NCBI GenBank assembly: GCA_902812415.1
Contig: CADDZJ010000017.1
Coordinates: forward strand, 1 to 55,459
Direction of reading: 5' to 3'
DNA from: Acidobacteriota bacterium
Lineage (GTDB): Bacteria > Acidobacteriota > Terriglobia > UBA7540
Length of the DNA: 55,459 nt
Below are positions 1 to 55,459 of the stretch, piece by piece. Position numbers and translations under genes: made by a program. How positions within the stretch are numbered: the stretch's first letter is position 1; the number at the start of each line of letters is the position of its first letter. The notes under the pieces were generated by a model. The model was not told where the DNA came from and searched no databases. It saw only the letters and a list, made by a program, of their open reading frames with translations.

Positions 1-90
1 GGCTACAAAAACCTGCGCTACCTGCTTCTGAAGGCGCCGCGCATGGCAGTCACCCGGACAGTATTCGTCATCATCAGAAAAGCAGCCTAA
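1..90 (+). CDS. C-terminal tail of an unidentified gene (possible transposase)
   Basis: The frame is open from the window edge to a TAA at 88-90 and encodes 29 residues beginning GYKNLRYLLLKAPRM and ending VIIRKAA. The basic, aromatic-rich tail resembles the end of some transposases (an ISL3-like one is the best guess), but the stretch is too short to be sure. It would be the 3' end of a mobile element lying mostly outside the window, next to a decayed gene, which fits an insertion. No terminal inverted repeat could be defined from this side alone. Confidence 0.3.
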   Translation, partial: GYKNLRYLLLKAPRMAVTRTVFVIIRKAA

Positions 91-91
91 A

Positions 92-937
92 ATGTGGTCG
101 CTTACTAATTCTTGCGCAGAACCGAAATACCTTTACGGGCGCCAGGTGGGTAGAGAAGGCAATCTGGACACGGAAGTTGTAGATGCGCGAATGATGCTGG
201 TTCCAGATGTTCGCGTGTCCGGTCCCTCTGACACGGAACGATTGGAAAGAGCATTCGATGCGCTAACCAAAAGATCATCCCGACCGCTGTTAGAGGAGTT
301 TGATGATCTCGCCCGAATCGAGGTTGATGATTCATCACTGGAGCTCCTGGGGATAGGGCAAGAAGGGGAACGAGAGAAAATCCGAAGCCAACTTTACGAT
401 GAGATGGCGCTGCTCTACCGAGAAATCCGAGAAGTGGAACTCAAAAAGCAAGCTGAGCGTCGCATCACCGCCCGCCGCGACCGCGCCAGCCCGCGCACCA
501 TTGCCGAAGAAATCTGGGAAGAGTTTGACAAGAGCCAACTTCGGGCATTCCCCGCAGATTTCATTCCGAAAGACGAGGCCACCGAGACGGTGGCGCTGCC
601 GACAGGCAAGCCGAAAGTGCTGGAAGACCTGTTTGACCGGGGCGCCGTTGAAATCAATGGCGGCGTCATCAACCTTGGCTCGAAGGAGCGCGCAGAATTC
701 GCGGCCCAGGTTGCCGCGTTGGGACTCTCCGGGCCGGTCGCAATCCCAAAGAATCCGCGAGCGTGCGAACGAGACCTGGCGGCTTACCGGCGCTACGAGA
801 CTCAAATGGAGAGCAAATTCCGAGACCTGGCCGAAGAACGCAGCGCCGACCGCGAGATTTAAGCCCGCATTGTGCGCGAGCTTTGGAAGCTCCTCTTCGC
901 CCGCCTTCGTCACCGAACAGATAAAAGCGAGGGGTGA
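92..937 (+). pseudogene. Decayed C-terminal remnant, possibly of an N6-adenine DNA methylase
   Basis: The frame from ATG 92 runs 256 codons to a TAA at 860-862, then continues in the same frame for 24 more sense codons (ARIVRELWKLL...) to a TGA at 935-937. The residues after the TAA look like a natural charged, helical C-terminus, so the TAA is probably a nonsense mutation (for example CAA to TAA). The body holds a Glu/Arg-rich coiled-coil-like segment (about residues 95-135) and no recognisable catalytic motif. A phrase near residues 29-41 (TEVVDARMMLVPD) recalls the end of a target-recognition domain in type IIG-like methylases; that identification is an inference. The first ~20 residues look unlike the rest and may come from a flanking insertion. 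No methylase NPPY or SAM motif is present. Confidence 0.45.
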
Positions 938-958
938 GGGGTTGGGAAAAATGAGACT

Positions 959-1675
959 TTATATTTTTTCGCGGCAGTTCAGCAGCCCTATCCATCTTTC
1001 AAATACGCGCTTTCCAATGGCCTGAAGCTTGGGCAGGTATGTCTGCGCCTGGCGGCGAATCTCATCCCCGCTCAAGCCCTCCTCTTTTAGCTCGTCAGCG
1101 AATGTCCCGATCATGCCATCCAGAATTTCCGGCACGATCTCCATGTGAAAGAGAAACCCGTAGGCGTTCGCACCGTAGCGGAAAGCCTGGCACGCAGTAA
1201 GTTTGGAGGAAGCCAAGCTAATGGCGCCTTTCGGCGCGTCAAAAACATCCCCATGCCAGTGATAGGCCATAAATTCAGGATCGAGGTCTTTGAAAAGCGC
1301 GTCTTCAAAGGCTGACGCAGCCCAGATGACCGAATGCCAGCCGATCTCTTTTTGCCGCCCTTTTCTTACTTCAGCGCCCAGCGCAGCGGCCAGCAATTGG
1401 CTGCCCAGGCAGACGCCCAGAATGGGCTTCGATTCGCACAGGGCGCGTTCGATTAATCTCATCTCATCGCGCAAGAAGGGATATCGATCATGCTCGTAGA
1501 CGCCCATCGGGCCGCCCATGATCACAAGACCCTGCGCCTGGCTCAAGTCCGTCGGCACGGGCTCACCCGCCGGGGTGAGAATGGTTTCGAGAGCATATCC
1601 CCGGGATTCGAGCGCCTGGGCAATCAACCCCGGCTTTTCGCATTCCGCGTGTTGGAGCACGACGACTTTTCGCAT
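959..1675 (-). CDS. Class I glutamine amidotransferase (GMP-synthase-like GATase domain protein)
   Basis: A 238-residue stand-alone class I GATase. It has the nucleophile elbow GVCLGSQ with Cys89 and the catalytic pair His177 and Glu179 in FLFHMEI (usually FHPE). The oxyanion-strand motif VIMGGPMGVYE lies at about residues 51-61. Such proteins hydrolyse glutamine or act on gamma-glutamyl compounds in the cytosol; the size and the GGPMGVYE motif resemble GMP synthase-like or gamma-glutamyl-gamma-aminobutyrate-hydrolase-like orphans. No synthetase partner is adjacent, so the substrate is unknown. It is transcribed alone toward the decayed gene at the left edge. Confidence 0.75.
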   Translation of the reverse strand: MRKVVVLQHAECEKPGLIAQALESRGYALETILTPAGEPVPTDLSQAQGLVIMGGPMGVYEHDRYPFLRDEMRLIERALCESKPILGVCLGSQLLAAALGAEVRKGRQKEIGWHSVIWAASAFEDALFKDLDPEFMAYHWHGDVFDAPKGAISLASSKLTACQAFRYGANAYGFLFHMEIVPEILDGMIGTFADELKEEGLSGDEIRRQAQTYLPKLQAIGKRVFERWIGLLNCREKI

Positions 1676-1963
1676 GGTTCACCTTCGCGGGCCTGGGCGA
1701 TGAAGTATAGTGTCCCAGATAATTTTAACCACCCCCAACCCCTCCTTGATCTTGATATGGAGGGAGCCCTCTCACCCAATCCTCTCCTCTTTGGGGGGCC
1801 CGAGGCGGGGGAAGGTTGCCATAGCGGCGATGTCCCGCATGCCCGAGCAATTGAAAATAAAAACCGACGGTGGGGACACCGCCGCTACAACTCCATTTTC
1901 AGACAAGCTCTGAAGCTGCGTCTTGACAATCTGTTCTGGCCGACCCCGCACAAATAAGGCCCG
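1676..1963. other. Intergenic region with repeat fragments
   Basis: This region separates the amidotransferase start from the protoglobin stop. It contains pyrimidine-rich/G-rich sequence around 1733-1816 and a repeat half-copy at 1873-1890. Open frames across it have no homology that I recognise, and no promoter or terminator stands out. Confidence 0.4.
1873..1890 (+). repeat. Short dispersed repeat, copy 1 (18-nt core)
   Basis: The 18-nt core GGGACACCGCCGCTACAA occurs here and again, identically, at 3497-3514. Both copies are followed a few bases later by CATTTT. Here it is a half element without the long opposing arm seen in the second copy. Confidence 0.6.
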
Positions 1964-2569
1964 TTAGAAATCCCCGTCTTTGACGTAAGGCTGGCTCCAG
2001 AGCGTGATCTGGAGAATCACCGACTTGACCCAGGCCTGGTGCATTTTTTCAACGTCTTCAGCGCCATGCCCTTTCCTGGCCAAAAAAGGCTTCAGCGTAT
2101 AGGTAATCGGATAGATGAGAGTTAGAAGATATCGATAGTTGATGTTTTCGACGGACTCCACGCGATCGGTTTTGTTTTTGGCGCTGCGATGATGTCGAAG
2201 CCCGATCTCATATTGGTAGTCGAGCCATTTCTGGTCGTAGTTTGCAGCCGCTGTATCCAGAATCCATTGACCGAAGCGCTTGCGCACGGCCGCCAGGTAG
2301 TCTCCGTCGGGCTGGCCGTCTTTCTTTCGCGCGAAGTAGTGGAGCAAGTGCTTGTTGGCAGCCACAAAGCCATACCACACTTCCAAGACCTGCTCGACCT
2401 GATCCTTCAACACCTCGCCAGACATGCGCAGATACTTTACGTCCTCTTCGGTGAAAAGAACCGTTTGCTTCAGCAGGTCGAATTCCTGAAGCGTGATCGG
2501 CGATTTGTGAACCGCGTTGGTCCCATAAGTGTACCCGGCGATGGGTCCGGGAGTGGGCGTTTGACTCAT
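1964..2569 (-). CDS. Protoglobin (single-domain globin-coupled-sensor fold)
   Basis: A 201-residue single-domain protein closely resembling Methanosarcina protoglobin: GYTYG near the N-terminus, the B-helix WYGFV (Trp65-Tyr66), KRFGQWILDT with the distal Phe99, and YQYEIGLRHHR containing the expected proximal haem ligand His126. The C-terminus ends PYVKDGDF, as in the archaeal protein. Protoglobins bind haem and O2, CO or NO in the cytosol; no output domain is fused here. The ATG overlaps the TGA of the upstream MarR gene by 4 bp, so the two are translationally coupled. It could act as a gas scavenger or as the sensor partner of that regulator; the latter is inference. Confidence 0.92.
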   Translation of the reverse strand: MSQTPTPGPIAGYTYGTNAVHKSPITLQEFDLLKQTVLFTEEDVKYLRMSGEVLKDQVEQVLEVWYGFVAANKHLLHYFARKKDGQPDGDYLAAVRKRFGQWILDTAAANYDQKWLDYQYEIGLRHHRSAKNKTDRVESVENINYRYLLTLIYPITYTLKPFLARKGHGAEDVEKMHQAWVKSVILQITLWSQPYVKDGDF

Positions 2570-3273
2570 GATTTTCCTCCTTCTCGGCGTTGATTTTGGG
2601 TGTAAAGTCCGAGCTTCACCGTCGTTTGCCCGCGCGAGACCGCTTCCTGTGAAGCCGCCTCATAATCCGGGCATTCCAGCCGCAAATGGCGATCGCCAAA
2701 GGGCGCATCCACAAAATCACAATGGTGTGGCTTCTCGGGGTCCTGATGCACATGGGGCCGAAAGAAGCGGCAAGTGACGCACATGCGCGAAACTGGAATT
2801 TGCCCGCGCTCCTGCAGGCCGCGAATCATCTTAACGAGCGCGCGCAGGAAGACTCCCTGCTCCTCAGGGGAAAGCGTCTGAGCGGCTTCAAGCAAAAAGT
2901 CTGACCAGAGGGCGGCGCGCCGGGCGGCGCGTTTCCCACGGCTCGTCAGCCGGAGAAAAACCGCGCGCGCATCCTGCGCGCCGCGTTGCTTCGCAATCAG
3001 CCGCTTGGCCGTAAGAGCAGCCGCCGCATCGCTCGTCGTTGCGACGGTGAGAGCCAGCGCCGCCGCCGCGTCGGAAATGATTGTCTTTGCGCCTTGAGCC
3101 TCCCGCGTTTCGAGGAGGATCAGAATCTGCGCCTGAGTTGGCGTCAGCCCGCGCTGACCTGCCTTCTGCCAGGCCTGGCTGCGAATGGCCAGGCCGATTT
3201 TGTGAAGCCCTGTCGCGATGTGCTCTGAGGGGGACAGCAGCTCACTCTTCCGGGCAGATGACGCGGATTTCAT
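2566..3273 (-). CDS. MarR-family regulator with a Cys/His-rich C-terminal domain
   Basis: A 235-residue protein. Residues ~15-150 are a MarR-type winged helix with a Gln/Ala-rich recognition region (SDAAAALALTVATTSDAAAAL) and the RGAQDARAVFLRLT wing. A C-terminal extension of ~70 residues carries Cys165-X2-Cys168, His174, His176, His183-184, Cys185 and Cys201, suited to a Zn or Fe-S site. Ordinary MarR proteins are ~140-160 residues and lack this tail. It is the first gene of an overlapping pair with the protoglobin. A perfect dyad begins 2 bp upstream of its ATG, so autoregulation is likely. No Shine-Dalgarno is visible before ATG 3273, so the mRNA may be leaderless. A gas, redox or metal signal is inference. 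Confidence 0.85.
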   Translation of the reverse strand: MKSASSARKSELLSPSEHIATGLHKIGLAIRSQAWQKAGQRGLTPTQAQILILLETREAQGAKTIISDAAAALALTVATTSDAAAALTAKRLIAKQRGAQDARAVFLRLTSRGKRAARRAALWSDFLLEAAQTLSPEEQGVFLRALVKMIRGLQERGQIPVSRMCVTCRFFRPHVHQDPEKPHHCDFVDAPFGDRHLRLECPDYEAASQEAVSRGQTTVKLGLYTQNQRREGGKS

Positions 3274-3274
3274 A

Positions 3275-3295
3275 ATATTTAGGAGTTCTAAATAT
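3275..3295 (-). promoter_or_regulatory. Palindromic operator upstream of the MarR/protoglobin operon
   Basis: The perfect 8-bp inverted repeat ATATTTAG-GAGTT-CTAAATAT ends 2 bp from the MarR start codon, in a very AT-rich stretch that must also hold the promoter. Its length and position are typical of a MarR dimer operator used for autorepression. Confidence 0.7.
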
Positions 3296-3343
3296 ATTAC
3301 ATTCGCGTGCGGCGGTCAACTTTATATCTTCTCTTGACCCTTT

Positions 3344-3391
3344 GTGGCACAGCCGTCTCGGCCGTGGGCACGGGCGGGACGCCCGTGCCAC
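3344..3391. repeat. Double-hairpin REP-like element
   Basis: Two consecutive dyads are nested inside an outer one. CACAGCCG-TCT-CGGCCGTG (3348-3366) has one mismatch. GGCACGGGCG-GGA-CGCCCGTGCC (3367-3389) is perfect over 10 bp. The whole element is bounded by GTGGCAC and GTGCCAC. This layout matches palindromic intergenic repeats scattered in several environmental phyla. It lies between the MarR promoter and the thiO-like gene. Confidence 0.7.
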
Positions 3392-3430
3392 GCAAGGAAA
3401 ATTTGTGCAAGCCGCACACATTTTGACCAT

Positions 3431-3514
3431 TTGTAGTAGAGAACCTTCTGGAAAAAAATAAAGGCGGCGGTGAGAGCCTGCCCTGAGCGGAGCGAAGGGA
3501 CACCGCCGCTACAA
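3431..3514. repeat. Inverted-repeat element containing copy 2 of the 18-nt repeat
   Basis: Outer arms TTGTAG (3431-3436) and CTACAA (3509-3514) enclose inner arms GCGGCGGTG (3464-3472) and CACCGCCGC (3501-3509). The interior includes a CCTGAGCGGAGCGAAGGG-type stretch typical of other REP families. The right end (3497-3514) is identical to the copy at 1873-1890. The element lies just before the thiO-like gene. Confidence 0.6.
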
Positions 3515-3583
3515 GAGCATTTTGATCCAACAAAAGCGACCCGTAACGAGCAAAAGCCGCAGGTTCAGGCTAAACTTTGATTG

Positions 3584-4798
3584 ATGGTCTTTAACAAGGA
3601 AACGCATGACGTCATCGTGATTGGCGGCGGCTTGATCGGCTGCTCCATCGCGCTGCGGCTGGCGCAACAGAAGATTCGGGTGAGCGTTTTCGACCAGGGG
3701 AAGCCCGGAGCGGAGGCCAGCAGCGCCGGCGCCGGCATGATTGCGCCGCAAGGCGAGACCACCCAACCCGACCCTTTTTATGAACTTTGCGCGGCAAGCC
3801 GCGATCTTTACGCGGATTTTGTCGCAGAGATTGAAGAATTGAGCGGCCGCAAAGTGGGGTTGCGGCGAGAAGGCACGCTGATGGCGGCGCTCGATGAGAC
3901 CCAGCGGCATGGCCTTCAGAAAATCCACGAAGCACAAACGAAAGCCGGACTGAAGGTTGAGCGCCTCTCGCCCGAGGAGGCGCGCAAACGCTCGCCTCAG
4001 CTTTCAAGCCAAATCCGTGAAGCCCTTTTCATCCCCGAAGACTATTGGATTGACAATGTGCGGCTGATGGAGGCGCTGGAACAAGCCTGCCTGAGAGCTG
4101 GAGTCAGCTTCTATCCTCACGCCAAGGTCACTCGGCTGATCACCTCAAATGGGGAGGTTGAGAGCGTTGAATCCTGTGCGGAGCCAAGCTCCGTTCCCTT
4201 CCATCACGCGGCTGGGCAGTTCGTTTTGGCGGCGGGCGCCTGGTCCGGGAAAATTGCCTCAACACTCGGCATTTCGCTACCGGTCAAGCCTTGCCGCGGA
4301 CAGATGATGGAGTTTGAGGGCGCAACGGATTTTCCCTTTGTCCTGCGGGCTGCCCATCATTATCTGGTGCCCCGGTCAGGAGGAAGAGTCATTGCGGGAA
4401 GCACCATGGAATATGCAGGCTTCGAGAAGGCTGTGACGGGCGAGGGATTAAGAAGCATTCTGAAAGGCGCCGTTCGGATAGCGCCGATGGTGAAGGAACT
4501 CCGCTTCCGCGCTGCATGGTCAGGATTGAGACCCGACACCGAAGATCACTTGCCGATCCTCGGATACGGAGAAATAACCAACTTGGTTTTTGCCACCGGG
4601 CATTTTCGCAACGGAATTTTGCTGACGCCCATTACAGCGCAATTGATTTCCGAGCTGATTTTGCAAGGCTCCGCTTCAAGACCCATGGAGATCTACTCGC
4701 CCGCGAGATTCCATTTGAGCCGCTCACGCGTGCCGAGCCACATAGAGCAGCAGCGCAAAAATCACCACCGGGATCATCGCCAGCAAAAAATAGAATAA
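3584..4798 (+). CDS. thiO: Glycine oxidase ThiO-like FAD-dependent amine oxidase
   Basis: A DAO-family flavoenzyme of about 404 residues. The N-terminal Rossmann motif VIVIGGGLIGCSIALRLA binds FAD and is followed by a GAEASSAGAGMIAPQ segment. The C-terminal half has WSGLRPDTEDHLPILG and ATGHFRNGILLTP, typical of glycine oxidase. ThiO oxidises glycine to iminoacetate for thiazole synthesis, but no other thiamine gene is nearby, so an alternative D- or secondary-amino-acid oxidase role remains open. ATG 3584 is chosen over the preceding TTG. The last ~25 codons extend beyond the usual family end (SPARF) and lie antisense to the end of the convergent kinase gene over 75 bp. Confidence 0.85.
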   Translation: MVFNKETHDVIVIGGGLIGCSIALRLAQQKIRVSVFDQGKPGAEASSAGAGMIAPQGETTQPDPFYELCAASRDLYADFVAEIEELSGRKVGLRREGTLMAALDETQRHGLQKIHEAQTKAGLKVERLSPEEARKRSPQLSSQIREALFIPEDYWIDNVRLMEALEQACLRAGVSFYPHAKVTRLITSNGEVESVESCAEPSSVPFHHAAGQFVLAAGAWSGKIASTLGISLPVKPCRGQMMEFEGATDFPFVLRAAHHYLVPRSGGRVIAGSTMEYAGFEKAVTGEGLRSILKGAVRIAPMVKELRFRAAWSGLRPDTEDHLPILGYGEITNLVFATGHFRNGILLTPITAQLISELILQGSASRPMEIYSPARFHLSRSRVPSHIEQQRKNHHRDHRQQKIE

Positions 4799-5692
4799 GA
4801 CCCTTCGCGCCCATGGCGACCGTCGTTGTTTCCAGTCGCGGAGCTCAGGACGGTCGGCCACCCCGACCTGGTCCTGATGCTCAAGGTCCCAGGCAAACTC
4901 GCGGGCGCTGGCGTAGCGCTTTCGGGGGTCGCGCTCCAGAGCGCGATAGATAATTTCCTGAAGCTGAGGAGAAATGGCAGGATCAATCTCGCGCGGCGGA
5001 ACGGGATTGTTCAGCAACCTGTCGTTCATAATGGCGAAAGGATTCGGCCCCTGGAACGGCGCTTTGCCGGTCAGCATTTCATAAAGCATGGCCCCCAGGG
5101 CATACAGGTCGCTGCGCGCATCGCCGCGTTTTCCTTTGACCTGTTCGGGGGAGATGTAATCCGGCGAGCCCATAATCTGGGAGATTTTGGCAAAGGTCAA
5201 CCGGCGCGATCCAGCGTTGCCGGCAATTCCGAAATCGATGATCTTAATGTGGTCGTCGGCATCCACCATGATGTTTTCAGGCTTCAGATCGCGGTGAACC
5301 ACTCCGTGGCTGTGGATATAATCAAGCGCATCACAGATGCTGAGCGCGATGCGCACGGCGCGCTCGGGGGAAAACTTGCGTTGCTCGTTCAAAATCTGGC
5401 GCAGCAAGCGGCCCTCAGCCCATTCCATCACCATATAGAGCCGGCTGCGATCGTCGTCGGCAAAGACCTTCACCACCCCGGGATGATCCAGCTTTTTGCC
5501 AATCGCCGCCTCGCGCTCGAAGCGCTCGTAGAAAACCGGATCGCTCTCCATTTCAGGGTGCGGAACCTTGATGGCAACCGGTCGGCCCGTGCGCAAGTCC
5601 GTGCCGCGAAAGATCGAGGCCATGCCGCTGCGGGCTGCAACGCCTTCAATGCGGTAGTGATCAAGTTGGTCGCCAGGATGAAGCGGAGTCAT
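4724..5692 (-). CDS. Membrane-anchored Hanks-type serine/threonine kinase
   Basis: A 322-residue kinase: a Gly-loop with the relaxed spacing GVAARSGMASIF, Lys42 in VAIKVPHP, the catalytic loop HRDLKPEN (Asp135), DFG (Asp153) and SPDYISPEQ as the activation-segment end. After the catalytic domain a basic linker leads to a single C-terminal membrane helix (about 297-317). No PASTA or other sensor domain follows, so only ~5 residues would lie outside the membrane. The PP2C phosphatase gene ends 45 bp upstream on the same strand, giving a kinase/phosphatase pair. Its 3' end overlaps the thiO-like gene. Confidence 0.93.
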   Translation of the reverse strand: MTPLHPGDQLDHYRIEGVAARSGMASIFRGTDLRTGRPVAIKVPHPEMESDPVFYERFEREAAIGKKLDHPGVVKVFADDDRSRLYMVMEWAEGRLLRQILNEQRKFSPERAVRIALSICDALDYIHSHGVVHRDLKPENIMVDADDHIKIIDFGIAGNAGSRRLTFAKISQIMGSPDYISPEQVKGKRGDARSDLYALGAMLYEMLTGKAPFQGPNPFAIMNDRLLNNPVPPREIDPAISPQLQEIIYRALERDPRKRYASAREFAWDLEHQDQVGVADRPELRDWKQRRSPWARRVLFYFLLAMIPVVIFALLLYVARHA

Positions 5693-5737
5693 TGCCCGGT
5701 CGGGGTCAAACGGCGGGAAACCGGCGGCGTGGCTGAA

Positions 5738-6529
5738 TCAGCGAAGCTTATACGGGCGCCCGCGGTACATGCCCATGCGCTCGACGTTTCGAACACGGAT
5801 GAGCTGAACACTGATATTATCGCTGCCATCCCGTTGGTTGGCAAGTTCCAGAAGCTTCTCGGCTGCGTCAACCAGGGTGTTCGTCTCGCTGACGGCGCGG
5901 GCCATTTCCTGGGCTGTAACCGACCCGTGCAGCCCGTCAGAGCAAAGCAGGAGCACATCGCCGGCCGTCACCTGATTTTCAGCCACATCGGCGGCAACAA
6001 ACAATCCGCTGCCCAGAGAGCGGCTTAGAACGTGGCGGGTAGCGGCGTGGGCGGCGTCTTCGGCAGAGATCAGTCCCATGCGCGCCTGTTCGTCCACCAG
6101 GGTATGATCGCGGGTCAGCGCAGTGGCGCGATTGCGCCGAATCAGGTAACACCGCGAATCTCCCACATGAGCCACCACCACCCGGTCAAAGCGCAGCGCG
6201 CAGGCAACAAGGGTTGTAGCAATGGCCGCGCCGCTGGCGAGTCCGGCATCGACCACGCGGGCGTTGGCCGTCTGCACCAGGCGCGGCAATAACGCCGCGT
6301 GCGGCTCCCGGACGCTCGATTCCCGAAAGCCCGCCAGCAGAGTCTCAACAGCGATGCGCGCCGCCACCTCACCCTGCTGTTGGCCGCCGACGCCGTCCGC
6401 TAAGGCAAAGAGCCAGCCGTGAGCGCGCGCCTGCGCGGGCGTCGCAGGAAGCAGATAACCGAGATAGTCCTCGTTCTGCTCACGCGTTCGCCCAGGGTCA
6501 GAGAGCTGTGTAAACTCCAAATCCAACAT
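5738..6529 (-). CDS. PP2C-family protein serine/threonine phosphatase
   Basis: A 263-residue cytosolic PP2C with all hallmark motifs: SDPGRTREQNED, LFALADGVGG, VAHVGDSRCYL, LTRDHTLVDEQ, LLCSDGLHG and DGSDNISV, which supply the metal-binding aspartates. It is the first gene of a two-gene unit with the membrane kinase and should reverse phosphorylation by that kinase. Starting at ATG 6529 gives a full-length domain with no extra regulatory module. Confidence 0.94.
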   Translation of the reverse strand: MLDLEFTQLSDPGRTREQNEDYLGYLLPATPAQARAHGWLFALADGVGGQQQGEVAARIAVETLLAGFRESSVREPHAALLPRLVQTANARVVDAGLASGAAIATTLVACALRFDRVVVAHVGDSRCYLIRRNRATALTRDHTLVDEQARMGLISAEDAAHAATRHVLSRSLGSGLFVAADVAENQVTAGDVLLLCSDGLHGSVTAQEMARAVSETNTLVDAAEKLLELANQRDGSDNISVQLIRVRNVERMGMYRGRPYKLR

Positions 6530-6618
6530 CGACTGAAACTTGCACCGCGAGGAAATCGCTCATCGGTGCGGATATCAGGCCCTCGGAATCTGATCTATTC
6601 TGACTCCGCTCACGCCTG

Positions 6619-6644
6619 AAAAAAAAGGCGGGATGACGCCCGCC
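6619..6644 (-). terminator. Intrinsic terminator of the amino acid permease gene
   Basis: Read on the minus strand, GGCGGG-N6-CCCGCC (6627-6644) is followed by eight T (6619-6626), a textbook rho-independent terminator 49 bp past the permease stop and before the PP2C promoter. Confidence 0.85.
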
Positions 6645-6692
6645 CCCAAATCCCTACTATAAGACAGCCGGCTGTTGCTCGCGCGCTATCCA

Positions 6693-8498
6693 TCACGCTG
6701 TCGTTCGAGCGCGACCTTCAATCAACACGGTGCGCCCTGTGGTCTTGCTGGAGCGCACAAAGTAGATGCCGCCGTAGATGGCCCAGACCAGCGCAACGCC
6801 CAGAGCCAGAAGCGGCTCCATCTTGGTCCCATAGCCCATAAAGGGCCCTACCAGATAAAACGCCATGCACGCCAGGTTCGCCAGCAATCCAAATGCCGGA
6901 ATAGCCTTGTGGCGAATAAAGCTGTACTTCGGATGGCGGCTGTATGCGAAGATGCAGATGACACAGCTCAACCCATACAGCAAGAACGTACCGAAGTTTG
7001 AAGCCAGCGTCACGGTGAGCAGCGTGTTGGGAAGCGCCGCCATGGAAGCGTGACTCGTATAACCAAAGCTTGACCAGAAGCCGTGCGGCAATGCCTGGAT
7101 GGCGGCGTCTGTGGGCGCTCCGACGTCTCCAAACACGACCGAGAGCGCAAGGCAGCCGACAAGAGCCGAAATTCCCGCCAGCGTCCAGATGGCGCGGTGA
7201 GGAGTAAGGTTTTTTCCGTGCAGCAAGCCAAAGTGCTCCGGCACTTCCCGGTCTTTGCCCATAGCGTAAGTCACACGCGCGCCGGTATTCATGCACGAGA
7301 GCGTCGTGCCGATCAGCGCCAGGAACACGGTGAACGCCTCGCATAACATGAAGATGCGGCCTCGTCCCGGGCCCAGCAGCGCGTCACCCACCATGATCAT
7401 CATGTCGCCGATCGGCGCGGCAGAGCCTGAGGCGCTTTGCATGGTATAACCGCTGTTCAGAAAATAGTTTGTGGCGAAGTACTCGAACAGATAACAGAAT
7501 GCCCCCTGAACCAGCAACGAAGTGATGACGGCAATGGGCACGTCGCGTTTGGGATTCTTGGCCTCGCCGCCCATCGCCGTCACCGATTCAAATCCCACCA
7601 GAATCAGGATGGCAACGGTGGCCTGGATAAATACCCAGCCCCAATTGTGGACGCCCACCACGGAGGCGGCGTCGGGATGGGTCAGGAAGCTGCCGTTGCT
7701 ATCCCGCGTAGGATAACTGACGTGATAGGGCACTGGCTTTCCGGCAGAGTCAAGCTTGGGCAGCGGACGGCCCGCTGAATCGCGCATCACAGTTTCCGTC
7801 GGCTGCCCGTTGACGACGGTCTTCTGGGTTGCGAACTCGTAGTTGTAAGCCTCTCCGGAAGCGGCATCAAACTGCCAGGAGACGCTGCCCGGCGGATGAT
7901 TCATGCGAAAGCCCAGAGCCAGCACGGCGAACAGCACCAGCGCGGCAATCTGAATCACGTTGATGGCGATATTCACCGCGGTTGAGCCGGTGACGCCACG
8001 ATACGCGATATACGCCACCAGAAATGAGAACACAATGGCGACCGCCATCATGAAAGGCAGGCCTGGATTGGTGGCGCTCATGAAATTCGGCCAGAGCGTC
8101 CCGACCAGATATCCACAAAGGATTCCCATGGTGGCGACCATGACGCCGGGATAGATCCAGTAATAGAGATGCGAAGCCCAGCCCACGATAAATTTCGACA
8201 GCCGGGCGTAGCGCCACGCCCTGTCATGGTTCAGGAAGGATTGTTCGGCAAAGTAGTATGAGCTGCCGGTTCCGGGATAGAGTTTCGCCATCTCCGCATA
8301 ACAACTCGCCGTGGCCAGGCACAGGATCAAAGCAACGAAAATGCCGAGCCACATGGAAGGAGCGGTTACGCCGGTGGTGGCCTGAATGTAGAAAGTGAGC
8401 CAGAGAAAAGCGCCTGGCGCAATCAGCGCCATGGCGTTCATCGTCAGCCCTGTTAAGCCCAGTGTGGGTTTCATCTCAGGTGCAGTGTTTTCCGCCAT
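6693..8498 (-). CDS. APC-superfamily amino acid permease with a large extracytoplasmic loop
   Basis: A 601-residue polytopic membrane protein. The first helices match the APC family (GLTGLTMNAMALIAPGAFLW, with the unwound helix-1 region, and YPGTGSSYYFAEQ after helix 2). It is longer than the usual 450-520 residues because of an ~90-residue hydrophilic loop at about residues 198-286, which contains the near-repeat DSAGRPLP/DSAGKPVP. Twelve or more membrane helices are expected. It is probably a proton-coupled amino acid or amine importer; the substrate is unknown. It is monocistronic with its own terminator and is divergent from the Amt unit. Confidence 0.85.
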   Translation of the reverse strand: MAENTAPEMKPTLGLTGLTMNAMALIAPGAFLWLTFYIQATTGVTAPSMWLGIFVALILCLATASCYAEMAKLYPGTGSSYYFAEQSFLNHDRAWRYARLSKFIVGWASHLYYWIYPGVMVATMGILCGYLVGTLWPNFMSATNPGLPFMMAVAIVFSFLVAYIAYRGVTGSTAVNIAINVIQIAALVLFAVLALGFRMNHPPGSVSWQFDAASGEAYNYEFATQKTVVNGQPTETVMRDSAGRPLPKLDSAGKPVPYHVSYPTRDSNGSFLTHPDAASVVGVHNWGWVFIQATVAILILVGFESVTAMGGEAKNPKRDVPIAVITSLLVQGAFCYLFEYFATNYFLNSGYTMQSASGSAAPIGDMMIMVGDALLGPGRGRIFMLCEAFTVFLALIGTTLSCMNTGARVTYAMGKDREVPEHFGLLHGKNLTPHRAIWTLAGISALVGCLALSVVFGDVGAPTDAAIQALPHGFWSSFGYTSHASMAALPNTLLTVTLASNFGTFLLYGLSCVICIFAYSRHPKYSFIRHKAIPAFGLLANLACMAFYLVGPFMGYGTKMEPLLALGVALVWAIYGGIYFVRSSKTTGRTVLIEGRARTTA

Positions 8499-8885
8499 GC
8501 AGATTCTCCTTTTGTCCAGTCGGTTCGATGGATGTCATAATGCGGGTTATCGGGATGGAAGTAAAATGCAAAGTTTCTATGGCGGAGATAAGCATTCCGC
8601 ATAGTATTCATCAGTGTTTTGGCTTCTGAGCGCCATAAAAAAAATCGATTGGACAGGTCTTATGGCGGATGCTAGTTTTACGCTGGGGTGGAGGGTGAAT
8701 TGGCTCCCTCGAGTTCGCGGCTTCCTGCTTTTCTGGGTTGCGATCAGTGTGGGGAAGAAGAAGCAAAGCCGCAAGCTCCGTTCAAGAGTGGCGCTGCCAA
8801 CCAACGGGCACATTTTATAGAGATAGCTTTCAGGCAGGGGGATTCGGAGAGCAACCCCTATCGACTGAGGTCAGAGAATTTTGTA
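8499..8885. other. Divergent intergenic region between permease and Amt unit
   Basis: This 387-bp stretch must hold the promoters for the minus-strand permease and the plus-strand small-protein/Amt operon. An open frame at 8614-8820 has no ribosome binding site or recognisable homology. I see no clear sigma-54 element, hairpin or riboswitch. Confidence 0.35.
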
Positions 8886-9065
8886 ATGAAACTTGCGGGT
8901 TTTCTGCTTCTGGCGGCGGGCTGGGTGATTGTGGTAGCGGCCGTGGCGCTTCTTGGACCAACGCCGGCGCGAGCAGGCTTTGTGCTGGCGGGACTCGGGG
9001 TTGAAGCGCTGGGCCTTGTGGTGGTGATTCGTTCTCATCTCGGCTTCCGTGAGGAAACAGAGTGA
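8886..9065 (+). CDS. Small hydrophobic membrane protein upstream of amt
   Basis: A 59-residue protein starting MKLAGFLLLAAGW, with two predicted membrane helices (about 3-23 and 29-49) and a short charged C-terminus (HLGFREETE). Its TGA overlaps the GTG start of the ammonium transporter (GTGA), so the two are translationally coupled. It has no match to GlnK/PII, which usually accompanies amt. It may assist Amt folding or regulation; the function is unknown. Confidence 0.6.
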   Translation: MKLAGFLLLAAGWVIVVAAVALLGPTPARAGFVLAGLGVEALGLVVVIRSHLGFREETE

Positions 9066-10402
9066 CGCCACTCGCTGCTCCAGCGCTCTCTGAAACAGGA
9101 ATGACCCTATGCGCCCTTTCCATTCTCCTCATTCCTTTCGCCATTGCCGGACTTTCGCTGATCAATACCGGCCTGGGTCGCTCGCGCAGCGCGGCTCACT
9201 TGATGCTGTCGTCGTTGTGCGTTATCGCCGTCGCGGCTCTCGCCTATTTCGTTTGTGGTTTTGCCTGGCAAGGGATTGCCGGCCAGCCATCGCACGTCTT
9301 CACAGTAGGGGGGAGAAAATGGAACTGGATCGCTGCCGCACCGTTGTTCTTTCGAGGAGTGGGACCGAACGACGCTGTGGCTTCGCTTGTAGCGTGGCTG
9401 GAGGTGTTCAGCGTTGGACTGGCGGCGCTCATTCCATTGGGCAGCGGATCTGACCGCTGGCGGCTGGGGGCAAGTTGCGTCTCGACGCTTCTCCTGGCGG
9501 GCTGGACCTACCCTTTGTTTGCGCATTGGGTGTGGGGCGGCGGATGGCTGGCGCAACTGGGCGTGAATTACGGACTCGGCCACGGCTTCGTGGATGCCGG
9601 AGGCAGCAGCTCAGTCCAGGCAGTAGGCGGCCTGACGGCCCTGACCATTGCGTGGATTCTCGGCCCTCGCAAAGGAAAGTATTCTCCCAACAGCCTGCCG
9701 ACTGCCATTCCCGGTCATAACGTCGTCTATGTTCTTTTTGGTTGCCTACTGGCGCTGGTGGGATGGCTCGGGCTGAATTCCGCTGGCGCTATCCTATTCA
9801 CAGGCGCTGAATCGAGCCGGGTGCCGATGATTGCCATCAATACCATCCTGGCTGCCGCAGCGTCTGCCTTGTCGGCCGTCGTGATCACGCGCGCGCGCTT
9901 CGGCAAACCGGATGCCTCGTTGAGCGCCAATAGTTGGGTGGGCGGGCTCGTGGCGAGCAGCGCAGCTTGCGCTTTCATCACACCGGAAGCCGCGGTTGTG
10001 ACAGGCATCATTGCCGGCGCGCTTGTTGTTTTTGCTGTGGAGTGGTTTGATCTGCGGCTGGTGGCCGATGATCCGGGTGGCGCCATTTCTGTGCATGCCG
10101 TGGGCGGCATTTGGGGCGTCGTCGCGCTCGGTCTCTTCGCTCATTTTGCCGGCCAAACCGTGAATGGAGTCACAAATTCGCTGCACGACCCTTCAGGGCA
10201 GTGGCTGGCGCAACTTGTGGGAGTAGCGACGTTGCTGGGCTTAATCCTGCCGATGACGTACGGCCTGAATTGGCTTCTGGATCGCTTTTATCCCCAACGC
10301 GTGGCTGTGGAGGGTGAGTTGCAAGGAATGGATCTATTTGAACTAGGCGCTGGAGCCTACCCGGAATTCGTGACCCACTCCGAGGACTTCATCGAAAGAT
10401 AA
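9062..10402 (+). CDS. amt: Amt-family ammonium transporter with His-to-Gln substitution at the twin-His site
   Basis: A 446-residue membrane protein with about 11 helices and the Amt signatures: GLGHGFVDAGGSS, where Asp178 corresponds to AmtB Asp160, and DDPGGAISVHAVGGIWGV with the second pore histidine at His345. The first twin-His position, normally VVH, is Gln186 (SSVQAVGG; codon CAG 9617-9619). The N-terminus lacks an obvious cleavable signal. It probably conducts ammonium across the inner membrane. GTG 9062 overlaps the stop of the small membrane protein. The gene is convergent with glutamine synthetase; no glnK is in the window. Confidence 0.92.
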   Translation: MTPLAAPALSETGMTLCALSILLIPFAIAGLSLINTGLGRSRSAAHLMLSSLCVIAVAALAYFVCGFAWQGIAGQPSHVFTVGGRKWNWIAAAPLFFRGVGPNDAVASLVAWLEVFSVGLAALIPLGSGSDRWRLGASCVSTLLLAGWTYPLFAHWVWGGGWLAQLGVNYGLGHGFVDAGGSSSVQAVGGLTALTIAWILGPRKGKYSPNSLPTAIPGHNVVYVLFGCLLALVGWLGLNSAGAILFTGAESSRVPMIAINTILAAAASALSAVVITRARFGKPDASLSANSWVGGLVASSAACAFITPEAAVVTGIIAGALVVFAVEWFDLRLVADDPGGAISVHAVGGIWGVVALGLFAHFAGQTVNGVTNSLHDPSGQWLAQLVGVATLLGLILPMTYGLNWLLDRFYPQRVAVEGELQGMDLFELGAGAYPEFVTHSEDFIER

Positions 10403-10517
10403 AGGCCAGCGGCTTACTTCAACACAGCCTTTATACATTGTCTGACGACAAGACCGGGAATCCCCGCCATGCGGATCATCTACCTCAGCGCTTCTTGTGG
10501 CGCCCTCCCAGTAATCT

Positions 10518-10572
10518 CCTTACTTTGAAGACCCCATTTGCTTGGCCTGATAAAAAGTTTCTGAAAGTAAGG
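10518..10572. repeat. Inverted repeat between convergent amt and glnA
   Basis: CCTTACTTT (10518-10526) and AAAGTAAGG (10564-10572) are perfect 9-bp arms 37 nt apart. Immediately after, at about 10580-10616, lies a GATTCCTCG...GGAATGAC stretch of REP type. The pair lies between two converging genes and could act as a bidirectional end signal, though no T-run follows. Confidence 0.5.
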
Positions 10573-10643
10573 CTCTTGCGAGATTCCTCGTCGCCTCCTG
10601 CCCCCTCGGAATGACAGCCTACAAGGGTCTTTCAGCAATCTGA

Positions 10644-12068
10644 CTAAACGTCAAAATAGAGAGCAAATTCATGTGGGTGCGGACGAAGCCGCACGGCGTC
10701 CAGTTCTTTCTTTCGCTTATATTCAAGCCAAGTTTCAATCAAATCCTCGGTGAAAGCGCCGCCCTTCAGCAGAAACTCATGATCATTCTCTAAAGCGTGG
10801 AGCACTTCCTCGAGGCTCCCTGGTGTGGACTTCACTTCAGCCTTTTCTGTGGGACTAAGATCGTACAAGTCTTTATCAATCGGCGCGGGCGGCATGAGCT
10901 TCTTTTCGATTCCATCCAATCCGGCGAGCAACATGGCGCTGAGCGCAAGGTAAGGATTAGCTGAGGGATCCGGGCAACGAAACTCAATCCGCTTGGCTTT
11001 CTCACTGCGCGAGTACACTGGGATGCGCACGCAGGCGCTGCGATTACGCTGCGAATAGATCAGGTTGATGGGAGCCTCATAGCCGGGCACAAGACGCCGA
11101 TAGGAATTCGTCGTTGGAGCGCAGAAAGCAAGCAGAGCCGGCGCATGCGTGAGAATGCCCCCGATGTAGTGCACAGCAGTTTCGCTCAAGTCGGCGTAGC
11201 GTCCTTTCGAGTAAAAGAGATTCGTGCCGTTGGACCAAATGCTCTGGTGAACGTGCATGCCCGATCCGTTATCCATAAAGATCGGCTTGGGCATGAAAGT
11301 TACGGTCTTGCCGTGGCGGCGTGCGACGTTTTTGGTGACATACTTATACTTCATCAGGTTATCCGCCATCCGCGTGAGCGTGTCGAAGCGCAGATCAATC
11401 TCAGTCTGCCCAGCAGTGCCAACCTCATGGTGATGAACTTCAACGCCCACTCCGATGCGCTCGAGCGTCAGCATCATATCCGAGCGGACATCCTGCAAAC
11501 TGTCCATAGGCGGCACCGGGAAGTAGCCTTCTTTATATCGCGGTTTGTAGCCCAGGTTCCTCTTGCCGTTTTCGCCCTCCTTCCCGCTGTTCCAGAACCC
11601 TTCTTCCGAGTCCAAGTGGTAGTAGCCGTAGTTGTACGACTGATCGAATCGGATGCTGTCGAGAATGTAAAACTCAGCCTCGGGGCCGAAATAGGCGCGC
11701 TCGCCCAAGCCGCTTGCTTGCAGATATACTTCGGCCTGTTTTGCCACTCTTCGAGGATCGCGTGAATACATCGTGTGGTGCACGGGATCTCGAACATCGC
11801 AAATAAGGCTGAGGGTCTGGATTTGGGTAAACGGATCGACAAAAGCAGTTCCAGGATCAGGAACCAGAAGCATGTCGCTCTCATTAATCACCTGAAAACC
11901 GCGAATGCTCGAGCCGTCAAAGCCAACTCCCTCCGTAAATGCGCTTTCGTCAAATTCCCTGGCCGAGATGGAAAAGTGCTGCCACAAACCGGGGAGGTCA
12001 ACAAACTTCAGATCAACCACCTGAATACCTTCATCTTTGATCAACTTCATCACTTCTTTAGGTGTCAT
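10644..12068 (-). CDS. glnA: Type I glutamine synthetase
   Basis: A 474-residue GSI. It shows [12 protein letters not shown] near the N-terminus, the metal/ammonia-site motif GPEAEFYI (Glu130, Glu132), [12 protein letters not shown], the ATP/glutamate segment [13 protein letters not shown] and [12 protein letters not shown]. Tyr402 in KDLYDLSP sits where GlnE adenylylates GSI-beta enzymes, so covalent control is plausible. It makes glutamine from glutamate, ammonium and ATP. The porin gene ends 81 bp upstream on the same strand and amt converges on it, so import and assimilation of ammonium are grouped. Confidence 0.97.
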
Positions 12069-12149
12069 TGCGCAATATGCCCCTTTTCTGGTCTAAATTG
12101 AGCTACAGGCATAACCGCCTGAATTTTGCAAGCTTTTCGAAGCCCTGAC

Positions 12150-13328
12150 TCAAAACATGAAGCCGGCTTCCACCAAACCGCGGGGTTGAGTCCGGTTCAG
12201 GCCGAGCGGACCGAATCCGGCGCCCGGCGTCATATTCCGGGCTTGAACCAGTGAAAATTCTCCGCGGACAAAAAAACCATGATCGATAAAGGCCGGCGTC
12301 AGAGTGACCGACCATGCCGAACTGCCCGGACCATACAGAAGGTTAACGGCGCTTTCAGCCAGATTGCCGGTGCTTGAGATGTACTCAGCGCGCCCGGCCA
12401 TCGACATATGGTGCTTGAAATTGTAAGTGACCAGGAGCGCGCCTCCTCGCGTCGCAGCGCCATGCGTGATGCCGATCTTCGCATCGGTCGGCACATTGGT
12501 GTATTGAAAATACGGGTTAATGACCCAGGACTCGTGGCTGTAAGTGTAGAGCACGTTGTAGATTTGGCCGTTGTTCTGCACAGGCGTTCTAAGCGTGGTG
12601 AAAGCTGTATGCCCCAGGTTGCCGCCGCCCACGAACGCCAGAGTATTCGCCGAATTAAAGGCATAACTCACCGTGCCCGTAAGCCAAGTGTAGCGGTTCG
12701 AATAAAAGCCGTCGTTCCACGAAATGGATCCGCTCAGGTGGCCGATGCTGTCGTTGATCTGCACGCCGCGATTGACCGCGTTCTCCTGGTTCCAAAGAAG
12801 GCCGCGTTCGATGTTCATGTTCTCAAAATCAAACGTATATTCGGCGCCAATCAGTGTGGGCAGCGCGCCAATCAGGATTGAGAAATTGCCCTTCGGATTT
12901 GGGGCTAGTTTGAGATAGCCCTGCGGGAAGACGCCGTAAAAGTCGTTCACGGTATTGACCGTCGAAAGAAAGGGAACGCCCAGGGCGGGCAAATTGTAAG
13001 CGCCCGCTTGCAGATAAAACTGCCACCAGCCCGTGTTCTTCTCGATAAAAACCTGACCATTGCTCAAATCCCAGTGGCTCGACTGATCGCCCGGAATCCA
13101 ATTCCCTTGCACAAAACCGATGCCGCTCACGACTCCTCCGATGTTCACTTTTCCAAGCGGGCCGGCGTTGAACGTCAACGTGGACGGAACCTGAAGCGGG
13201 CCGGACATGGAAGGCGTAGGCAGAGTTTGCGCGCCAGCGCGCTGCACAACCAGCGGCAGCGCGCTGATCGCGAACAGTAAAGCGATAAACCTTAATACAC
13301 CCTTGCGGCCAATGACGCCCATCATCAT
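12150..13328 (-). CDS. Outer-membrane beta-barrel porin (BBP2/OmpL-like)
   Basis: A 392-residue protein with a signal peptide (to about residue 33, RAGAQ) followed by alternating amphipathic strands rich in Gly, Asn, Tyr and Trp. It ends in an aromatic residue (EAGFMF), as expected for BAM-assembled barrels. The text (LPTLIGAEYTFDFENMNIERGLLW) resembles the putative porin-2 (BBP2) family, whose genes often neighbour amt/glnK. It lies directly upstream of glnA and probably lets small nitrogen compounds into the periplasm; the substrate is inference. A GGGAGA ribosome binding site precedes three consecutive ATGs. Confidence 0.75.
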   Translation of the reverse strand: MMMGVIGRKGVLRFIALLFAISALPLVVQRAGAQTLPTPSMSGPLQVPSTLTFNAGPLGKVNIGGVVSGIGFVQGNWIPGDQSSHWDLSNGQVFIEKNTGWWQFYLQAGAYNLPALGVPFLSTVNTVNDFYGVFPQGYLKLAPNPKGNFSILIGALPTLIGAEYTFDFENMNIERGLLWNQENAVNRGVQINDSIGHLSGSISWNDGFYSNRYTWLTGTVSYAFNSANTLAFVGGGNLGHTAFTTLRTPVQNNGQIYNVLYTYSHESWVINPYFQYTNVPTDAKIGITHGAATRGGALLVTYNFKHHMSMAGRAEYISSTGNLAESAVNLLYGPGSSAWSVTLTPAFIDHGFFVRGEFSLVQARNMTPGAGFGPLGLNRTQPRGLVEAGFMF

Positions 13329-13401
13329 AAAGTCGATCTCCCTTCACTCTTCGTGCCGAGCCCTGCTTCCTCTCGGCTGCGTTGCCCCACAACCTGGAAT
13401 G

Positions 13402-13431
13402 ACAATACGGGTTGTTCATAAACAGGGTCAA
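13402..13431 (-). promoter_or_regulatory. Candidate sigma-70-type promoter of the porin-glnA unit
   Basis: On the minus strand, TTGACC (13426-13431) and TATTGT (13402-13407) are separated by 18 bp, about 70 bp upstream of the porin start. The match to -35/-10 consensus is good, but the position is the only other support. Confidence 0.4.
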
Positions 13432-13552
13432 ACAAATAGTTTTTCTGTAAGTCATAAAGAGAGCTTGGCCAAAGGAAATTTATGAGGCATATAAGAGATT
13501 TCTCGCGTCGAGATGACCCGGGCGGGCAGCCATTTCCGGCAGGAATGAATCG

Positions 13553-13577
13553 GGATTAGACCTACGGAATCTAATCC
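13553..13577. repeat. Inverted repeat downstream of the LysR gene
   Basis: GGATTAGA (13553-13560) and TCTAATCC (13570-13577) are perfect 8-bp arms with a 9-nt loop. It lies 110 bp past the LysR stop and may end that transcript, although no T-run follows. The rest of 13329-13688 contains only a REP-like stretch near 13366-13405 and the porin promoter. Confidence 0.45.
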
Positions 13578-13688
13578 GCGTGGATATCACTCGACGGCCA
13601 TTGAAGAAAGTGACAGCCCGAAGAGTGGAGCGCTCAAAACGGCAAAGGAAAAAGAGCCGGTGCAAAGTGAGAGGGATGGCCTGGCAAT

Positions 13689-14609
13689 TTATCGCCGAAC
13701 CTTGCGAGGCGAAGCAAGCCGATCGGTTCCGCGCGAAAGCCGGTGGACGATTTGCAGGAATGCCTTCAGAGCTGGCGAGGGATCGTCGCGGCGCCAGGCC
13801 ACAGTCATTGCCGTGCGCGCCAAAGGCTTGCGAATGTGGACATAGGAAACGCCCTTCATGCGCAGATTGCTGATCGAGGCGGGGACGATAGCCACTCCGA
13901 TTCCCGCCGCGACCAGACTGACGATGGTTTGCATCTCATTGGCTTCCTGGACCACATGCGGGCTGAAACCTGCCTGGCCGCACAGGCTGACGATTTGATC
14001 GTAAAAGCCGGCGCCGAGCGCGCGTGGAAAGATGACAAAGGGATCTTTAGCCAAATCCTGCAAGCAGACGCTCTCGCGTCCGGCCCCAGGATGCCTGCTA
14101 GGAAGAGCCGCCATCAAAGGCTCTTCAAACAGCCTTATTTGAGCCAAAGCGGGATCATCAACTCTGGAGCGGACAAAGCCGGCGTGCAATTGTCCCTCGC
14201 GCAGCAATTGGAACTGGACGGCAGGGCCAAGCTCCCGAAGCACGAGTTCCACGCGCGGGAATCGCTCGCGAAACAATCGCAGCGTCGGCGGAAGCGCCTG
14301 GTAGACGGCTGAATCCACAAAGCCTATCGCGAGCTGACCCACCTCGCCCTGGGCAGCCTGTCGGGCAACACACACAGCCTGCTCTGCCTGCGCCAGAGTG
14401 CGGCGCGCTTCTTCAAGAAAAGTCTGGCCGGCATGAGTCAGTTGCACGCGGCGCCGGGTGCGCTCAAACAGTTGAACTCCGAGTTCTTCTTCCAGCCGCC
14501 GGATTTGCTGGCTCAGGGGCGGCTGGGCAATATGCAATCTCGCAGCAGCGCGGCCAAAGTGCAATTCCTCCGCCACGGCTGTAAAGTAACGCAGGTGCCG
14601 AAGCTCCAT
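13689..14609 (-). CDS. LysR-type transcriptional regulator
   Basis: A 306-residue LTTR. The N-terminal winged helix is canonical (MELRHLRYFTAVAEELHFG, then AQPPLSQQIRRLEEELGVQLFER), followed by the linker helix and a periplasmic-binding-protein-like effector domain from about residue 90. It is divergent from the RND efflux operon with a 176-bp shared region holding a dyad, the usual layout for an LTTR controlling its neighbour. The inducer is unknown. The basic C-terminus (RLASPRKVRR) is unremarkable. Confidence 0.92.
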   Translation of the reverse strand: MELRHLRYFTAVAEELHFGRAAARLHIAQPPLSQQIRRLEEELGVQLFERTRRRVQLTHAGQTFLEEARRTLAQAEQAVCVARQAAQGEVGQLAIGFVDSAVYQALPPTLRLFRERFPRVELVLRELGPAVQFQLLREGQLHAGFVRSRVDDPALAQIRLFEEPLMAALPSRHPGAGRESVCLQDLAKDPFVIFPRALGAGFYDQIVSLCGQAGFSPHVVQEANEMQTIVSLVAAGIGVAIVPASISNLRMKGVSYVHIRKPLARTAMTVAWRRDDPSPALKAFLQIVHRLSRGTDRLASPRKVRR

Positions 14610-14655
14610 CCGCGAATCATATCATAAACGTCTTAATCCGGTATGAATAATATAT

Positions 14656-14671
14656 TTGAAATGAGTTTCAA
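14656..14671. promoter_or_regulatory. Dyad in the LysR/RND divergent promoter region
   Basis: The perfect inverted repeat TTGAAA-TGAG-TTTCAA lies 47 bp from the LysR start and 115 bp from the permease start, in an AT-rich region. It is a candidate LTTR binding site although it does not show the strict T-N11-A pattern. Confidence 0.5.
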
Positions 14672-14785
14672 TTTTGATTAATCTGATGGTTCTTTGATTT
14701 TCCGGAAATAGTTGGTCGTTTTCTTCCGGCGATCATCACAATCTCCCGAACTTAGAACCGCCCAACCCATCAGGAAAACTCGCCG

Positions 14786-17700
14786 ATGTGGCTTGTTCGT
14801 CTCGCACTCAGACGCCCCTATACCATGGCCGTTGCGGCCTTGCTGATTCTCCTCATGGGCGTCCTTTCCGCCACGCGCATGATTGTGGACATCTTCCCTG
14901 CCATCGATATCCCGGTCGTGATGGTGGTGTGGAATTATCCCGGGCTGTCGGCGCTCGAGATGGAGCGCCGCGTGGTGATCATTAGCGAGCGGGCCTACTC
15001 CACAACCGTCAATGGGATCGAGCGCATTGAGTCTGACTCGATTCCGGGCGTCGGCTTGCTCAAAGTTTACTTTCAGCCCGGAACGGATATCGGCGCCGCG
15101 ATTGCGCAGATTTCCTCCGTCTCTTCAACCCTTCTGCACATCGCGCCGCCCGGCATGATGCCGCCGGCCGTGATTCAGTTCAATGCCTCCAACGTTCCTG
15201 TCGTCCAGATGACGCTTTCCAGCAACAACCTCTCGGAACAAGCCATTTACGACTACGCTCTCAATTTCATCCGGGTTCAGCTCTTTACAATTCCAGGTCT
15301 CTCCACTCCGGCGCCGTTTGGGGGAAAGCAGCGCGAGATCATGGTGAGCCTCAATCCCCAGGCGATGTCCGCCAAGGGGCTCTCCGCCCAGGACGTGGTC
15401 ACGGCCTTGCAGAGATCGAACGTCATCGTGCCGGCCGGATCAGCGCGGATGGGAAATACGGATTACGACATCCTGCTGAATTCCAGCCCCAGCCTGGTTG
15501 AGGAATTCAACGAACTGCCTGTGAAGGTGGTGGGCAACGCGGAAGTGCTGCTGGGCGACGTGGCGCACGTGGCGGACAGTTTCGCCCAGCAGGAAAACGT
15601 GGTGCACGTCAACGGCAAGCGCGCCGCCTACTTAACTATCCTGAAACACGCCGATGCGTCCACCCTCAAGGTAGTGGACGCCGTGCGCCATGCCTTGCCG
15701 GTCATCCGCGCTGTAGCGCCGAAAGGCCTCAACATCCGGCTTGATTTTGACCAATCTGTTTTTGTGCGCGGCGCGATCAAAGGCGTGATTCGAGAGGCTG
15801 CCATCACCTCCGGCCTGATTTCGCTCATGATTCTGGTGTTTCTTGGAAGCTGGAGAAGCATGGTGATTGTCAGCACTTCAATTCCGCTCGCCATCCTGAC
15901 CGGCCTCGTAGTTCTGAACCTGACGGGAAACAGTCTGAATCTCATGACGCTGGGAGGCCTGGCGCTCGCGATTGGAATGCTGGTGGACGATGCGACGGTC
16001 GAAGTGGAGAACATTCATCGTAATCGCGCTCTCGGAAAGCCGCTGACGGTGGCGATTCTCGACAGCGCGCAACAAGTGGCGACGCCGGCCATCGTCGCTA
16101 CACTTGCGATCTGCATTGTCTTCTTCCCCGTAACGCTGCTTTACGGCCCGGCCAAATATCTGTTCACGCCTCTGGCGCTCGCCGTCGTGGCCTCCATGCT
16201 GGCTTCTTACTTGCTCTCGCGCACACTGGTCACCACCATGTCGCGCATGCTGATGGAAAAAGAGCGACACGTTGCCGGCAGCCCGGAGGCGGAGGAAGCG
16301 CCACCTCCAAGCGGGATCTTCCATCGTGTGACTCTTGCTTTTAATCGTCTGCGCGATCAAGGCTTCACGCGCTTTCAAAACTTCTACGGCAAAATGCTGG
16401 AAACGGTGCTGGCGCATCGGGCGTTCACACTTGCAGGGGGTATCCTCTTGCTGGTCGTAACAGCCATCCTAGCTCCTGCCGTCGGCATGGATTTATTCCC
16501 CTCCGCCGATGTGGGTCTGATGCGGCTCCACTTCCGCGCGCCACCGGGGACAAGGATTGAAGAGACTGAGCGAGAAGTGCTCCAGGTTGAAAATCGCATT
16601 CGCCAGATTATTCCGGCCAGCGAGCTTAATCAGATCAGCGACATGATCGGGGTGCCAATTTACTACAACCTGGGCTTTGTGCAAACCGACAACGTGGGAG
16701 AAATGGACGCCGAAATTCTCGTCTCGCTCAAGCAACATCACCACCCGACCCGCGATTACCAGCGCACGCTGCGGGCGGAATTGCCGCGCGAATTCCCAGG
16801 GTGCAGCTTCTACTTTGCGGCGGCGGATATTGTGAACCAGGTGCTCAATTTTGGGCTCTCCGCGCCCATCGACGTGCAAGTGACCGGTCCCGATTACGAT
16901 CAGAGCGTCATCTATGCGCGCAAGCTATTCAATGAAATGGAAGAGATCCCGGGCGCCGCGGACGTGCACATCAAGCAGGTGCTCAACTATCCGGCCTTGA
17001 TGGTGAACGTGGACCGTCAGCGAGCGGCGCAGCTTGGCATGAGCCAAAGTGACGTCGCTAACAGCATGCTCATCGCGCTCTCGTCAAGCTCTCTGGTTTC
17101 ACCATCCTACTATCTGAATCCAGCCAACAATGTGAATTACATCGTGGCGGTGCAGGTGCCTTTTCAGCGAATCGATTCTGTGCACAGCTTGCTGTCAACG
17201 CCGCTAACCCCGCCCTCCGCGAGCGCCCTGGATCAGCCTAGTCCTGCTCCACAGCCGACTGCCCTTCCGCAGTGGCCGTCGCAGTTGCTTTCGAGCGTGG
17301 CTCATGTATCTCCGGAAGGGATTCCTGAAGAAATCAGCCACTATACGGTGCAACGTGTAATCGACGTTGAAGCCAATGTGGACGGACGCGACCTGGGAGG
17401 CGTTTCAAGCGACATTCTTCAGAGGATCAAAAGCCTTGGCAAGCTGCCGCCCGGCCTGCAGGTGATGCTTCGCGGCCAATATGAAGTGATGATCAGCTCT
17501 TTCCGCAGTCTGGGGCTGGGTCTGATTCTGGCCATCCTGCTGGTTTACTTCCTGATGGTCGTCCTGTTTCAATCGTGGATTGATCCTTTCATTATCATGA
17601 TGGCTGTTCCCGGCGCCCTGGCGGGAATCATCTGGATGTTGGCTCTGACGAATACCACAATTAACGTGGAATCACTGATGGGCTCCATCATGGCGGTGGG

Positions 17701-18082
17701 AATCGCGACGTCGAACTCGATTCTGCTGGTGAATTTCGCAAATGATGTTCGCGTGGAAAAAGGCCTTTCGCCCATCGAAGCGGCGCTCGAAGCCGGGAAA
17801 ACTCGCTTGAGACCGGTGCTGATGACCGCTCTGGCGATGATCATCGGAATGATTCCCATGGCGCTTGCTATGGGCGAGGCTGGCGAGCAGAACGCGCCTC
17901 TGGGTCGCGCGGTGATCGGCGGGCTGATCGTGGCGACTGTAACAACCCTTTTTATCGTGCCGGTCATCTATTCCCTGCTTCGGAGGGAGTTGCCCACCAA
18001 GCACCTGCTGGATGAACGGTTCCGAGCGGAAGAGCAGGGTGAGAGGACGCGCCGCGCGCTTTACGATGAATTCGGCGGGTAA
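14786..18082 (+). CDS. RND-family efflux permease (HAE1/MMPL-like AcrB type)
   Basis: A 1098-residue inner-membrane RND pump with two six-helix halves and two large periplasmic loops. Helix 4 carries the proton-relay pair in GMLVDDATVEVENIHR, and the C-terminal half has the matching SIMAVGIATSNSILLVNFAND. The porter domain of the second half contains an unusual Pro/Ser/Gln-rich insertion at about residues 803-835 (TPLTPPSASALDQPSPAPQP). It exports drugs, lipids or other amphiphiles together with the adaptor and the TolC-type channel encoded next. It is the first gene of the operon, whereas the adaptor usually comes first. Confidence 0.95.
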   Translation: MWLVRLALRRPYTMAVAALLILLMGVLSATRMIVDIFPAIDIPVVMVVWNYPGLSALEMERRVVIISERAYSTTVNGIERIESDSIPGVGLLKVYFQPGTDIGAAIAQISSVSSTLLHIAPPGMMPPAVIQFNASNVPVVQMTLSSNNLSEQAIYDYALNFIRVQLFTIPGLSTPAPFGGKQREIMVSLNPQAMSAKGLSAQDVVTALQRSNVIVPAGSARMGNTDYDILLNSSPSLVEEFNELPVKVVGNAEVLLGDVAHVADSFAQQENVVHVNGKRAAYLTILKHADASTLKVVDAVRHALPVIRAVAPKGLNIRLDFDQSVFVRGAIKGVIREAAITSGLISLMILVFLGSWRSMVIVSTSIPLAILTGLVVLNLTGNSLNLMTLGGLALAIGMLVDDATVEVENIHRNRALGKPLTVAILDSAQQVATPAIVATLAICIVFFPVTLLYGPAKYLFTPLALAVVASMLASYLLSRTLVTTMSRMLMEKERHVAGSPEAEEAPPPSGIFHRVTLAFNRLRDQGFTRFQNFYGKMLETVLAHRAFTLAGGILLLVVTAILAPAVGMDLFPSADVGLMRLHFRAPPGTRIEETEREVLQVENRIRQIIPASELNQISDMIGVPIYYNLGFVQTDNVGEMDAEILVSLKQHHHPTRDYQRTLRAELPREFPGCSFYFAAADIVNQVLNFGLSAPIDVQVTGPDYDQSVIYARKLFNEMEEIPGAADVHIKQVLNYPALMVNVDRQRAAQLGMSQSDVANSMLIALSSSSLVSPSYYLNPANNVNYIVAVQVPFQRIDSVHSLLSTPLTPPSASALDQPSPAPQPTALPQWPSQLLSSVAHVSPEGIPEEISHYTVQRVIDVEANVDGRDLGGVSSDILQRIKSLGKLPPGLQVMLRGQYEVMISSFRSLGLGLILAILLVYFLMVVLFQSWIDPFIIMMAVPGALAGIIWMLALTNTTINVESLMGSIMAVGIATSNSILLVNFANDVRVEKGLSPIEAALEAGKTRLRPVLMTALAMIIGMIPMALAMGEAGEQNAPLGRAVIGGLIVATVTTLFIVPVIYSLLRRELPTKHLLDERFRAEEQGERTRRALYDEFGG

Positions 18083-18155
18083 ATGAGTCCTCATGATTTG
18101 AAGCTGCCCGACGCGCGCAACCGCACCGCATCCACGTAATCACGACGGCTGAAAC

Positions 18156-19301
18156 ATGACCGAAAGTAAAAAAGAGAAGAAGAAAAGCTCCTGGCTTGCA
18201 ACGGGAATCCTGTATCTGACAGGGCTTGCGCTGATTGTTGTTGCTTTCATTCTGGTCAATCGAATGAAGGCGATGAAGGCGAAACAGATCACAGCGAATC
18301 TTCGTGAGCGCCAAGCGCTCACACAGGCTGGCCCTCGTGTGGAGGTGGTGACGGTGACCAGCGCGCCCGCTGTTTCATCCATCACTTTGCTTGGGGAAAC
18401 GCATCCCTACCTGGAATCCACCCTGTACGCCAAGGTGAGCGGTTATCTTAAATCGATCTATGTGGACAAGGGCGATACGGTGGAGGCTAACCAGGTGCTG
18501 GCGGTGATCGAGTCTCCGGAAACCGACGCGCAATATCGCGCCGCGGTAATCAACGCCCGGAATCTCAGCGTCATCGCGCAACGCGATCTGAATCTGGTGA
18601 AGCGCGATATGATCGCGCAGCAGGATGCGGACACGGCCGTGGCCAACGCCCGGGTGGCGCAACAGGATGTGGCGAACCTTGCCACACTGAGGTCCTATGA
18701 GACGATTCGCGCGCCATTCGCCGGCAAAATCACCGCTCGTTACGCCGACCCGGGAGCCCTGGTGCAGGCGGCCACAAGCTCACAAACCAGCGCATTGCCG
18801 CTGGTGCGAATCTCTGAGACCGACCGCGAGCGCATTTACATTTATCCTGATCAGAGAGACGCCGCTTACATTCGGGTGGGCGATCCAGCCGAGATCACTG
18901 ATCCCGCAAACCCTGGGGTGCGGATCGCGGCGCGCGTCACGCGGCTGAGCGGCGAGTTCGATCCCGACACGCGCACGATGCTCACTGAAATTGACTTCTA
19001 CAATCGAAGAGGCCTGATCCCGCCGGGAAGTTTTGTTCGAGTCACGCTGAAGCTGCGCAACCATGCGCGCGGCCTTGAGATTCCTGCGGAGGCGCTTGTC
19101 CTGCGCGGCACAAAGACCTTTGTTGCGATTGTGGGACCTGACGATCGGGTCACCTACCGGCCGGTGATAGTGACAAACGATGATGGCGTCCACGTGAGCG
19201 CCAGTTCAGGATTGCGCGTGGGCGAACGGATCGCCCTGAACATTGGAGACAACGTGCCGGAGAATGGTAAGGTGCAGCCCGTTACGGCCTCTTCGAATTG
19301 A
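18156..19301 (+). CDS. HlyD/AcrA-type periplasmic adaptor of the RND pump
   Basis: A 381-residue membrane-fusion protein. A basic start (MTESKKEKKKSSW) precedes one N-terminal membrane helix (about 13-33). The biotinyl-lipoyl half motif (YLKSIYVDKGDTVEANQVLAVIES) comes before a short alpha-hairpin and YETIRAPFAGKITARYADPG, then the beta-barrel. It is anchored by a helix rather than lipidated. It starts 73 bp after the permease stop and ends 13 bp before the TolC-type gene, completing a tripartite pump. Confidence 0.93.
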   Translation: MTESKKEKKKSSWLATGILYLTGLALIVVAFILVNRMKAMKAKQITANLRERQALTQAGPRVEVVTVTSAPAVSSITLLGETHPYLESTLYAKVSGYLKSIYVDKGDTVEANQVLAVIESPETDAQYRAAVINARNLSVIAQRDLNLVKRDMIAQQDADTAVANARVAQQDVANLATLRSYETIRAPFAGKITARYADPGALVQAATSSQTSALPLVRISETDRERIYIYPDQRDAAYIRVGDPAEITDPANPGVRIAARVTRLSGEFDPDTRTMLTEIDFYNRRGLIPPGSFVRVTLKLRNHARGLEIPAEALVLRGTKTFVAIVGPDDRVTYRPVIVTNDDGVHVSASSGLRVGERIALNIGDNVPENGKVQPVTASSN

Positions 19302-19314
19302 TCCGGAGGGAACG

Positions 19315-20628
19315 ATGAGGAAAACGTGTTTTCTGATCTTATCTTTCCTGCTTTTCGGCCCATCACTGCTTGCGGCGAATGCGCACACACCTCTTTCTCT
19401 GGAACAGTGCATTGCCATCGCTCTGAAACAGAGCCCGGATATCGCCGCTGCGCAGGCGTTCGTGGCGGTCGCCAAGGCTAACATGAAGGTTGCGCACGCA
19501 GGATATTTACCGCAAGTGGATGTCGGACAGTCGTATATTCGTCAGACATATAACTACACGGCGAATCCCGGAACGCCTCCAGCTGTCTGGAAACTCTTCT
19601 ACAAAGGTCAATCGAACGCCAACGCGCCCTACTATTATGCCGGCCTGAACCTTTCGCAGACCTTATGGGATTTTGGCCGCACTAAAGGAGCCATCGAATC
19701 AAGCCAGGCCCAATTTCAGGCGGCGGAACATAATCTGCGCTTCGTGCGCGACCAGGTTGACTACAACGTGCGAGCCGCTTATTTCACCGTGATTGCAGCG
19801 CGCGAAACTGTGGAAATTCAAAAAGCGGCAGTAGCTGACGCCCAGCGGCACCTGGACCAGGCGCAGGCGTTTCATCAATACGGCACAGCCCCGAAAATTG
19901 ACGTCACCCGCGAGCAGGTGGCGCTTGCCAATGCCAGACTCGCCTTGAGCCAGGCGGAAGAGAATCTGGAAGTCGATCGGGCTGAACTGGCCACCGCCAT
20001 GGGTCTTCCTGCCGACCAAGCGCCTGAGCCTGTCGGAACTCTTGGTCCAGAACGCTCGCCGGAAAGTTTCACCCAGCTTGTCGCTGAGGCGGAACAAAAT
20101 CGAGCGGACCTTCTGGCCCAGTTCGACCAGGTTCAGGCCGCGCTCGGCAATCTGACAACGGCTAGAGGCAATTTGAAGCCGGATATTTCATTTTCAGCTT
20201 TTCTGGATTTTCGCAACCTGACTCTGCCCCTCGTTTATAACTGGAGTTTGGGGCAACTGCTGGCGCAAAGCATTTTCGCCGGCGGCGCAAACCGCGCGCG
20301 CGTTCGTGCGGCGCAGGCGCAGGAAACGGCGGCGCGAGATAACGTTGAATCTCTCCGCCTTCAGGTTCAGCAGCAGGTGTTCAGCGCTTTTTCCAATCTT
20401 AAAGTCGCCCAGGAACAAATTGGAAATGCGCTTGAAGCGGATCGCTATGCGCGCGAAAACCTGGCGCTCGCGGAAGGGCGCTACAAGGTGGGAGTGGGCA
20501 ATGTCGTGGAACTTGACGACGCCCAGCTTCAGGCTACCAATGCGGCCATTGCCGTGGTGACGGCCCGTTATAATTATCAGATTGCCGGCGCCAAACTTGA
20601 TTTTGTGCTGGGCCGCGGGCCGAAATAA
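19315..20628 (+). CDS. TolC-family outer-membrane efflux channel
   Basis: A 437-residue channel from ATG 19315, chosen because GGAGGG precedes it and a clean signal peptide follows (MRKTCFLILSFLLFGPSLLA). Two OEP repeats of long alternating helices are seen (LSLEQCIAIALKQSPDIAAAQ at the start; AEGRYKVGVGNVVELDDAQ in the second half). Its periplasmic tunnel would dock on the adaptor and permease encoded upstream in the same operon. Confidence 0.94.
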   Translation: MRKTCFLILSFLLFGPSLLAANAHTPLSLEQCIAIALKQSPDIAAAQAFVAVAKANMKVAHAGYLPQVDVGQSYIRQTYNYTANPGTPPAVWKLFYKGQSNANAPYYYAGLNLSQTLWDFGRTKGAIESSQAQFQAAEHNLRFVRDQVDYNVRAAYFTVIAARETVEIQKAAVADAQRHLDQAQAFHQYGTAPKIDVTREQVALANARLALSQAEENLEVDRAELATAMGLPADQAPEPVGTLGPERSPESFTQLVAEAEQNRADLLAQFDQVQAALGNLTTARGNLKPDISFSAFLDFRNLTLPLVYNWSLGQLLAQSIFAGGANRARVRAAQAQETAARDNVESLRLQVQQQVFSAFSNLKVAQEQIGNALEADRYARENLALAEGRYKVGVGNVVELDDAQLQATNAAIAVVTARYNYQIAGAKLDFVLGRGPK

Positions 20629-20631
20629 ACC

Positions 20632-20651
20632 GATGCCTCCGCGCAGGCATC
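20632..20651. terminator. Hairpin between the converging TolC-type and aldo/keto reductase genes
   Basis: GATGCCT-CCGCGC-AGGCATC is a perfect 7-bp stem in the 21-bp gap between the two convergent genes and touches the reductase stop codon. There is no T-run; a bidirectional role is suggested by position only. Confidence 0.4.
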
Positions 20652-21804
20652 AAGCTGTTCGAGCTACCGGAAGATTTTCTCTCACCTGCTGCTCGTTTAC
20701 CATATTTGAGGTCACCGCCGACAAGTGCGGATTATTGAGCGCCAGGCGATAAGCCTTCTGGTGCAGGCCCATGTTTCCGGGAATCGTCTGGTTCAAAAGC
20801 GCGGCCCGCTCGGGAACCGGCCTGGTCGAACGATCAGGATAAAAGACAGCCTGTGAGGTTTTCATGGCAATCATGCCAAAGTTCCTTTGGTGCGCCTCCG
20901 CCATTACGGGCTCCACATAATGCCGGTTCATGATGTTGTAAGCGAACATGGCCATGGAATAAACTCCGCTCTCCATCGCCGCCTTTAAGACGTGAGCCGG
21001 ATCGTTATGTGCTGAGACGCCCAGATAGCGGACCTTCCCCTGCTTCTTCAACTTCTCAAACGCCTCATAGATTTCCGGAATCTGCACTTCCGCCGGCGAG
21101 GCGGCCCCATGAGGGCACATCATCAAATCCACGTGATCGGTCTTAAGCCTGCGAAGGCTGCCCTCCAGCGACTGAACGATGGTGCCAACGTAGACCTTCT
21201 GGCGATCAATCCGGGAGCCGTGCTTCTTTTCCATCACATTCGCAATGGCAGCCATTTCAACCTGGCGAATCTGCCCGGTGAAGTAATGGCCAAAATAGTT
21301 CGGCACGGTCGCATGACGCTGCTCCACATCCAGGCTTGCCTCTTGAAGGATGGCAGCTTGTTCTGAGCTTCTGAGTCCGTTAAACACCTTCAGATATGCG
21401 TCAAAACGGTTCTGGGAAAAAGGATCAATCTTCGTATTGAGAAAGACTCGGTCGCGGCCTACCGATTGGAGAACCAGGCCGTAGCCTTCCTCGCTAAGTC
21501 CTTGCCCATAGGCCGGCGCCGTATCCAGATAATTCAGTCCCATCTCAATCGCTACCAGCACATGCTGATAATTCGTGGGCGTGATGGGATCGCCGCCGCA
21601 CACGATTTCAGAAACCATGAAACCGGTTCGGCCTAGTTGCCGATAACGCATCCCAGGCTGCTTGTTGCGCCACTCAGGCTGCGATCCGGGACCAATTGTG
21701 GATGTTTCAGTGTTTTGTAAATTTCCAGCGCGGGCCAGCCCCGCGCCTGCGGCAAGCGTTACGGAAGTCCTCACAAAGTCCCTGCGGGTCATCGCGTGAC
21801 TCAT
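20650..21804 (-). CDS. Aldo/keto reductase with Tat-type signal
   Basis: From ATG 21804 (GGAGG 8 bp upstream) the protein has 384 residues and opens with a twin-arginine leader (MTRRDFVRTSVTLAAGAGLARA), so it is probably exported folded or membrane-tethered. The AKR barrel follows: GRTGFMVSEIVCGGD, LDTAPAYGQGLSEEGYG with the catalytic Asp and Tyr, FLNTKID with Lys, and DHVDLMMCPHG with His. It is an NAD(P)H-dependent oxidoreductase of unknown substrate. Such Tat-tagged AKRs are frequent in Acidobacteriota and Planctomycetes. No partner gene is evident. Confidence 0.85.
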   Translation of the reverse strand: MSHAMTRRDFVRTSVTLAAGAGLARAGNLQNTETSTIGPGSQPEWRNKQPGMRYRQLGRTGFMVSEIVCGGDPITPTNYQHVLVAIEMGLNYLDTAPAYGQGLSEEGYGLVLQSVGRDRVFLNTKIDPFSQNRFDAYLKVFNGLRSSEQAAILQEASLDVEQRHATVPNYFGHYFTGQIRQVEMAAIANVMEKKHGSRIDRQKVYVGTIVQSLEGSLRRLKTDHVDLMMCPHGAASPAEVQIPEIYEAFEKLKKQGKVRYLGVSAHNDPAHVLKAAMESGVYSMAMFAYNIMNRHYVEPVMAEAHQRNFGMIAMKTSQAVFYPDRSTRPVPERAALLNQTIPGNMGLHQKAYRLALNNPHLSAVTSNMVNEQQVRENLPVARTA

Positions 21805-21961
21805 AGCCTTCCTCCTGTGGATGGTTTTTGGAGACATTATACCGCTCCGCTTCAGGAAGAAAAGCAACTGAGCACGCTTCGCTAAGACGGTACTGAATGG
21901 GATCTACGCGGGGAGAAATATCGATGGGAAGGTTTTAAGCGTCTCGTCGGATACCACGCCT

Positions 21962-22321
21962 TCAGATGCCTTCGGCGACGAAGCGCTTGGCGTGTTCTTT
22001 TAAGATACATCGATCCTGAACCACTTCGAGTCCCGCCTGGCGGGCGCGTTGCGCGGCCTCTTCGTGGCGGATTCCTTCCTGCATCCATACCACCTTGGCG
22101 CCTTTGCGAATGGCGTCATCCACAATTTCCGGCACAAACTCAGGTTTGCGGAAGATCACAACCACTTCGACGGGCTCGGGGACTTCTTCGAGGGAGGCGT
22201 AACAGGTTTCATGAAAGATGGAATCGACGTTGGGGTTCACGGGAATCACATGATAGCCATGCGAGCGCATATAGGCGGCTACACCGTGGCTGGGCCTCGA
22301 AGGCTTGGGCGAGAGTCCCAC
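21962..22321 (-). CDS. CoA-binding (YccU-type) protein; true start uncertain
   Basis: From GTG 22321 the product is 119 residues: GLSPKPSRPSHGVAAYM binds the nucleotide of CoA in a Rossmann fold, then PVNPNVDSIFHETCYASLEEV and VVIFRKPEFVPEIVDDAI follow. Family members normally begin about 20 residues earlier. The frame upstream of the GTG does encode the expected residues (GIARILRRFKTLAVV), but it has no ATG, GTG or TTG until a stop inside hisC. Either a non-standard codon such as ATT 22360 is used or a small indel has moved an ATG at 22365 out of frame. The ligand and role are poorly known in this family. Confidence 0.75.
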   Translation of the reverse strand: MGLSPKPSRPSHGVAAYMRSHGYHVIPVNPNVDSIFHETCYASLEEVPEPVEVVVIFRKPEFVPEIVDDAIRKGAKVVWMQEGIRHEEAAQRARQAGLEVVQDRCILKEHAKRFVAEGI

Positions 22322-22500
22322 GACAGCGAGTGTTTTGAACCGCCGTAGAATCCTAGCAATGCCATCGGAAGAGATGGATGGTTCTTTGTAAATCGTTCGA
22401 CCGGCTTGCGGCTCGCGCTGAGCCCAATGATTCGAGACGCCTGGTGAAGCCGTGGAAAACCTCCCTGCTACTGCAAATGCGACCCAAAGGCGCAGGCTCC

Positions 22501-23622
22501 CTAGCGATCGGCGGGGGCAGGCGTAGCCATCACGCGACCGAGCGCTTCCAGGAAGATCTCGTTATCCTCCCGGGTTCCAATGGTCACGCGCAGCGAAGTT
22601 GGAAAATTGTAAACTTTCATGGGTCGCACAATTACATATTCCTGCAGCAGCTTAAGAAAATCTTGCTCGCAATCTCTGCCTGTGTCAATAAGCAAAAAGT
22701 TAGCTACCGAAGGTGTAAATCGGACCCCCATCAGCGTGAGCTCTTCGCTCAGGAACTGCCGCTCCCGCCGATTGATCTCCACCGAGCGCGCCACATGATC
22801 CCGATCCTCCAGCGCCGCCAAAGCCGCCCACTGCGCCGGCCGTGAGGTGTTAAAGGGTGTGCGCACACGATCCAGACTCTCGATCAATTCCGGATGACCC
22901 ATGCCATATCCCAACCTCATCCCTGCCAGCCCGTAAACCTTTGAGAAGGTTCTCAACACCAGAACGTTTTTTCCTTCGCGGACGTAATCCAGCGAATGTG
23001 AATAATCATCCCGCTCGACGTAATCAAAATATGCCTCATCCAGAACCACCAAAACGTGAGCCGAGAGACCCTCCAGAAAGCGGTCGAGCTCACCCGCAGT
23101 AAACATCGTGCCGGTAGGATTATTGGGATTGGCGAGAAAGATCACTTTGGTGCGGGGCGTCACTGCCTGGCGGATACGGACAAGATCCAAGCCATGATCT
23201 CGCAGGGGTACGAGTGTCAGCGTGGCTCCGGTCTCCTGAATTGCCAGTTGATAAATCAAAAAGGAGGATTCTGGCGCAATGCCCTCATCCTCTACCGAGA
23301 GAAATGTCCTTGCCGCAAGTTCAATCAGCTCCGTGGAGCCTGCGCCCAGAATGATCCGGCTCATTTCGAGCTGATGCATCTCAGCCAGCTTCTTTCGCAG
23401 CGCGTAGCCCGCCGAATCGGGGTAGAGATGCACGCGGTCCAGAGACCGGCGGACCGCTTCGATGGCTTTAGGCGAGGGCCCAAAAGGATTTTCGTTGGAG
23501 GCCAGCTTGATGGCGGTGTGGCCCAACTCGCGTTCGACTTCTTCAATCGGCTTGCCGGTAGGATAAGGTCGAATGCGGCTTGCCCAACTTGGAAGCAGAT
23601 CTTGCAGGGGAAATTTCTGCAT
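22501..23622 (-). CDS. hisC: Histidinol-phosphate aminotransferase family (HisC)
   Basis: A 373-residue PLP fold-type I aminotransferase: KLASNENPFGPSPKA at the start, ANPNNPTGT (164-172), VLDEAYFDY with Asp195, and the PLP lysine in RTFSKVYGLAGMRLGYG (Lys228). It converts histidinol phosphate or, in relatives, aromatic amino acids. No other his gene is near, so a second copy serving another pathway is possible. It starts 57 bp after the sulfotransferase stop on the same strand and may be cotranscribed with it. Confidence 0.9.
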   Translation of the reverse strand: MQKFPLQDLLPSWASRIRPYPTGKPIEEVERELGHTAIKLASNENPFGPSPKAIEAVRRSLDRVHLYPDSAGYALRKKLAEMHQLEMSRIILGAGSTELIELAARTFLSVEDEGIAPESSFLIYQLAIQETGATLTLVPLRDHGLDLVRIRQAVTPRTKVIFLANPNNPTGTMFTAGELDRFLEGLSAHVLVVLDEAYFDYVERDDYSHSLDYVREGKNVLVLRTFSKVYGLAGMRLGYGMGHPELIESLDRVRTPFNTSRPAQWAALAALEDRDHVARSVEINRRERQFLSEELTLMGVRFTPSVANFLLIDTGRDCEQDFLKLLQEYVIVRPMKVYNFPTSLRVTIGTREDNEIFLEALGRVMATPAPADR

Positions 23623-23679
23623 GGAAAATCCGGATCAACCCAGCCGCTCTTTAGTGGCTTGTTTTTCGCACTCGGGCGC

Positions 23680-24681
23680 TCAGCTCCTGAAGGCAGCCTC
23701 GTCAACCATCGTGTCGATATTCACCAGCCAGCGCGCCAAAGGCGTGTTGGCTTTCATCCAAAGCTTGGTTCCAAAGAAAGAACGATAGAGCCATTGGTCC
23801 GCCTTGAAGAAAAGCGGCGAGCCTGCCTTCCGCTGCGTCTCAAGCGGATAGCCGAGTTGCTGCAAAAGAGGACCAATTAGGCTTTCAATCAAAGCAAGCT
23901 GTTCGCTGGAGTATCCGCTTTTCCACCGGCCTACGGGATTGAAACGTGGTCCCTTTTCCTCTCCTCCGCTAAATGAAGTATTCGGCTGGCTGACGGTGCC
24001 GACGGCCGCCTGCTGAATGCGGTCGTAATCCAGATCATGTTCAATGAAGCCGCCAATCTTTGCCAGCGTCTCGCGGGGCGAAGTTACCAGATCCTCATAA
24101 TGGATTTCCAGGTAATCGCGGCCTACAGCGCGGCCGTGCTCTCTGCCCTTCCGGACGATCCAATCCCAGTAAAGCGCGGCCACCAGCACACTTCGATCCT
24201 TGTCCCACGGGAAGGGCGTGATGAAACCCTTCTTGCCCAGCGAGAGCGCAACATCGCGTCCGTCCCGGATGGTGTGGATAAACAGGGCGTCAGGGACTGT
24301 GCGCTTGATTTCAGGCAAATAAAGAATTTCCTCGACGCCCACGCACGCCCACCGTTCAACTTTCTGCTGGACGCACATTTCTCCCATCACGATTCTGAGG
24401 AAGTCGCCTCCGTTTCGGCACTCCGCAAGCACTTTGCGCTCAATCGACTGGGCATCAAGAGCTGTGCGCTCGAAATAAGGACTCGCGAGCCACATCTTCA
24501 TCATCTTCTGCCGGTTCTTCAGCACGCTCAGATCACCAAAGCGCGGGACGAGCATATTGAATACCTGAGATGCCGCCCGATAGATGGCGAAGCCGCCCGA
24601 AGAAAGCAGCGTGTGATACAGGAAGTTGTTGCCGGAACGCGGGCTGCCCACAATGAAGACGGGAGCCCTTCTTCTATCCAT
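23680..24681 (-). CDS. PAPS-dependent sulfotransferase
   Basis: A 333-residue protein from ATG 24681, which has AGAGGAA 6 bp upstream (a start 21 bp further up lacks one). The 5'-phosphosulfate loop is FIVGSPRSGNNFLYHTL (PRSGNNF at 14-20; usually PRSGTT) and the 3'-phosphate motif is IRDGRDVALSLGK (139-147), with a later HYEDLVTSPRETLAKI segment. These are the classical cytosolic/Golgi-type sulfotransferase landmarks. It would move sulfate from PAPS to a hydroxyl or amine acceptor. With ATP sulfurylase/APS kinase and a PAP phosphatase upstream, and EPS genes beyond, a polysaccharide or its lipid-linked precursor is the likely acceptor (inference). Confidence 0.85.
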   Translation of the reverse strand: MDRRRAPVFIVGSPRSGNNFLYHTLLSSGGFAIYRAASQVFNMLVPRFGDLSVLKNRQKMMKMWLASPYFERTALDAQSIERKVLAECRNGGDFLRIVMGEMCVQQKVERWACVGVEEILYLPEIKRTVPDALFIHTIRDGRDVALSLGKKGFITPFPWDKDRSVLVAALYWDWIVRKGREHGRAVGRDYLEIHYEDLVTSPRETLAKIGGFIEHDLDYDRIQQAAVGTVSQPNTSFSGGEEKGPRFNPVGRWKSGYSSEQLALIESLIGPLLQQLGYPLETQRKAGSPLFFKADQWLYRSFFGTKLWMKANTPLARWLVNIDTMVDEAAFRS

Positions 24682-24831
24682 GGTGTATTCCTCTTGCGAC
24701 ATGGGGCTTACACATTCTCACTCCAGGGAAGAAGGGGCTGAGATTTAGATAAGCGCAGTGTTTTGCTTCACCGAGACTGGCGGTGAGTGCCCATCCGGAA
24801 GCCCAACAATGGAAATAATTTCAAATTCCAC

Positions 24832-24848
24832 ATATTAAATTTTAATAT
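24832..24848. promoter_or_regulatory. AT palindrome upstream of the sulfotransferase gene
   Basis: ATATTAAA-T-TTTAATAT is a perfect 8-bp dyad with a 1-nt centre about 150 bp upstream of the sulfotransferase start, in an AT-rich island. It could be a regulator or nucleoid-protein site or simply promoter DNA. Confidence 0.4.
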
Positions 24849-25049
24849 ATGAAATTTTAAGATGATTAATTAACATAACCTTAGGGTTCGTTCCGAAAAT
24901 TTTATGTGTGTGATCGATAGGACTTCACCCAGCCCCCTGCCTTATCTTAATTATAACGCCGTTGCTTTATGCGCCACATTCGGCCCTCAAGACAAAGCCA
25001 GAGATAGGCTTTACTTTCTCAAACGTTCTTTCGCCATGTTGCGCGAAAA

Positions 25050-25125
25050 TAGTGAGGTCATTCCCGCGAAGGCGAATCCATGAGCCGAAATACAGGATTC
25101 TTCGCTGTCGCTCAGAATGACGGGT
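25050..25125. repeat. REP-type intergenic repeat
   Basis: The stretch reads ATTCCCGCGAAGGCGAATCC, then an AT-containing centre, then GATTCTTCGCTGTCGCTCAG-AATGACGGG. The right half is a form of the GATTCTTCG...GAATGAC element seen degenerately near 10585-10616 and 13366-13405, and is like repeats common in environmental genomes. Confidence 0.5.
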
Positions 25126-25238
25126 AACCAAGCTCAACATGAAAGTAAAGCCCGGCATATTCCACGCATTCCCGTCACAATACTAGCCTATCTATTAAGG
25201 CTAGCACAATCAAGTCCCAAGCCATCTCCACGCGGGCG

Positions 25239-26057
25239 CTACTGCTTCCGGCTGTTTTTCACAGCCTCCAGGTGAGGCTTTAGCAACGAAATAACTTCCT
25301 CTTTAAGATTCGGGCCGCAGGCGATCAGCCCCGGAAGAAGCGCCGATTCATTGTTAAAAGCTGGCGGTGAAAGATCCAAGGCGCTCACAAACGCTCCGGC
25401 TGCCTCGACCAGGGCAACCCCTGCCGCAACATCCCATTCGTGCTTTGGAGTCAGAGTCCAGGTTGCATCAGCCAGCCCTGCCGCCACTCGCGCAAGCTTA
25501 TAAGCAACCGACCCCATCGGGCGGATCGTAAAGGAATCGCCCTGGAACCTCTCCCACTCCCCTCGCTTAACTTCGCTACGGCTGGCCAGAACCTCAGCGC
25601 CGGCGAGCGTCTTTCGCTGGCTGGGCAAGGCCCGGCTTCCATTGTAGGTAAATCCTGTCTCGATCGAGCCGAGGAACGTTTCGCGGGTCGCCGGATTCGT
25701 AATGCCTCCGGCCACTACCGAACCTTTCTCAATCAGGGCGATTGAGACACACCACTCCGGTATTCCGGCGACAAACTCGCGTGTCCCATCGAGCGGATCC
25801 ACAATCCAGACACGGTCCTTTTCCAGGCGCGAAAGGTCATCTGCGCTCTCCTCGGAAAACCATCCCTCGCCATCCCGAAGCAAAACCTCTTGCAGCTTAT
25901 GGTTCACGGCGCGGTCCGCCTCGGTCACCGGATCATCACCGACTTTATAATCGGCTCGCACGGCTCCCGGCACAAACGGCTGGAGCGCTACGACCGCAGC
26001 TTCAAGCGCTTCCTGAATGCGCGCGAGCGCTTCACTTAAATTTCCGTCATTCTTCAT
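25239..26057 (-). CDS. cysQ: CysQ-like 3'(2'),5'-bisphosphate nucleotidase (inositol monophosphatase family)
   Basis: A 272-residue Mg-dependent, Li-sensitive-type phosphatase. Metal-site motifs are FSEES (Glu69-Glu70), WIVDPLDGTREF (Asp87, Asp90) and HEWDVAAG (Asp209). The REFVAGIPEWCVSIAL continuation is closer to CysQ (PAP phosphatase) than to SuhB. It would convert 3'-phosphoadenosine 5'-phosphate, the sulfotransferase by-product, to AMP. Lying between the PAPS-making enzyme and the sulfotransferase on the same strand, it fits this use well. An inositol phosphatase activity cannot be excluded. Confidence 0.82.
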   Translation of the reverse strand: MKNDGNLSEALARIQEALEAAVVALQPFVPGAVRADYKVGDDPVTEADRAVNHKLQEVLLRDGEGWFSEESADDLSRLEKDRVWIVDPLDGTREFVAGIPEWCVSIALIEKGSVVAGGITNPATRETFLGSIETGFTYNGSRALPSQRKTLAGAEVLASRSEVKRGEWERFQGDSFTIRPMGSVAYKLARVAAGLADATWTLTPKHEWDVAAGVALVEAAGAFVSALDLSPPAFNNESALLPGLIACGPNLKEEVISLLKPHLEAVKNSRKQ

Positions 26058-26113
26058 CCTATAATCTCTCCGTAATCTCGATCAAAACCTGCGCGGGCCG
26101 CGATCAAGACGCG

Positions 26114-26887
26114 TTAAATTCCCAGCATTCTGATCCCCGTTAAAAGCAATAACGCGCAAAGGGTTCTTTTGAGCCATGGGCTCGGCAGGCGATTGCTGAT
26201 TCTCACGCCAATCAAGGACCCGGGCACAGAGCCTACCAGAAGCGCGGCAACGAGCCACGGGTCTACATTGCCGAAATTAAGCTGAAGCAGACCCGTGAAT
26301 CCCGTCAGAGCAATCGCATGGACGACGTCCGTGCCAACGAGCGCCACGACCGGGCGCTGGACGAACAAGAGCAGCAGGACGATCACGATGCTTCCCGATC
26401 CCACGGAACTCATTCCCACCAGAATACCGGCCAGCAGTCCGATTCCCACAAGCTTCGGAATGATCTGCCGCGGCGGCCGCCTTTGCAGGTTGAAAAAGCG
26501 CTCGATCCTTCCCTGGAACAACAGCAGAAAAGGAATGCACACCAAAAGCGCGCCAATGAAGCGAACCAGAAACGAATTGATTTCGCTTCCCCAGGCTGCC
26601 CGCAGCTCATTCAGGATCAGAACTCCAATCAAAGCTCCGGGCAAACTGCCGCATGCCAGATAGGCCGCCAGACGCTTGCTGACGTTCCCAGCCCGCCAAT
26701 GAAAGAACCCCGCGCCAATTTTGGTGAAGGCATTAAACGCCGCATCAGACCCCACCGCAATCAGGGGCGGCACTTTCAGCCCGAAGATCAGTATCGGAAG
26801 CAGGATCACTCCCCCTCCGACCCCGGTCAGCCCCACGAGGATTCCCACCACCAGCCCGATCAGAACGTGTACCCAAGTCAGGAACAT
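26114..26887 (-). CDS. TauE/SafE-family anion permease
   Basis: A membrane protein of 257 residues with about eight helices and two TauE/SafE half repeats (LVGLTGVGGGVILLPILI in the first; LVGMSSVGSGSIVIVLLLL in the second). Family members move sulfite, sulfonates, sulfoacetate or other organic anions. Here it is flanked by ATP sulfurylase/APS kinase and CysQ, so sulfate or sulfite supply or efflux is the reasonable guess. ATG 26887 is preferred to the adjacent upstream TTG; no strong ribosome binding site is visible. Confidence 0.85.
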   Translation of the reverse strand: MFLTWVHVLIGLVVGILVGLTGVGGGVILLPILIFGLKVPPLIAVGSDAAFNAFTKIGAGFFHWRAGNVSKRLAAYLACGSLPGALIGVLILNELRAAWGSEINSFLVRFIGALLVCIPFLLLFQGRIERFFNLQRRPPRQIIPKLVGIGLLAGILVGMSSVGSGSIVIVLLLLFVQRPVVALVGTDVVHAIALTGFTGLLQLNFGNVDPWLVAALLVGSVPGSLIGVRISNRLPSPWLKRTLCALLLLTGIRMLGI

Positions 26888-27012
26888 CAAGTTTCAGGAG
26901 GCCAGGGAGCGCAGCCATTTTCCAGTCTGATAATCGAAGACAGCATCAGCCGGGCGGCGCCCGGTGAGGCCGCCCAAGCCCAAATCCCATCGTCAAATTA
27001 ACCCATCTCGGA

Positions 27013-28755
27013 TCAATCGCCCGGGCCGTTCTGGCTGTTTGCGCCGATGTAACCTTCGCGCTCAAGGTGCAGGAAGATTTCCTGCGCCGCTTCCTCAGGA
27101 GTCACTTCAGCCGTATCAATCACCACGGCTGCGTCATCCGGCGGCTCATAGGGGTCGCTGATGCCGGTAAACTGCGGAACCAGTCCTGCCCGCGCTTTGG
27201 CGTAAAGCCCTTTCCGATCCCGCGCTTCGCAGGTATCAAGCGGCGTTGAAAGGTAGACCAGGATAAAGCCGCCGTGCGGCTGGATCATAGCCCGCACTTC
27301 CTTGCGGATGGAATCGTAAGGCGCAATCGGAGCGCAAATAGCAATGCCTCCATTCTTGGTGATTTCCGAAGCGACAAAACCGATGCGGCGAATGTTGATG
27401 TCGCGGTGCTCCTTGGAAAAGCCAAGCTCCGAGGAAAGGTGCTTGCGGACAATATCGCCATCCAGCAACGTCACGGGCCGTCCGCCCATTTCCAGAAATT
27501 TCACTCGCAGAACGTTGGCAATGGTTGACTTTCCCGAGCCGGAGAGACCGGTGAAGAACACCGTAAAACCCTGGCGATGCCGCGGCAGGTAGGAGCGTTG
27601 CAACTCGCGCGCGACTTCGGGGAAGGTGAACCATGAGGGCAGTTCGCGGCCTTCGGCAAGCCGTCGTCGAAGCTCCGTGCCCGAGATATTGAGCACTCTT
27701 GCGCCGTTCGGAACTTCACCCTCAGGAACGTAAGTGTCCTGGTCTTCGAGATAAACCAGCATCTGGAATGGCACCATCGTCACCCCAATTTCATTCTGAA
27801 GCGATCGCAGAAGTTCCTGCGCTTCGTAGGGGCCGTAAAAAGGCTTGCCGTCCCTGTCTTTTCCGGGGCCTGCATGATCGCGTCCGACGATGAAATGCGT
27901 GCAGCCGTGATTTTTGCGAATCAGGGCGTGCCACACGGCCTCACGCGGCCCTCCCATGCGCATGGCCAGAGGCAGCAACGCCAGCCGGACGGTATCCTTA
28001 GGGTACTTGGGAAGAAGTGCCTGATAGCAACGAACGCGAACATAGTACTCCACGTCCCCCGGTTTGGTCATGCCTACCGACGGATGAATGAGTAAATTCG
28101 CCTCGACTCTTTTCCCGGCGCGCATTGTAAGTTCCTGATGAGCGCGGTGCATGGGATTTCGGGTTTGAAATGCGACCACCCGCCGCCATCCTAATCTTGT
28201 AAACTCCGCGCGAAGCTCGGCGGGAGTCAGCCGCAACGATCGGAAATCGTAATGCGCAGGAAGGCGGATACCCTCCAGCCTGCCTCCCACATACCAGGGA
28301 TTGGCCTGGCGCAGCAGGTAAGCCACTCCGGGATGATCCGTGCTGGTGGTTCGGAACACGGCCTCGGCTTCCGCCTCGCGATCAGGCTTCCAAACCTCTT
28401 CCACGTGGAGGGCGGCCAGCATCACGCCTTCCGGGTCCCGCAAGGCGACCATGCTTCCCTGACGCAGTTTCCTGGCGAATTCCTCGGTCACATCCAGCGT
28501 GATGGGCATTGGCCAGACGAGCCCGTTCTTCAGGCGCATATTGTGGCACGTGCCCTCGTAGTCCTCACGCGTCATAAACCCGCGCAGCGGAGAGAAACCG
28601 CCGCTCAGAAGCAATTCCACGTCGCAAAGCTGACGCGCTGTAAGATCCCAGGAAGGCCAATCCCGCGATTGGGCCTTAAGCTCGGCAGCGCGCTCTGAAC
28701 TGACTAAAAGATTCACTAACTCCCCGCCGTGAGGCGGAATCAGGTGTTGACTCAT
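27013..28755 (-). CDS. sat/cysC: Bifunctional sulfate adenylyltransferase/adenylylsulfate kinase
   Basis: A 580-residue fusion from ATG 28755; longer upstream frames encode unrelated low-quality sequence. The ATP sulfurylase part (1-390) has FQTRNPMHRAH (197-206) and GRDHAGPGKD (291-300). The APS kinase part (395-580) has the P-loop FFTGLSGSGKST (401-411), LLDGDIVRKHL, RDINIRRIGFVA and the lid region IAPYDSIRKEVR. It makes PAPS from sulfate and two ATP. No PAPS or sulfite reductase gene is in the window, so PAPS is more likely used for sulfation. It starts 127 bp after the last glycosyltransferase of the EPS series. Confidence 0.96.
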   Translation of the reverse strand: MSQHLIPPHGGELVNLLVSSERAAELKAQSRDWPSWDLTARQLCDVELLLSGGFSPLRGFMTREDYEGTCHNMRLKNGLVWPMPITLDVTEEFARKLRQGSMVALRDPEGVMLAALHVEEVWKPDREAEAEAVFRTTSTDHPGVAYLLRQANPWYVGGRLEGIRLPAHYDFRSLRLTPAELRAEFTRLGWRRVVAFQTRNPMHRAHQELTMRAGKRVEANLLIHPSVGMTKPGDVEYYVRVRCYQALLPKYPKDTVRLALLPLAMRMGGPREAVWHALIRKNHGCTHFIVGRDHAGPGKDRDGKPFYGPYEAQELLRSLQNEIGVTMVPFQMLVYLEDQDTYVPEGEVPNGARVLNISGTELRRRLAEGRELPSWFTFPEVARELQRSYLPRHRQGFTVFFTGLSGSGKSTIANVLRVKFLEMGGRPVTLLDGDIVRKHLSSELGFSKEHRDINIRRIGFVASEITKNGGIAICAPIAPYDSIRKEVRAMIQPHGGFILVYLSTPLDTCEARDRKGLYAKARAGLVPQFTGISDPYEPPDDAAVVIDTAEVTPEEAAQEIFLHLEREGYIGANSQNGPGD

Positions 28756-28882
28756 GCAAACGTAAAACCCCTTTCTATAAGGATTGCAGATGAAAAAATC
28801 TTTGGCCGCTCCCCTCGCGCAACAACATACAAATGTCGGCCGCTCTCCTAAAAGAAGTAAGCAGGTCGAAGAGCCGGGCGGC

Positions 28883-29929
28883 TCACCTTCGCAACAGCTC
28901 CTGATAGAGCGCCAGGACTGCGGCCATATTCTCCTCGCCCGAAGGAACCGCCGGAGGCGGATTACGACATTTTTTCTTGCGAAGGCACGCCTCAATCTCC
29001 GCATGCAGCGCCTCCAGGCTTGAGGGCGGAATCAGAGTGACTCCCTCCGGACGCATGCCGTTATCGGTTGCAATCACCGGAGTGCCCAGTTGTAAAGCCT
29101 CCCGAATGCTGATTGCATCGCCATCGTAGAGCGTGGTGCGGAGCAGCAGGGAAGCTCGTCGAATAGCCAGAAGTGTGGCGTCGTGTGGAACATCGCCACA
29201 AAGCAGAATATGCTCGCTTCCCGGCTGCTCGGAAACCATGCGGCGCAGTTCATATTCCAGGCTTCCCGAGCCGACAATCGCCAGGCCCGCCTGCGGAAAG
29301 TTTTCCCTCATCATGCCCAGCGCGCGAAACTGTTGCGGCAAATCGTATTCCGGCTCAAGCCCGCTGACGCTGAGAAGGACCGGATCGTGCGACCGGAAAA
29401 ACGCTTCCATCTCCGGCGGCAGAGCAGTTCCAGATGGAATCCGAACTGGCGCATAGGGAAGAATCAATCGCAACCGTTGCTCGGGAACCCCGCAGCGCTG
29501 ATAGAAATCGATAATTTCCTGATTGACGCCGATCAGCCGATCGAATCGGCGAAGCACAAACCCTCGAAATGTTCGAGGGTGCGCCCGGCGGCCCTGAGGA
29601 GAGGAAGGATAGCCTCCGGAATGAAAGGTAAATACCGTGGCTTTGCCTGGGGCCGAGCAGCATACCAGCCCGAGCGCCAGCAACCTCCGACTCAGATCTC
29701 CTCCCACATGGAGATGAGCAACATCATAGGGCAGCCGGAAAAGAAGCCGAACCACCTGCGCGGCAGATTGTGGATAGTAGACCTCATCGGAATCAGGCCG
29801 TCGATGCCGGGTAAGATTAATGACCTTATAAGGAACTCCTTGCTCCTTCAAATAGCGGCATAGCGCCAGGATATGGCTTTGGACGCCTCCGTGGGGAGGC
29901 GGATAAGCTCCCAATAACAGAATTCTCAT
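28883..29929 (-). CDS. GT4-family glycosyltransferase
   Basis: A 348-residue GT-B enzyme from ATG 29929, whose ATGA overlaps the stop of the preceding GT4 gene. It begins MRILLLGAYPPPHGGVQSHI, has the mid-protein donor-domain strand PVLLSVSGLEPEYDLPQQF, and ends with a retaining-GT4 E-X7-E-like motif in which the first Glu is Asp (DGDAISIRE) followed by ALQLGTPVIATDNG. It adds a sugar to the lipid-linked EPS repeat unit in the cytosol; the donor is unknown. Confidence 0.88.
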   Translation of the reverse strand: MRILLLGAYPPPHGGVQSHILALCRYLKEQGVPYKVINLTRHRRPDSDEVYYPQSAAQVVRLLFRLPYDVAHLHVGGDLSRRLLALGLVCCSAPGKATVFTFHSGGYPSSPQGRRAHPRTFRGFVLRRFDRLIGVNQEIIDFYQRCGVPEQRLRLILPYAPVRIPSGTALPPEMEAFFRSHDPVLLSVSGLEPEYDLPQQFRALGMMRENFPQAGLAIVGSGSLEYELRRMVSEQPGSEHILLCGDVPHDATLLAIRRASLLLRTTLYDGDAISIREALQLGTPVIATDNGMRPEGVTLIPPSSLEALHAEIEACLRKKKCRNPPPAVPSGEENMAAVLALYQELLRR

Positions 29930-31083
29930 GGTGGTACAGAGACGGCATGCCGCGCGCTCTGCCGCCATCCCTTCTCCGCCAGCAAATCCCGATAAAGTTG
30001 TTCGTACTGACGCCGAACCGAATCCAGCGAGAAGTGAGCTCGGGCAATCTCACGCGCTCTCCGGCCCCATTGCTTCCGCAGGTCAGGATCGACGAGAAGC
30101 CGCTCCAGGGCGTCGGCCAGACTGATTTCATCATTGGGCGGAATCAGAAAGCCTGTCTCCTTTTCGCGCACCAGATCGCAATTTCCTCCCACCCGCGTTG
30201 CCACAACCGGAAGTCCGGCAGCCATCGATTCCAGAATGGAATTTGAGAGGCTCTCTGAAAAAGAGGGCATCACCGAAATATCCAAAGAGGCCAGCACAGC
30301 CGCGATATCGCGCCGGTCGCCAAGAAAACGCGTCTGACGCTCCAGACCCAGGTTCTTCGCCATCTTTTCGAGCTCCGGACGAAGGGGCCCGTCACCCACC
30401 AGTACGAACTCCAGGTTTGGAAATTTCGGCGCCAGCCGCGCCGCCGCATGGAGAAATCCGGGATAGTTTTTGACGGGATTATTCATGCGGGCGATCATGC
30501 CCACGCGCAATACGTTCGGGCTTCGAGGCAAAGCAGGCGCAGTCTCCGCAAAAGCCTCAGCGGGAAGCCCGTTCGGGATGATGGCTATTTTGCGCTTCGG
30601 CAGACCGTGTTGCAGAAGAAAATCTGCGGCCGCCCGCGAATTCGCAACCACGCGATCGCAGAACCGAAAGGCAACGTTCTGCGCCTTGAAGCGCATGGGC
30701 GTCAGCAGGTCGCCGAGTTGCCGATGACTTCCAATCACGACCGGAATGCCAGCCCAACGCGCTGCGGGGATCAGCATGAGGTTTGTATAAAAATCGAAAG
30801 CCTGGGCAATCGCAATTCCACGAGCCCGAAGATGGCCTGCCAATTCTCTTCGCGAACGCCAGGACTGAAGGCCGTACAAGCTGCCCCCGACGGGAAATTC
30901 CTCGATGTTCTCGATGCCGTCCTGAAACGCGCCGATTCGCCCTAAGCATCCAACCTCCACCCGGAAGGCTTGCCGGTCCAAAGCCCCGGCCAAAATCGCA
31001 AATTGACGCTCGCTGCCCCCGGTCTCAAAGGTGTTGGTCATCAGAAAGACCGCAGGGCATTGGGAATGATGCTCGTTCTCCAT
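29926..31083 (-). CDS. GT4-family glycosyltransferase, EPS/exosortase locus type
   Basis: A 385-residue GT-B enzyme: MTNTFETGGSERQFAILAGAL is the N-terminal glycine-rich loop usual in sugar transferases of PEP-CTERM EPS loci. RVGMIARMNNPVKNYPGFLHAA starts the donor domain, and ESLSNSILESMAAGLPVVATRVGGN holds the complete E-X7-E site. It abuts the methyltransferase gene with no gap and overlaps the next GT4 by 4 bp, so the three are one operon. Confidence 0.9.
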   Translation of the reverse strand: MENEHHSQCPAVFLMTNTFETGGSERQFAILAGALDRQAFRVEVGCLGRIGAFQDGIENIEEFPVGGSLYGLQSWRSRRELAGHLRARGIAIAQAFDFYTNLMLIPAARWAGIPVVIGSHRQLGDLLTPMRFKAQNVAFRFCDRVVANSRAAADFLLQHGLPKRKIAIIPNGLPAEAFAETAPALPRSPNVLRVGMIARMNNPVKNYPGFLHAAARLAPKFPNLEFVLVGDGPLRPELEKMAKNLGLERQTRFLGDRRDIAAVLASLDISVMPSFSESLSNSILESMAAGLPVVATRVGGNCDLVREKETGFLIPPNDEISLADALERLLVDPDLRKQWGRRAREIARAHFSLDSVRRQYEQLYRDLLAEKGWRQSARHAVSVPP

Positions 31084-31935
31084 TTAGCTTTGTCTGCGAA
31101 AGAGGAATTCGTTCGTGCCCAGCGTATTCGTCACGCGGAGATTGACCATCTCCATGCCGAGATCGCGGGTGCAAAAGCGAAAGATCTCATCGGCAGAAGC
31201 GAATTCGTAAGGATAACCGCCCAGCCAGTCGCGGACGTCGGTCCAATAACTCATTCCGCGGCCCTGAGAGTATTTCGTGAACAGCGAGACAGGATTCTCG
31301 AATGAAGCAAGTTTCCGCAAAAGCCCGTTGCGCACAAAATGGGTGACTTCGAGCAGGAGCTTTCCGGGCCGTGACGAACGATTGTAAAGCTTCTTCACCT
31401 TGAGCCAGAATTCAGAGCCTTTGCGTCCATAGACTTTATTGTAAATCGAAAGATAGAAGAGACCGTTTGCTTCCACCAGGCCGGCTGCGTTGCGGATGGC
31501 CTTCCACATGTATCCCGTGTGATGCAACGATCCCCAGGCATAAACAATGTCGGCTCTTCCGAGTCCTGCAATCCACGAGTCGTCCAGAATCGATCCGTGC
31601 AGCACCTGCCAATGTTCCGGATTGCCGACCCGTCGTCGCAGTTCCTCGCAGGAGCGAACCGAGAACGGGTCGACATCCAGGCTGACGATCTTTTTAGCTC
31701 CCAGGCGGAAAGCCCCCAGCGAGAAAAGCCCGCTTCCGCAGCCGACATCCAGAAAACTCCGTCCGCGCAGGTCCGATAGCTCCAGAAATTCGGTCAACGA
31801 GTTGATCGCAATCCGCTCACGCTCAGGGTTCAAGGCCCGCTCAACGAACCGTTGCCAGTTCTTTCCGAAGGAAAAGGTGACTTTTTCCCGAGGCCCCTGA
31901 GTTGTTTCCGTTCGATCGAGTGTGGTTTCTGCCAT
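31084..31935 (-). CDS. Class I SAM-dependent methyltransferase
   Basis: A 283-residue methyltransferase: motif I SFLDVGCGSGLFSLGAF (about residues 60-76), IVSLDVDPFSVRSC for the acidic ribose contact, and IVYAWGSLHHTGYMW as motif IV. The N-terminal FSFGKNWQRFVERAL and an extended C-terminal lid suggest a small-molecule or sugar substrate. In this setting it probably O-methylates an EPS sugar or lipid-linked intermediate. Confidence 0.85.
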   Translation of the reverse strand: MAETTLDRTETTQGPREKVTFSFGKNWQRFVERALNPERERIAINSLTEFLELSDLRGRSFLDVGCGSGLFSLGAFRLGAKKIVSLDVDPFSVRSCEELRRRVGNPEHWQVLHGSILDDSWIAGLGRADIVYAWGSLHHTGYMWKAIRNAAGLVEANGLFYLSIYNKVYGRKGSEFWLKVKKLYNRSSRPGKLLLEVTHFVRNGLLRKLASFENPVSLFTKYSQGRGMSYWTDVRDWLGGYPYEFASADEIFRFCTRDLGMEMVNLRVTNTLGTNEFLFRRQS

Positions 31936-32013
31936 AACAAAAATGATGGATCAGGTTTCTGAAAAAATTCTTGGAATCCCCTGGCAAGCCAGGCGCTTGC
32001 GCCGCCCTTAACC

Positions 32014-33978
32014 TCAGCCTGTCAGGGTCAGCAGGCTTTGCCTTTGCGCCGGCTGTGAGCTGTTCAGCGCATAAGGCGGCGGTCCGGGTTCGCTTGAAAA
32101 ATCCGACTCAAGGAAATTCCGATGCCAAAGCTCCAACACCAGCAAACGCCAGATTCGGCTTGAGCGATCGCGCCGCCCGGTGAAATGCTCGTCCAGAGTT
32201 TCCTGAATGGCGCTTGGGTTGAAATAGCCGCGCTGAAGAGTTCGAGGCTCAAGGAGCAATCGCGCCAACTCCCCCCGAAACTCTTTCCTCATCCAATGCA
32301 CGAGAGGCAGCGCGAAACCCTGCTTGGGACGATAAATCACATCGTGCGGCACGCCCAGGCGCTCGGCCAATCGCTTCAGAATATACTTCTGGTCTCCGTG
32401 GCGAAACTTCCATTGCGCTGGCAGGCGGCTGACAAACTCCACAAAGGGGTGATCCAGCAGGGGCACGCGCGCCTCAAGCGACCAGGCCATGCTCATGCGG
32501 TCCACTTTGGTGAGAATGTCACCCGGGAGATAAGCCTTGGTATCGAGATAAAGGAGGCGGCTCAAAGGGTCCTTGGCGGGACCGCGTTCAAAATAATCCT
32601 GGAACTGGGCCAGCGGAGAGGGAACTTTGGCCGCCCAATCCAGAAACTCGCGCGAAAAGACGGAATTTTCCCGGGAATGAACCGGCAACCAGGAAATGTA
32701 GTCCAAATAGCGGTCACGCAGAGGCATGGACCGGTTATAGATGAAGTTCCGGCCATAAGTCGCGGAAGGCAAATGATGAAAAATCCGCTGCCGATACCAG
32801 CGCCCCAAAAATGGCGGAATATAATCGCCTAAGGTTTTGCGGAGAATGAATCCGTAACGCTCATAGCCCGCAAAAAGCTCATCTCCGCCGTCTCCCGACA
32901 GGGCGACGGTGACATGCCGGCGCGCAAGACGGCAGATGTAATAGGTCGGGATCATGGAGGAATCGCCAAACGGCTCCTCCAGAGATCGCGTCAGCGCGTC
33001 GAGCGCCTCACCCAGGCGAGGTTCCACCATCAACTCGTGGTGCTCTGTCCCAAAACGCTGAGCAACCTCGCGGGCATAGGGCGCCTCGTTAAAATCCTGC
33101 TTTGAAAAGCCGATGGAGAAAGTCTTGACGGCCGAAGAACTGGCGCGCGCCATCAGCGCGACCACGATGGAAGAATCCACGCCGCCGCTCAGCAGAGCCC
33201 CGAGCGGCACTTCGGAAATCAGCCGAATGCGCACGGCTTCCGCCAGCCGGTCTTCCAATTCCTCCAGGCATTCCTCTTCTGAAGCCGGCTGATGAACGCC
33301 GTAAGAAGGCAAATCCCAATACTGACGAATTTGTATCCCGCCGTTTGACCACTCGAGTAAATGCCCCGGAGGCAATTTATGAATTTTCTGAAAAGCCGTG
33401 TCTGGATCAGGAATGTAGCCAAAATGAAAATATTTCAGCAGGCTTTCCCGCTTGATCTCTTTCAGTTCCGGGGCTGCGGCCAGGATCGCCTTGATCTCGG
33501 AGCCGAATAGAAGTCTGCCGTCCGCGCAGGCGTAATGCAACGGCTTGATGCCCAGCCGATCGCGCGCCAGCAGCAGGCGCCGCCTCTTGTCATCAAAAAC
33601 CGCGAAGGCAAACATGCCTCGCAATTGATCAACGCACTTAGCGCCGCGTTCTTCGTAAAGATGCGCGATCACTTCGGTATCGGTGTGGGTATAAAAGCGA
33701 TGGCCTTTGCTTTCAAGCTCGGAGCGCAGTTCGGGGAAGTTGTAGATCTCTCCGTTGAAGACAACCCAGACGGTCTCATCCTCGTTGTGAATGGGCTGGC
33801 GGCCGCCGGCCACGTCAATAATGCTCAGCCTCCGCATTCCGAGGCCGACGGGACCCTTGACGTAGAGCCCTTCATCATCCGGCCCACGATGCACCATGGC
33901 CTGGCACATGCAATGGATCGCCTGCGGATCGATTGCGGCGCTTGCATCAGAGTTTATGATTCCGGCAATCCCACACAT
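32014..33978 (-). CDS. asnB: AsnB-type glutamine-dependent amidotransferase of the EPS locus
   Basis: A 654-residue protein. The start is ATG 33978 (not the TTG before it), because the product must begin Met-Cys-Gly for Cys2 to become the N-terminal nucleophile (MCGIAGIINS). The glutaminase domain includes VHRGPDDEG and VVFNGEIYNF. The synthetase domain has the PP-loop LLSGGVDSSIVVAL and ALSGDGGDELFAGYERY. Homologues in exosortase-linked EPS loci are thought to amidate uronic acids or other precursors rather than serve asparagine supply. That role is inferred from context. Confidence 0.9.
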   Translation of the reverse strand: MCGIAGIINSDASAAIDPQAIHCMCQAMVHRGPDDEGLYVKGPVGLGMRRLSIIDVAGGRQPIHNEDETVWVVFNGEIYNFPELRSELESKGHRFYTHTDTEVIAHLYEERGAKCVDQLRGMFAFAVFDDKRRRLLLARDRLGIKPLHYACADGRLLFGSEIKAILAAAPELKEIKRESLLKYFHFGYIPDPDTAFQKIHKLPPGHLLEWSNGGIQIRQYWDLPSYGVHQPASEEECLEELEDRLAEAVRIRLISEVPLGALLSGGVDSSIVVALMARASSSAVKTFSIGFSKQDFNEAPYAREVAQRFGTEHHELMVEPRLGEALDALTRSLEEPFGDSSMIPTYYICRLARRHVTVALSGDGGDELFAGYERYGFILRKTLGDYIPPFLGRWYRQRIFHHLPSATYGRNFIYNRSMPLRDRYLDYISWLPVHSRENSVFSREFLDWAAKVPSPLAQFQDYFERGPAKDPLSRLLYLDTKAYLPGDILTKVDRMSMAWSLEARVPLLDHPFVEFVSRLPAQWKFRHGDQKYILKRLAERLGVPHDVIYRPKQGFALPLVHWMRKEFRGELARLLLEPRTLQRGYFNPSAIQETLDEHFTGRRDRSSRIWRLLVLELWHRNFLESDFSSEPGPPPYALNSSQPAQRQSLLTLTG

Positions 33979-34003
33979 CAAAAATTCTCACAAAGGCTAT
34001 CGC

Positions 34004-34999
34004 TCATGGAATGATGACATCCTGGATGAAGCTCTTCACCCCGTAGGCGTATTGGTGATAATCGCCCCGCAGCAACGGACGCATAGCGCCCAGGGCGCGC
34101 CGGCCGCGGCCCATGCTCTTTAATCTGGCTCTCTCCATCTCAAACTGAGAATACCGCTTGCAGAGGTCGCGCAGATTGAGAAACCGCTCGGAGCCAGCCG
34201 AAGCAAATCCCTGACGCTCAAAATTCATCAGGCGTTCATACATCTCTTCCCAGCGCCGGCATCGCACTTCATATCCGGCCAGGCTCGACCACTTCCAGCT
34301 CATTCGCACCTGACCCCACAATCCGGAGTCCAGGTCGGGGTCCGCGCGATAATTACCTCCGTGCCGTCGATAGTACATCAGCGGGCGGTCGAGCATCTTC
34401 ACTTCGCCCAGGGCGTAGGCCAGCGCCGCAATCCAGCGATCGAATACCCACGTCTCCGCGAACGGCAGGATGAGCGGTTTTAAAACCGACCGGAACGATA
34501 TGACACAGCCATTCACCCAGATGCTTTTCAGAAAATGATCGGCGCCCATCCCCGCATGCACCCAGCTTTTTTCCCGCCGGCCGTTTAACGTGAAGCCCAG
34601 AGGTCGCGAGGACTCGTCGATCAACTCAGCGTCGCTTGCAACCATCGTAGCTTCCGAATTCTCGGCATAGGCAGCGGTCACAATGGCAATTTTATCCTTG
34701 AACCAGACATCGTCGTCATTGCTCAAGAAGATGATGTCGCCGGTCGTTTGACTCACAGCATTTTCAAAATTTCTCCTCACGCCCAATTTTTCGGGATTTT
34801 GCACCAGCCGAAGGGCCGGGTTGTTTTGCCCGATGCGCCGGATGATCTCGATGGTTCGATCGGTCGAGACATCATCGCATATCACCACCTCGTCGGGCGG
34901 GCGCGTCTGATTCAGGATGCTTTCAAGCTGCGCCTCAACCAGCCTTTCGGCATTGTGGGTGCACATCGCAACTGAGATTTTAAAGTTCCCGTCTTCCAT
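34004..34999 (-). CDS. GT2-family glycosyltransferase (tandem paralogue A)
   Basis: A 331-residue GT-A enzyme from ATG 34999, which follows AGGAGGGGG. Motifs: KISVAMCTHNAERLVEAQLES, PDEVVICDDVSTDRT and IIFLSNDDDVWFKDK with the metal-binding acidic cluster, then MYYRRHGGNY. The C-terminus RGDYHQYAYGVKSFIQDVIIP closely matches that of the next gene upstream, indicating duplication. It probably adds one residue of the EPS repeat unit. Confidence 0.9.
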   Translation of the reverse strand: MEDGNFKISVAMCTHNAERLVEAQLESILNQTRPPDEVVICDDVSTDRTIEIIRRIGQNNPALRLVQNPEKLGVRRNFENAVSQTTGDIIFLSNDDDVWFKDKIAIVTAAYAENSEATMVASDAELIDESSRPLGFTLNGRREKSWVHAGMGADHFLKSIWVNGCVISFRSVLKPLILPFAETWVFDRWIAALAYALGEVKMLDRPLMYYRRHGGNYRADPDLDSGLWGQVRMSWKWSSLAGYEVRCRRWEEMYERLMNFERQGFASAGSERFLNLRDLCKRYSQFEMERARLKSMGRGRRALGAMRPLLRGDYHQYAYGVKSFIQDVIIP

Positions 35000-35102
35000 C
35001 CCCCTCCTATTTCGGATCAACTCCAATTGAGAAAATTAGCCGTAAGGAATCTGCGGCGCATGCTCCCTCTTGCATCAGGAAAGCCGCGTGGCCTGCCGGA
35101 AC

Positions 35103-36101
35103 TTACGGAATCACAATATCCTGGACAAAACTCTTCGCGCCGTGCGCATGATGGCGGTAATCGCCCCGTGCGAGCGATCTTAAACCGGCGAGCATGCGCC
35201 GCGGTCGCGACCGTTGTTTAAGATTTTCTCTAAGCCGGGCGAAGCGAAGGCAATCTTCGCATTCCGCCAGCAATTCGTTAAACCGGCTGCGGGAACTTAC
35301 TGGAAGGCCGCGATCCTGAATCTCACGGAGCCGCTGCAACAAATCGTTGAAGCGGCGCACCCGATGAGCATATTGCTTCAGCTCCGATTTCTTTGCGGCC
35401 GCGCGCCACCGACTCCAAGGCCCGCCATCCAGGTCAGGATCCATGCCTTGATTTTGCGCGTGCCTCCGATAATAGAGCAGAGGCCGGTCAATCCACCTGA
35501 CTTCGCCCACCGCATAGGCGATGAAGGTGATCCAATGGTCCTGGGACCATTGATTGGAGAGCGGAAGAATGAACGGCTTCAGCGTGGAGCGGAAAGCGAT
35601 CATCGGGCCGTTGATTCCAAGCCCGCGGCCCAACTGGTGAGCCGTAGGGATTGCTGTCAGCGGCCGATCTTTTCTTCTGCCAAATACAGTTTCGCCGCGA
35701 GGCCGTAAATCACCGTCCGCCAGCTCCGCATCGCTGTAAACCAGCACCGCATGGGAGCTCTTCAGGAAAGCGTCCGCCATTGTGGAAACCTTCTCGGGAA
35801 ACCAGACGTCATCAAAATCGCACAAGAAGATAACGTCGCCAGAGGCTTCACGGATCACTTTTTCAAAATTTTTGATGAAACCCAGATTTTCTGGATTTTG
35901 CAGGATTCGCACCGAGCAGGGACAACCGGCAAGGACTTCCTGCACAATTTCAAGCGTCCGATCCTTCGATCCATCATCACAGACAACGATTTCATCCGGA
36001 AGCTGGGTCTGCCGCAGGATGCTTTCCAACTGCTCCCGCACAAAGGCTTCGCCATTGTATGTGCACATGGCCACTGAGGTTTTAAGCTTGCTCTCAGTCA
36101 T
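35103..36101 (-). CDS. GT2-family glycosyltransferase (tandem paralogue B)
   Basis: A 332-residue GT-A enzyme. ATG 36101 is chosen by alignment with its tandem paralogue; in-frame GTG/ATG codons up to 36149 would only add a tail. Motifs: KTSVAMCTYNGEAFVREQLES, PDEIVVCDDGSKDRT, VIFLCDFDDVWFPEK and LYYRRHAQN. The end (RGDYRHHAHGAKSFVQDIVIP) is shared with paralogue A. The two differ enough in the middle to use different donors or acceptors. Confidence 0.9.
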   Translation of the reverse strand: MTESKLKTSVAMCTYNGEAFVREQLESILRQTQLPDEIVVCDDGSKDRTLEIVQEVLAGCPCSVRILQNPENLGFIKNFEKVIREASGDVIFLCDFDDVWFPEKVSTMADAFLKSSHAVLVYSDAELADGDLRPRGETVFGRRKDRPLTAIPTAHQLGRGLGINGPMIAFRSTLKPFILPLSNQWSQDHWITFIAYAVGEVRWIDRPLLYYRRHAQNQGMDPDLDGGPWSRWRAAAKKSELKQYAHRVRRFNDLLQRLREIQDRGLPVSSRSRFNELLAECEDCLRFARLRENLKQRSRPRRMLAGLRSLARGDYRHHAHGAKSFVQDIVIP

Positions 36102-36176
36102 CTCTCGGTTCTCCGCCGCCTTCTGAAGCGCAGTGAGCATTTTTATCACGCCTGGCGCGGCCTTGCGGGGCCTCGC

Positions 36177-37511
36177 TCACCTTGAAAATTGGCGAGAGAG
36201 TCGCTCCACGTAATCCACCTCCAGGGGCTGAACCTTATTCCCAAAGGGCCGCGGCGAGGCGCTCTCGGCCTCGAGGGTGTCCCCGGAAGCTTCCATTCTT
36301 TTTGCGATCCCGTAAGCGCAGGTGGTATAGGCAAAAAGAAAGTATACGAAAAACTGATAGGCATCTGGAAAGAAGAAAGCCGCCAGCGCAAACGCCAACA
36401 AGCTGGCCAGCAAGGCGGTTACCCACATGCCAAGCTCTGAGGAACCTTTGGTTTTTTGTTCCACGCGTCGCAGGTTTAGAAAAGCGCAGCGATAGATCAG
36501 TAGGAACAGGAATAAGGCCGGCAGGCCCGCTTCCGCGCTGAGCGCCGTATAAATATTATGGGTGGGCTGCCAGGCGCCGGAAATGACCTGGAAATTCTCG
36601 AGGCCCACGCCGAAAATCGGATACTCCGCTGTGATCTTAAGGCTCACTATCAGTAGGTGTTTCCGATGCTCGGTCGAGGAATAAGCGCCTTGATAGTTGC
36701 CGTTGGCGCCCGAGGTATCCGAAAGCCTTGTCACTACCCCTTTCCCGGCGAACACAAAGATCAGCATGCCACAAAAGAAAGCAATCAGCAGCAGATGCGG
36801 GCGTCGGCCTTGAACCCCGAAGCCCCATAGACAGACCGCGGCCGCCACTAAAAATGCCAGGAAGCCGGCGCGCGACCCGGTAAGGAAGAGGGCGTAGACC
36901 ATGACCAGCGAGGCGAGCATCCAAAGCGCTCTGCGAAAAGCGCTTCGAGCTCGCAGCAGAAAGACAAGGCAGAACGGAAGCGTGAGCACGACGGCGAGAG
37001 CAAGGTCGTTGGGGTTGGCGTAGATTCCGTTCAGCACGCCCATCAGCCGGCCTCCGTGGGCGCGCCCGCGAATCACTGAGACCAGCGCGACGGCTGCCAC
37101 CGAGGCCGTCTGGACAAAAATCAGTTTCCGCAGCCGGATGAGCGAAGTGACGGCTAGCACCATGACCATGACGATCAGGACGACCTTGGAGAACTCCAGG
37201 GTAACCCCCAAAGAGCGCCCCTTCCAGATGGGGGAGAAGGCGGAAGCCAGAAGAAACTGCAACAACAGCAGGATCAAGAAAATGATCTCTTTCGGGAAGC
37301 CCTGCTTCAAACGGCCCAGGCTCATCACAAAGGCGACCAGCGCGAAAAAACCTACGATTCGCGCCAGATGGAGATGAGCCAGGCCCGGAATGTAATCTTC
37401 CGGTCGGGCGCAATAAACCAAAAAGAAAGCCAGTAGCCAGAAATAAGCGCCGGCCAGCGGTTCCTTTTGTTGCTCGGCCGCCTTTTTGCCTATTGTCGCA
37501 ACAGCTTCCAT
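36177..37511 (-). CDS. O-antigen ligase/polymerase-like membrane protein (Wzy_C)
   Basis: A 444-residue protein with about 12 membrane helices. The periplasmic loop near residues 300-330 holds the Wzy_C signature: YPIFGVGLENFQVISGAW, then PTHNIYTALSAEAGLPALFLF. It would polymerise EPS repeats, or ligate chains, on the periplasmic side. It lies 33 bp after the membrane GT2 gene, and its hydrophilic C-terminus is rich in Ser, Arg and Glu. Confidence 0.88.
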   Translation of the reverse strand: MEAVATIGKKAAEQQKEPLAGAYFWLLAFFLVYCARPEDYIPGLAHLHLARIVGFFALVAFVMSLGRLKQGFPKEIIFLILLLLQFLLASAFSPIWKGRSLGVTLEFSKVVLIVMVMVLAVTSLIRLRKLIFVQTASVAAVALVSVIRGRAHGGRLMGVLNGIYANPNDLALAVVLTLPFCLVFLLRARSAFRRALWMLASLVMVYALFLTGSRAGFLAFLVAAAVCLWGFGVQGRRPHLLLIAFFCGMLIFVFAGKGVVTRLSDTSGANGNYQGAYSSTEHRKHLLIVSLKITAEYPIFGVGLENFQVISGAWQPTHNIYTALSAEAGLPALFLFLLIYRCAFLNLRRVEQKTKGSSELGMWVTALLASLLAFALAAFFFPDAYQFFVYFLFAYTTCAYGIAKRMEASGDTLEAESASPRPFGNKVQPLEVDYVERLSRQFSR

Positions 37512-37544
37512 AAATCTCTCAAACTTCCAGCGGCTGGATCACAG

Positions 37545-38660
37545 CTATCGCACCCACACTTGCTTCTTTCCCGCCACAAAATAAACGAATGCGAGCGCCG
37601 CAGCCGTATTCAAAAGCAAAAAGGCCAACGCCACATCTGCCACCCGGGTCAAAAAGCCAAACTTTGGTCGCAGCAAGGCGAGCATCGCCAATCCATAAAA
37701 AACAAGCTGAGCCGCCACGGCAAGATCATAAATCGGCCCCGAGAGCATCAGCGAACTGGCCAGCATCGCGATCAAGGCGAAAGGAACCAGCAGACGCAGG
37801 AGCTTGTGGCATACAAACTCAAACCGGATAGGGTTCGAGCGAGTCAGCAGCCACGGAGCAAGCTGCAGCAACTGATAATTTCCGGTCAGAGTGCGCACTT
37901 TGCGGCGGAATTCCCGTTGCGAAGGCGCAATGCGGTCCCAGGCCCTGGCGCGCGATTCAAAGATCACCCGTTTTCCGCGCCTCGCAATCTGAAGCGGCTG
38001 ATAAACATCATCCAGCAAAGTCCCGATGGGCAAGGGCGCAAGCAGTTCCCGGCGAGCCCCATAGAAAGCCCCTGTCGCGCCAACCATCGCTCCGGAATTG
38101 CTTTCCCACTGCCGGATCAGTTTCTCAATGCGCCAGTAAAGCCCCAAACCCTGGCTTTTTTCGTCTTCTCCAGGCTCGCCCAGCATCAGTTCCCCGCTCA
38201 CACAGCCCACTTCAGGATCGGCGAAATTCGCAACCAAATTCCTCAGCGCATCCCGTTCAATCAGTTGTCTTGCGTCCGTGAACACCACAATTTCGCCGCG
38301 CGCAGCTTCCATGCCGCGATTCAGGGCAGACGCTTTTCCTTCGTGCTGTTCCAAAAGCAGAAGCCGCATCGACGCGCAGGCTGCATTCTGCAAAATCTCG
38401 TTTGTGGCATCCGTTGAGCCGTCCGAGACGACAATCACTTCGAACCGATCGCGGGGATAATCGAGCGACGCCAGATTCTTCAACTTATCCGGCAGCGTGA
38501 GCGCTTCATTGCGAACTGCCATCACAATCGAAACGCTGGGAAGGATTGAAGCTGAACGCACCGGCCTCGGACGCCACCGGCTTCGGAGGTACATCAAAAA
38601 GGGATAACCCATGTAAGCATAGACGGCGAGGGCAAACGAAAACCAGAAGATCCACTTCAT
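37545..38660 (-). CDS. Membrane-associated GT2 glycosyltransferase
   Basis: A 371-residue protein with an N-terminal membrane helix, a GT-A domain (PSVSIVMAVRNEALTLPDKL, VIVVSDGSTDATNEIL, EIVVFTDARQLIERDAL, and QWESNSGAMVGATGAFYGA in place of a QxxRW-type site) and three or four C-terminal helices. This is the architecture of processive or transmembrane glycosyltransferases. The ATG overlaps the priming transferase stop (ATGA), so the two are coupled. No PilZ or other c-di-GMP domain is visible. Confidence 0.87.
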   Translation of the reverse strand: MKWIFWFSFALAVYAYMGYPFLMYLRSRWRPRPVRSASILPSVSIVMAVRNEALTLPDKLKNLASLDYPRDRFEVIVVSDGSTDATNEILQNAACASMRLLLLEQHEGKASALNRGMEAARGEIVVFTDARQLIERDALRNLVANFADPEVGCVSGELMLGEPGEDEKSQGLGLYWRIEKLIRQWESNSGAMVGATGAFYGARRELLAPLPIGTLLDDVYQPLQIARRGKRVIFESRARAWDRIAPSQREFRRKVRTLTGNYQLLQLAPWLLTRSNPIRFEFVCHKLLRLLVPFALIAMLASSLMLSGPIYDLAVAAQLVFYGLAMLALLRPKFGFLTRVADVALAFLLLNTAAALAFVYFVAGKKQVWVR

Positions 38661-40033
38661 CTTGCTCCTCGCCCGAGCAAGATGACCTTGATCGTTTGCA
38701 GCAGGATCCAGAAATCGAGACCAATCGACATATTCTTGATGTAGAAAAGATCGTATTGAAGCTTTTGTCGGGCGTCCTCAACCGTATTCCCATATTTGTA
38801 ACGGATTTGCGCCCACCCCGTAATGCCAGGACGAATAATGTGTCTCAGATTGTAGTAAGGAATCTGTTGGTTCAGCACCTCCACAAATTCCGGCCGCTCC
38901 GGCCGCGGGCCGATGAACCCCATATCGCCTCGCAGCACATTCCACATTTGGGGAATCTCATCCAGCCTCAGATGCCGCAACAGGCGTCCTACCCGGGTAA
39001 TGCGGGGGTCGTCGTCTAAGGCCCATGTTGCGCCAGTGTCAGCTTCCGCATCCGCCCGCATGGTGCGAAATTTGTAACAGTTAAAGACGCGTCCCTGGTA
39101 ACCGACCCGCCTCTGGCGGTAAAACACCGGGCCTGGCGAACTCAATTTGACGGCCAGCGCGATGAGGGGAATGAGCGGCAGGCACAGGATAAGCCCTATG
39201 GACGCAATGATGATGGAAACGCAGCGGCGGATGAGCAGGAAAGAATAGTTCAGCCGAAAGCCTTCGGAAAAAATCAGCCAACTGGGGTGTAGTTCGTGAA
39301 CTTCAATCTTTCCAGAAATTCTTTCGAGCAGAGCGGTCGAGTCATCCACTTTGATGCCGGAAAGCCTCAACTCCAGGAGTTCCCGCACGGGCATTTTTCC
39401 CCGGCCGTCGCTCATGGCGACAATCACATGATCCACCGCGCCTTTGTCTCTGAGCGCCATGAGTTGGGAGCCGAGTTGCTCGCGCGTCAGCGACCCATTG
39501 CCTACCGCCCCGGCCCATCCCACCACCTCAAGACCCAGGTCGCGGCGCGACCTCAACGCTTCCACCAGGCGTTGCGCCCGCTCGCCGGATCCCATTACGT
39601 AAACTCGTTCACGAAAAAAGGGCTGCGAAATGAGCCAGACATAAACCCAGCGCCAGCCAATCAGGGCCAACGTCAGGATGGTAAGACCCACCAGGAAGAC
39701 GTCGTTGCCCAGCAGAAATCCCGGGAAAAAGTACCCAAGGCCGGCCAGCAAAAATGACAGGATTCCAAGCACCACCAGCAGCCGGAAATATGATTCGCCA
39801 CCCGGAAAAACCCGTTGCGTGTCGTAGAGGTCAAAGCAATAGAAACACACCAACGCCACTCCGGCAATTGCCAGTATCTTATAAATCCCGTTTTCGTAGC
39901 CTAAAACCAGAATCGAATCCTGTCCAAGCCGGATCATCGCCGCCAGAATAAATGAGGCGCAAACAATGAGCAATTCTCCAAGGACCAGGACCAGAGTACG
40001 GACGGGATAATAAACGTTAAACAGACGAACCAC
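38657..40033 (-). CDS. Priming undecaprenyl-phosphate glycosyl-1-phosphate transferase (EpsB/WbaP-like)
   Basis: A 458-residue polyprenyl glycosyl-phosphotransferase. Four N-terminal helices precede a CoA-binding-like central domain (VYVMGSGERAQRLVEALRS), then a membrane-dipping helix and the catalytic bacterial sugar transferase domain: YRQRRVGYQGRVFNCYKFRTM, RHLRLDEIPQMWNVLRGDM and FIGPRPERPEF. It starts EPS assembly by moving sugar-1-phosphate to undecaprenyl phosphate. GTG 40033 lies 6 bp after the kinase stop, with GAAGGA as ribosome binding site. Confidence 0.93.
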   Translation of the reverse strand: MVRLFNVYYPVRTLVLVLGELLIVCASFILAAMIRLGQDSILVLGYENGIYKILAIAGVALVCFYCFDLYDTQRVFPGGESYFRLLVVLGILSFLLAGLGYFFPGFLLGNDVFLVGLTILTLALIGWRWVYVWLISQPFFRERVYVMGSGERAQRLVEALRSRRDLGLEVVGWAGAVGNGSLTREQLGSQLMALRDKGAVDHVIVAMSDGRGKMPVRELLELRLSGIKVDDSTALLERISGKIEVHELHPSWLIFSEGFRLNYSFLLIRRCVSIIIASIGLILCLPLIPLIALAVKLSSPGPVFYRQRRVGYQGRVFNCYKFRTMRADAEADTGATWALDDDPRITRVGRLLRHLRLDEIPQMWNVLRGDMGFIGPRPERPEFVEVLNQQIPYYNLRHIIRPGITGWAQIRYKYGNTVEDARQKLQYDLFYIKNMSIGLDFWILLQTIKVILLGRGAR

Positions 40034-40039
40034 GGCTGG

Positions 40040-40981
40040 TCATTCCTTCGTATGTGGTTCTCGCGGGCGCTCCTCGACCGTGTGGTAATAATATGCGCTA
40101 TACGCAGATTGTGGGGATACTTGATTGAGGACCACCCCGAGTAATCGCTTGTCACGGAACTGCTGGCTCCCCTTCTGCGCCATATCAAAAGGAGTTTTCC
40201 CTGACCGAACCACCAGCAGCACGCCGTCACAGAGGTCGGCGAGCAGGCTGGAATCGGACAAAGGAACACTGGGAGGCGAGTCGATAATAATCCAATCAAA
40301 AAGCGGCGCCAGGCGATGGAGCAAGCTTTTGAGCCGGCCATTGCCAATCAACTCCACCGGATTCGGCGTGGGGTGGCCGGCAGGGATGAAGAACAGATTC
40401 TCAGGTACTCCGCGCTGGAGAATTTTGGAAGCCTCGACGTCGCCGCGCAGAAAATCCGAAAGCCCCGGGGCGATCTCAGCCCCTAACATGGCATGGAGCC
40501 GGGCCAGGCGCAGATCGCAATCCATCAACAGGACACGCCGTCCGCGCTGCTGCACAAAAGCCTGCGCCAGGTTCGCCGCGACAAACGTTTTCCCCTCGCC
40601 GGGCAAAGCGCTGGTGATCAGAATGGTCTGCAACGGGAGTTTTTCCCGCATCTGGAGAAGGCGCGTGCGAAGCGTCCGAAACTCCTCCATCCCTAACTGG
40701 CGCGCCTGGGGATCGGCAAAGAGCACGCTCTGCCGGTCGAGATTCCAGCGCGCTGTCGGGCATTCTGAAATCCAACCCTCCAGCGTCATCGGCCCGCCGC
40801 CCTGCAAAGGCCGCAAAGGCAATTCCACTTTCGTCTCGGGCTCGGGTTCTGTCTCCGCCGGCTCTTCGTGTGGGAGCACCGGAGAGAAATCAGGAGCGGG
40901 GGGCTTGATCACAACTTCAGAATGGAGATCAGCCATGCTTTCCTGCTCGGCCTTTTTAAGCGCGTCGTGAATCCGACTCAT
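40040..40981 (-). CDS. EPS-locus tyrosine autokinase (CpsD/CapB-type BY-kinase)
   Basis: A 313-residue cytosolic BY-kinase. The N-terminus MSRIHDALKKAEQES is typical of the PEP-CTERM-locus autokinase family. Walker A is SALPGEGKT (124-132), Walker A' is VLLMDCDLRLARLH and Walker B is DWIIIDSPP. A C-terminal Tyr cluster (Tyr294, Tyr297-299) is the expected phosphorylation tail. It should work with the Wzz-type protein encoded two genes upstream to set chain length. The ribosome binding site is AAAGGAA. Confidence 0.93.
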   Translation of the reverse strand: MSRIHDALKKAEQESMADLHSEVVIKPPAPDFSPVLPHEEPAETEPEPETKVELPLRPLQGGGPMTLEGWISECPTARWNLDRQSVLFADPQARQLGMEEFRTLRTRLLQMREKLPLQTILITSALPGEGKTFVAANLAQAFVQQRGRRVLLMDCDLRLARLHAMLGAEIAPGLSDFLRGDVEASKILQRGVPENLFFIPAGHPTPNPVELIGNGRLKSLLHRLAPLFDWIIIDSPPSVPLSDSSLLADLCDGVLLVVRSGKTPFDMAQKGSQQFRDKRLLGVVLNQVSPQSAYSAYYYHTVEERPREPHTKE

Positions 40982-41007
40982 AAAGTTCCTTTAAATGCGA
41001 CTCGCTG

Positions 41008-41931
41008 CTATTCATTGCGACGCAGCCGATCCATCAGGGTCGCTAAGCCCTCTAATGCTTCGACCAGGCGCGGATTTTCAGCGATCGAATTAAGCGAAGT
41101 TTGCGGCGGAGGGGCTTCGGCGACCAGCATATCAAAATCCTCCGCCACGGTTTGGACAATCTCTGCGGTGATCGGCTTGCGCTGGTCCGCAAAGGCGTTG
41201 ATCAGCGAATGTTCGCACAACACGTTAATCACGCGCGGGATCCCTCGCGAATGCCGATGGATCAGATCGATCGCCTCCGGCGTGAAAATCGGTTGCCCGT
41301 CACTGCCTGCAATGCGCAGGCGGCTGGTGATGTATCCGCTGGTTTCCTCAGAAGTCAGCGGATAGGTCTTGCTTCGCAAGGTAATGCGTTGCCGCAGTTG
41401 CCGGAGCTCGGGTTGTCTCAATTTGTGATCCAGCTCCGGCTGGCCGGCGAGCACAATCTGCAAAAGTTTTTCCGTATAAGTCTCAAGGTTCGTCAGCAGG
41501 CGAATCTCTTCCAGCACCGCCGGCGAAAGATTCTGCGCTTCGTCGATAATCAACACCCCTGTTTCACCAGCTCGATATCGCTCGAGCAGCCACTGATTGA
41601 GCCGCAGCAGAATCTGACTTTTGGACCGGGTGTCACACGGGATGCCAAAGTCCGTCATCATAAATTCAAAAAACTGGTCCTCGTTGAGCCGGGAATTGAA
41701 GATAAATGCCGTAGGAAGACTTTCGCGGTGCAACCACTCGAGGAACTTATTAATAAGGGTGGTCTTTCCGGTTCCCACCTCTCCGGTCAGCAAAATGAAT
41801 CCCTTTCGGCTCTGCACGCCGTATGTAAGGCACGACAGGGCTTCCTCCGTATGCGGCGTCACGAAGAGATAACGGGGATCCGGATTCACATTGAACGGAT
41901 TTTCGCGTAGCCCGAAGAATTTCTTGTACAT
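41008..41931 (-). CDS. ExeA/GspA-like AAA ATPase of the exosortase EPS locus
   Basis: A 307-residue ATPase. It opens MYKKFFGLRENPFNVNPDPRYLF, the signature of the PEP-CTERM-locus secretion ATPase family. Walker A is GEVGTGKTT (50-58), Walker B is GVLIIDEAQNLS (125-136), and a sensor-like segment VLAGQPELDHKLRQPELRQLRQRI follows. No peptidoglycan-binding domain is attached. It sits between the Wzz-type and kinase genes; its exact role in EPS export is not established. Confidence 0.9.
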   Translation of the reverse strand: MYKKFFGLRENPFNVNPDPRYLFVTPHTEEALSCLTYGVQSRKGFILLTGEVGTGKTTLINKFLEWLHRESLPTAFIFNSRLNEDQFFEFMMTDFGIPCDTRSKSQILLRLNQWLLERYRAGETGVLIIDEAQNLSPAVLEEIRLLTNLETYTEKLLQIVLAGQPELDHKLRQPELRQLRQRITLRSKTYPLTSEETSGYITSRLRIAGSDGQPIFTPEAIDLIHRHSRGIPRVINVLCEHSLINAFADQRKPITAEIVQTVAEDFDMLVAEAPPPQTSLNSIAENPRLVEALEGLATLMDRLRRNE

Positions 41932-41947
41932 GTTGCGAGTCCTTCGG

Positions 41948-43501
41948 CTACCCGGCCAGCCGCTTCGTCACTCCGCCCCTCTTGCGGGCTTTCCAGTCCA
42001 ACAAACGCCGGTCTTCCCTAATGGAATCGAGGGCCGGGACGACCCCCAGGGTTGGCACGCCCAGAAAATATTCGATATCTCGTTCGTCTCTGAGCGCTTT
42101 ATCCCGCATTTCAAGCAACAAGACTGCGCCGAATCCCAGGAGCAGACCCACCACCAGCCCGCCCCCGGCAAAACGCAGGTAGTCGGGAAATGAAGGCTTC
42201 TGAGGCAAATTCGCTGGATCGAGAACGCTGAACTGTTCTCCCTCCTGCCGCTTCTCCAGGCTGGTGGACATCTGCGACTGATCTTCTTTGGCAAGAAGGC
42301 TGTTATAAAATTCCAACGCGGTCTGATAATTGCGCGTGATGTCCTTATATTGCTGCTCGACCGCGGGGGTCATTTTCAGCCGGGTTTCGTAGGAGGCAAT
42401 TTCTCGCCGAATACGCGCTTGCTCGCGCTGATTGCTCTGGATGCTTTCTTCCAGGGAATGAAGTTGCGCCCGGAGTTGCCGGATTTCAACAGGCTCTGTC
42501 AGGATGTTGAGAGGTTTGGAAGCCGCCGCCTGCTGAGTTTTCCCAGACTTCTCTGCCGCTTCTTGCTGAGCAATTCTTTTCTTTAACCGCGCGATGTCAT
42601 CTTTGGCCTTAACGACATCCGGATAATTATCCGTGTATCGCGACCGCAGCTCGATCAGGTGATTCTCCAGGGCCGCAAGCTGTTGCTGCAACGTCTCGGG
42701 GCCTGCCCCAGTCTGGCTGGCCTTCCAGGCCGCAAGCTGCTGGGTGAGGAGCGATTCGGTATAAGTTCGATCCTGCTGGGCTCGGCCCAGAGCGTCCGAC
42801 AAACTGTTCAATTGTGATGTCAGGTTCCCGATGATCTGAATGGTGGATTGTTCCTGATCCGGAAGAGCGCCGAAATACTGTCGCTTAAAGGCCGCCAATT
42901 TCGCATCCTGCTCATCCAGCTTTTGTTTGGCTTGCTGAAGCTGAGTCTGGATAAAGTCCGTGGTTCCTTCGGCTCGCCGCTCGCGAAGCCGCAGATTTTC
43001 CTCAACAAACATCGAAGTAATTTCACTGCATACAGACTGCGCAAGACTGGGTGAATCCGCGGTGAAGCTGATTTGAAATCCCGGAACCTGGTTCCCCTGC
43101 TGGCCGCTGGAATCGAACGTATTGGAGAATGAAACTGGCTTTACGACAATCGACTCCCGCATCCGTTCAACCAGGGTCTCAATCGGGACGTGGTTAATGT
43201 CATCTTTGTAGAGGCCGTATCGCCGGATGATCGGCTCCAGGCGGCTGCGGCTTAGAATCTGCTCCTCCATCGCCGCCAGGCGCGCCACAAGGTCGTTTCC
43301 CACAATGGAAGGGACAATGCTGGCCGGCACTTTCGGTTGCTCAATCAGGATCAAGCTGGTGGATGTGTAACGCGGCGGAAGCTGTTTCGCAATGAAGTAA
43401 GCGGCGATCGGACCCAACAGGGCGGGAATCAGAATCAGCCAATAACGGCGACGGAGAATTCCCCAATAGTCTTCGAGATTCAGTTGGCGACCTACAAGCA
43501 T
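41948..43501 (-). CDS. Wzz/GumC-type polysaccharide chain-length determinant
   Basis: A 517-residue inner-membrane protein. An N-terminal Wzz domain starts at residue ~6 (LNLEDYWGILRRRYWLILIPALLGP, first helix about 20-38). A long periplasmic coiled-coil (about 180-410, rich in Gln/Glu/Lys) and a second helix near 435-460 (PDYLRFAGGGLVVGLLLGFGA) follow. Its short cytosolic tail has no kinase domain; the separate BY-kinase supplies it. It controls polymer length and bridges to the outer-membrane exporter. Confidence 0.92.
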   Translation of the reverse strand: MLVGRQLNLEDYWGILRRRYWLILIPALLGPIAAYFIAKQLPPRYTSTSLILIEQPKVPASIVPSIVGNDLVARLAAMEEQILSRSRLEPIIRRYGLYKDDINHVPIETLVERMRESIVVKPVSFSNTFDSSGQQGNQVPGFQISFTADSPSLAQSVCSEITSMFVEENLRLRERRAEGTTDFIQTQLQQAKQKLDEQDAKLAAFKRQYFGALPDQEQSTIQIIGNLTSQLNSLSDALGRAQQDRTYTESLLTQQLAAWKASQTGAGPETLQQQLAALENHLIELRSRYTDNYPDVVKAKDDIARLKKRIAQQEAAEKSGKTQQAAASKPLNILTEPVEIRQLRAQLHSLEESIQSNQREQARIRREIASYETRLKMTPAVEQQYKDITRNYQTALEFYNSLLAKEDQSQMSTSLEKRQEGEQFSVLDPANLPQKPSFPDYLRFAGGGLVVGLLLGFGAVLLLEMRDKALRDERDIEYFLGVPTLGVVPALDSIREDRRLLDWKARKRGGVTKRLAG

Positions 43502-43584
43502 AGCAACCTTTCCTTCTGCGACGATCTATTCAAAAATTACAGCCACGCCGCTTCGAACGCGGGATCGGTAAAAGCGCCCCGTCT

Positions 43585-45018
43585 TTAAAGGCCAAGCGGC
43601 CGGGGCGTGAAAGTGAAGCCGAGGCCGAAGACTTGCGTGGCAAGATTCCCGGCGCAAACCCGGGCCGTGCAAGGCCCGGAATTGGTGGCCTGGCGCTGAT
43701 ATTCATAGCCCACAAAGAAGCTGACATAACGTCCGAAATTCCGGTTTAAAGACAAATTTCCAAACCAATAACCGTAATGAGTCTCGACGGAATTATTTAA
43801 TTGCTTGAATGAAGCGTTCCGGGAATATCCTCCGTAAGACCTTATGTTCCATTTTCGCGTTAACCGGCGCCCCCAACTCCCCGTTACGCTTGTCGTCTGC
43901 GCCCCAGGGATGACGCCGGAACCTCCGCTCGCGTACCGGGCTGCGTAGAGACCTAGGGAGTTCCGCCCCCAGGCATAGCTCAACCCGCCTGAAGCATTGA
44001 CGTACGTTTGGTTGTGAGACCCTAAGACCGTGCGGAACGTTACAAGCTCGGGTCCGCCGTAAAGTTGCAGCGCGAGCCGCCCGGTGATTTTGCGTCCATA
44101 AGCAAAATTCGCAATTTGCGAGCTAAACGACTCCGGCAAACCCACGTAATGAAAAGTTCCGTAAGAATAAAGCACGCCAATCGTGTCTTTGGCCGTAAGC
44201 TGATGATCCAACCCGATCAATCCCATTGCATTGTTGCCGTTGATAAAGCCCGCCCCATGACTTCCGGCCTGGAGCGTGCCGTAAGAACCCGCCACGTTGA
44301 TGGAAGTTCGGGGTGTCGCGCTGTAGGAAGCCTGAGCGATTGCGGCATTGCTATAAACGCTGTATTGAGAGGTCAGGATGGTCTGGCCGGGTGTATAGGT
44401 AGGGTTGATCTGCCCCCAACCGGTGCTGAACCCGAACCCGCCAAAGAAACCGGAACCCAACCCGCCAAAGCTGCCGACTCCTCCAAACCCGAAGGCAGCC
44501 TGAGGCAAATACGTGAAAAGATCAGCAATGCTCAGATGCCAGCGACGCAACTGCAGGGTATCGTTCAGCATCAGGCCGTGGAAGGAGGTATCAAGAGAAG
44601 TATCATTATTGTAAATGAAACCTCCACCCATATAGCTCGCCGCAAACTCATTGCTCCGGCTTACGTGGACCAACGAAAGACGGGCCATGGGAATGGTTGC
44701 GGTGGAAAGGCTTTGCTTGGCATTTGGAATATAATGGGCGTTGGTCTGCCCTACTTCGCTCACTGAGAATTCCGGCTGAAAGTAACTGCGACCTTCCACC
44801 TCCGAGCCCAGCGTAAACAGAAAGGCTCCCGCTAATGGATGCGTATCCGGCTGCATCTGGGCGCCAGAACTCTGATCAGTCTCAGAGTTGTTTACGCTCT
44901 GCGAGGGGCCGGAGGATGCAGGCGCGTTGCTCTGAGACGAAGTATCCTGAGGCTTGGCTATCGGGACAAAAGCTACTGCGAGAATCCAAACCAGCAACAG
45001 AGAAATTTTTCGGTTCAT
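43585..45018 (-). CDS. Outer-membrane beta-barrel protein of the EPS locus
   Basis: Translation probably starts at ATG 45018, giving about 477 residues and a clean signal peptide (MNRKISLLLVWILAVAFVP). The mature protein begins with a low-complexity Ser/Gln/Asn segment. It then has repeated amphipathic strands with Gly/Tyr/Ser bias and a Gly/Phe-rich stretch (about residues 190-205: GFGGVGSFGGLGSGF), and ends in FTFTPRPLGL. It sits where other exosortase EPS loci encode an EpsL-like barrel and may be the outer-membrane partner of export. I do not recognise a specific family. Confidence 0.7.
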   Translation of the reverse strand: MNRKISLLLVWILAVAFVPIAKPQDTSSQSNAPASSGPSQSVNNSETDQSSGAQMQPDTHPLAGAFLFTLGSEVEGRSYFQPEFSVSEVGQTNAHYIPNAKQSLSTATIPMARLSLVHVSRSNEFAASYMGGGFIYNNDTSLDTSFHGLMLNDTLQLRRWHLSIADLFTYLPQAAFGFGGVGSFGGLGSGFFGGFGFSTGWGQINPTYTPGQTILTSQYSVYSNAAIAQASYSATPRTSINVAGSYGTLQAGSHGAGFINGNNAMGLIGLDHQLTAKDTIGVLYSYGTFHYVGLPESFSSQIANFAYGRKITGRLALQLYGGPELVTFRTVLGSHNQTYVNASGGLSYAWGRNSLGLYAARYASGGSGVIPGAQTTSVTGSWGRRLTRKWNIRSYGGYSRNASFKQLNNSVETHYGYWFGNLSLNRNFGRYVSFFVGYEYQRQATNSGPCTARVCAGNLATQVFGLGFTFTPRPLGL

Positions 45019-45043
45019 ATTATGAGACCCAGCGCAACAATTC

Positions 45044-45673
45044 TTATGGAACAATGATCGTATCGCCCGGCTTCAGTTCAATGTTCTCCTGCAAGTTCTT
45101 CCCTTCGACGACATCCTTATAATTAAATGGCATCTTCTGCTGCTGCCCGTTGACATTCCGAAGAACGTAAATCTTTTTGGAATTGGCGAATTGAGTGAAC
45201 CCGCCGGCGGCGGAAAGCGCCTGAAGGACGGTAATGCCTGGAAGCAGGGGAAAGACTCCCGCGTGCAGAACTTCCCCTAAGACGTAATAATGCTGGCTGT
45301 TGACGGCTGCCACGACAACAGTCACTTGCGGGTCCTCAATATACTTCTTGAGCTTTTGTGTGATTAACGCTGAAAGTTGCATCGCGGTAAGCCCGGAGGC
45401 CTTGACGTCGTTGATGAGAGGCAAGGAGATTTTTCCATCCGGCCGGACCGGCAACCCCCTGAACGAGATCTCCGGCTCTTTCCAGACACTGATATCGAGT
45501 ACGTCTCCGGGGCTGATCACATACGTGGGGCTCGCCGGAAGCGTGGACGCCGATGAGGTTGATGCGCCCGGGTTAGCCCCGGGATGTTGGCCCTTCTGCC
45601 CAGCCAGGGTCGGGGCTACAGCGATGCATGCGGCAGCCGCCAGAACAAGCATCGTTTGAATCAGATTTTTCAT
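45044..45673 (-). CDS. Wza-like polysaccharide export protein (Poly_export/SLBB)
   Basis: A 209-residue exported protein with GAGGAG before the ATG. A signal peptide (to about residue 25) is followed by an Ala/Ser/Gly linker, the Poly_export domain (YVISPGDVLDISVWKEPEIS, VRPDGKISLPLINDVKASGLT) and one SLBB-like domain (HYYVLGEVLHAGVFPLLPGI, then LQALSAAGGFTQFA). It ends with the NIELKPGDTIIVP motif. The lipobox around Cys16 is weak. Short proteins of this type lack the outer-membrane helix of Wza, so a separate barrel, such as the next gene product, may complete the pore. Confidence 0.92.
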   Translation of the reverse strand: MKNLIQTMLVLAAAACIAVAPTLAGQKGQHPGANPGASTSSASTLPASPTYVISPGDVLDISVWKEPEISFRGLPVRPDGKISLPLINDVKASGLTAMQLSALITQKLKKYIEDPQVTVVVAAVNSQHYYVLGEVLHAGVFPLLPGITVLQALSAAGGFTQFANSKKIYVLRNVNGQQQKMPFNYKDVVEGKNLQENIELKPGDTIIVP

Positions 45674-45809
45674 GGTCAGATCTCCTCACAGTTTGTTGAA
45701 AACCTTGGGATACCTCATTGAGCGGGACCTTTCTCTGCCACCCGCGCGATTCACGGATGGCAGCGTCAAACTGCCCGCTACCCCTTTTCAACAGATCACC
45801 CACAGTCCT

Positions 45810-46784
45810 TTATGAACTTGGCTCCTCTTCCAAGCCGATCTGCTTCAACTTGTAGAGTAACGCCTTGTAACTGATTCGGAGTTCCTCCGCCGCGCGTTTG
45901 CGATTCCAGCGTGTGCGTGACAGAACTTTTAGAATGAGTTCCCGTTCAGCGTGCCGGGAAGCTTCACGAGCCGCTTCCTTCAATGAATGGAATTCTCGAT
46001 CCAGCTTGGATGAAGGGACCTCTCGAGACAATTCCCCCAGATCTCTCAGCGCCATTCTCTCATCTCCCAAGGCCACGACTCTCCGCATGGTATTTTCCAA
46101 TTGCCGAATATTGCCGGGCCAGGCATATTCCTGGAGCAGTCGCGTAGCCCATGGACTGAGTTGGGGGCGTTGGCGAGCAAAAAGAGCCGAATATTTATCC
46201 AGGAAGAAGCCCGCCAAGGGAAGAATATCCTCTTTCCTCTGGCGCAAAGGCGGAAGCCGCAGGCAGACGCCGCTGAGGCGATAATATAATTCCTGACGAA
46301 ATCGACCCGTTTCCATCGCGTTTTCGAGGCTTTGACAGGTCGTCGAGATCAGTCCTGCGCCCCATTGGAACCTTTCCGTGCCTCCATCACAACCTGAAAA
46401 TGATTCCAGCAGACGGGCTTGGCAGGCAAGATTCATGTCTGAAATTTCATCCAGGAAAACAGTGGTCAGGTTTGGGGTTGCGCGCTCCTGGTCGCTTTTC
46501 GGCAACAAGTGGTTAAAGTCTTCCGGTTTAAGGCTGGAGCAGCGCAATCTGATAAAAGGCCCCTCCCGGCGCCGCGAAAGCTGATGGATCATGAGCGCCG
46601 TCACTTCCTTGCCAGTTCCTGTTTCCCCTATCAAAAGAACCGGAATGTCCGTGCCCGCAATATCCGCAATCACAGATTCCAAGTCCCGCATCGAAGGGCT
46701 GATGCAAGGGGCTAGATAGCTCTTTGATTCTTGTGAGCCGACAACAGACTCATCGTCATTTTGTGAAGGAACCTTGACTAACAT
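45810..46784 (-). CDS. NtrC-like AAA+ regulator lacking the GAFTGA loop
   Basis: A 324-residue protein from ATG 46784; GTG 46805 is an alternative start. There is no receiver domain; the AAA+ module starts at about residue 25. Walker A is GETGTGKE (53-60), Walker B is TVFLDE (108-113), the arginine-finger region is GRFRQELYYRLS, sensor II is WPGNIRQLEN, and a Fis-type HTH (RKRAAEELRISYKALLYKLKQ) ends it. The segment between IRLRCSS and Walker B is ~20 residues too short and GAFTGA is absent; sensor I (GLISTTCQSLE) is also degenerate. It lies first in the EPS direction and is divergent from the exosortase operon, so it is the likely local regulator. Confidence 0.85.
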   Translation of the reverse strand: MLVKVPSQNDDESVVGSQESKSYLAPCISPSMRDLESVIADIAGTDIPVLLIGETGTGKEVTALMIHQLSRRREGPFIRLRCSSLKPEDFNHLLPKSDQERATPNLTTVFLDEISDMNLACQARLLESFSGCDGGTERFQWGAGLISTTCQSLENAMETGRFRQELYYRLSGVCLRLPPLRQRKEDILPLAGFFLDKYSALFARQRPQLSPWATRLLQEYAWPGNIRQLENTMRRVVALGDERMALRDLGELSREVPSSKLDREFHSLKEAAREASRHAERELILKVLSRTRWNRKRAAEELRISYKALLYKLKQIGLEEEPSS

Positions 46785-46970
46785 CCTTCGAATCCCCAGC
46801 CTCACTTCAATGAAAAGACCTCACTTGCATCGGATTTGCAATGCACGCCTCTGGCCATTCCGGGGGTATATGGAATCTCCCGAGACGATATCCTCTAATC
46901 ATCTGATTCCTAATAGGATACAATAGAAATCGCCATTAAGCACTTTGAAGAATGACCGCAACGGTCTGAT

Positions 46971-46993
46971 AAATTGCCATAATGTGGTAATTT
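46971..46993. promoter_or_regulatory. Candidate upstream activator site (dyad)
   Basis: AAATTGCCA-TAATG-TGGTAATTT has 9-bp arms with one mismatch, and a partial copy (TTTGGTAAA) follows near 47015. Its centre lies ~98 bp before the sigma-54-like element, a normal distance for an enhancer-binding protein. The T-run after the right arm means a plus-strand terminator is the alternative reading. Confidence 0.45.
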
Positions 46994-47078
46994 TTTTCAC
47001 TTTTCAGTGAGCGACATTTGGTAAACTATCCCCACTAATGGTATCGTTGCTCAACCTTATCGAGGGTTATAACTCACC

Positions 47079-47094
47079 TGGCGGGTTAGGTGCT
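47079..47094 (+). promoter_or_regulatory. Sigma-54-like promoter element for the exosortase operon
   Basis: TGGCGGGTTAGGTGCT keeps the invariant GG (47080-47081) and GC (47092-47093) exactly 10 nt apart. The match to TGGCAC-N5-TTGCW is otherwise partial. Transcription would start near 47105, leaving a leader of about 240 nt before the exosortase ATG. Confidence 0.45.
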
Positions 47095-47344
47095 GCATCT
47101 ATTTAAGGTTATTGACTTATTTCCTGTTGAATAGCCTGTCTCAAGGAGACACGAGAATTCTGTTTTCAGAAGCTATCTCCCGTTCTTCCGTGTGCTGGAA
47201 GGAAGATTGCAGAAAAGTTTTGCCGGCGAGGGCGGTCCACTTTGGGAGCGCCTATACCAAGCTCTCTTGTGCTCCCACGGAAGGAGAAAAGCAGGTCCCT
47301 AGCGTGGCGTTAAGAAGATTTTTAGGGCGACGAAAGACCTCGCG

Positions 47345-48241
47345 ATGAATACACCTCAAAGCCAGGATTTGATGGAAGAGACACGGGTTCAGGCTCCGGG
47401 CGTACCCTCCTGGGTATGGCCAGGAATCGTTCTAGCCATTCTCCTTGGTTATCTTTATCTTGGAATCCTCCATCGCCTTATCGATCAATGGTGGACAGAC
47501 CCTAATTACTCTCACGGATTTTTCGTCCCCTTATTTGCAGCATTTCTAATCTGGAAGGATCGCAGACGGCTGGCGAAAATTGAGGCCCGCACCGCCTGGT
47601 CAGGGCTTCTGGTCATCGTCGGCGGTTTAGGAATACTGATCTGCGGCGTTTTAGGCGCGGAACTGTTTTTGTCGCGCTCTTCGCTGCTTTTTGTCGTGGC
47701 CGGTCTTGTCATCTACTTCCAGGGATGGAAATTTTTCAAGGCGGTGCTGTTCCCGTGGCTCTTTCTATTTCTGATGATCCCACCTCCAACCCTGATCATG
47801 AATATGGTCACGCTGCCCCTTCAGTTTCTTGCCTCCGATCTTGCCACATGGTTCCTTCAACTACTCGGAGTGCCAGTTTTACAGAACGGCAACGTGATTC
47901 AGTTATCGAACATGTCATTGGAAGTTGTCGAGGCGTGCAGTGGAATTCGCTCGCTCATTTCGCTGGGTACCCTGGCCATCGTCTATGGATACCTGCTGGA
48001 AACGGATAACGTCATTCGCGTGTTGCTGGCCATCGCCGCAGTACCCATCGCCGTTTTGGCAAACGGTTTGCGTATTATGGGTACAGGGCTGACAGGGCTT
48101 TATTGGGACCCAGCCAAAGCGCAAGGCTTCTTTCATGAGTTTTCGGGCTGGGTCATCTTTGTCTTGTCGTTGATCACTCTGTTTATCGTTCATGCGGCCC
48201 TGCGCGCTTTGTTCCGAGCTTTAGGGAGGGCCAAATCGTGA
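47345..48241 (+). CDS. xrt: Exosortase (EpsH/XrtA-like transpeptidase)
   Basis: A 298-residue inner-membrane protein with about eight helices. It has the exosortase core: DPNYSHGFFVPLFAAFLIW near residues 52-70, VVEACSGIRSLISLG with catalytic Cys198, VLANGLRIMGTG with Arg243 and GFFHEFSGWVIF with His264. Exosortases recognise PEP-CTERM sorting tails and process the proteins at the membrane. It is followed by EpsI with a GTGA overlap and is divergent from the EPS locus. I recognise no PEP-CTERM substrate in the window. Confidence 0.94.
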   Translation: MNTPQSQDLMEETRVQAPGVPSWVWPGIVLAILLGYLYLGILHRLIDQWWTDPNYSHGFFVPLFAAFLIWKDRRRLAKIEARTAWSGLLVIVGGLGILICGVLGAELFLSRSSLLFVVAGLVIYFQGWKFFKAVLFPWLFLFLMIPPPTLIMNMVTLPLQFLASDLATWFLQLLGVPVLQNGNVIQLSNMSLEVVEACSGIRSLISLGTLAIVYGYLLETDNVIRVLLAIAAVPIAVLANGLRIMGTGLTGLYWDPAKAQGFFHEFSGWVIFVLSLITLFIVHAALRALFRALGRAKS

Positions 48242-48891
48242 CATCATCAAGGCCTGGGTGGTTGAAAGGGTTATTTCCGGTAACCCTTCTCTTTGTAGCC
48301 GCCTTCTTTCTGCACACCCATACGCGCGCGGAAGTCCTCCCTCCGCGCAAAGGTTTGGCGCTGTTCCCAGCCGAAATCGGACCGTGGACTGGAACGACGC
48401 TAACGATCCCTTCGGAGGATCTGTCGATCCTCGGCCCAGGCGAATTCTTGGAAAGACTCTATCACGGCCCGAGCCAAACGGATATCGATCTCTTCATCGC
48501 TTACTTTCCAAGCCAAAGAACCGGCAACACGATCCATTCGCCGAAACATTGTTTGCCGGGATCCGGCTGGACTCCCATTAAGTCGAGCGTCATCCACGTG
48601 CCCTGGGGAAACGGAAAAATCCTGAATGCGAACTACTACGTTCTGCAATTGGGCCTCAACCGGGAAGTTGTGATTTACTGGTTTCAATCGCATGGACGCA
48701 CCGTGGCAAGCGAGTACTGGGCCAGGCTTTACCTGGTGGAAGATTCGCTGCGCATGAATCGGTCAGATGGCGCGCTGGTGCGAGTCATCACTCCGCTCGC
48801 CGCTCAGGAATCCGTCCAGGAGGGAAAACAGAGGGCTCTGGCGTTTACGAAAAGGATTCTGCCGCTGCTTGGCGGCTATATTCCCGAGTGA
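48238..48891 (+). CDS. epsI: EpsI family protein (DUF3485)
   Basis: A 217-residue protein starting at GTG 48238, overlapping the exosortase stop. One N-terminal membrane helix (about 10-26) precedes the EpsI domain with its hallmark NTIHSPKHCLPGSGW (His100, Cys105) and VVIYWFQSHGR. EpsI domains accompany or are fused to exosortases in EPS loci; the biochemical function is unknown. The separate-gene form here is the two-gene equivalent of the fused enzyme. Confidence 0.92.
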   Translation: MTSSRPGWLKGLFPVTLLFVAAFFLHTHTRAEVLPPRKGLALFPAEIGPWTGTTLTIPSEDLSILGPGEFLERLYHGPSQTDIDLFIAYFPSQRTGNTIHSPKHCLPGSGWTPIKSSVIHVPWGNGKILNANYYVLQLGLNREVVIYWFQSHGRTVASEYWARLYLVEDSLRMNRSDGALVRVITPLAAQESVQEGKQRALAFTKRILPLLGGYIPE

Positions 48892-48949
48892 GCGTTTGTC
48901 GAGAAGTTTTTGAAGAAAGAAGCTGGCGTTCGGCCAGGAGGTAAAGATC

Positions 48950-51235
48950 ATGAATAAGTTGCGTCGGATGAATACTGGGGTGGCTCTTTTGATGCTCGTC
49001 GCTTTCGTGGCCGGGTGCACTCGAGACCCCAATGTGCGGAAGCACCGCTTTTTCGACAGCGGAGCGAGATTTTTCGCCAAGGGAGAATACCGCGACGCGG
49101 CTATTCAGTTCACAAACGCCGTCCGCATCGACCCCAAATATGAGGAAGCGCACTACCAACTCGCACGCTGTTACATGAAGCTGGGCTATTGGCATGGAGT
49201 CTACGAGGAATTGAGCCGAGCCGTAGCGCTCCGGCCCGATGACCTCAAAGCTCAAATCGATCTCGGAAATCTCTTCCTGGCCAGTCGCCAATTCAAGCGC
49301 GCGCAAGAACAGGCCAAAATTGTACTGACAAAAGATCCCAAGAATATTGACGCCATGGTGCTTATGGCGAATTCTGACGCGGGACTTTCCAATATCAACG
49401 CCTCGCTTGAAGAGATGCAGAACGCCATCCAGATGGAACCTTCGCGCCCTCAAAGCTACCTCAACATGGGCATGCTCCAGTTGGACGCGAGAAAGGTGAA
49501 CGATGCGGAAGAGAGCTTCAAGAAAGCGGTTGAGTTGGATCCCAAATCGGTTTCAGCCGTGATGGCGCTGGGGAATTTTTACCTTCAGCAGCGTCGCTGG
49601 CCTGAAGCTGAGAAGCAATTCCAGCGCGCCGTTGAAATCGCCCCCCAAGACCCCATGCCGCGCGCTGCGCTGGCGCGCCTTTATCTTCTGGAGGGGAAGA
49701 AACCAGAGGCCGAGCAGGTTTTGGAAGCGGCCAAAAAGGCCATGCCCAACAATCCTGAAGCCTATCGCATGCTGGGCCAGTTTTACTTTGCGACGGGTCA
49801 AATGGATAAAGCCCTGGCGGAGTTTGCCTCCCTGCACAAAGAGCACTCGAATGACCCTTTGGTTGAAAAGAGCTACGCTCAGTTGCTGGTTCTCAACCAC
49901 GATGATGATCAGGCGGCAAAAATTGTCGGCGAGCTTCTCAAAAAGAACTCCAAGGATGCGGGCGCTCAAATCCTGCAGGCTGAAATCGATGAAGGTCAGA
50001 ACAAGCCCGAGGACGCCATCAATACTTTGCAAACGGTCTTAAAGGCGGAGCCGGATAACCCTTCGGCTCACTATTACCTGGGCGTTGCTTTCAATATGAC
50101 GGGCCAATTGGATCGCGCGGAAAGCGAATGGCGAGAAGCCGCCCGCCTGCGTCCTGCGATGGTGGAGGCGCAGAAGGCTTTGGCCGGAGTTGCCATTCGC
50201 AAAAACGACGTCGACTTGCTGGACCAGACCTCTGAGCAATTAATGCGCGCCCTGCCCAACTCGCCGGAGGGCTACATTCTTCACGCCAAGGCCGACTTGA
50301 TGCATAAGGATTTGGCTGCCGCTGAAGCTGATCTGAATAAAGCCATCAAAGCAGCCCCCGAGAGCCCGCTGGGATATACGGCACTCGCCGATCTGCGCCT
50401 CTCGCAGAAGAAATTCAGCGAGGCTCAGAAACTTTACGGGCAGGCCCTCGAGAAAAATCCTGATAATCCGTCGGCGCTCCAGGGGCTGGTCAATATCGAT
50501 CTGGCCCAGAAGAAGCCTGAACAGGCCATCCAGCTCGTCAATGCCCAGATCGCAAAAGCTCCCAACAGCAGCGCTTATTACCTGCTCCTGGCAAAAGTCT
50601 ATGTGGTGAACCACGACCTCTCCCAGGCGGAAGCGGCGGCGTCTCAGGCTTTGCGTCTGAGCAAGAACAAGATGGAGGCATATCTGCTTCTCGGTCAAAT
50701 TCAGTCCGCACAGGGCGCGAATAGCAACGCGGTGGCTACCTACGAACAAGCTATTCAGACAAATCCGCGAGACATCAGGCCCTATTTCAGTTTGGCTCAG
50801 CTTGATGACCAGATGGGTAACTGGGAAAAGGCGCAGGGTCTCTACCAGAAAGTGCTCCAAATCCAGCCCGATTTCGCTCCCGCCCAGAATAATCTGGCTT
50901 ATTTAATGATTGAACATAACCAGAACCTCGATGTGGCGCTTTCCATGGCTCAGTCCGCGCGCCGCGCCTTACCTGAGTCTCCCGCTACCGCGGATACGCT
51001 GGGCTGCGCTTATTACCAGAAGGGGCTTTATCAGCTTGCCTTGGGCCTGCTCGAAGAGGCCGCGCAAAAGGATCCCCAGGATGCCGTTATTCACTATCAT
51101 CTTGGGCTCACTTACGCCAAGCTGGGAAATCGCGCCAAGGCCAAGGTGGAACTCGAGCGGGTTCTTGCGCTTAGTCCTAAATTTAAGGATGCCGACAAAG
51201 TGCGCCAGACTCTTGCGGAGTTGGGCCAAAGTTAG
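48950..51235 (+). CDS. TPR-repeat lipoprotein of the exosortase locus (PrsT-like)
   Basis: A 761-residue exported lipoprotein: an N-terminal signal with lipobox VAGC (Cys23), then about 20 tetratricopeptide repeats to the C-terminus (for example GEYRDAAIQFTNAVRIDPKY and KPEDAINTLQTVLKAEPDN). A GGAGG site 8 bp upstream supports the start. Large TPR lipoproteins are regular members of PEP-CTERM/exosortase loci and are thought to scaffold EPS export or sorting. It follows epsI by 58 bp in the same operon. Confidence 0.9.
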   Translation: MNKLRRMNTGVALLMLVAFVAGCTRDPNVRKHRFFDSGARFFAKGEYRDAAIQFTNAVRIDPKYEEAHYQLARCYMKLGYWHGVYEELSRAVALRPDDLKAQIDLGNLFLASRQFKRAQEQAKIVLTKDPKNIDAMVLMANSDAGLSNINASLEEMQNAIQMEPSRPQSYLNMGMLQLDARKVNDAEESFKKAVELDPKSVSAVMALGNFYLQQRRWPEAEKQFQRAVEIAPQDPMPRAALARLYLLEGKKPEAEQVLEAAKKAMPNNPEAYRMLGQFYFATGQMDKALAEFASLHKEHSNDPLVEKSYAQLLVLNHDDDQAAKIVGELLKKNSKDAGAQILQAEIDEGQNKPEDAINTLQTVLKAEPDNPSAHYYLGVAFNMTGQLDRAESEWREAARLRPAMVEAQKALAGVAIRKNDVDLLDQTSEQLMRALPNSPEGYILHAKADLMHKDLAAAEADLNKAIKAAPESPLGYTALADLRLSQKKFSEAQKLYGQALEKNPDNPSALQGLVNIDLAQKKPEQAIQLVNAQIAKAPNSSAYYLLLAKVYVVNHDLSQAEAAASQALRLSKNKMEAYLLLGQIQSAQGANSNAVATYEQAIQTNPRDIRPYFSLAQLDDQMGNWEKAQGLYQKVLQIQPDFAPAQNNLAYLMIEHNQNLDVALSMAQSARRALPESPATADTLGCAYYQKGLYQLALGLLEEAAQKDPQDAVIHYHLGLTYAKLGNRAKAKVELERVLALSPKFKDADKVRQTLAELGQS

Positions 51236-51454
51236 ACCTGACGACAAAACACCGATGGCCTGTGAGATCGAACCGCCTCTATTCCAAGACGGTAAGCCAG
51301 GCTACAATGTTCGCTAAAGACCTCCAACGATTGCCGATAAGCTATTGAGGAGCTTGACGATGAGAGGCAGCGCGCTGCCTTATCATCTTCTTGCCAGTTT
51401 CAGGCGGACGTTTGGTCACGAATCGCAGCGCCGATTCTGTAATCCTCAGTAGCA

Positions 51455-52189
51455 ATGGACCAACCCTACTTAAGCATCATCATTCCCGCCTATAATGAAG
51501 CCCAGCGGATTGGAAAGTCGCTGGAAAGAATCCGGGAATACCTCGCTCGAAAACCATTCGCGGCAGAACTGATTGTGGTGGATGATGGCTCGACGGATGG
51601 CACGCCTGCGCTGCTCGAAACCTTTGCAGCCGCCTGGCCCGAACTTCGCATCCTGCGCAATGAGCCAAATCGGGGAAAGGGCTATAGTGTCCGGCGCGGG
51701 GCGCTGGAGGCGCGGGCTCCCTACGTTCTTTTCACAGATGCCGACCTCTCGACACCATTTGAAGAAGCAGACCGTCTGCTGGCAGAGATGGAATCCGCAA
51801 GAGCCGATGCCGTCATCGGGTCGCGCGCCCTGCGACGAGAACTCATCGGCGTCCACCAGCCAAAGTTCCGCGAGTGGGGCGGGATTCTTTTTAACTGGGT
51901 GGTTCGGCTGCTGACTGGGCTTGCCATCCATGACACACAATGCGGATTCAAACTCTTTCGCCGTGAGACAACGCGACGCGCTTTTGAGGGCCAAACAGTT
52001 TTTGGGTTTGGATTTGATCCTGAACTCTTGTTTCTGATCCAGCGCTCAGGCGGTCGCATCCTGGAAATTCCAGTGCGCTGGAACAACGACCCTGCCACCA
52101 AAGTGAGATTTCTGCGCGATTCCAGCCGCATGCTCTTGGACCTTCTGAAGCTTCGCTGGTGCGCCTGGAGGGGAAAGTACGAAGCTTAA
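51455..52189 (+). CDS. Dolichyl-phosphate beta-glucosyltransferase-like GT2 enzyme
   Basis: A 244-residue GT2 of the ALG5/DPM1 type: YLSIIIPAYNEAQRIGKSL, ELIVVDDGSTDGTPALL, RGKGYSVRRGALEARAPYVL, the metal site FTDADLSTPF, GSRALRR and DTQCGFKLFRR. There are no C-terminal membrane helices, unlike GtrB. It would charge a polyprenyl phosphate with a hexose on the cytosolic face. The donor sugar for EPS decoration is a plausible use, given the operon upstream (gap 219 bp). Confidence 0.9.
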   Translation: MDQPYLSIIIPAYNEAQRIGKSLERIREYLARKPFAAELIVVDDGSTDGTPALLETFAAAWPELRILRNEPNRGKGYSVRRGALEARAPYVLFTDADLSTPFEEADRLLAEMESARADAVIGSRALRRELIGVHQPKFREWGGILFNWVVRLLTGLAIHDTQCGFKLFRRETTRRAFEGQTVFGFGFDPELLFLIQRSGGRILEIPVRWNNDPATKVRFLRDSSRMLLDLLKLRWCAWRGKYEA

Positions 52190-52465
52190 CTCCTCTATAA
52201 GAACGCGCAACTTCTACTCTCCTTAACGGCCTACCCCGATAACGCACTGTCCGCTTCCGAACAGTACTTTTGCGAAATCGGACACCCCGCGTGGTTTAAT
52301 CCCGCCATCCAAACTTATTAAGTCATTTAAAATCAATAGAATACATAGCATACAGAGGGCGGCATTCTAAATGCTTTATAGGTGAAGGCTGCCGTCACGG
52401 AGAACTACACGGCTAAGGTCACGCAGACCGAACTCTCACGCTGGCAGGAGCCAATTATTCGTTTA

Positions 52466-52873
52466 TCAGGGAAGGAGTTCGAACGAATGGATGTGCCTGG
52501 GTTGTATACGGCTGAAATCGCGTCGATCAGTTGTAACCAGAGCGCGCAACTTCAGCCGTTCGGCAATAGCCACCACAGAAGCATCGACAAAGCCCAGGAA
52601 TTCGTATTTTCTGACCAACTCCCCAGAGCGCGCAAGGTCAGCGCGCGTGAGGTTTTCCATCATGATTTCTGCCGCCGCCAGCGACTCAACAAATTGCTGT
52701 TCCACCCAAGCGCCGAGTCGAGTCCGAATCAGATAAGCCGTTTCAGGAACCACCGTGACAGGCGCAAGCAGAGTCTGCCGCGCCTCCGACAGGAAATCAC
52801 GCACGCGGGGATGCCAAGCATCATCGGCATCGGCAAGCGCATAAAGCGCGCCCGTATCCAGAAGCAATGGCAT
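52466..52873 (-). CDS. vapC: PIN-domain toxin (VapC-like)
   Basis: A 135-residue PIN ribonuclease. The acidic catalytic set is visible: Asp6 in LLLDTGALYAL, Glu44 in VVPETAYLI, Asp97 in GFVDASVVAIAERL and Asp116 in LVTTDRRDF. Such toxins cleave tRNA or rRNA when the antitoxin is lost. The ATG overlaps the antitoxin stop by one base (TGATG), so the pair is coupled. It lies between the EPS block and the permease, on the opposite strand to both. Confidence 0.88.
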   Translation of the reverse strand: MPLLLDTGALYALADADDAWHPRVRDFLSEARQTLLAPVTVVPETAYLIRTRLGAWVEQQFVESLAAAEIMMENLTRADLARSGELVRKYEFLGFVDASVVAIAERLKLRALVTTDRRDFSRIQPRHIHSFELLP

Positions 52874-53139
52874 CAGCCTTTTCTCTTTCGCCTCGTTGTG
52901 GCGCCGTGCGGACCAAGATCACGCCAGAGGAGAGCTTCGTGACGTCTGGAAATGTTCTTTTGCCCGCTGCGGCCGGCGGCCAGGAAACGCAGCCGGAGAC
53001 CTGGGCCACGGCTTTCCTCCGCGACGTAGCGGCCCAGCGCATCGCGAACAAGTTCGGAAACCGGCGCACCCCGACGGCTGGCCAGCGAGTGAAGCTCCTG
53101 GTCGATAGCTTCATCCACAAAGATTGTCGTACGTTTCAT
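52873..53139 (-). CDS. vapB: Ribbon-helix-helix antitoxin partner of the PIN toxin (VapB-like)
   Basis: From ATG 53139 the protein has 88 residues. The start MKRTTIFVDEAIDQELHSLA and GAPVSELVRDALGRYV form a CopG/Arc-type ribbon-helix-helix DNA-binding domain, and the basic C-terminal half (about 45-88) probably wraps the toxin. It should autorepress the operon, for which a short dyad lies just upstream. Confidence 0.82.
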   Translation of the reverse strand: MKRTTIFVDEAIDQELHSLASRRGAPVSELVRDALGRYVAEESRGPGLRLRFLAAGRSGQKNISRRHEALLWRDLGPHGATTRRKRKG

Positions 53140-53143
53140 ATGA

Positions 53144-53159
53144 TGTATTCTAACATACA
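53144..53159 (-). promoter_or_regulatory. Operator-like dyad upstream of the VapBC-type pair
   Basis: TGTAT-TCTAAC-ATACA is a perfect 5-bp dyad 5 bp upstream of the antitoxin start, the usual place for antitoxin autorepression. Confidence 0.45.
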
Positions 53160-53210
53160 CCTTCATGGGGCAGAGGACGCTGCAACGAGCGCTGCCACAG
53201 GAGATCTTCG

Positions 53211-55459
53211 ATGGGCGCCATCATTCAGGATCTAAGATTTGGCTGGCGGCAATTGGCGAAGCGTCCTGGCTTCACGACCATCGCGGTCCTCACGCTGGCG
53301 CTCGGCATCGGGGCGAATGCGGCGATGTTCAGCGTGGTTAATGCAGTGCTCTTGCGGCCCTTGCCATATCCACAGCCGGAGCGCCTGGTCAGCGTGACCG
53401 GATTCTACCCCAAAGGGGCCATCGCCAGCCTGCAATCGGATTCGAGGACGCTTAAGATAGCCGCTTATACGCCTGACGCTGTGTTTAACCTCACCTGGCG
53501 AGGCCAGGCAGAGCGGCTGACGGGCAGCGCTGTTTCGGCGAACCTGTTTTCCGTTCTTGGCATAGGAGCGGAGTTGGGGCGCACGTTCCGACCGCGCGAA
53601 GACCGGCCCGATCGGAATCGGGTTGTCATTCTCAGCGATGCTTTGTGGAAGAAGCAGTTTAACGGTGATCCGGCCGTCCTCGGCCGCGTTCTGCGAATTA
53701 ACGGCGATGACCGGGAAGTGATTGGTGTGATGCCCTCCAGCTTCGCCTTCCCTTCTTCTCGAGTACAGCTTTGGCTTCCCCTGGATTTCGACTCGCGGAA
53801 CTCGTTCGCTTATTGGAACACGAACTTCATGCCACTTGTCGCCAGGTTGCGGACGGGGGCTACGATGGAGCAGGCGCGGGACGAGTTACATGAGCTGATT
53901 GCGCATGCGATTACGCTGTTTCCTTACGTCATTCCCCGAAGCTGGAACGCGGACGCCACGCTGATGCCGTTGCAGGAGGCGGTGGTGAGTGGCGTCCGTG
54001 GCAGGCTCATCATTCTCCAATCCGCGGTGGCGTTGATTCTGTTGATTGCCTGCGCTAACGTTGCGGGCCTTTTACTTTCCCGCGCCGCAGCCCGGCGGAA
54101 GGAAATGGCGCTGCGCGCGGCTCTTGGCGCGGTGCGTGGGCGAATCCTGCGGCAACTATTAACCGAAAGCGTGATGCTGGGCTTGGCCGGAGGCGGGCTC
54201 GGGCTGATGCTGGCTGCCGGCGCGCTTTCCATCCTGAGGCTGGCTTTACCCGCAAACATGTCAGGAGGAGCACAAATAGCGATCAATGGTCACGTGCTGG
54301 CATTCACCAGCCTTCTTGCCATCCTGACGGGATTAGCTTTTGGCCTGGTTCCCGCCCTGAGTTCCTCAAAAGTGAATCTCGCCGAAACTCTCAAGATCGC
54401 AGGACGCCGGTCGGCAGGCGCTGCGGACGCCCGAGTTCGTGGCGCGTTGATTGCGGGCGAAGTGGCGCTGGCATTTGTGCTTACGGTCGGCGCCGGACTC
54501 TTGATCAAAAGCCTCTGGCGCCTGGGAGAGGTGAATCCAGGCTTCGATCCACAGCAGGTTATGACCCTACGCGTCTCGCCAAATATATCGCTCTGCCCAC
54601 AAAGAGCAGCCTGCGTGGCTTTTTACAACGAGCTGTTAAGGCGCGTGCAAGGTCTCACCGGGGTCTCCGAGGTTGCCGCTGCCAACACTGTGCCGCTGGA
54701 TGGCCGGTTGCCCCAGATTCCGGCGGAGGTTGAAGGGCATCCCGTGATTCCAGGAGCGACTTTGGCGCCCATGCTTTGGGCTGGCGCCGTTACGCCAGGT
54801 TACTTCCGCCTGCTGCGCATTCCGCTGGTTGAAGGGCGGACGTTCCGCGAGAGCGACACAGAAAGGTCTGAGCCTGTGGTTGTGGTCAGCGCAGCGACGG
54901 CGCGAAAATTCTGGCCGGGACAGAATCCGATCGGTAAACATATTCGCCCGATCTGGGCCAATGAACCGTGGCGAACTGTCGTCGGGGTCGTCAGCGATGT
55001 GCATCAGTACAATCTTGCGAATCGCTTCCCCGCTGGCGTCGATGGAGCGATTTACATGCCTTATCCGCAGGCGGTTAACATTCGCAGGCAATTGCCCACC
55101 GCGATGACGCTTCTCGTCCGGACCAATCTTCAGGCGTCAGATCTCCCGCGCCAGCTTCGCAAGCTGGTGGCGAGTGTAAATCCGAATGTACCCGTCAGCG
55201 ACGTGAGGACGATGGAAGGGATCATTTCGACTTCCACCGCTCAGTCTCGTTCGACGATGTGGCTCTTTGTGAGCTTTGCAGGCATAGCCTTGTTGCTGGC
55301 GGCGGTCGGGACTTATGGAGTGATTTCCCATTCGACATCGCAACGAACCTTTGAGATTGCAATCCGGATGGCGGTGGGCGCCACGCGCGGCAACATCTTT
55401 GCCCTCGTGCTGGGTCAAAGCCTGCGGCTGGCGCTCACGGGGCTGGCGCTGGGACTCAT
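53211..55459 (+). CDS. Acidobacterial-type duplicated orphan permease (MacB/FtsX-like), 3' end outside window
   Basis: An open frame of 749 codons from ATG 53211 (GGAG 8 bp upstream) runs off the window without a stop. The start [21 protein letters not shown], then [21 protein letters not shown] and [20 protein letters not shown], is diagnostic of the ADOP permease family. A MacB-type periplasmic core, FtsX-like helices ([21 protein letters not shown]) and a second core (about 440-640) follow, with a last FtsX domain starting near 55255 ([17 protein letters not shown]). No MacB ATPase gene is adjacent. Substrate and role are unknown; ADOP genes are highly expanded in Acidobacteriota. Confidence 0.93.

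Follow-up and report, generated by a model that had tools for sequence, protein, structure and literature searches.

The window (the whole 55,459-nt stretch of DNA that was analysed) comes from a metagenome-assembled genome of 4.84 Mb in 261 contigs, whose nearest relatives are Acidobacteria, and carries a gene for a MarR-family regulator followed on the same strand by a gene for a protoglobin (Table 1). The two frames overlap by 4 bp (ATGA, 2566–2569), as the preliminary description had stated, and an AGGAGG sequence stands 6 nt 5′ of the protoglobin ATG. The marR gene lacks a Shine–Dalgarno sequence and its start codon abuts the operator described below, so its message is probably leaderless or nearly so. 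The gene that lies beyond the terminator-like hairpin, for a class-I glutamine amidotransferase, is a possible accessory member of the system. Elsewhere in the window, a Ser/Thr kinase gene adjoins a PP2C phosphatase gene (4724–6529, minus strand), an ordinary arrangement.

Table 1. Features of the marR–protoglobin locus, with positions in the window.
Feature	Position	Strand	Description
marR	2566–3273	-	Winged-helix regulator of the MarR family, 235 aa, carrying a C-terminal four-Cys domain
Protoglobin gene	1964–2569	-	Single-domain protoglobin, 201 aa; Pfam Protoglobin and PDB 2veb alignment
Four-Cys domain of MarR	2671–2781	-	C165-x2-C168-x16-C185-x15-C201 with PHH182–184
Shine–Dalgarno AGGAGG of the protoglobin gene	2576–2581	-	Inside the 3′ end of marR; retained in homologous operons
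Sigma-70-like promoter of the marR–protoglobin operon	3291–3319	-	TTGACC-17-TATATT, 10/12 matches; -10 overlaps the operator
Predicted operator	3273–3297		25-bp weight-matrix match, 26.9 bits
Terminator-like hairpin 3′ of the protoglobin gene	1865–1884	-	8 pairs, T-rich tail
Class-I glutamine amidotransferase gene	959–1675	-	Downstream of the terminator-like hairpin

The predicted protoglobin matches Pfam PF11563 as a single domain (112.1 bits; cut-off, 25) and resembles the protoglobin of Methanosarcina acetivorans (MaPgb; PDB 2veb) over nearly its full length, with residues 10–201 (to its end) aligned (E = 4 × 10−81) and key haem-pocket residues shared. W65/Y66, F99 and the proximal H126 correspond in this alignment to W60/Y61, F93 and H120 of MaPgb, in which Trp60, Tyr61 and Phe93 form the distal set and His120 is the proximal residue (PMC3680402); the position of MaPgb Cys101(E20), Ser in the crystallised MaPgb mutant, is Ala in the window protein. 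The window gene, the only protoglobin gene found in its genome, further differs from that of M. acetivorans in belonging to a bacterium and in sharing an operon with a regulator. MaPgb binds O2, CO and NO (PMC3680402) and isomerises peroxynitrite (PMC4020757), and its biological role has been called 'still unknown' (PMC3680402). With a conserved regulator and operator standing before protoglobins, the signal that releases the regulator would be a strong clue to the purpose of the globin.

The body of the regulator matches Pfam MarR_2 at 29.2 bits (cut-off, 27), and the best fold matches of its AF2 model were MepR (TM 0.83 by target, E = 1.4 × 10−6) and ST1710, with the haem sensor PefR also among the matches; scans of Pfam and NCBIfam returned no model dedicated to this regulator. 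Its tail carries exactly the C-x2-C-x16-C-x15-C motif that the preliminary description had read from the sequence. The histidines claimed for the same region are present in the window protein (HH183–184) but are less general than the cysteines, the PHH triplet being lost in short-form homologues. Model confidence for the four-Cys domain was modest (pLDDT about 60–80), and searches with the tail alone gave chance matches or none, with no relative in Pfam or the PDB. The C-x2-C-x16-C spacing, similar to that of HiPIP, raised the idea of a HiPIP origin, which was rejected: hhalign gave a probability of 2.7% with the CxxC stretch alone aligned (against a HiPIP profile of only 3 sequences), the GWC that is invariant at the fourth Cys in the three HiPIPs fetched is absent from the tail, and no HiPIP was found in 149 sampled genomes of the window's phylum.

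Homologous loci were gathered along four routes. A protein search made without the Cys motif, covering 61 related genomes plus plasmids, recovered homologues in Acidobacteria, Nostoc, Sphingomonas, Paraburkholderia, Ensifer and Deinococcus. Peptide patterns around the cysteines, run against 85,000 species genomes, gave 504 relatives, and 80 of these loci were retained. Two loci (Hymenobacter and Agarilytica) were reached via protoglobin alone, and a profile applied to 297 genomes from the window's phylum found 16 carriers, the window among them (15 beyond it). Regulator, tail and operator together recur before globin and redox genes in at least 16 bacterial phyla.

The added Cys domain proved real, and the conservation on which that claim depended was borne out: all four cysteines are present in every homologue inspected, invariant across 92 loci (partly by construction among the 80 scanned loci, since the scan patterns surrounded the Cys) and likewise across the 16 phylum carriers and 2 other loci, which were found without the Cys motif as a search pattern. 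The spacing in the main set is C-x2-C-x16-C-x15-C with one exception, in which the middle spacer is x15; in distant members the middle spacer shortens to 10–13 and the PHH before the third Cys is absent, while the final spacer remains at about 15. No other part of the protein is as well conserved as the tail, in which the cysteines are invariant and PHH and FGDxxLRLDC nearly so. In 65 of the 92 loci, the window's included, the MarR body has no Cys before the tail, which leaves the tail as the only possible thiol site in those proteins.

The perfect 8-bp dyad that had been reported to touch the regulator start was recovered at 3275–3295 (ATATTTAG-gagtt-CTAAATAT), 1 bp before the marR ATG. Perfect 8-bp dyads number 20 in the window (about one per 2.8 kb; only 3 are AT-rich), so such a dyad alone is weak evidence, and it is conservation across loci that raises this one above chance. 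The upstream regions of homologues share a palindrome with the core TTAGGA-S-TCCTAA, found with up to three mismatches in 52 of 91 loci (counted over the 150 bp upstream of the marR frame and its first 45 bp), compared with about 2–3 in shuffles or control windows. A matrix of the form TATnnTTAGGASTCCTAAnnATA, trained on 51 of these same loci, placed a site in 84 of 92 loci versus 0–1 of 92 dinucleotide-shuffled loci; many of the loci added by the matrix were cyanobacterial operons led by a gene other than marR, and in such operons the operator lies at the operon head. In the phylum sample, which was collected blind to the operator and serves as a near-independent test, every one of the 16 loci had a site scoring ≥14 bits, and in 14 loci the score reached about 17 bits or more (≥16.9). 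Within the window, the core TTAGGAGTTCTAA (3279–3291) is a one-mismatch copy of TTAGGASTCCTAA, from which the true operator would be the whole ~21–25 bp. The claim that the regulator has an operator of its own thus finds support in a conserved palindrome over the predicted promoter, and a palindromic operator at its own promoter is consistent with its assignment to the MarR family.

The operator appears to be highly local. Genomes that were searched whole contained at most two sites with one mismatch or fewer, mostly a single one, at the marR locus, and in the window's own genome the operator scored 26.9 bits and the next candidate 15.3. As the only strong site in most genomes searched, the operator points to a local, autoregulated switch. 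The second candidate (C239), downstream of a homoserine-kinase-like gene, is the only other one-mismatch site in that genome; we considered it as a further regulon member and set it aside as probably a chance match. In operons not headed by marR, it lies before protoglobin genes (L022, L038, L046 and L097, directly before in L038 and L097), before a globin gene (L021) or before a gene for a secreted protein (L027), and in one further genome (G279, locus L133) it stands directly before a protoglobin gene with marR 1.4 kb away. Another perfect dyad in the window, of 10 bp (3367–3389; GGCACGGGCG-GGA-CGCCCGTGCC), belongs to a dispersed palindrome that occurs several dozen times in the genome (up to 2 mismatches).

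Adjacency of the two genes, the other relationship that had been proposed, holds well beyond the window. Protoglobin genes share the operon of the regulator in 26 of 92 loci, a proportion that is not a population frequency because similarity to a protoglobin-linked query was the basis for ranking the 80 scanned loci; the 26 loci span 10 phyla (Acidobacteriota, Planctomycetota, Chloroflexota, Cyanobacteriota, Pseudomonadota, Actinomycetota, Deinococcota, Binatota, Poribacteria and Bacillota); Bacteroidota also pair a protoglobin with the regulator, in its short form. All 26 protoglobin loci carry an operator site, and in six loci (L019, L029, L036, L048, L065 and L067) marR is followed by protoglobin with a 1–8-bp overlap and a strong ribosome-binding site. 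Among the 16 unselected phylum carriers, a protoglobin gene lies within 1.5 kb in the window alone; in G279, the protoglobin gene, at about 1.4 kb from marR, falls partly inside the stretch fetched around marR. When 'protoglobin' is mapped as a label onto a maximum-likelihood tree of the regulator, 13 changes are needed, compared with 22.8 expected with shuffled labels, and at least 6 of the 13 are forced by supported branches, indicating repeated gain or loss of the pairing with regulator and operator retained throughout. In the nearest relative (L018, 7001–8311), a single open frame of 436 codons covers both marR and protoglobin and keeps an internal ribosome-binding site, either a natural fusion or a slip of assembly or sequencing.

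Tabulating the neighbours, as the preliminary description had proposed, showed protoglobin to be one of several partners. Across the 92 loci, in which genes were taken as mechanical open reading frames, the regulator was accompanied by a secreted protein of ~240 aa (30 loci), protoglobin (26), glutamine amidotransferase (19, the window's among them), TlpA/redoxin (16), single-domain globin (13–16), MOSC (10), small thioredoxin (9), Tpx (6) and CMD/AhpD-like proteins (6), and catalase, SOD and one truncated haemoglobin were also seen. The glutamine amidotransferase homologues adjoin the regulator in cyanobacteria and alphaproteobacteria.

At the level of sequence, these comparisons establish the genes, their operon layout, the operator, the conservation of the cysteines and the recurrent linkage. 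On how the parts work together, we think it probable that the regulator is an autoregulated repressor with an Fe–S (or Zn) four-Cys sensor, released by NO or an oxidant, that controls a gas-detoxifying protoglobin. Under this model, marR and the protoglobin gene would form an autoregulated operon in which a dimer of the four-Cys MarR sits on TATnnTTAGGASTCCTAAnnATA over the promoter and holds both genes off, a repressing role being suggested by the position of the operator over the promoter. The C-terminal four-Cys domain would be the sensor, with cysteines that most likely hold an Fe–S cluster and less likely Zn; NO or an oxidant would damage the cluster and cause the repressor to release the DNA, and the protoglobin then made would remove the reactive gas, by NO dioxygenation or peroxynitrite isomerisation, until repression resumes. 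In other bacteria, the same regulator–operator module would drive other globins and thiol-redox proteins.

Precedents for such a switch exist among described regulators. NsrR is a local Fe–S repressor of an NO-detoxifying globin gene (hmp) and belongs to the Rrf2 family, not to MarR; the window system may work like NsrR–hmp by analogy, and Pfam and NCBIfam scans gave no Rrf2 match for its regulator. ArnR of Corynebacterium is a MarR/ArsR-like winged-helix protein with a C-terminal [4Fe–4S] site; it acts as a repressor of the flavohaemoglobin gene hmp, and NO abolishes its DNA binding (PMC12343034). By analogy, the two would share a MarR-type winged helix, a C-terminal Cys domain and control of a globin gene. 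ArnR has three cysteines (179, 193 and 223) with other spacing, however, whereas the window regulator type has four (C-x2-C-x10–16-C-x15-C), a comparison made from the published Cys spacing (PMC12343034); ArnR is also almost restricted to Actinobacteria and controls narKGHJI, whereas the window type, found in at least 16 phyla, has an operator of its own and mostly a single, local target. ChlR, a cyanobacterial MarR-type O2 sensor with a [4Fe–4S] cluster, carries N-terminal C18/C25, serves at low O2 as an activator of tetrapyrrole genes and has TTMCC-N3/4-GGWAA as its binding site (PMC13421787). ChlR and the window regulator are alike in MarR type and in having a palindromic operator, and the redox site of ChlR is likewise made of Cys; the window regulator differs in its C-terminal cysteines, with no Cys before C165 and hence no N-terminal pair of the ChlR type, and in its operator, TTAGGASTCCTAA. 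Given the precedents of ChlR and ArnR and the chemistry of MaPgb, a local repressor of a gas-detoxifying globin, released by NO or an oxidant, appears the likeliest reading.

The nature of the signal is where other readings enter. The redox neighbours fit NO, O2, peroxide or thiol stress alike and do not single out NO; the Tpx, thioredoxin and redoxin neighbours in particular point as much to peroxide or thiol stress, and the four-Cys site may equally be a structural Zn site, a regulatory Zn site or a disulfide switch. On account of these thiol-enzyme neighbours, the main rival is a thiol/Zn redox switch, in which the four cysteines bind Zn and oxidation or persulfidation ejects it; in place of NO, the signal would then be peroxide, hypochlorite, sulfane sulfur or thiol stress, and the protoglobin would be one induced stress protein of several. 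Many loci do encode thiol enzymes (Tpx, thioredoxin-like, TlpA/redoxin and CMD/AhpD-like proteins) and also catalase, four-Cys sites readily bind Zn, and oxygenic cyanobacteria are among the carriers, as are other bacteria that are presumably aerobic. However, the recurrence of two globin folds (protoglobin, and the single-domain globins with one truncated haemoglobin) is better explained by a gaseous ligand, and membership of the Zn-dependent AdcR/ZitR group of MarR proteins is not indicated, the match to NCBIfam NF038251 (28.7 bits) falling under the cut-off of 175, so that we regard such a switch as possible and rather unlikely.

Considerably more doubtful is a purely structural Zn fold for the four-Cys domain, with the signal being a ligand of the MarR pocket (a phenolic, a quinone or haem) and the protoglobin handling a product of the chemistry of that ligand. 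Small ligands of a phenolic or lipophilic kind are usual for MarR proteins, and the best matches of the predicted fold are ligand-binding MarRs of the MepR/ST1710 type, along with PefR; yet the tail is conserved more strongly than any other part of the protein, which would be unusual for a purely structural addition, and the neighbours are redox genes rather than efflux or aromatic-degradation genes. Coincidental gene order with a chance palindrome, for which the frequency of perfect 8-bp dyads in the window might speak, is extremely improbable given an operator in 84 of 92 loci where 0–1 are expected, its presence in all 16 loci of the operator-blind sample and protoglobin linkage that was repeated independently on the tree.

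We found no description, in the open-licence literature, of the operator, of a MarR–protoglobin pairing or of a MarR protein with this C-terminal Cys domain, and together the results suggest that a control circuit for gas or oxidant stress, previously undescribed, is widely shared. Whether the locally acting, NO- or oxidant-released repressor belongs to a cross-phylum redox/NO sensing system, with a four-Cys Fe–S MarR, a near-universal operator, a range of at least 16 phyla and exchangeable haem or thiol effectors, we judge to be an evenly balanced question; if it does, the system would provide a physiological setting for bacterial protoglobins, with protoglobin among its commonest effectors. 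The sharpness of the operator (one or two sites per genome, mostly at its own locus) makes it usable for finding members of the system, including the secreted family.

That family of ~240-aa proteins is the commonest partner of the four-Cys MarR and has no Pfam entry. Its members (L014, 4651–5367; L032, 7652–8413; L088, 5507–6247; and others) carry the motif HPDFDDTPLWDENxDGNYxNDGxxWHSHWVVL, and their predicted fold matched 2ivf_C (the haem-binding ethylbenzene dehydrogenase gamma subunit; Z = 7.4), the Nxr subunit 7b04_O (Z = 6.8) and CBM9, in a list mixed with antibody domains and lying wholly under the trust level advised for the tool. Protoglobin genes also occur beside regulators of another kind: in three loci (L131, L132 and L140), one of them on a haloarchaeal plasmid, they adjoin HxlR-like regulators, not MarR, as assigned by eye. 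The Hymenobacter protoglobin locus (L138, 2639–2893) brings together catalase, a hexameric tyrosine-coordinated haem protein, MOSC and a short-form four-Cys MarR.

Follow-up and report, generated by a model that had tools for sequence, protein, structure and literature searches.

Gene content of the locus

A set of sulfate-activating genes lies beside an exosortase exopolysaccharide (EPS) locus in a 55,459-nucleotide stretch of acidobacterial DNA (the window), and we asked whether it serves to sulfate that polysaccharide, to modify another acceptor or to assimilate sulfate. The initial annotation had placed four sulfur genes consecutively on the EPS strand, right after the last glycosyltransferase. 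ORFs and Pfam/NCBIfam profiles confirmed this arrangement (Sat-CysC, TauE, CysQ-like phosphatase and sulfotransferase, in that order on the minus strand), with the sulfotransferase offset by 536 bp:

23680..24702, minus strand: PAPS-dependent sulfotransferase (Sulfotransfer_3; PF13469, 67.4 bits, cut-off 27)
24703..25238, minus strand: gap of 536 bp between the CysQ-like gene and the sulfotransferase, with an AT-rich stretch ahead of the latter
25239..26057, minus strand: CysQ-like phosphatase of the inositol-monophosphatase superfamily (PF00459, 155.2 bits)
26114..26890, minus strand: TauE/SafE-type permease (PF01925, 155.7 bits, cut-off 32.6)
27013..28755, minus strand: fused ATP sulfurylase/APS kinase (Sat-CysC), 580 aa (PF14306, PF01747 and PF01583)
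28883..29968, minus strand: last EPS glycosyltransferase (GT4; PF13439/PF00534), preceding the sulfur module
29926..46805, minus strand: XrtA-like EPS genes (GT4, methyltransferase, amidotransferase, GT2s, Wzy, phosphoglycosyltransferase, tyrosine autokinase, ATPase, Wzz, one protein without a Pfam match, Wza, sigma-54 activator)
47345..48241, plus strand: exosortase, XrtA/XrtD-like (PF09721, 250 bits)
48238..48891, plus strand: EpsI/DUF3485 exosortase partner (PF11984, 178.5 bits)

Sat-CysC follows the end of the last glycosyltransferase by 127 bp, and the spacings within the sulfur set are 122 and 56 bp before the wider interval ahead of the sulfotransferase. The fused enzyme passed the NCBIfam model NF004040 (923 bits, cut-off 669) with complete PF01747 and PF01583 domains, and its P-loop GLSGSGKST and the motif QTRNPMHRAH were conserved in 9 of 9 aligned sequences. 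The permease, judged from its sequence family, is a probable carrier of sulfate or a sulfur oxyanion; a TauE homologue adjoined Sat-CysC in 5 of the 11 carriers in the family, in 11 of 80 named loci and also in G158 and G283, and none was seen in the remainder.

The sulfotransferase contains PRSGNN near residue 21 and IRDGRDVALS near residue 145, which we take to be the 5' and 3' phosphosulfate (PAPS)-binding motifs, and R22, S23, G24 and R146 were invariant among nine sequences. Its structural model, built from a five-row alignment (pLDDT 70.6, pTM 0.74), showed a sulfotransferase fold whose best PDB match was a tyrosylprotein sulfotransferase (E 2.4e-10, TM 0.54), and its identity to tyrosine sulfotransferases was 16–19%. 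When genome contigs were scanned with this one sulfotransferase sequence, no relatives were detected.

No ORF longer than 63 aa lies wholly within the interval upstream of the sulfotransferase, and because this interval has no substantial ORF, the sulfotransferase may constitute a separate transcription unit and the interval may hold a promoter of its own. Scans for promoters and terminators returned no signal above chance level, and 23500–29100 contained no sigma-70-like match. A 24-base stretch of the interval was considered as a dispersed repeat and rejected, being single-copy in the window and found, among 270 loci, only in an overlapping locus of the same genome.

Identity of the CysQ-like phosphatase

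The CysQ-like protein passed the superfamily model PF00459 but failed the TIGR01331 CysQ equivalog model (105.4 bits, cut-off 228.8), and a HisN model gave an equal score (106.2 bits), likewise under its own cut-off. With a HisC-like gene as neighbour, we considered a histidinol-phosphatase and rejected it. In the family regions the HisC query had no hits, and among the 80 named loci it gave a single weak match, in L160; the CysQ-like gene, by contrast, adjoined Sat-CysC in all 11 family carriers and in 19 of the 80 named loci, where identity was at least 53%. Conservation of the Sat-CysC pairing but not of the HisC neighbour leads us to favour the CysQ assignment, and gene context makes this protein a probable PAP phosphatase despite its score below the equivalog cut-off.

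The exosortase EPS locus

Including the last GT4, the XrtA-like EPS set spans 28883–46805. Models of the known XrtA/PEP-CTERM systems (TIGR03109, TIGR03015, TIGR03018 and TIGR03108) detected the window's exosortase, ATPase, tyrosine autokinase and amidotransferase, but all four scored under their curated cut-offs, and the sulfur module is an addition to those systems. The exosortase reached 205.6 bits with the XrtA model TIGR03109 (cut-off 208) and passed the generic model TIGR02602 (205.2, cut-off 105.55); the ATPase scored 295.7 against 324.5 and the amidotransferase 690.1 against 816.9. A simple pattern search of the window gave no candidate for PEP-CTERM-like tails. The sulfotransferase stands at the edge of this Wzy-type cluster, past the PAPS genes, and its homologue in G283 lies inside an EPS locus.

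Proposed function

We propose that these genes form a four-gene module for PAPS supply, sulfotransfer and PAP disposal, and that its acceptor is most probably the adjoining XrtA-like exosortase EPS (probability about 0.62). Sulfate would enter through the TauE-type permease; by family, the Sat domain is expected to convert sulfate to APS, the fused APS kinase to convert APS to PAPS, and the sulfotransferase to pass the sulfuryl group from PAPS to the acceptor. The CysQ-like phosphatase, given its pairing with Sat-CysC, would clear inhibitory PAP. Recurrent linkage points to the polysaccharide or lipid-linked repeat unit of the adjoining Wzy-type locus as the most probable acceptor, and the predicted product is probably a sulfated extracellular polysaccharide. 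The same PAPS pool probably also supplies two or more sulfotransferases encoded at other sites in the genome. As regards the sulfated EPS first suggested for this locus, the making of PAPS for sulfation with disposal of PAP held up, as did a coupling that recurs beyond chance, but we infer the XrtA-like EPS as the acceptor.

Sulfation versus cysteine synthesis

These genes might instead be an ordinary sulfate assimilation set that happens to adjoin the EPS locus, with PAPS passing to CysH and CysQ clearing the resulting PAP. Consistent with this, Sat-CysC was the sole PF01747 match in its genome (96% complete, so that a second sulfurylase could be missing), which also has one CysH, beside a TauE on another contig; all 11 fused-enzyme genomes of the family have CysH, and in G024 it lies about 6.5 kb from Sat-CysC. 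However, the CC..CxxC pattern, which we take to indicate a CysH of the APS reductase type, was present in 29 of 30 CysH loci, our own included (the ORF being chosen by similarity to our CysH), and 10 of the 11 relatives with a non-fused Sat within about 2.2 kb of CysH had no strong APS kinase match. Across 40 genomes, strong APS kinase tracked PF13469 sulfotransferases (11 of 14 carriers versus 2 of 26, Fisher P 1e-5) and did not track CysH (12/14 versus 21/26, P 1); these values, like the simulated ones below, ignore relatedness and assembly breaks and overstate the case. Because APS kinase tracks sulfotransferases rather than CysH, PAPS is probably made for sulfation, and on this ground a purely assimilatory operon was rejected. 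As a sulfotransferase also adjoins CysQ or Sat in G000, G001, G003, G038 and G158, we regard assimilation as quite unlikely to explain the module.

Since the only ATP sulfurylase found is Sat-CysC and an APS-reductase-type CysH is encoded elsewhere, Sat-CysC must also supply cysteine synthesis, for which its Sat domain would be the only APS source found, acting through that separate CysH. The initial annotation, in giving the locus "its own sulfate activation", thus went too far, as this activation is shared with cysteine synthesis. It had also reported no PAPS or sulfite reductase, which applies to the 30 proteins of our window Pfam scan (ORFs between 13689 and 52189), but the genome has CysH elsewhere. 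In this acidobacterial family, the APS kinase branch may be for extracellular sulfation while assimilation takes APS directly; taken jointly with the locus class proposed below, we give this even odds.

Recurrence of the linkage

The co-occurrence in relatives that the initial annotation had offered as a check was found in part: the pairing recurs in other genera, families and a Planctomycetota locus, but the same-genus G003 carries its module elsewhere and four of the five linked family loci have no recognisable sulfotransferase alongside. Of the 11 family carriers, 5 (G000, G017, G008, G010 and G004) have fused Sat-CysC and CysQ next to XrtA-like EPS genes. In three further genera Sat-CysC and CysQ come after a glycosyltransferase; TauE is also there in G017 and G010, and none was seen in G008. 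In G004 the order is TyrK-Sat-CysC-CysQ. In G017, G008, G010 and G004, where Sat-CysC and CysQ adjoin the EPS genes, the profiles used found no sulfotransferase there; a 392-aa ORF between Wzy and AsnB of G017 matched no Pfam family, even with E relaxed to 0.5. G283 carries a sulfotransferase 49–50% identical to that of the window directly after the GT4b homologue of its XrtA-like EPS locus, and G158 has one of the same identity by such a locus, about 7 kb after the GT4b homologue. In both, Sat-CysC, TauE and CysQ lie on the same contig about 40–46 kb from the exosortase, and G158 has a pair of PF00685 sulfotransferases after CysQ. G024 has a PF00685 sulfotransferase inside its XrtA-like locus.

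Further exosortase- or EPS-linked Sat-CysC loci were found in G158, G283, G434 and L159, the last a single Planctomycetota locus with exosortase, Wzx, Wzy, Wza, Sat-CysC, a PF00459 phosphatase and two sulfotransferases. In the phylum sample without our own genome, and among the matches listed, 4 of 12 genomes had a long exosortase no more than 50 kb from Sat-CysC, compared with 0.27 expected (simulated P 9e-5, overstated because this limit was set after the distances were seen). Other limits, likewise among the matches listed, gave 2 of 12 genomes and P 0.001 at 10 kb, P 0.005 at 20 kb and P 0.001 at 100 kb. On contigs with Sat-CysC, PF13469 occurred within 12 kb in at least 20 of 77 places, a count that has no matched background.

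Several observations weigh against the EPS link. Sat-CysC is apart from the XrtA-like EPS genes in G024 and G027; 40 of 74 phylum genomes with Sat-CysC had no exosortase match; and G413, with Sat-CysC 7 kb from an exosortase, had no PF13469 in its genome among the matches listed. In the sulfotransferase tree, EPS- or Sat-linked members did not group together. In favour of the link, no sulfotransferase was found in the parts covered of the XrtA-like loci of G006, G007, G012, G019 and G031, which have no fused enzyme.

PAPS could be made here and yet be used by the window sulfotransferase on something other than the EPS, such as a protein tyrosine, a lipid or a small molecule. Since the fold is nearest to tyrosine sulfotransferases, a protein could be the acceptor, and the distance from CysQ fits another acceptor; the closest homologue, in G003, lies with Sat-CysC and CysQ on an 18.5-kb contig with no EPS homologues (the contig of G001 is too short to judge). 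Against this stand the homologues in or by the EPS loci of G283 and G158, and the finding that 17 of 34 family sulfotransferase regions had Wzy, glycosyltransferase, phosphoglycosyltransferase, AsnB or Wza homologues within 10 kb, compared with one weak AsnB match in 20 control regions around non-fused sat; we therefore hold another acceptor to be unlikely. That the linkage is a chance neighbourhood or an assembly artefact of this contig appears exceedingly unlikely. The complete EPS locus of G003 indeed lacks the module, which is on a different contig, but the gene orders in the three further genera and G004, and the additional loci in G158, G283, G434 and L159, speak against it, and like junctions in other genera led us to reject a chimeric contig.

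Comparison with known systems

Sulfation of the adjoining EPS would place this locus beside few described systems, which we compared from the sections of each article available. The synechan (xss) cluster of Synechocystis PCC 6803, of the Wzx/Wzy EPS type, includes two sulfotransferases and yields a product containing sulfate; it resembles our locus in having sulfotransferases in a Wzy-type cluster, but it is cyanobacterial and the main text of its description contains neither "PAPS" nor "exosortase" (PMC8205485). Pontiella sulfatireligans, in which a sulfated GAG-like exopolymer was detected, is non-cyanobacterial and has a sulfotransferase in a glycosyltransferase cluster, but it belongs to the marine Kiritimatiellae and the same portion describes no PAPS module or exosortase (PMC7356697).

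The wps-1 cluster of Actinoplanes missouriensis is a Wzx/Wzy EPS cluster with two sulfotransferases, for which its authors predicted a sulfated product. It shares with our locus a neighbouring ATP sulfurylase/APS kinase, AMIS_7390, whose deletion causes a severe sporangium defect and whose transcriptional control, per the authors, differs from that of wps-1; the organism is an actinomycete, and the sections available describe no exosortase, CysQ or link from AMIS_7390 through PAPS to sulfation (PMC13390465). Our module offers a reading of this unexplained defect on loss of such a gene beside an EPS cluster.

We suggest that exosortase-linked loci for sulfated EPS that combine PAPS synthesis with a PAP phosphatase, sulfotransferases and, frequently, a permease form a recurrent, unnamed class in at least Acidobacteriota and Planctomycetota, a proposal that, jointly with the role of APS kinase in the family, could equally well prove right or wrong. 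As far as the parts consulted go, one 2026 paper calls bacterial sulfated polysaccharides exclusive to cyanobacteria (PMC13390465) and another extends them only to a small number of marine bacteria (PMC13125312). If our proposal is true, their range would widen to Acidobacteriota and a groundwater planctomycete, exosortase EPS systems, which are poorly understood, would gain a chemical clue, and new sulfotransferases would become available for making heparin-like polymers. The arrangement of G158 and G283, whose genomes are 100% and 99% complete, would make the sulfated-EPS claim testable if present in a culturable strain.

Arrangement of the module beside the EPS genes

The initial annotation had described four genes for PAPS synthesis, sulfotransfer and PAP disposal at 23680-28755, in order on the strand of the EPS genes and following the last glycosyltransferase, and this arrangement was borne out:

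28883-29968, minus strand: last EPS glycosyltransferase, preceding Sat-CysC
27013-28755, minus strand: Sat-CysC (fused ATP sulfurylase/APS kinase)
26114-26890, minus strand: TauE-type permease
25239-26057, minus strand: CysQ-like phosphatase
between the CysQ-like and sulfotransferase genes: 536-bp gap without a real ORF
23680-24702, minus strand: PF13469 sulfotransferase

The genes are identified by family, and we infer each protein's substrate: the CysQ-like phosphatase would be specific for PAP, the permease would transport sulfate, and the EPS would be the acceptor. Sat-CysC starts at 28755, where the alignment of its relatives begins; a 663-aa ATG ORF was rejected as over-extended because relatives align only from that position. 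The EPS set is XrtA-like, with an exosortase, EpsI, a TPR protein, a sigma-54 activator, Wza, Wzz, an ATPase, a tyrosine autokinase, a phosphoglycosyltransferase, Wzy, an amidotransferase and glycosyltransferases (GTs), and its proteins scored below the cut-offs of the XrtA-specific NCBIfam models. The window is contig C17 of an assembly of 4.84 Mb in 261 contigs (95.9% complete). It also carries genes for RND efflux (14786-20628, plus strand: an AcrB-like pump with its membrane fusion protein and outer membrane channel), adjoined by a LysR regulator (13689-14609, minus strand), which bears no relation to the sulfation finding.

APS kinase accompanies sulfotransferases rather than CysH

The initial annotation had noted that no PAPS or sulfite reductase is present. 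A CysH does exist on contig C15, adjoining another TauE; it is the genome's single PF01507 match and is of the APS-reductase type: the CC..CxxC cysteine pattern, which marks APS reductases with an iron-sulfur cluster, is present in 29 of 30 CysH loci examined, this one included. The only ATP sulfurylase match in the genome is the window Sat-CysC, and no CysDN-type sulfurylase is visible, because the sole PF01507 match is CysH and CysD should presumably match PF01507.

We surveyed 40 genomes (this one, 38 of the same family and one of the same order). A strong APS kinase match was found in 14, a PF13469 sulfotransferase in 13, both in 11 and neither in 24 (Fisher P = 1e-5); three weak kinase matches (E ~1e-3; a second match in the window genome, one in G001 and one in G021) were left out of this count, and those of G002 (a fragment) and G006 (two stops) were kept. 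Fused Sat-CysC occurs in 11 genomes, 10 of which have the sulfotransferase, vs 3 of the 29 others (P = 3e-6). The exceptions were APS kinase without PF13469 in G002, G006 and G035, and PF13469 without APS kinase in G001 and G036; in G001 (77% complete) the pair formed by CysQ and the sulfotransferase begins at a contig end. APS kinase showed no association with CysH, which was present in 12 of 14 kinase genomes vs 21 of 26 others (P = 1), and in all 11 with the fused enzyme. Since APS kinase tracks sulfotransferases and not CysH, PAPS in this family is best explained by sulfation.

An operon of cysH/cysI with sat/cysC elsewhere had been named as evidence against the proposed reading. Such proximity was found for a non-fused Sat, within ~2.2 kb of CysH in 11 other genomes (G007, G009, G013, G015, G016, G018, G023, G026, G030, G031 and G037), 10 of which had no strong APS kinase match. 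In G024 CysH lies ~6.5 kb from Sat-CysC itself, which counts against the sulfated-EPS reading. The module probably serves both sulfation and assimilation, via different branches.

Other forms of these enzymes were seen in the survey. In the same-genus genome G002, the fused enzyme is represented only by pieces that match its APS kinase end (G002:C108:4251-4574 and G002:C140:67641-67760; L196, L197; 68-71% identity), perhaps remnants or contig breaks. A separate Sat type (L044-L050, from G006, G034, G022, G029, G019, G002 and G032) is 38-42% identical to the window Sat domain, and none of the contigs that carry it has a CysH match. At locus L192 (G015:C14, 5195-10731), in a genome with sat-cysH assimilation, a free-standing APS kinase adjoins a PF00685 sulfotransferase, an AsnB-like protein and a GT, a putative PAPS-sulfation link in a different form.

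Recurrence of the linkage to EPS loci

The window module is real and recurrent, and is probably a sulfated-EPS system. Its linkage is conserved: as expected of equivalent loci in close relatives, Sat-CysC and CysQ adjoin XrtA-like EPS genes in 5 of the 11 fused-enzyme genomes (G000, the window genome; G017; G008; G010; G004), with an exosortase on the same contig in the first three. As in the window, Sat-CysC follows a glycosyltransferase in G017, G008 and G010. The loci of G017 and G010 include TauE, and none was seen at the Sat-CysC loci of G008 and G004. The expectation failed in the same-genus G003, whose whole EPS locus (C20) lacks the module, and whose Sat-CysC, CysQ and sulfotransferase lie on C167, an 18.5-kb contig without EPS homologues. 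Sat-CysC is likewise away from XrtA-like EPS genes in G024 and G027 (3 of 11 in all); in G038 it lies in a different glycan locus, with a sulfotransferase as its neighbour and a sulfatase-family gene, and in G014 and G035 (2 of 11) the contigs are too short to place it relative to EPS genes. In G024, the XrtA-like locus on C188 has a PF00685 sulfotransferase between its GT4b and amidotransferase genes; the exosortase is on C120, a contig that ends in the ATPase, and a third contig carries Sat-CysC. The XrtA-like loci of five family genomes that lack the fused enzyme (G006, G007, G012, G019, G031) had no sulfotransferase within the fetched extent. The Sat-CysC/EPS locus of G010 also encodes a heparinase II/III-like protein (L074:12642-15275) ~3 kb from CysQ, hinting at a polymer that may contain uronic acid or be sulfated.

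In a phylum sample of 396 genomes, 74 were above the NF004040 cut-off among the matches listed; 34 of these have an exosortase match and 13 a long exosortase (E < 1e-40). In 5 of these 13 genomes (G000, G158, G283, G434 and G413; ~0.3 expected), Sat-CysC and the long exosortase share a contig and are at most 50 kb apart. With the window genome, which prompted the test, left out, the count was 4 of 12 vs 0.27 expected (P = 9e-5, kinship ignored and the 50-kb limit chosen afterwards), and at 10 kb it was 2 of 12 (P = 1e-3, kinship ignored). The most telling cases are G158 and G283, from another family of the class, in which a homologue of the window sulfotransferase (49-50% identity) comes after the GT4b homologue of an XrtA-like locus, directly in G283 and at a distance of ~7 kb in G158, and Sat-CysC, TauE and CysQ lie on the exosortase contig, 40-46 kb from the exosortase; G158 has two PF00685 sulfotransferases after CysQ. 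In G434 Sat-CysC and an exosortase are 5.6 kb apart, with PF13469 genes on both sides. Among 80 named Sat-CysC loci, L159 (Planctomycetota groundwater MAG, JACPHJ010000093.1, 329-21714) combines in ~21 kb an exosortase-EpsI fusion, phosphoglycosyltransferase, Wza, tyrosine kinase, Sat-CysC, Wzx, PF00459 phosphatase, two sulfotransferases, Wzy and GT, together with a radical SAM and a pectate-lyase-like protein, and is an example of the module from a second phylum.

The proposed co-occurrence with exosortase loci recurs in the family, the phylum sample and L159, but no exosortase match exists in 40 of the 74 genomes with the fused enzyme, so the module is not confined to exosortase systems and resembles a general supply for sulfation, often sited at EPS loci. 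Profiles built from fetched PF13469/PF00685 members, which could miss distant families, found no sulfotransferase at the EPS-linked Sat-CysC loci of G017, G008, G010 and G004; G413, with Sat-CysC near an exosortase, has no PF13469 match among the matches listed; and only 10 of the 80 named loci have a sulfotransferase (PF13469/PF00685 profiles) within the fetched flank. In a 15-row tree, Sat-/EPS-linked sulfotransferases were scattered (5 changes vs a shuffled mean of 5.2), so gain or loss of the linkage has probably happened more than once.

We found nothing in the literature joining Acidobacteriota, exosortase and exopolysaccharide, in a search outside which most subscription papers lie, so we make no claim of priority. 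The word "exosortase" does not occur in the main text of the Synechocystis synechan (xss) study (PMC8205485). In Actinoplanes missouriensis, the ATP sulfurylase/APS kinase gene AMIS_7390 adjoins an EPS cluster, wps-1, with two sulfotransferases; its transcriptional control is reported to differ from that of wps-1, and its loss causes a severe sporangium defect, published without explanation (PMC13390465). The phenotype would be accounted for if the gene supplied PAPS for sulfating the EPS.

Sulfotransferases and their surroundings

PAPS-binding motifs are recognisable in the window sulfotransferase. Its AlphaFold2 model (pLDDT 70.6, from a thin alignment of 5 rows) best matched tyrosylprotein sulfotransferases (E = 2.4e-10, TM 0.54, 16% identity), followed by bacterial polyketide and mycobacterial sulfotransferases, with heparan 3-O-sulfotransferase lower. 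These matches establish the fold, not the acceptor. Homologues of GT, Wzy, Wza, phosphoglycosyltransferase or AsnB lie within 10 kb in 17 of 34 family sulfotransferase regions (window counted; L244 had no profile match above threshold, and several contigs span only a few kb). Of 20 control regions around non-fused sat genes, none had a sulfotransferase; the set gave a single weak match to AsnB.

The window genome has two further sulfotransferases (L189, G000:C131:8257-9228; L190, G000:C5:16709-17416, adjoining a phosphoglycosyltransferase), for which the module is probably also the source of PAPS; contig C87 has a weak partial match to PF00685. A second exosortase (L191, G000:C2:152182-152934) is accompanied by a separate EpsI, TPR protein, phosphoglycosyltransferase, Wzz and tyrosine kinase, a set just 22-41% identical to that of the window.
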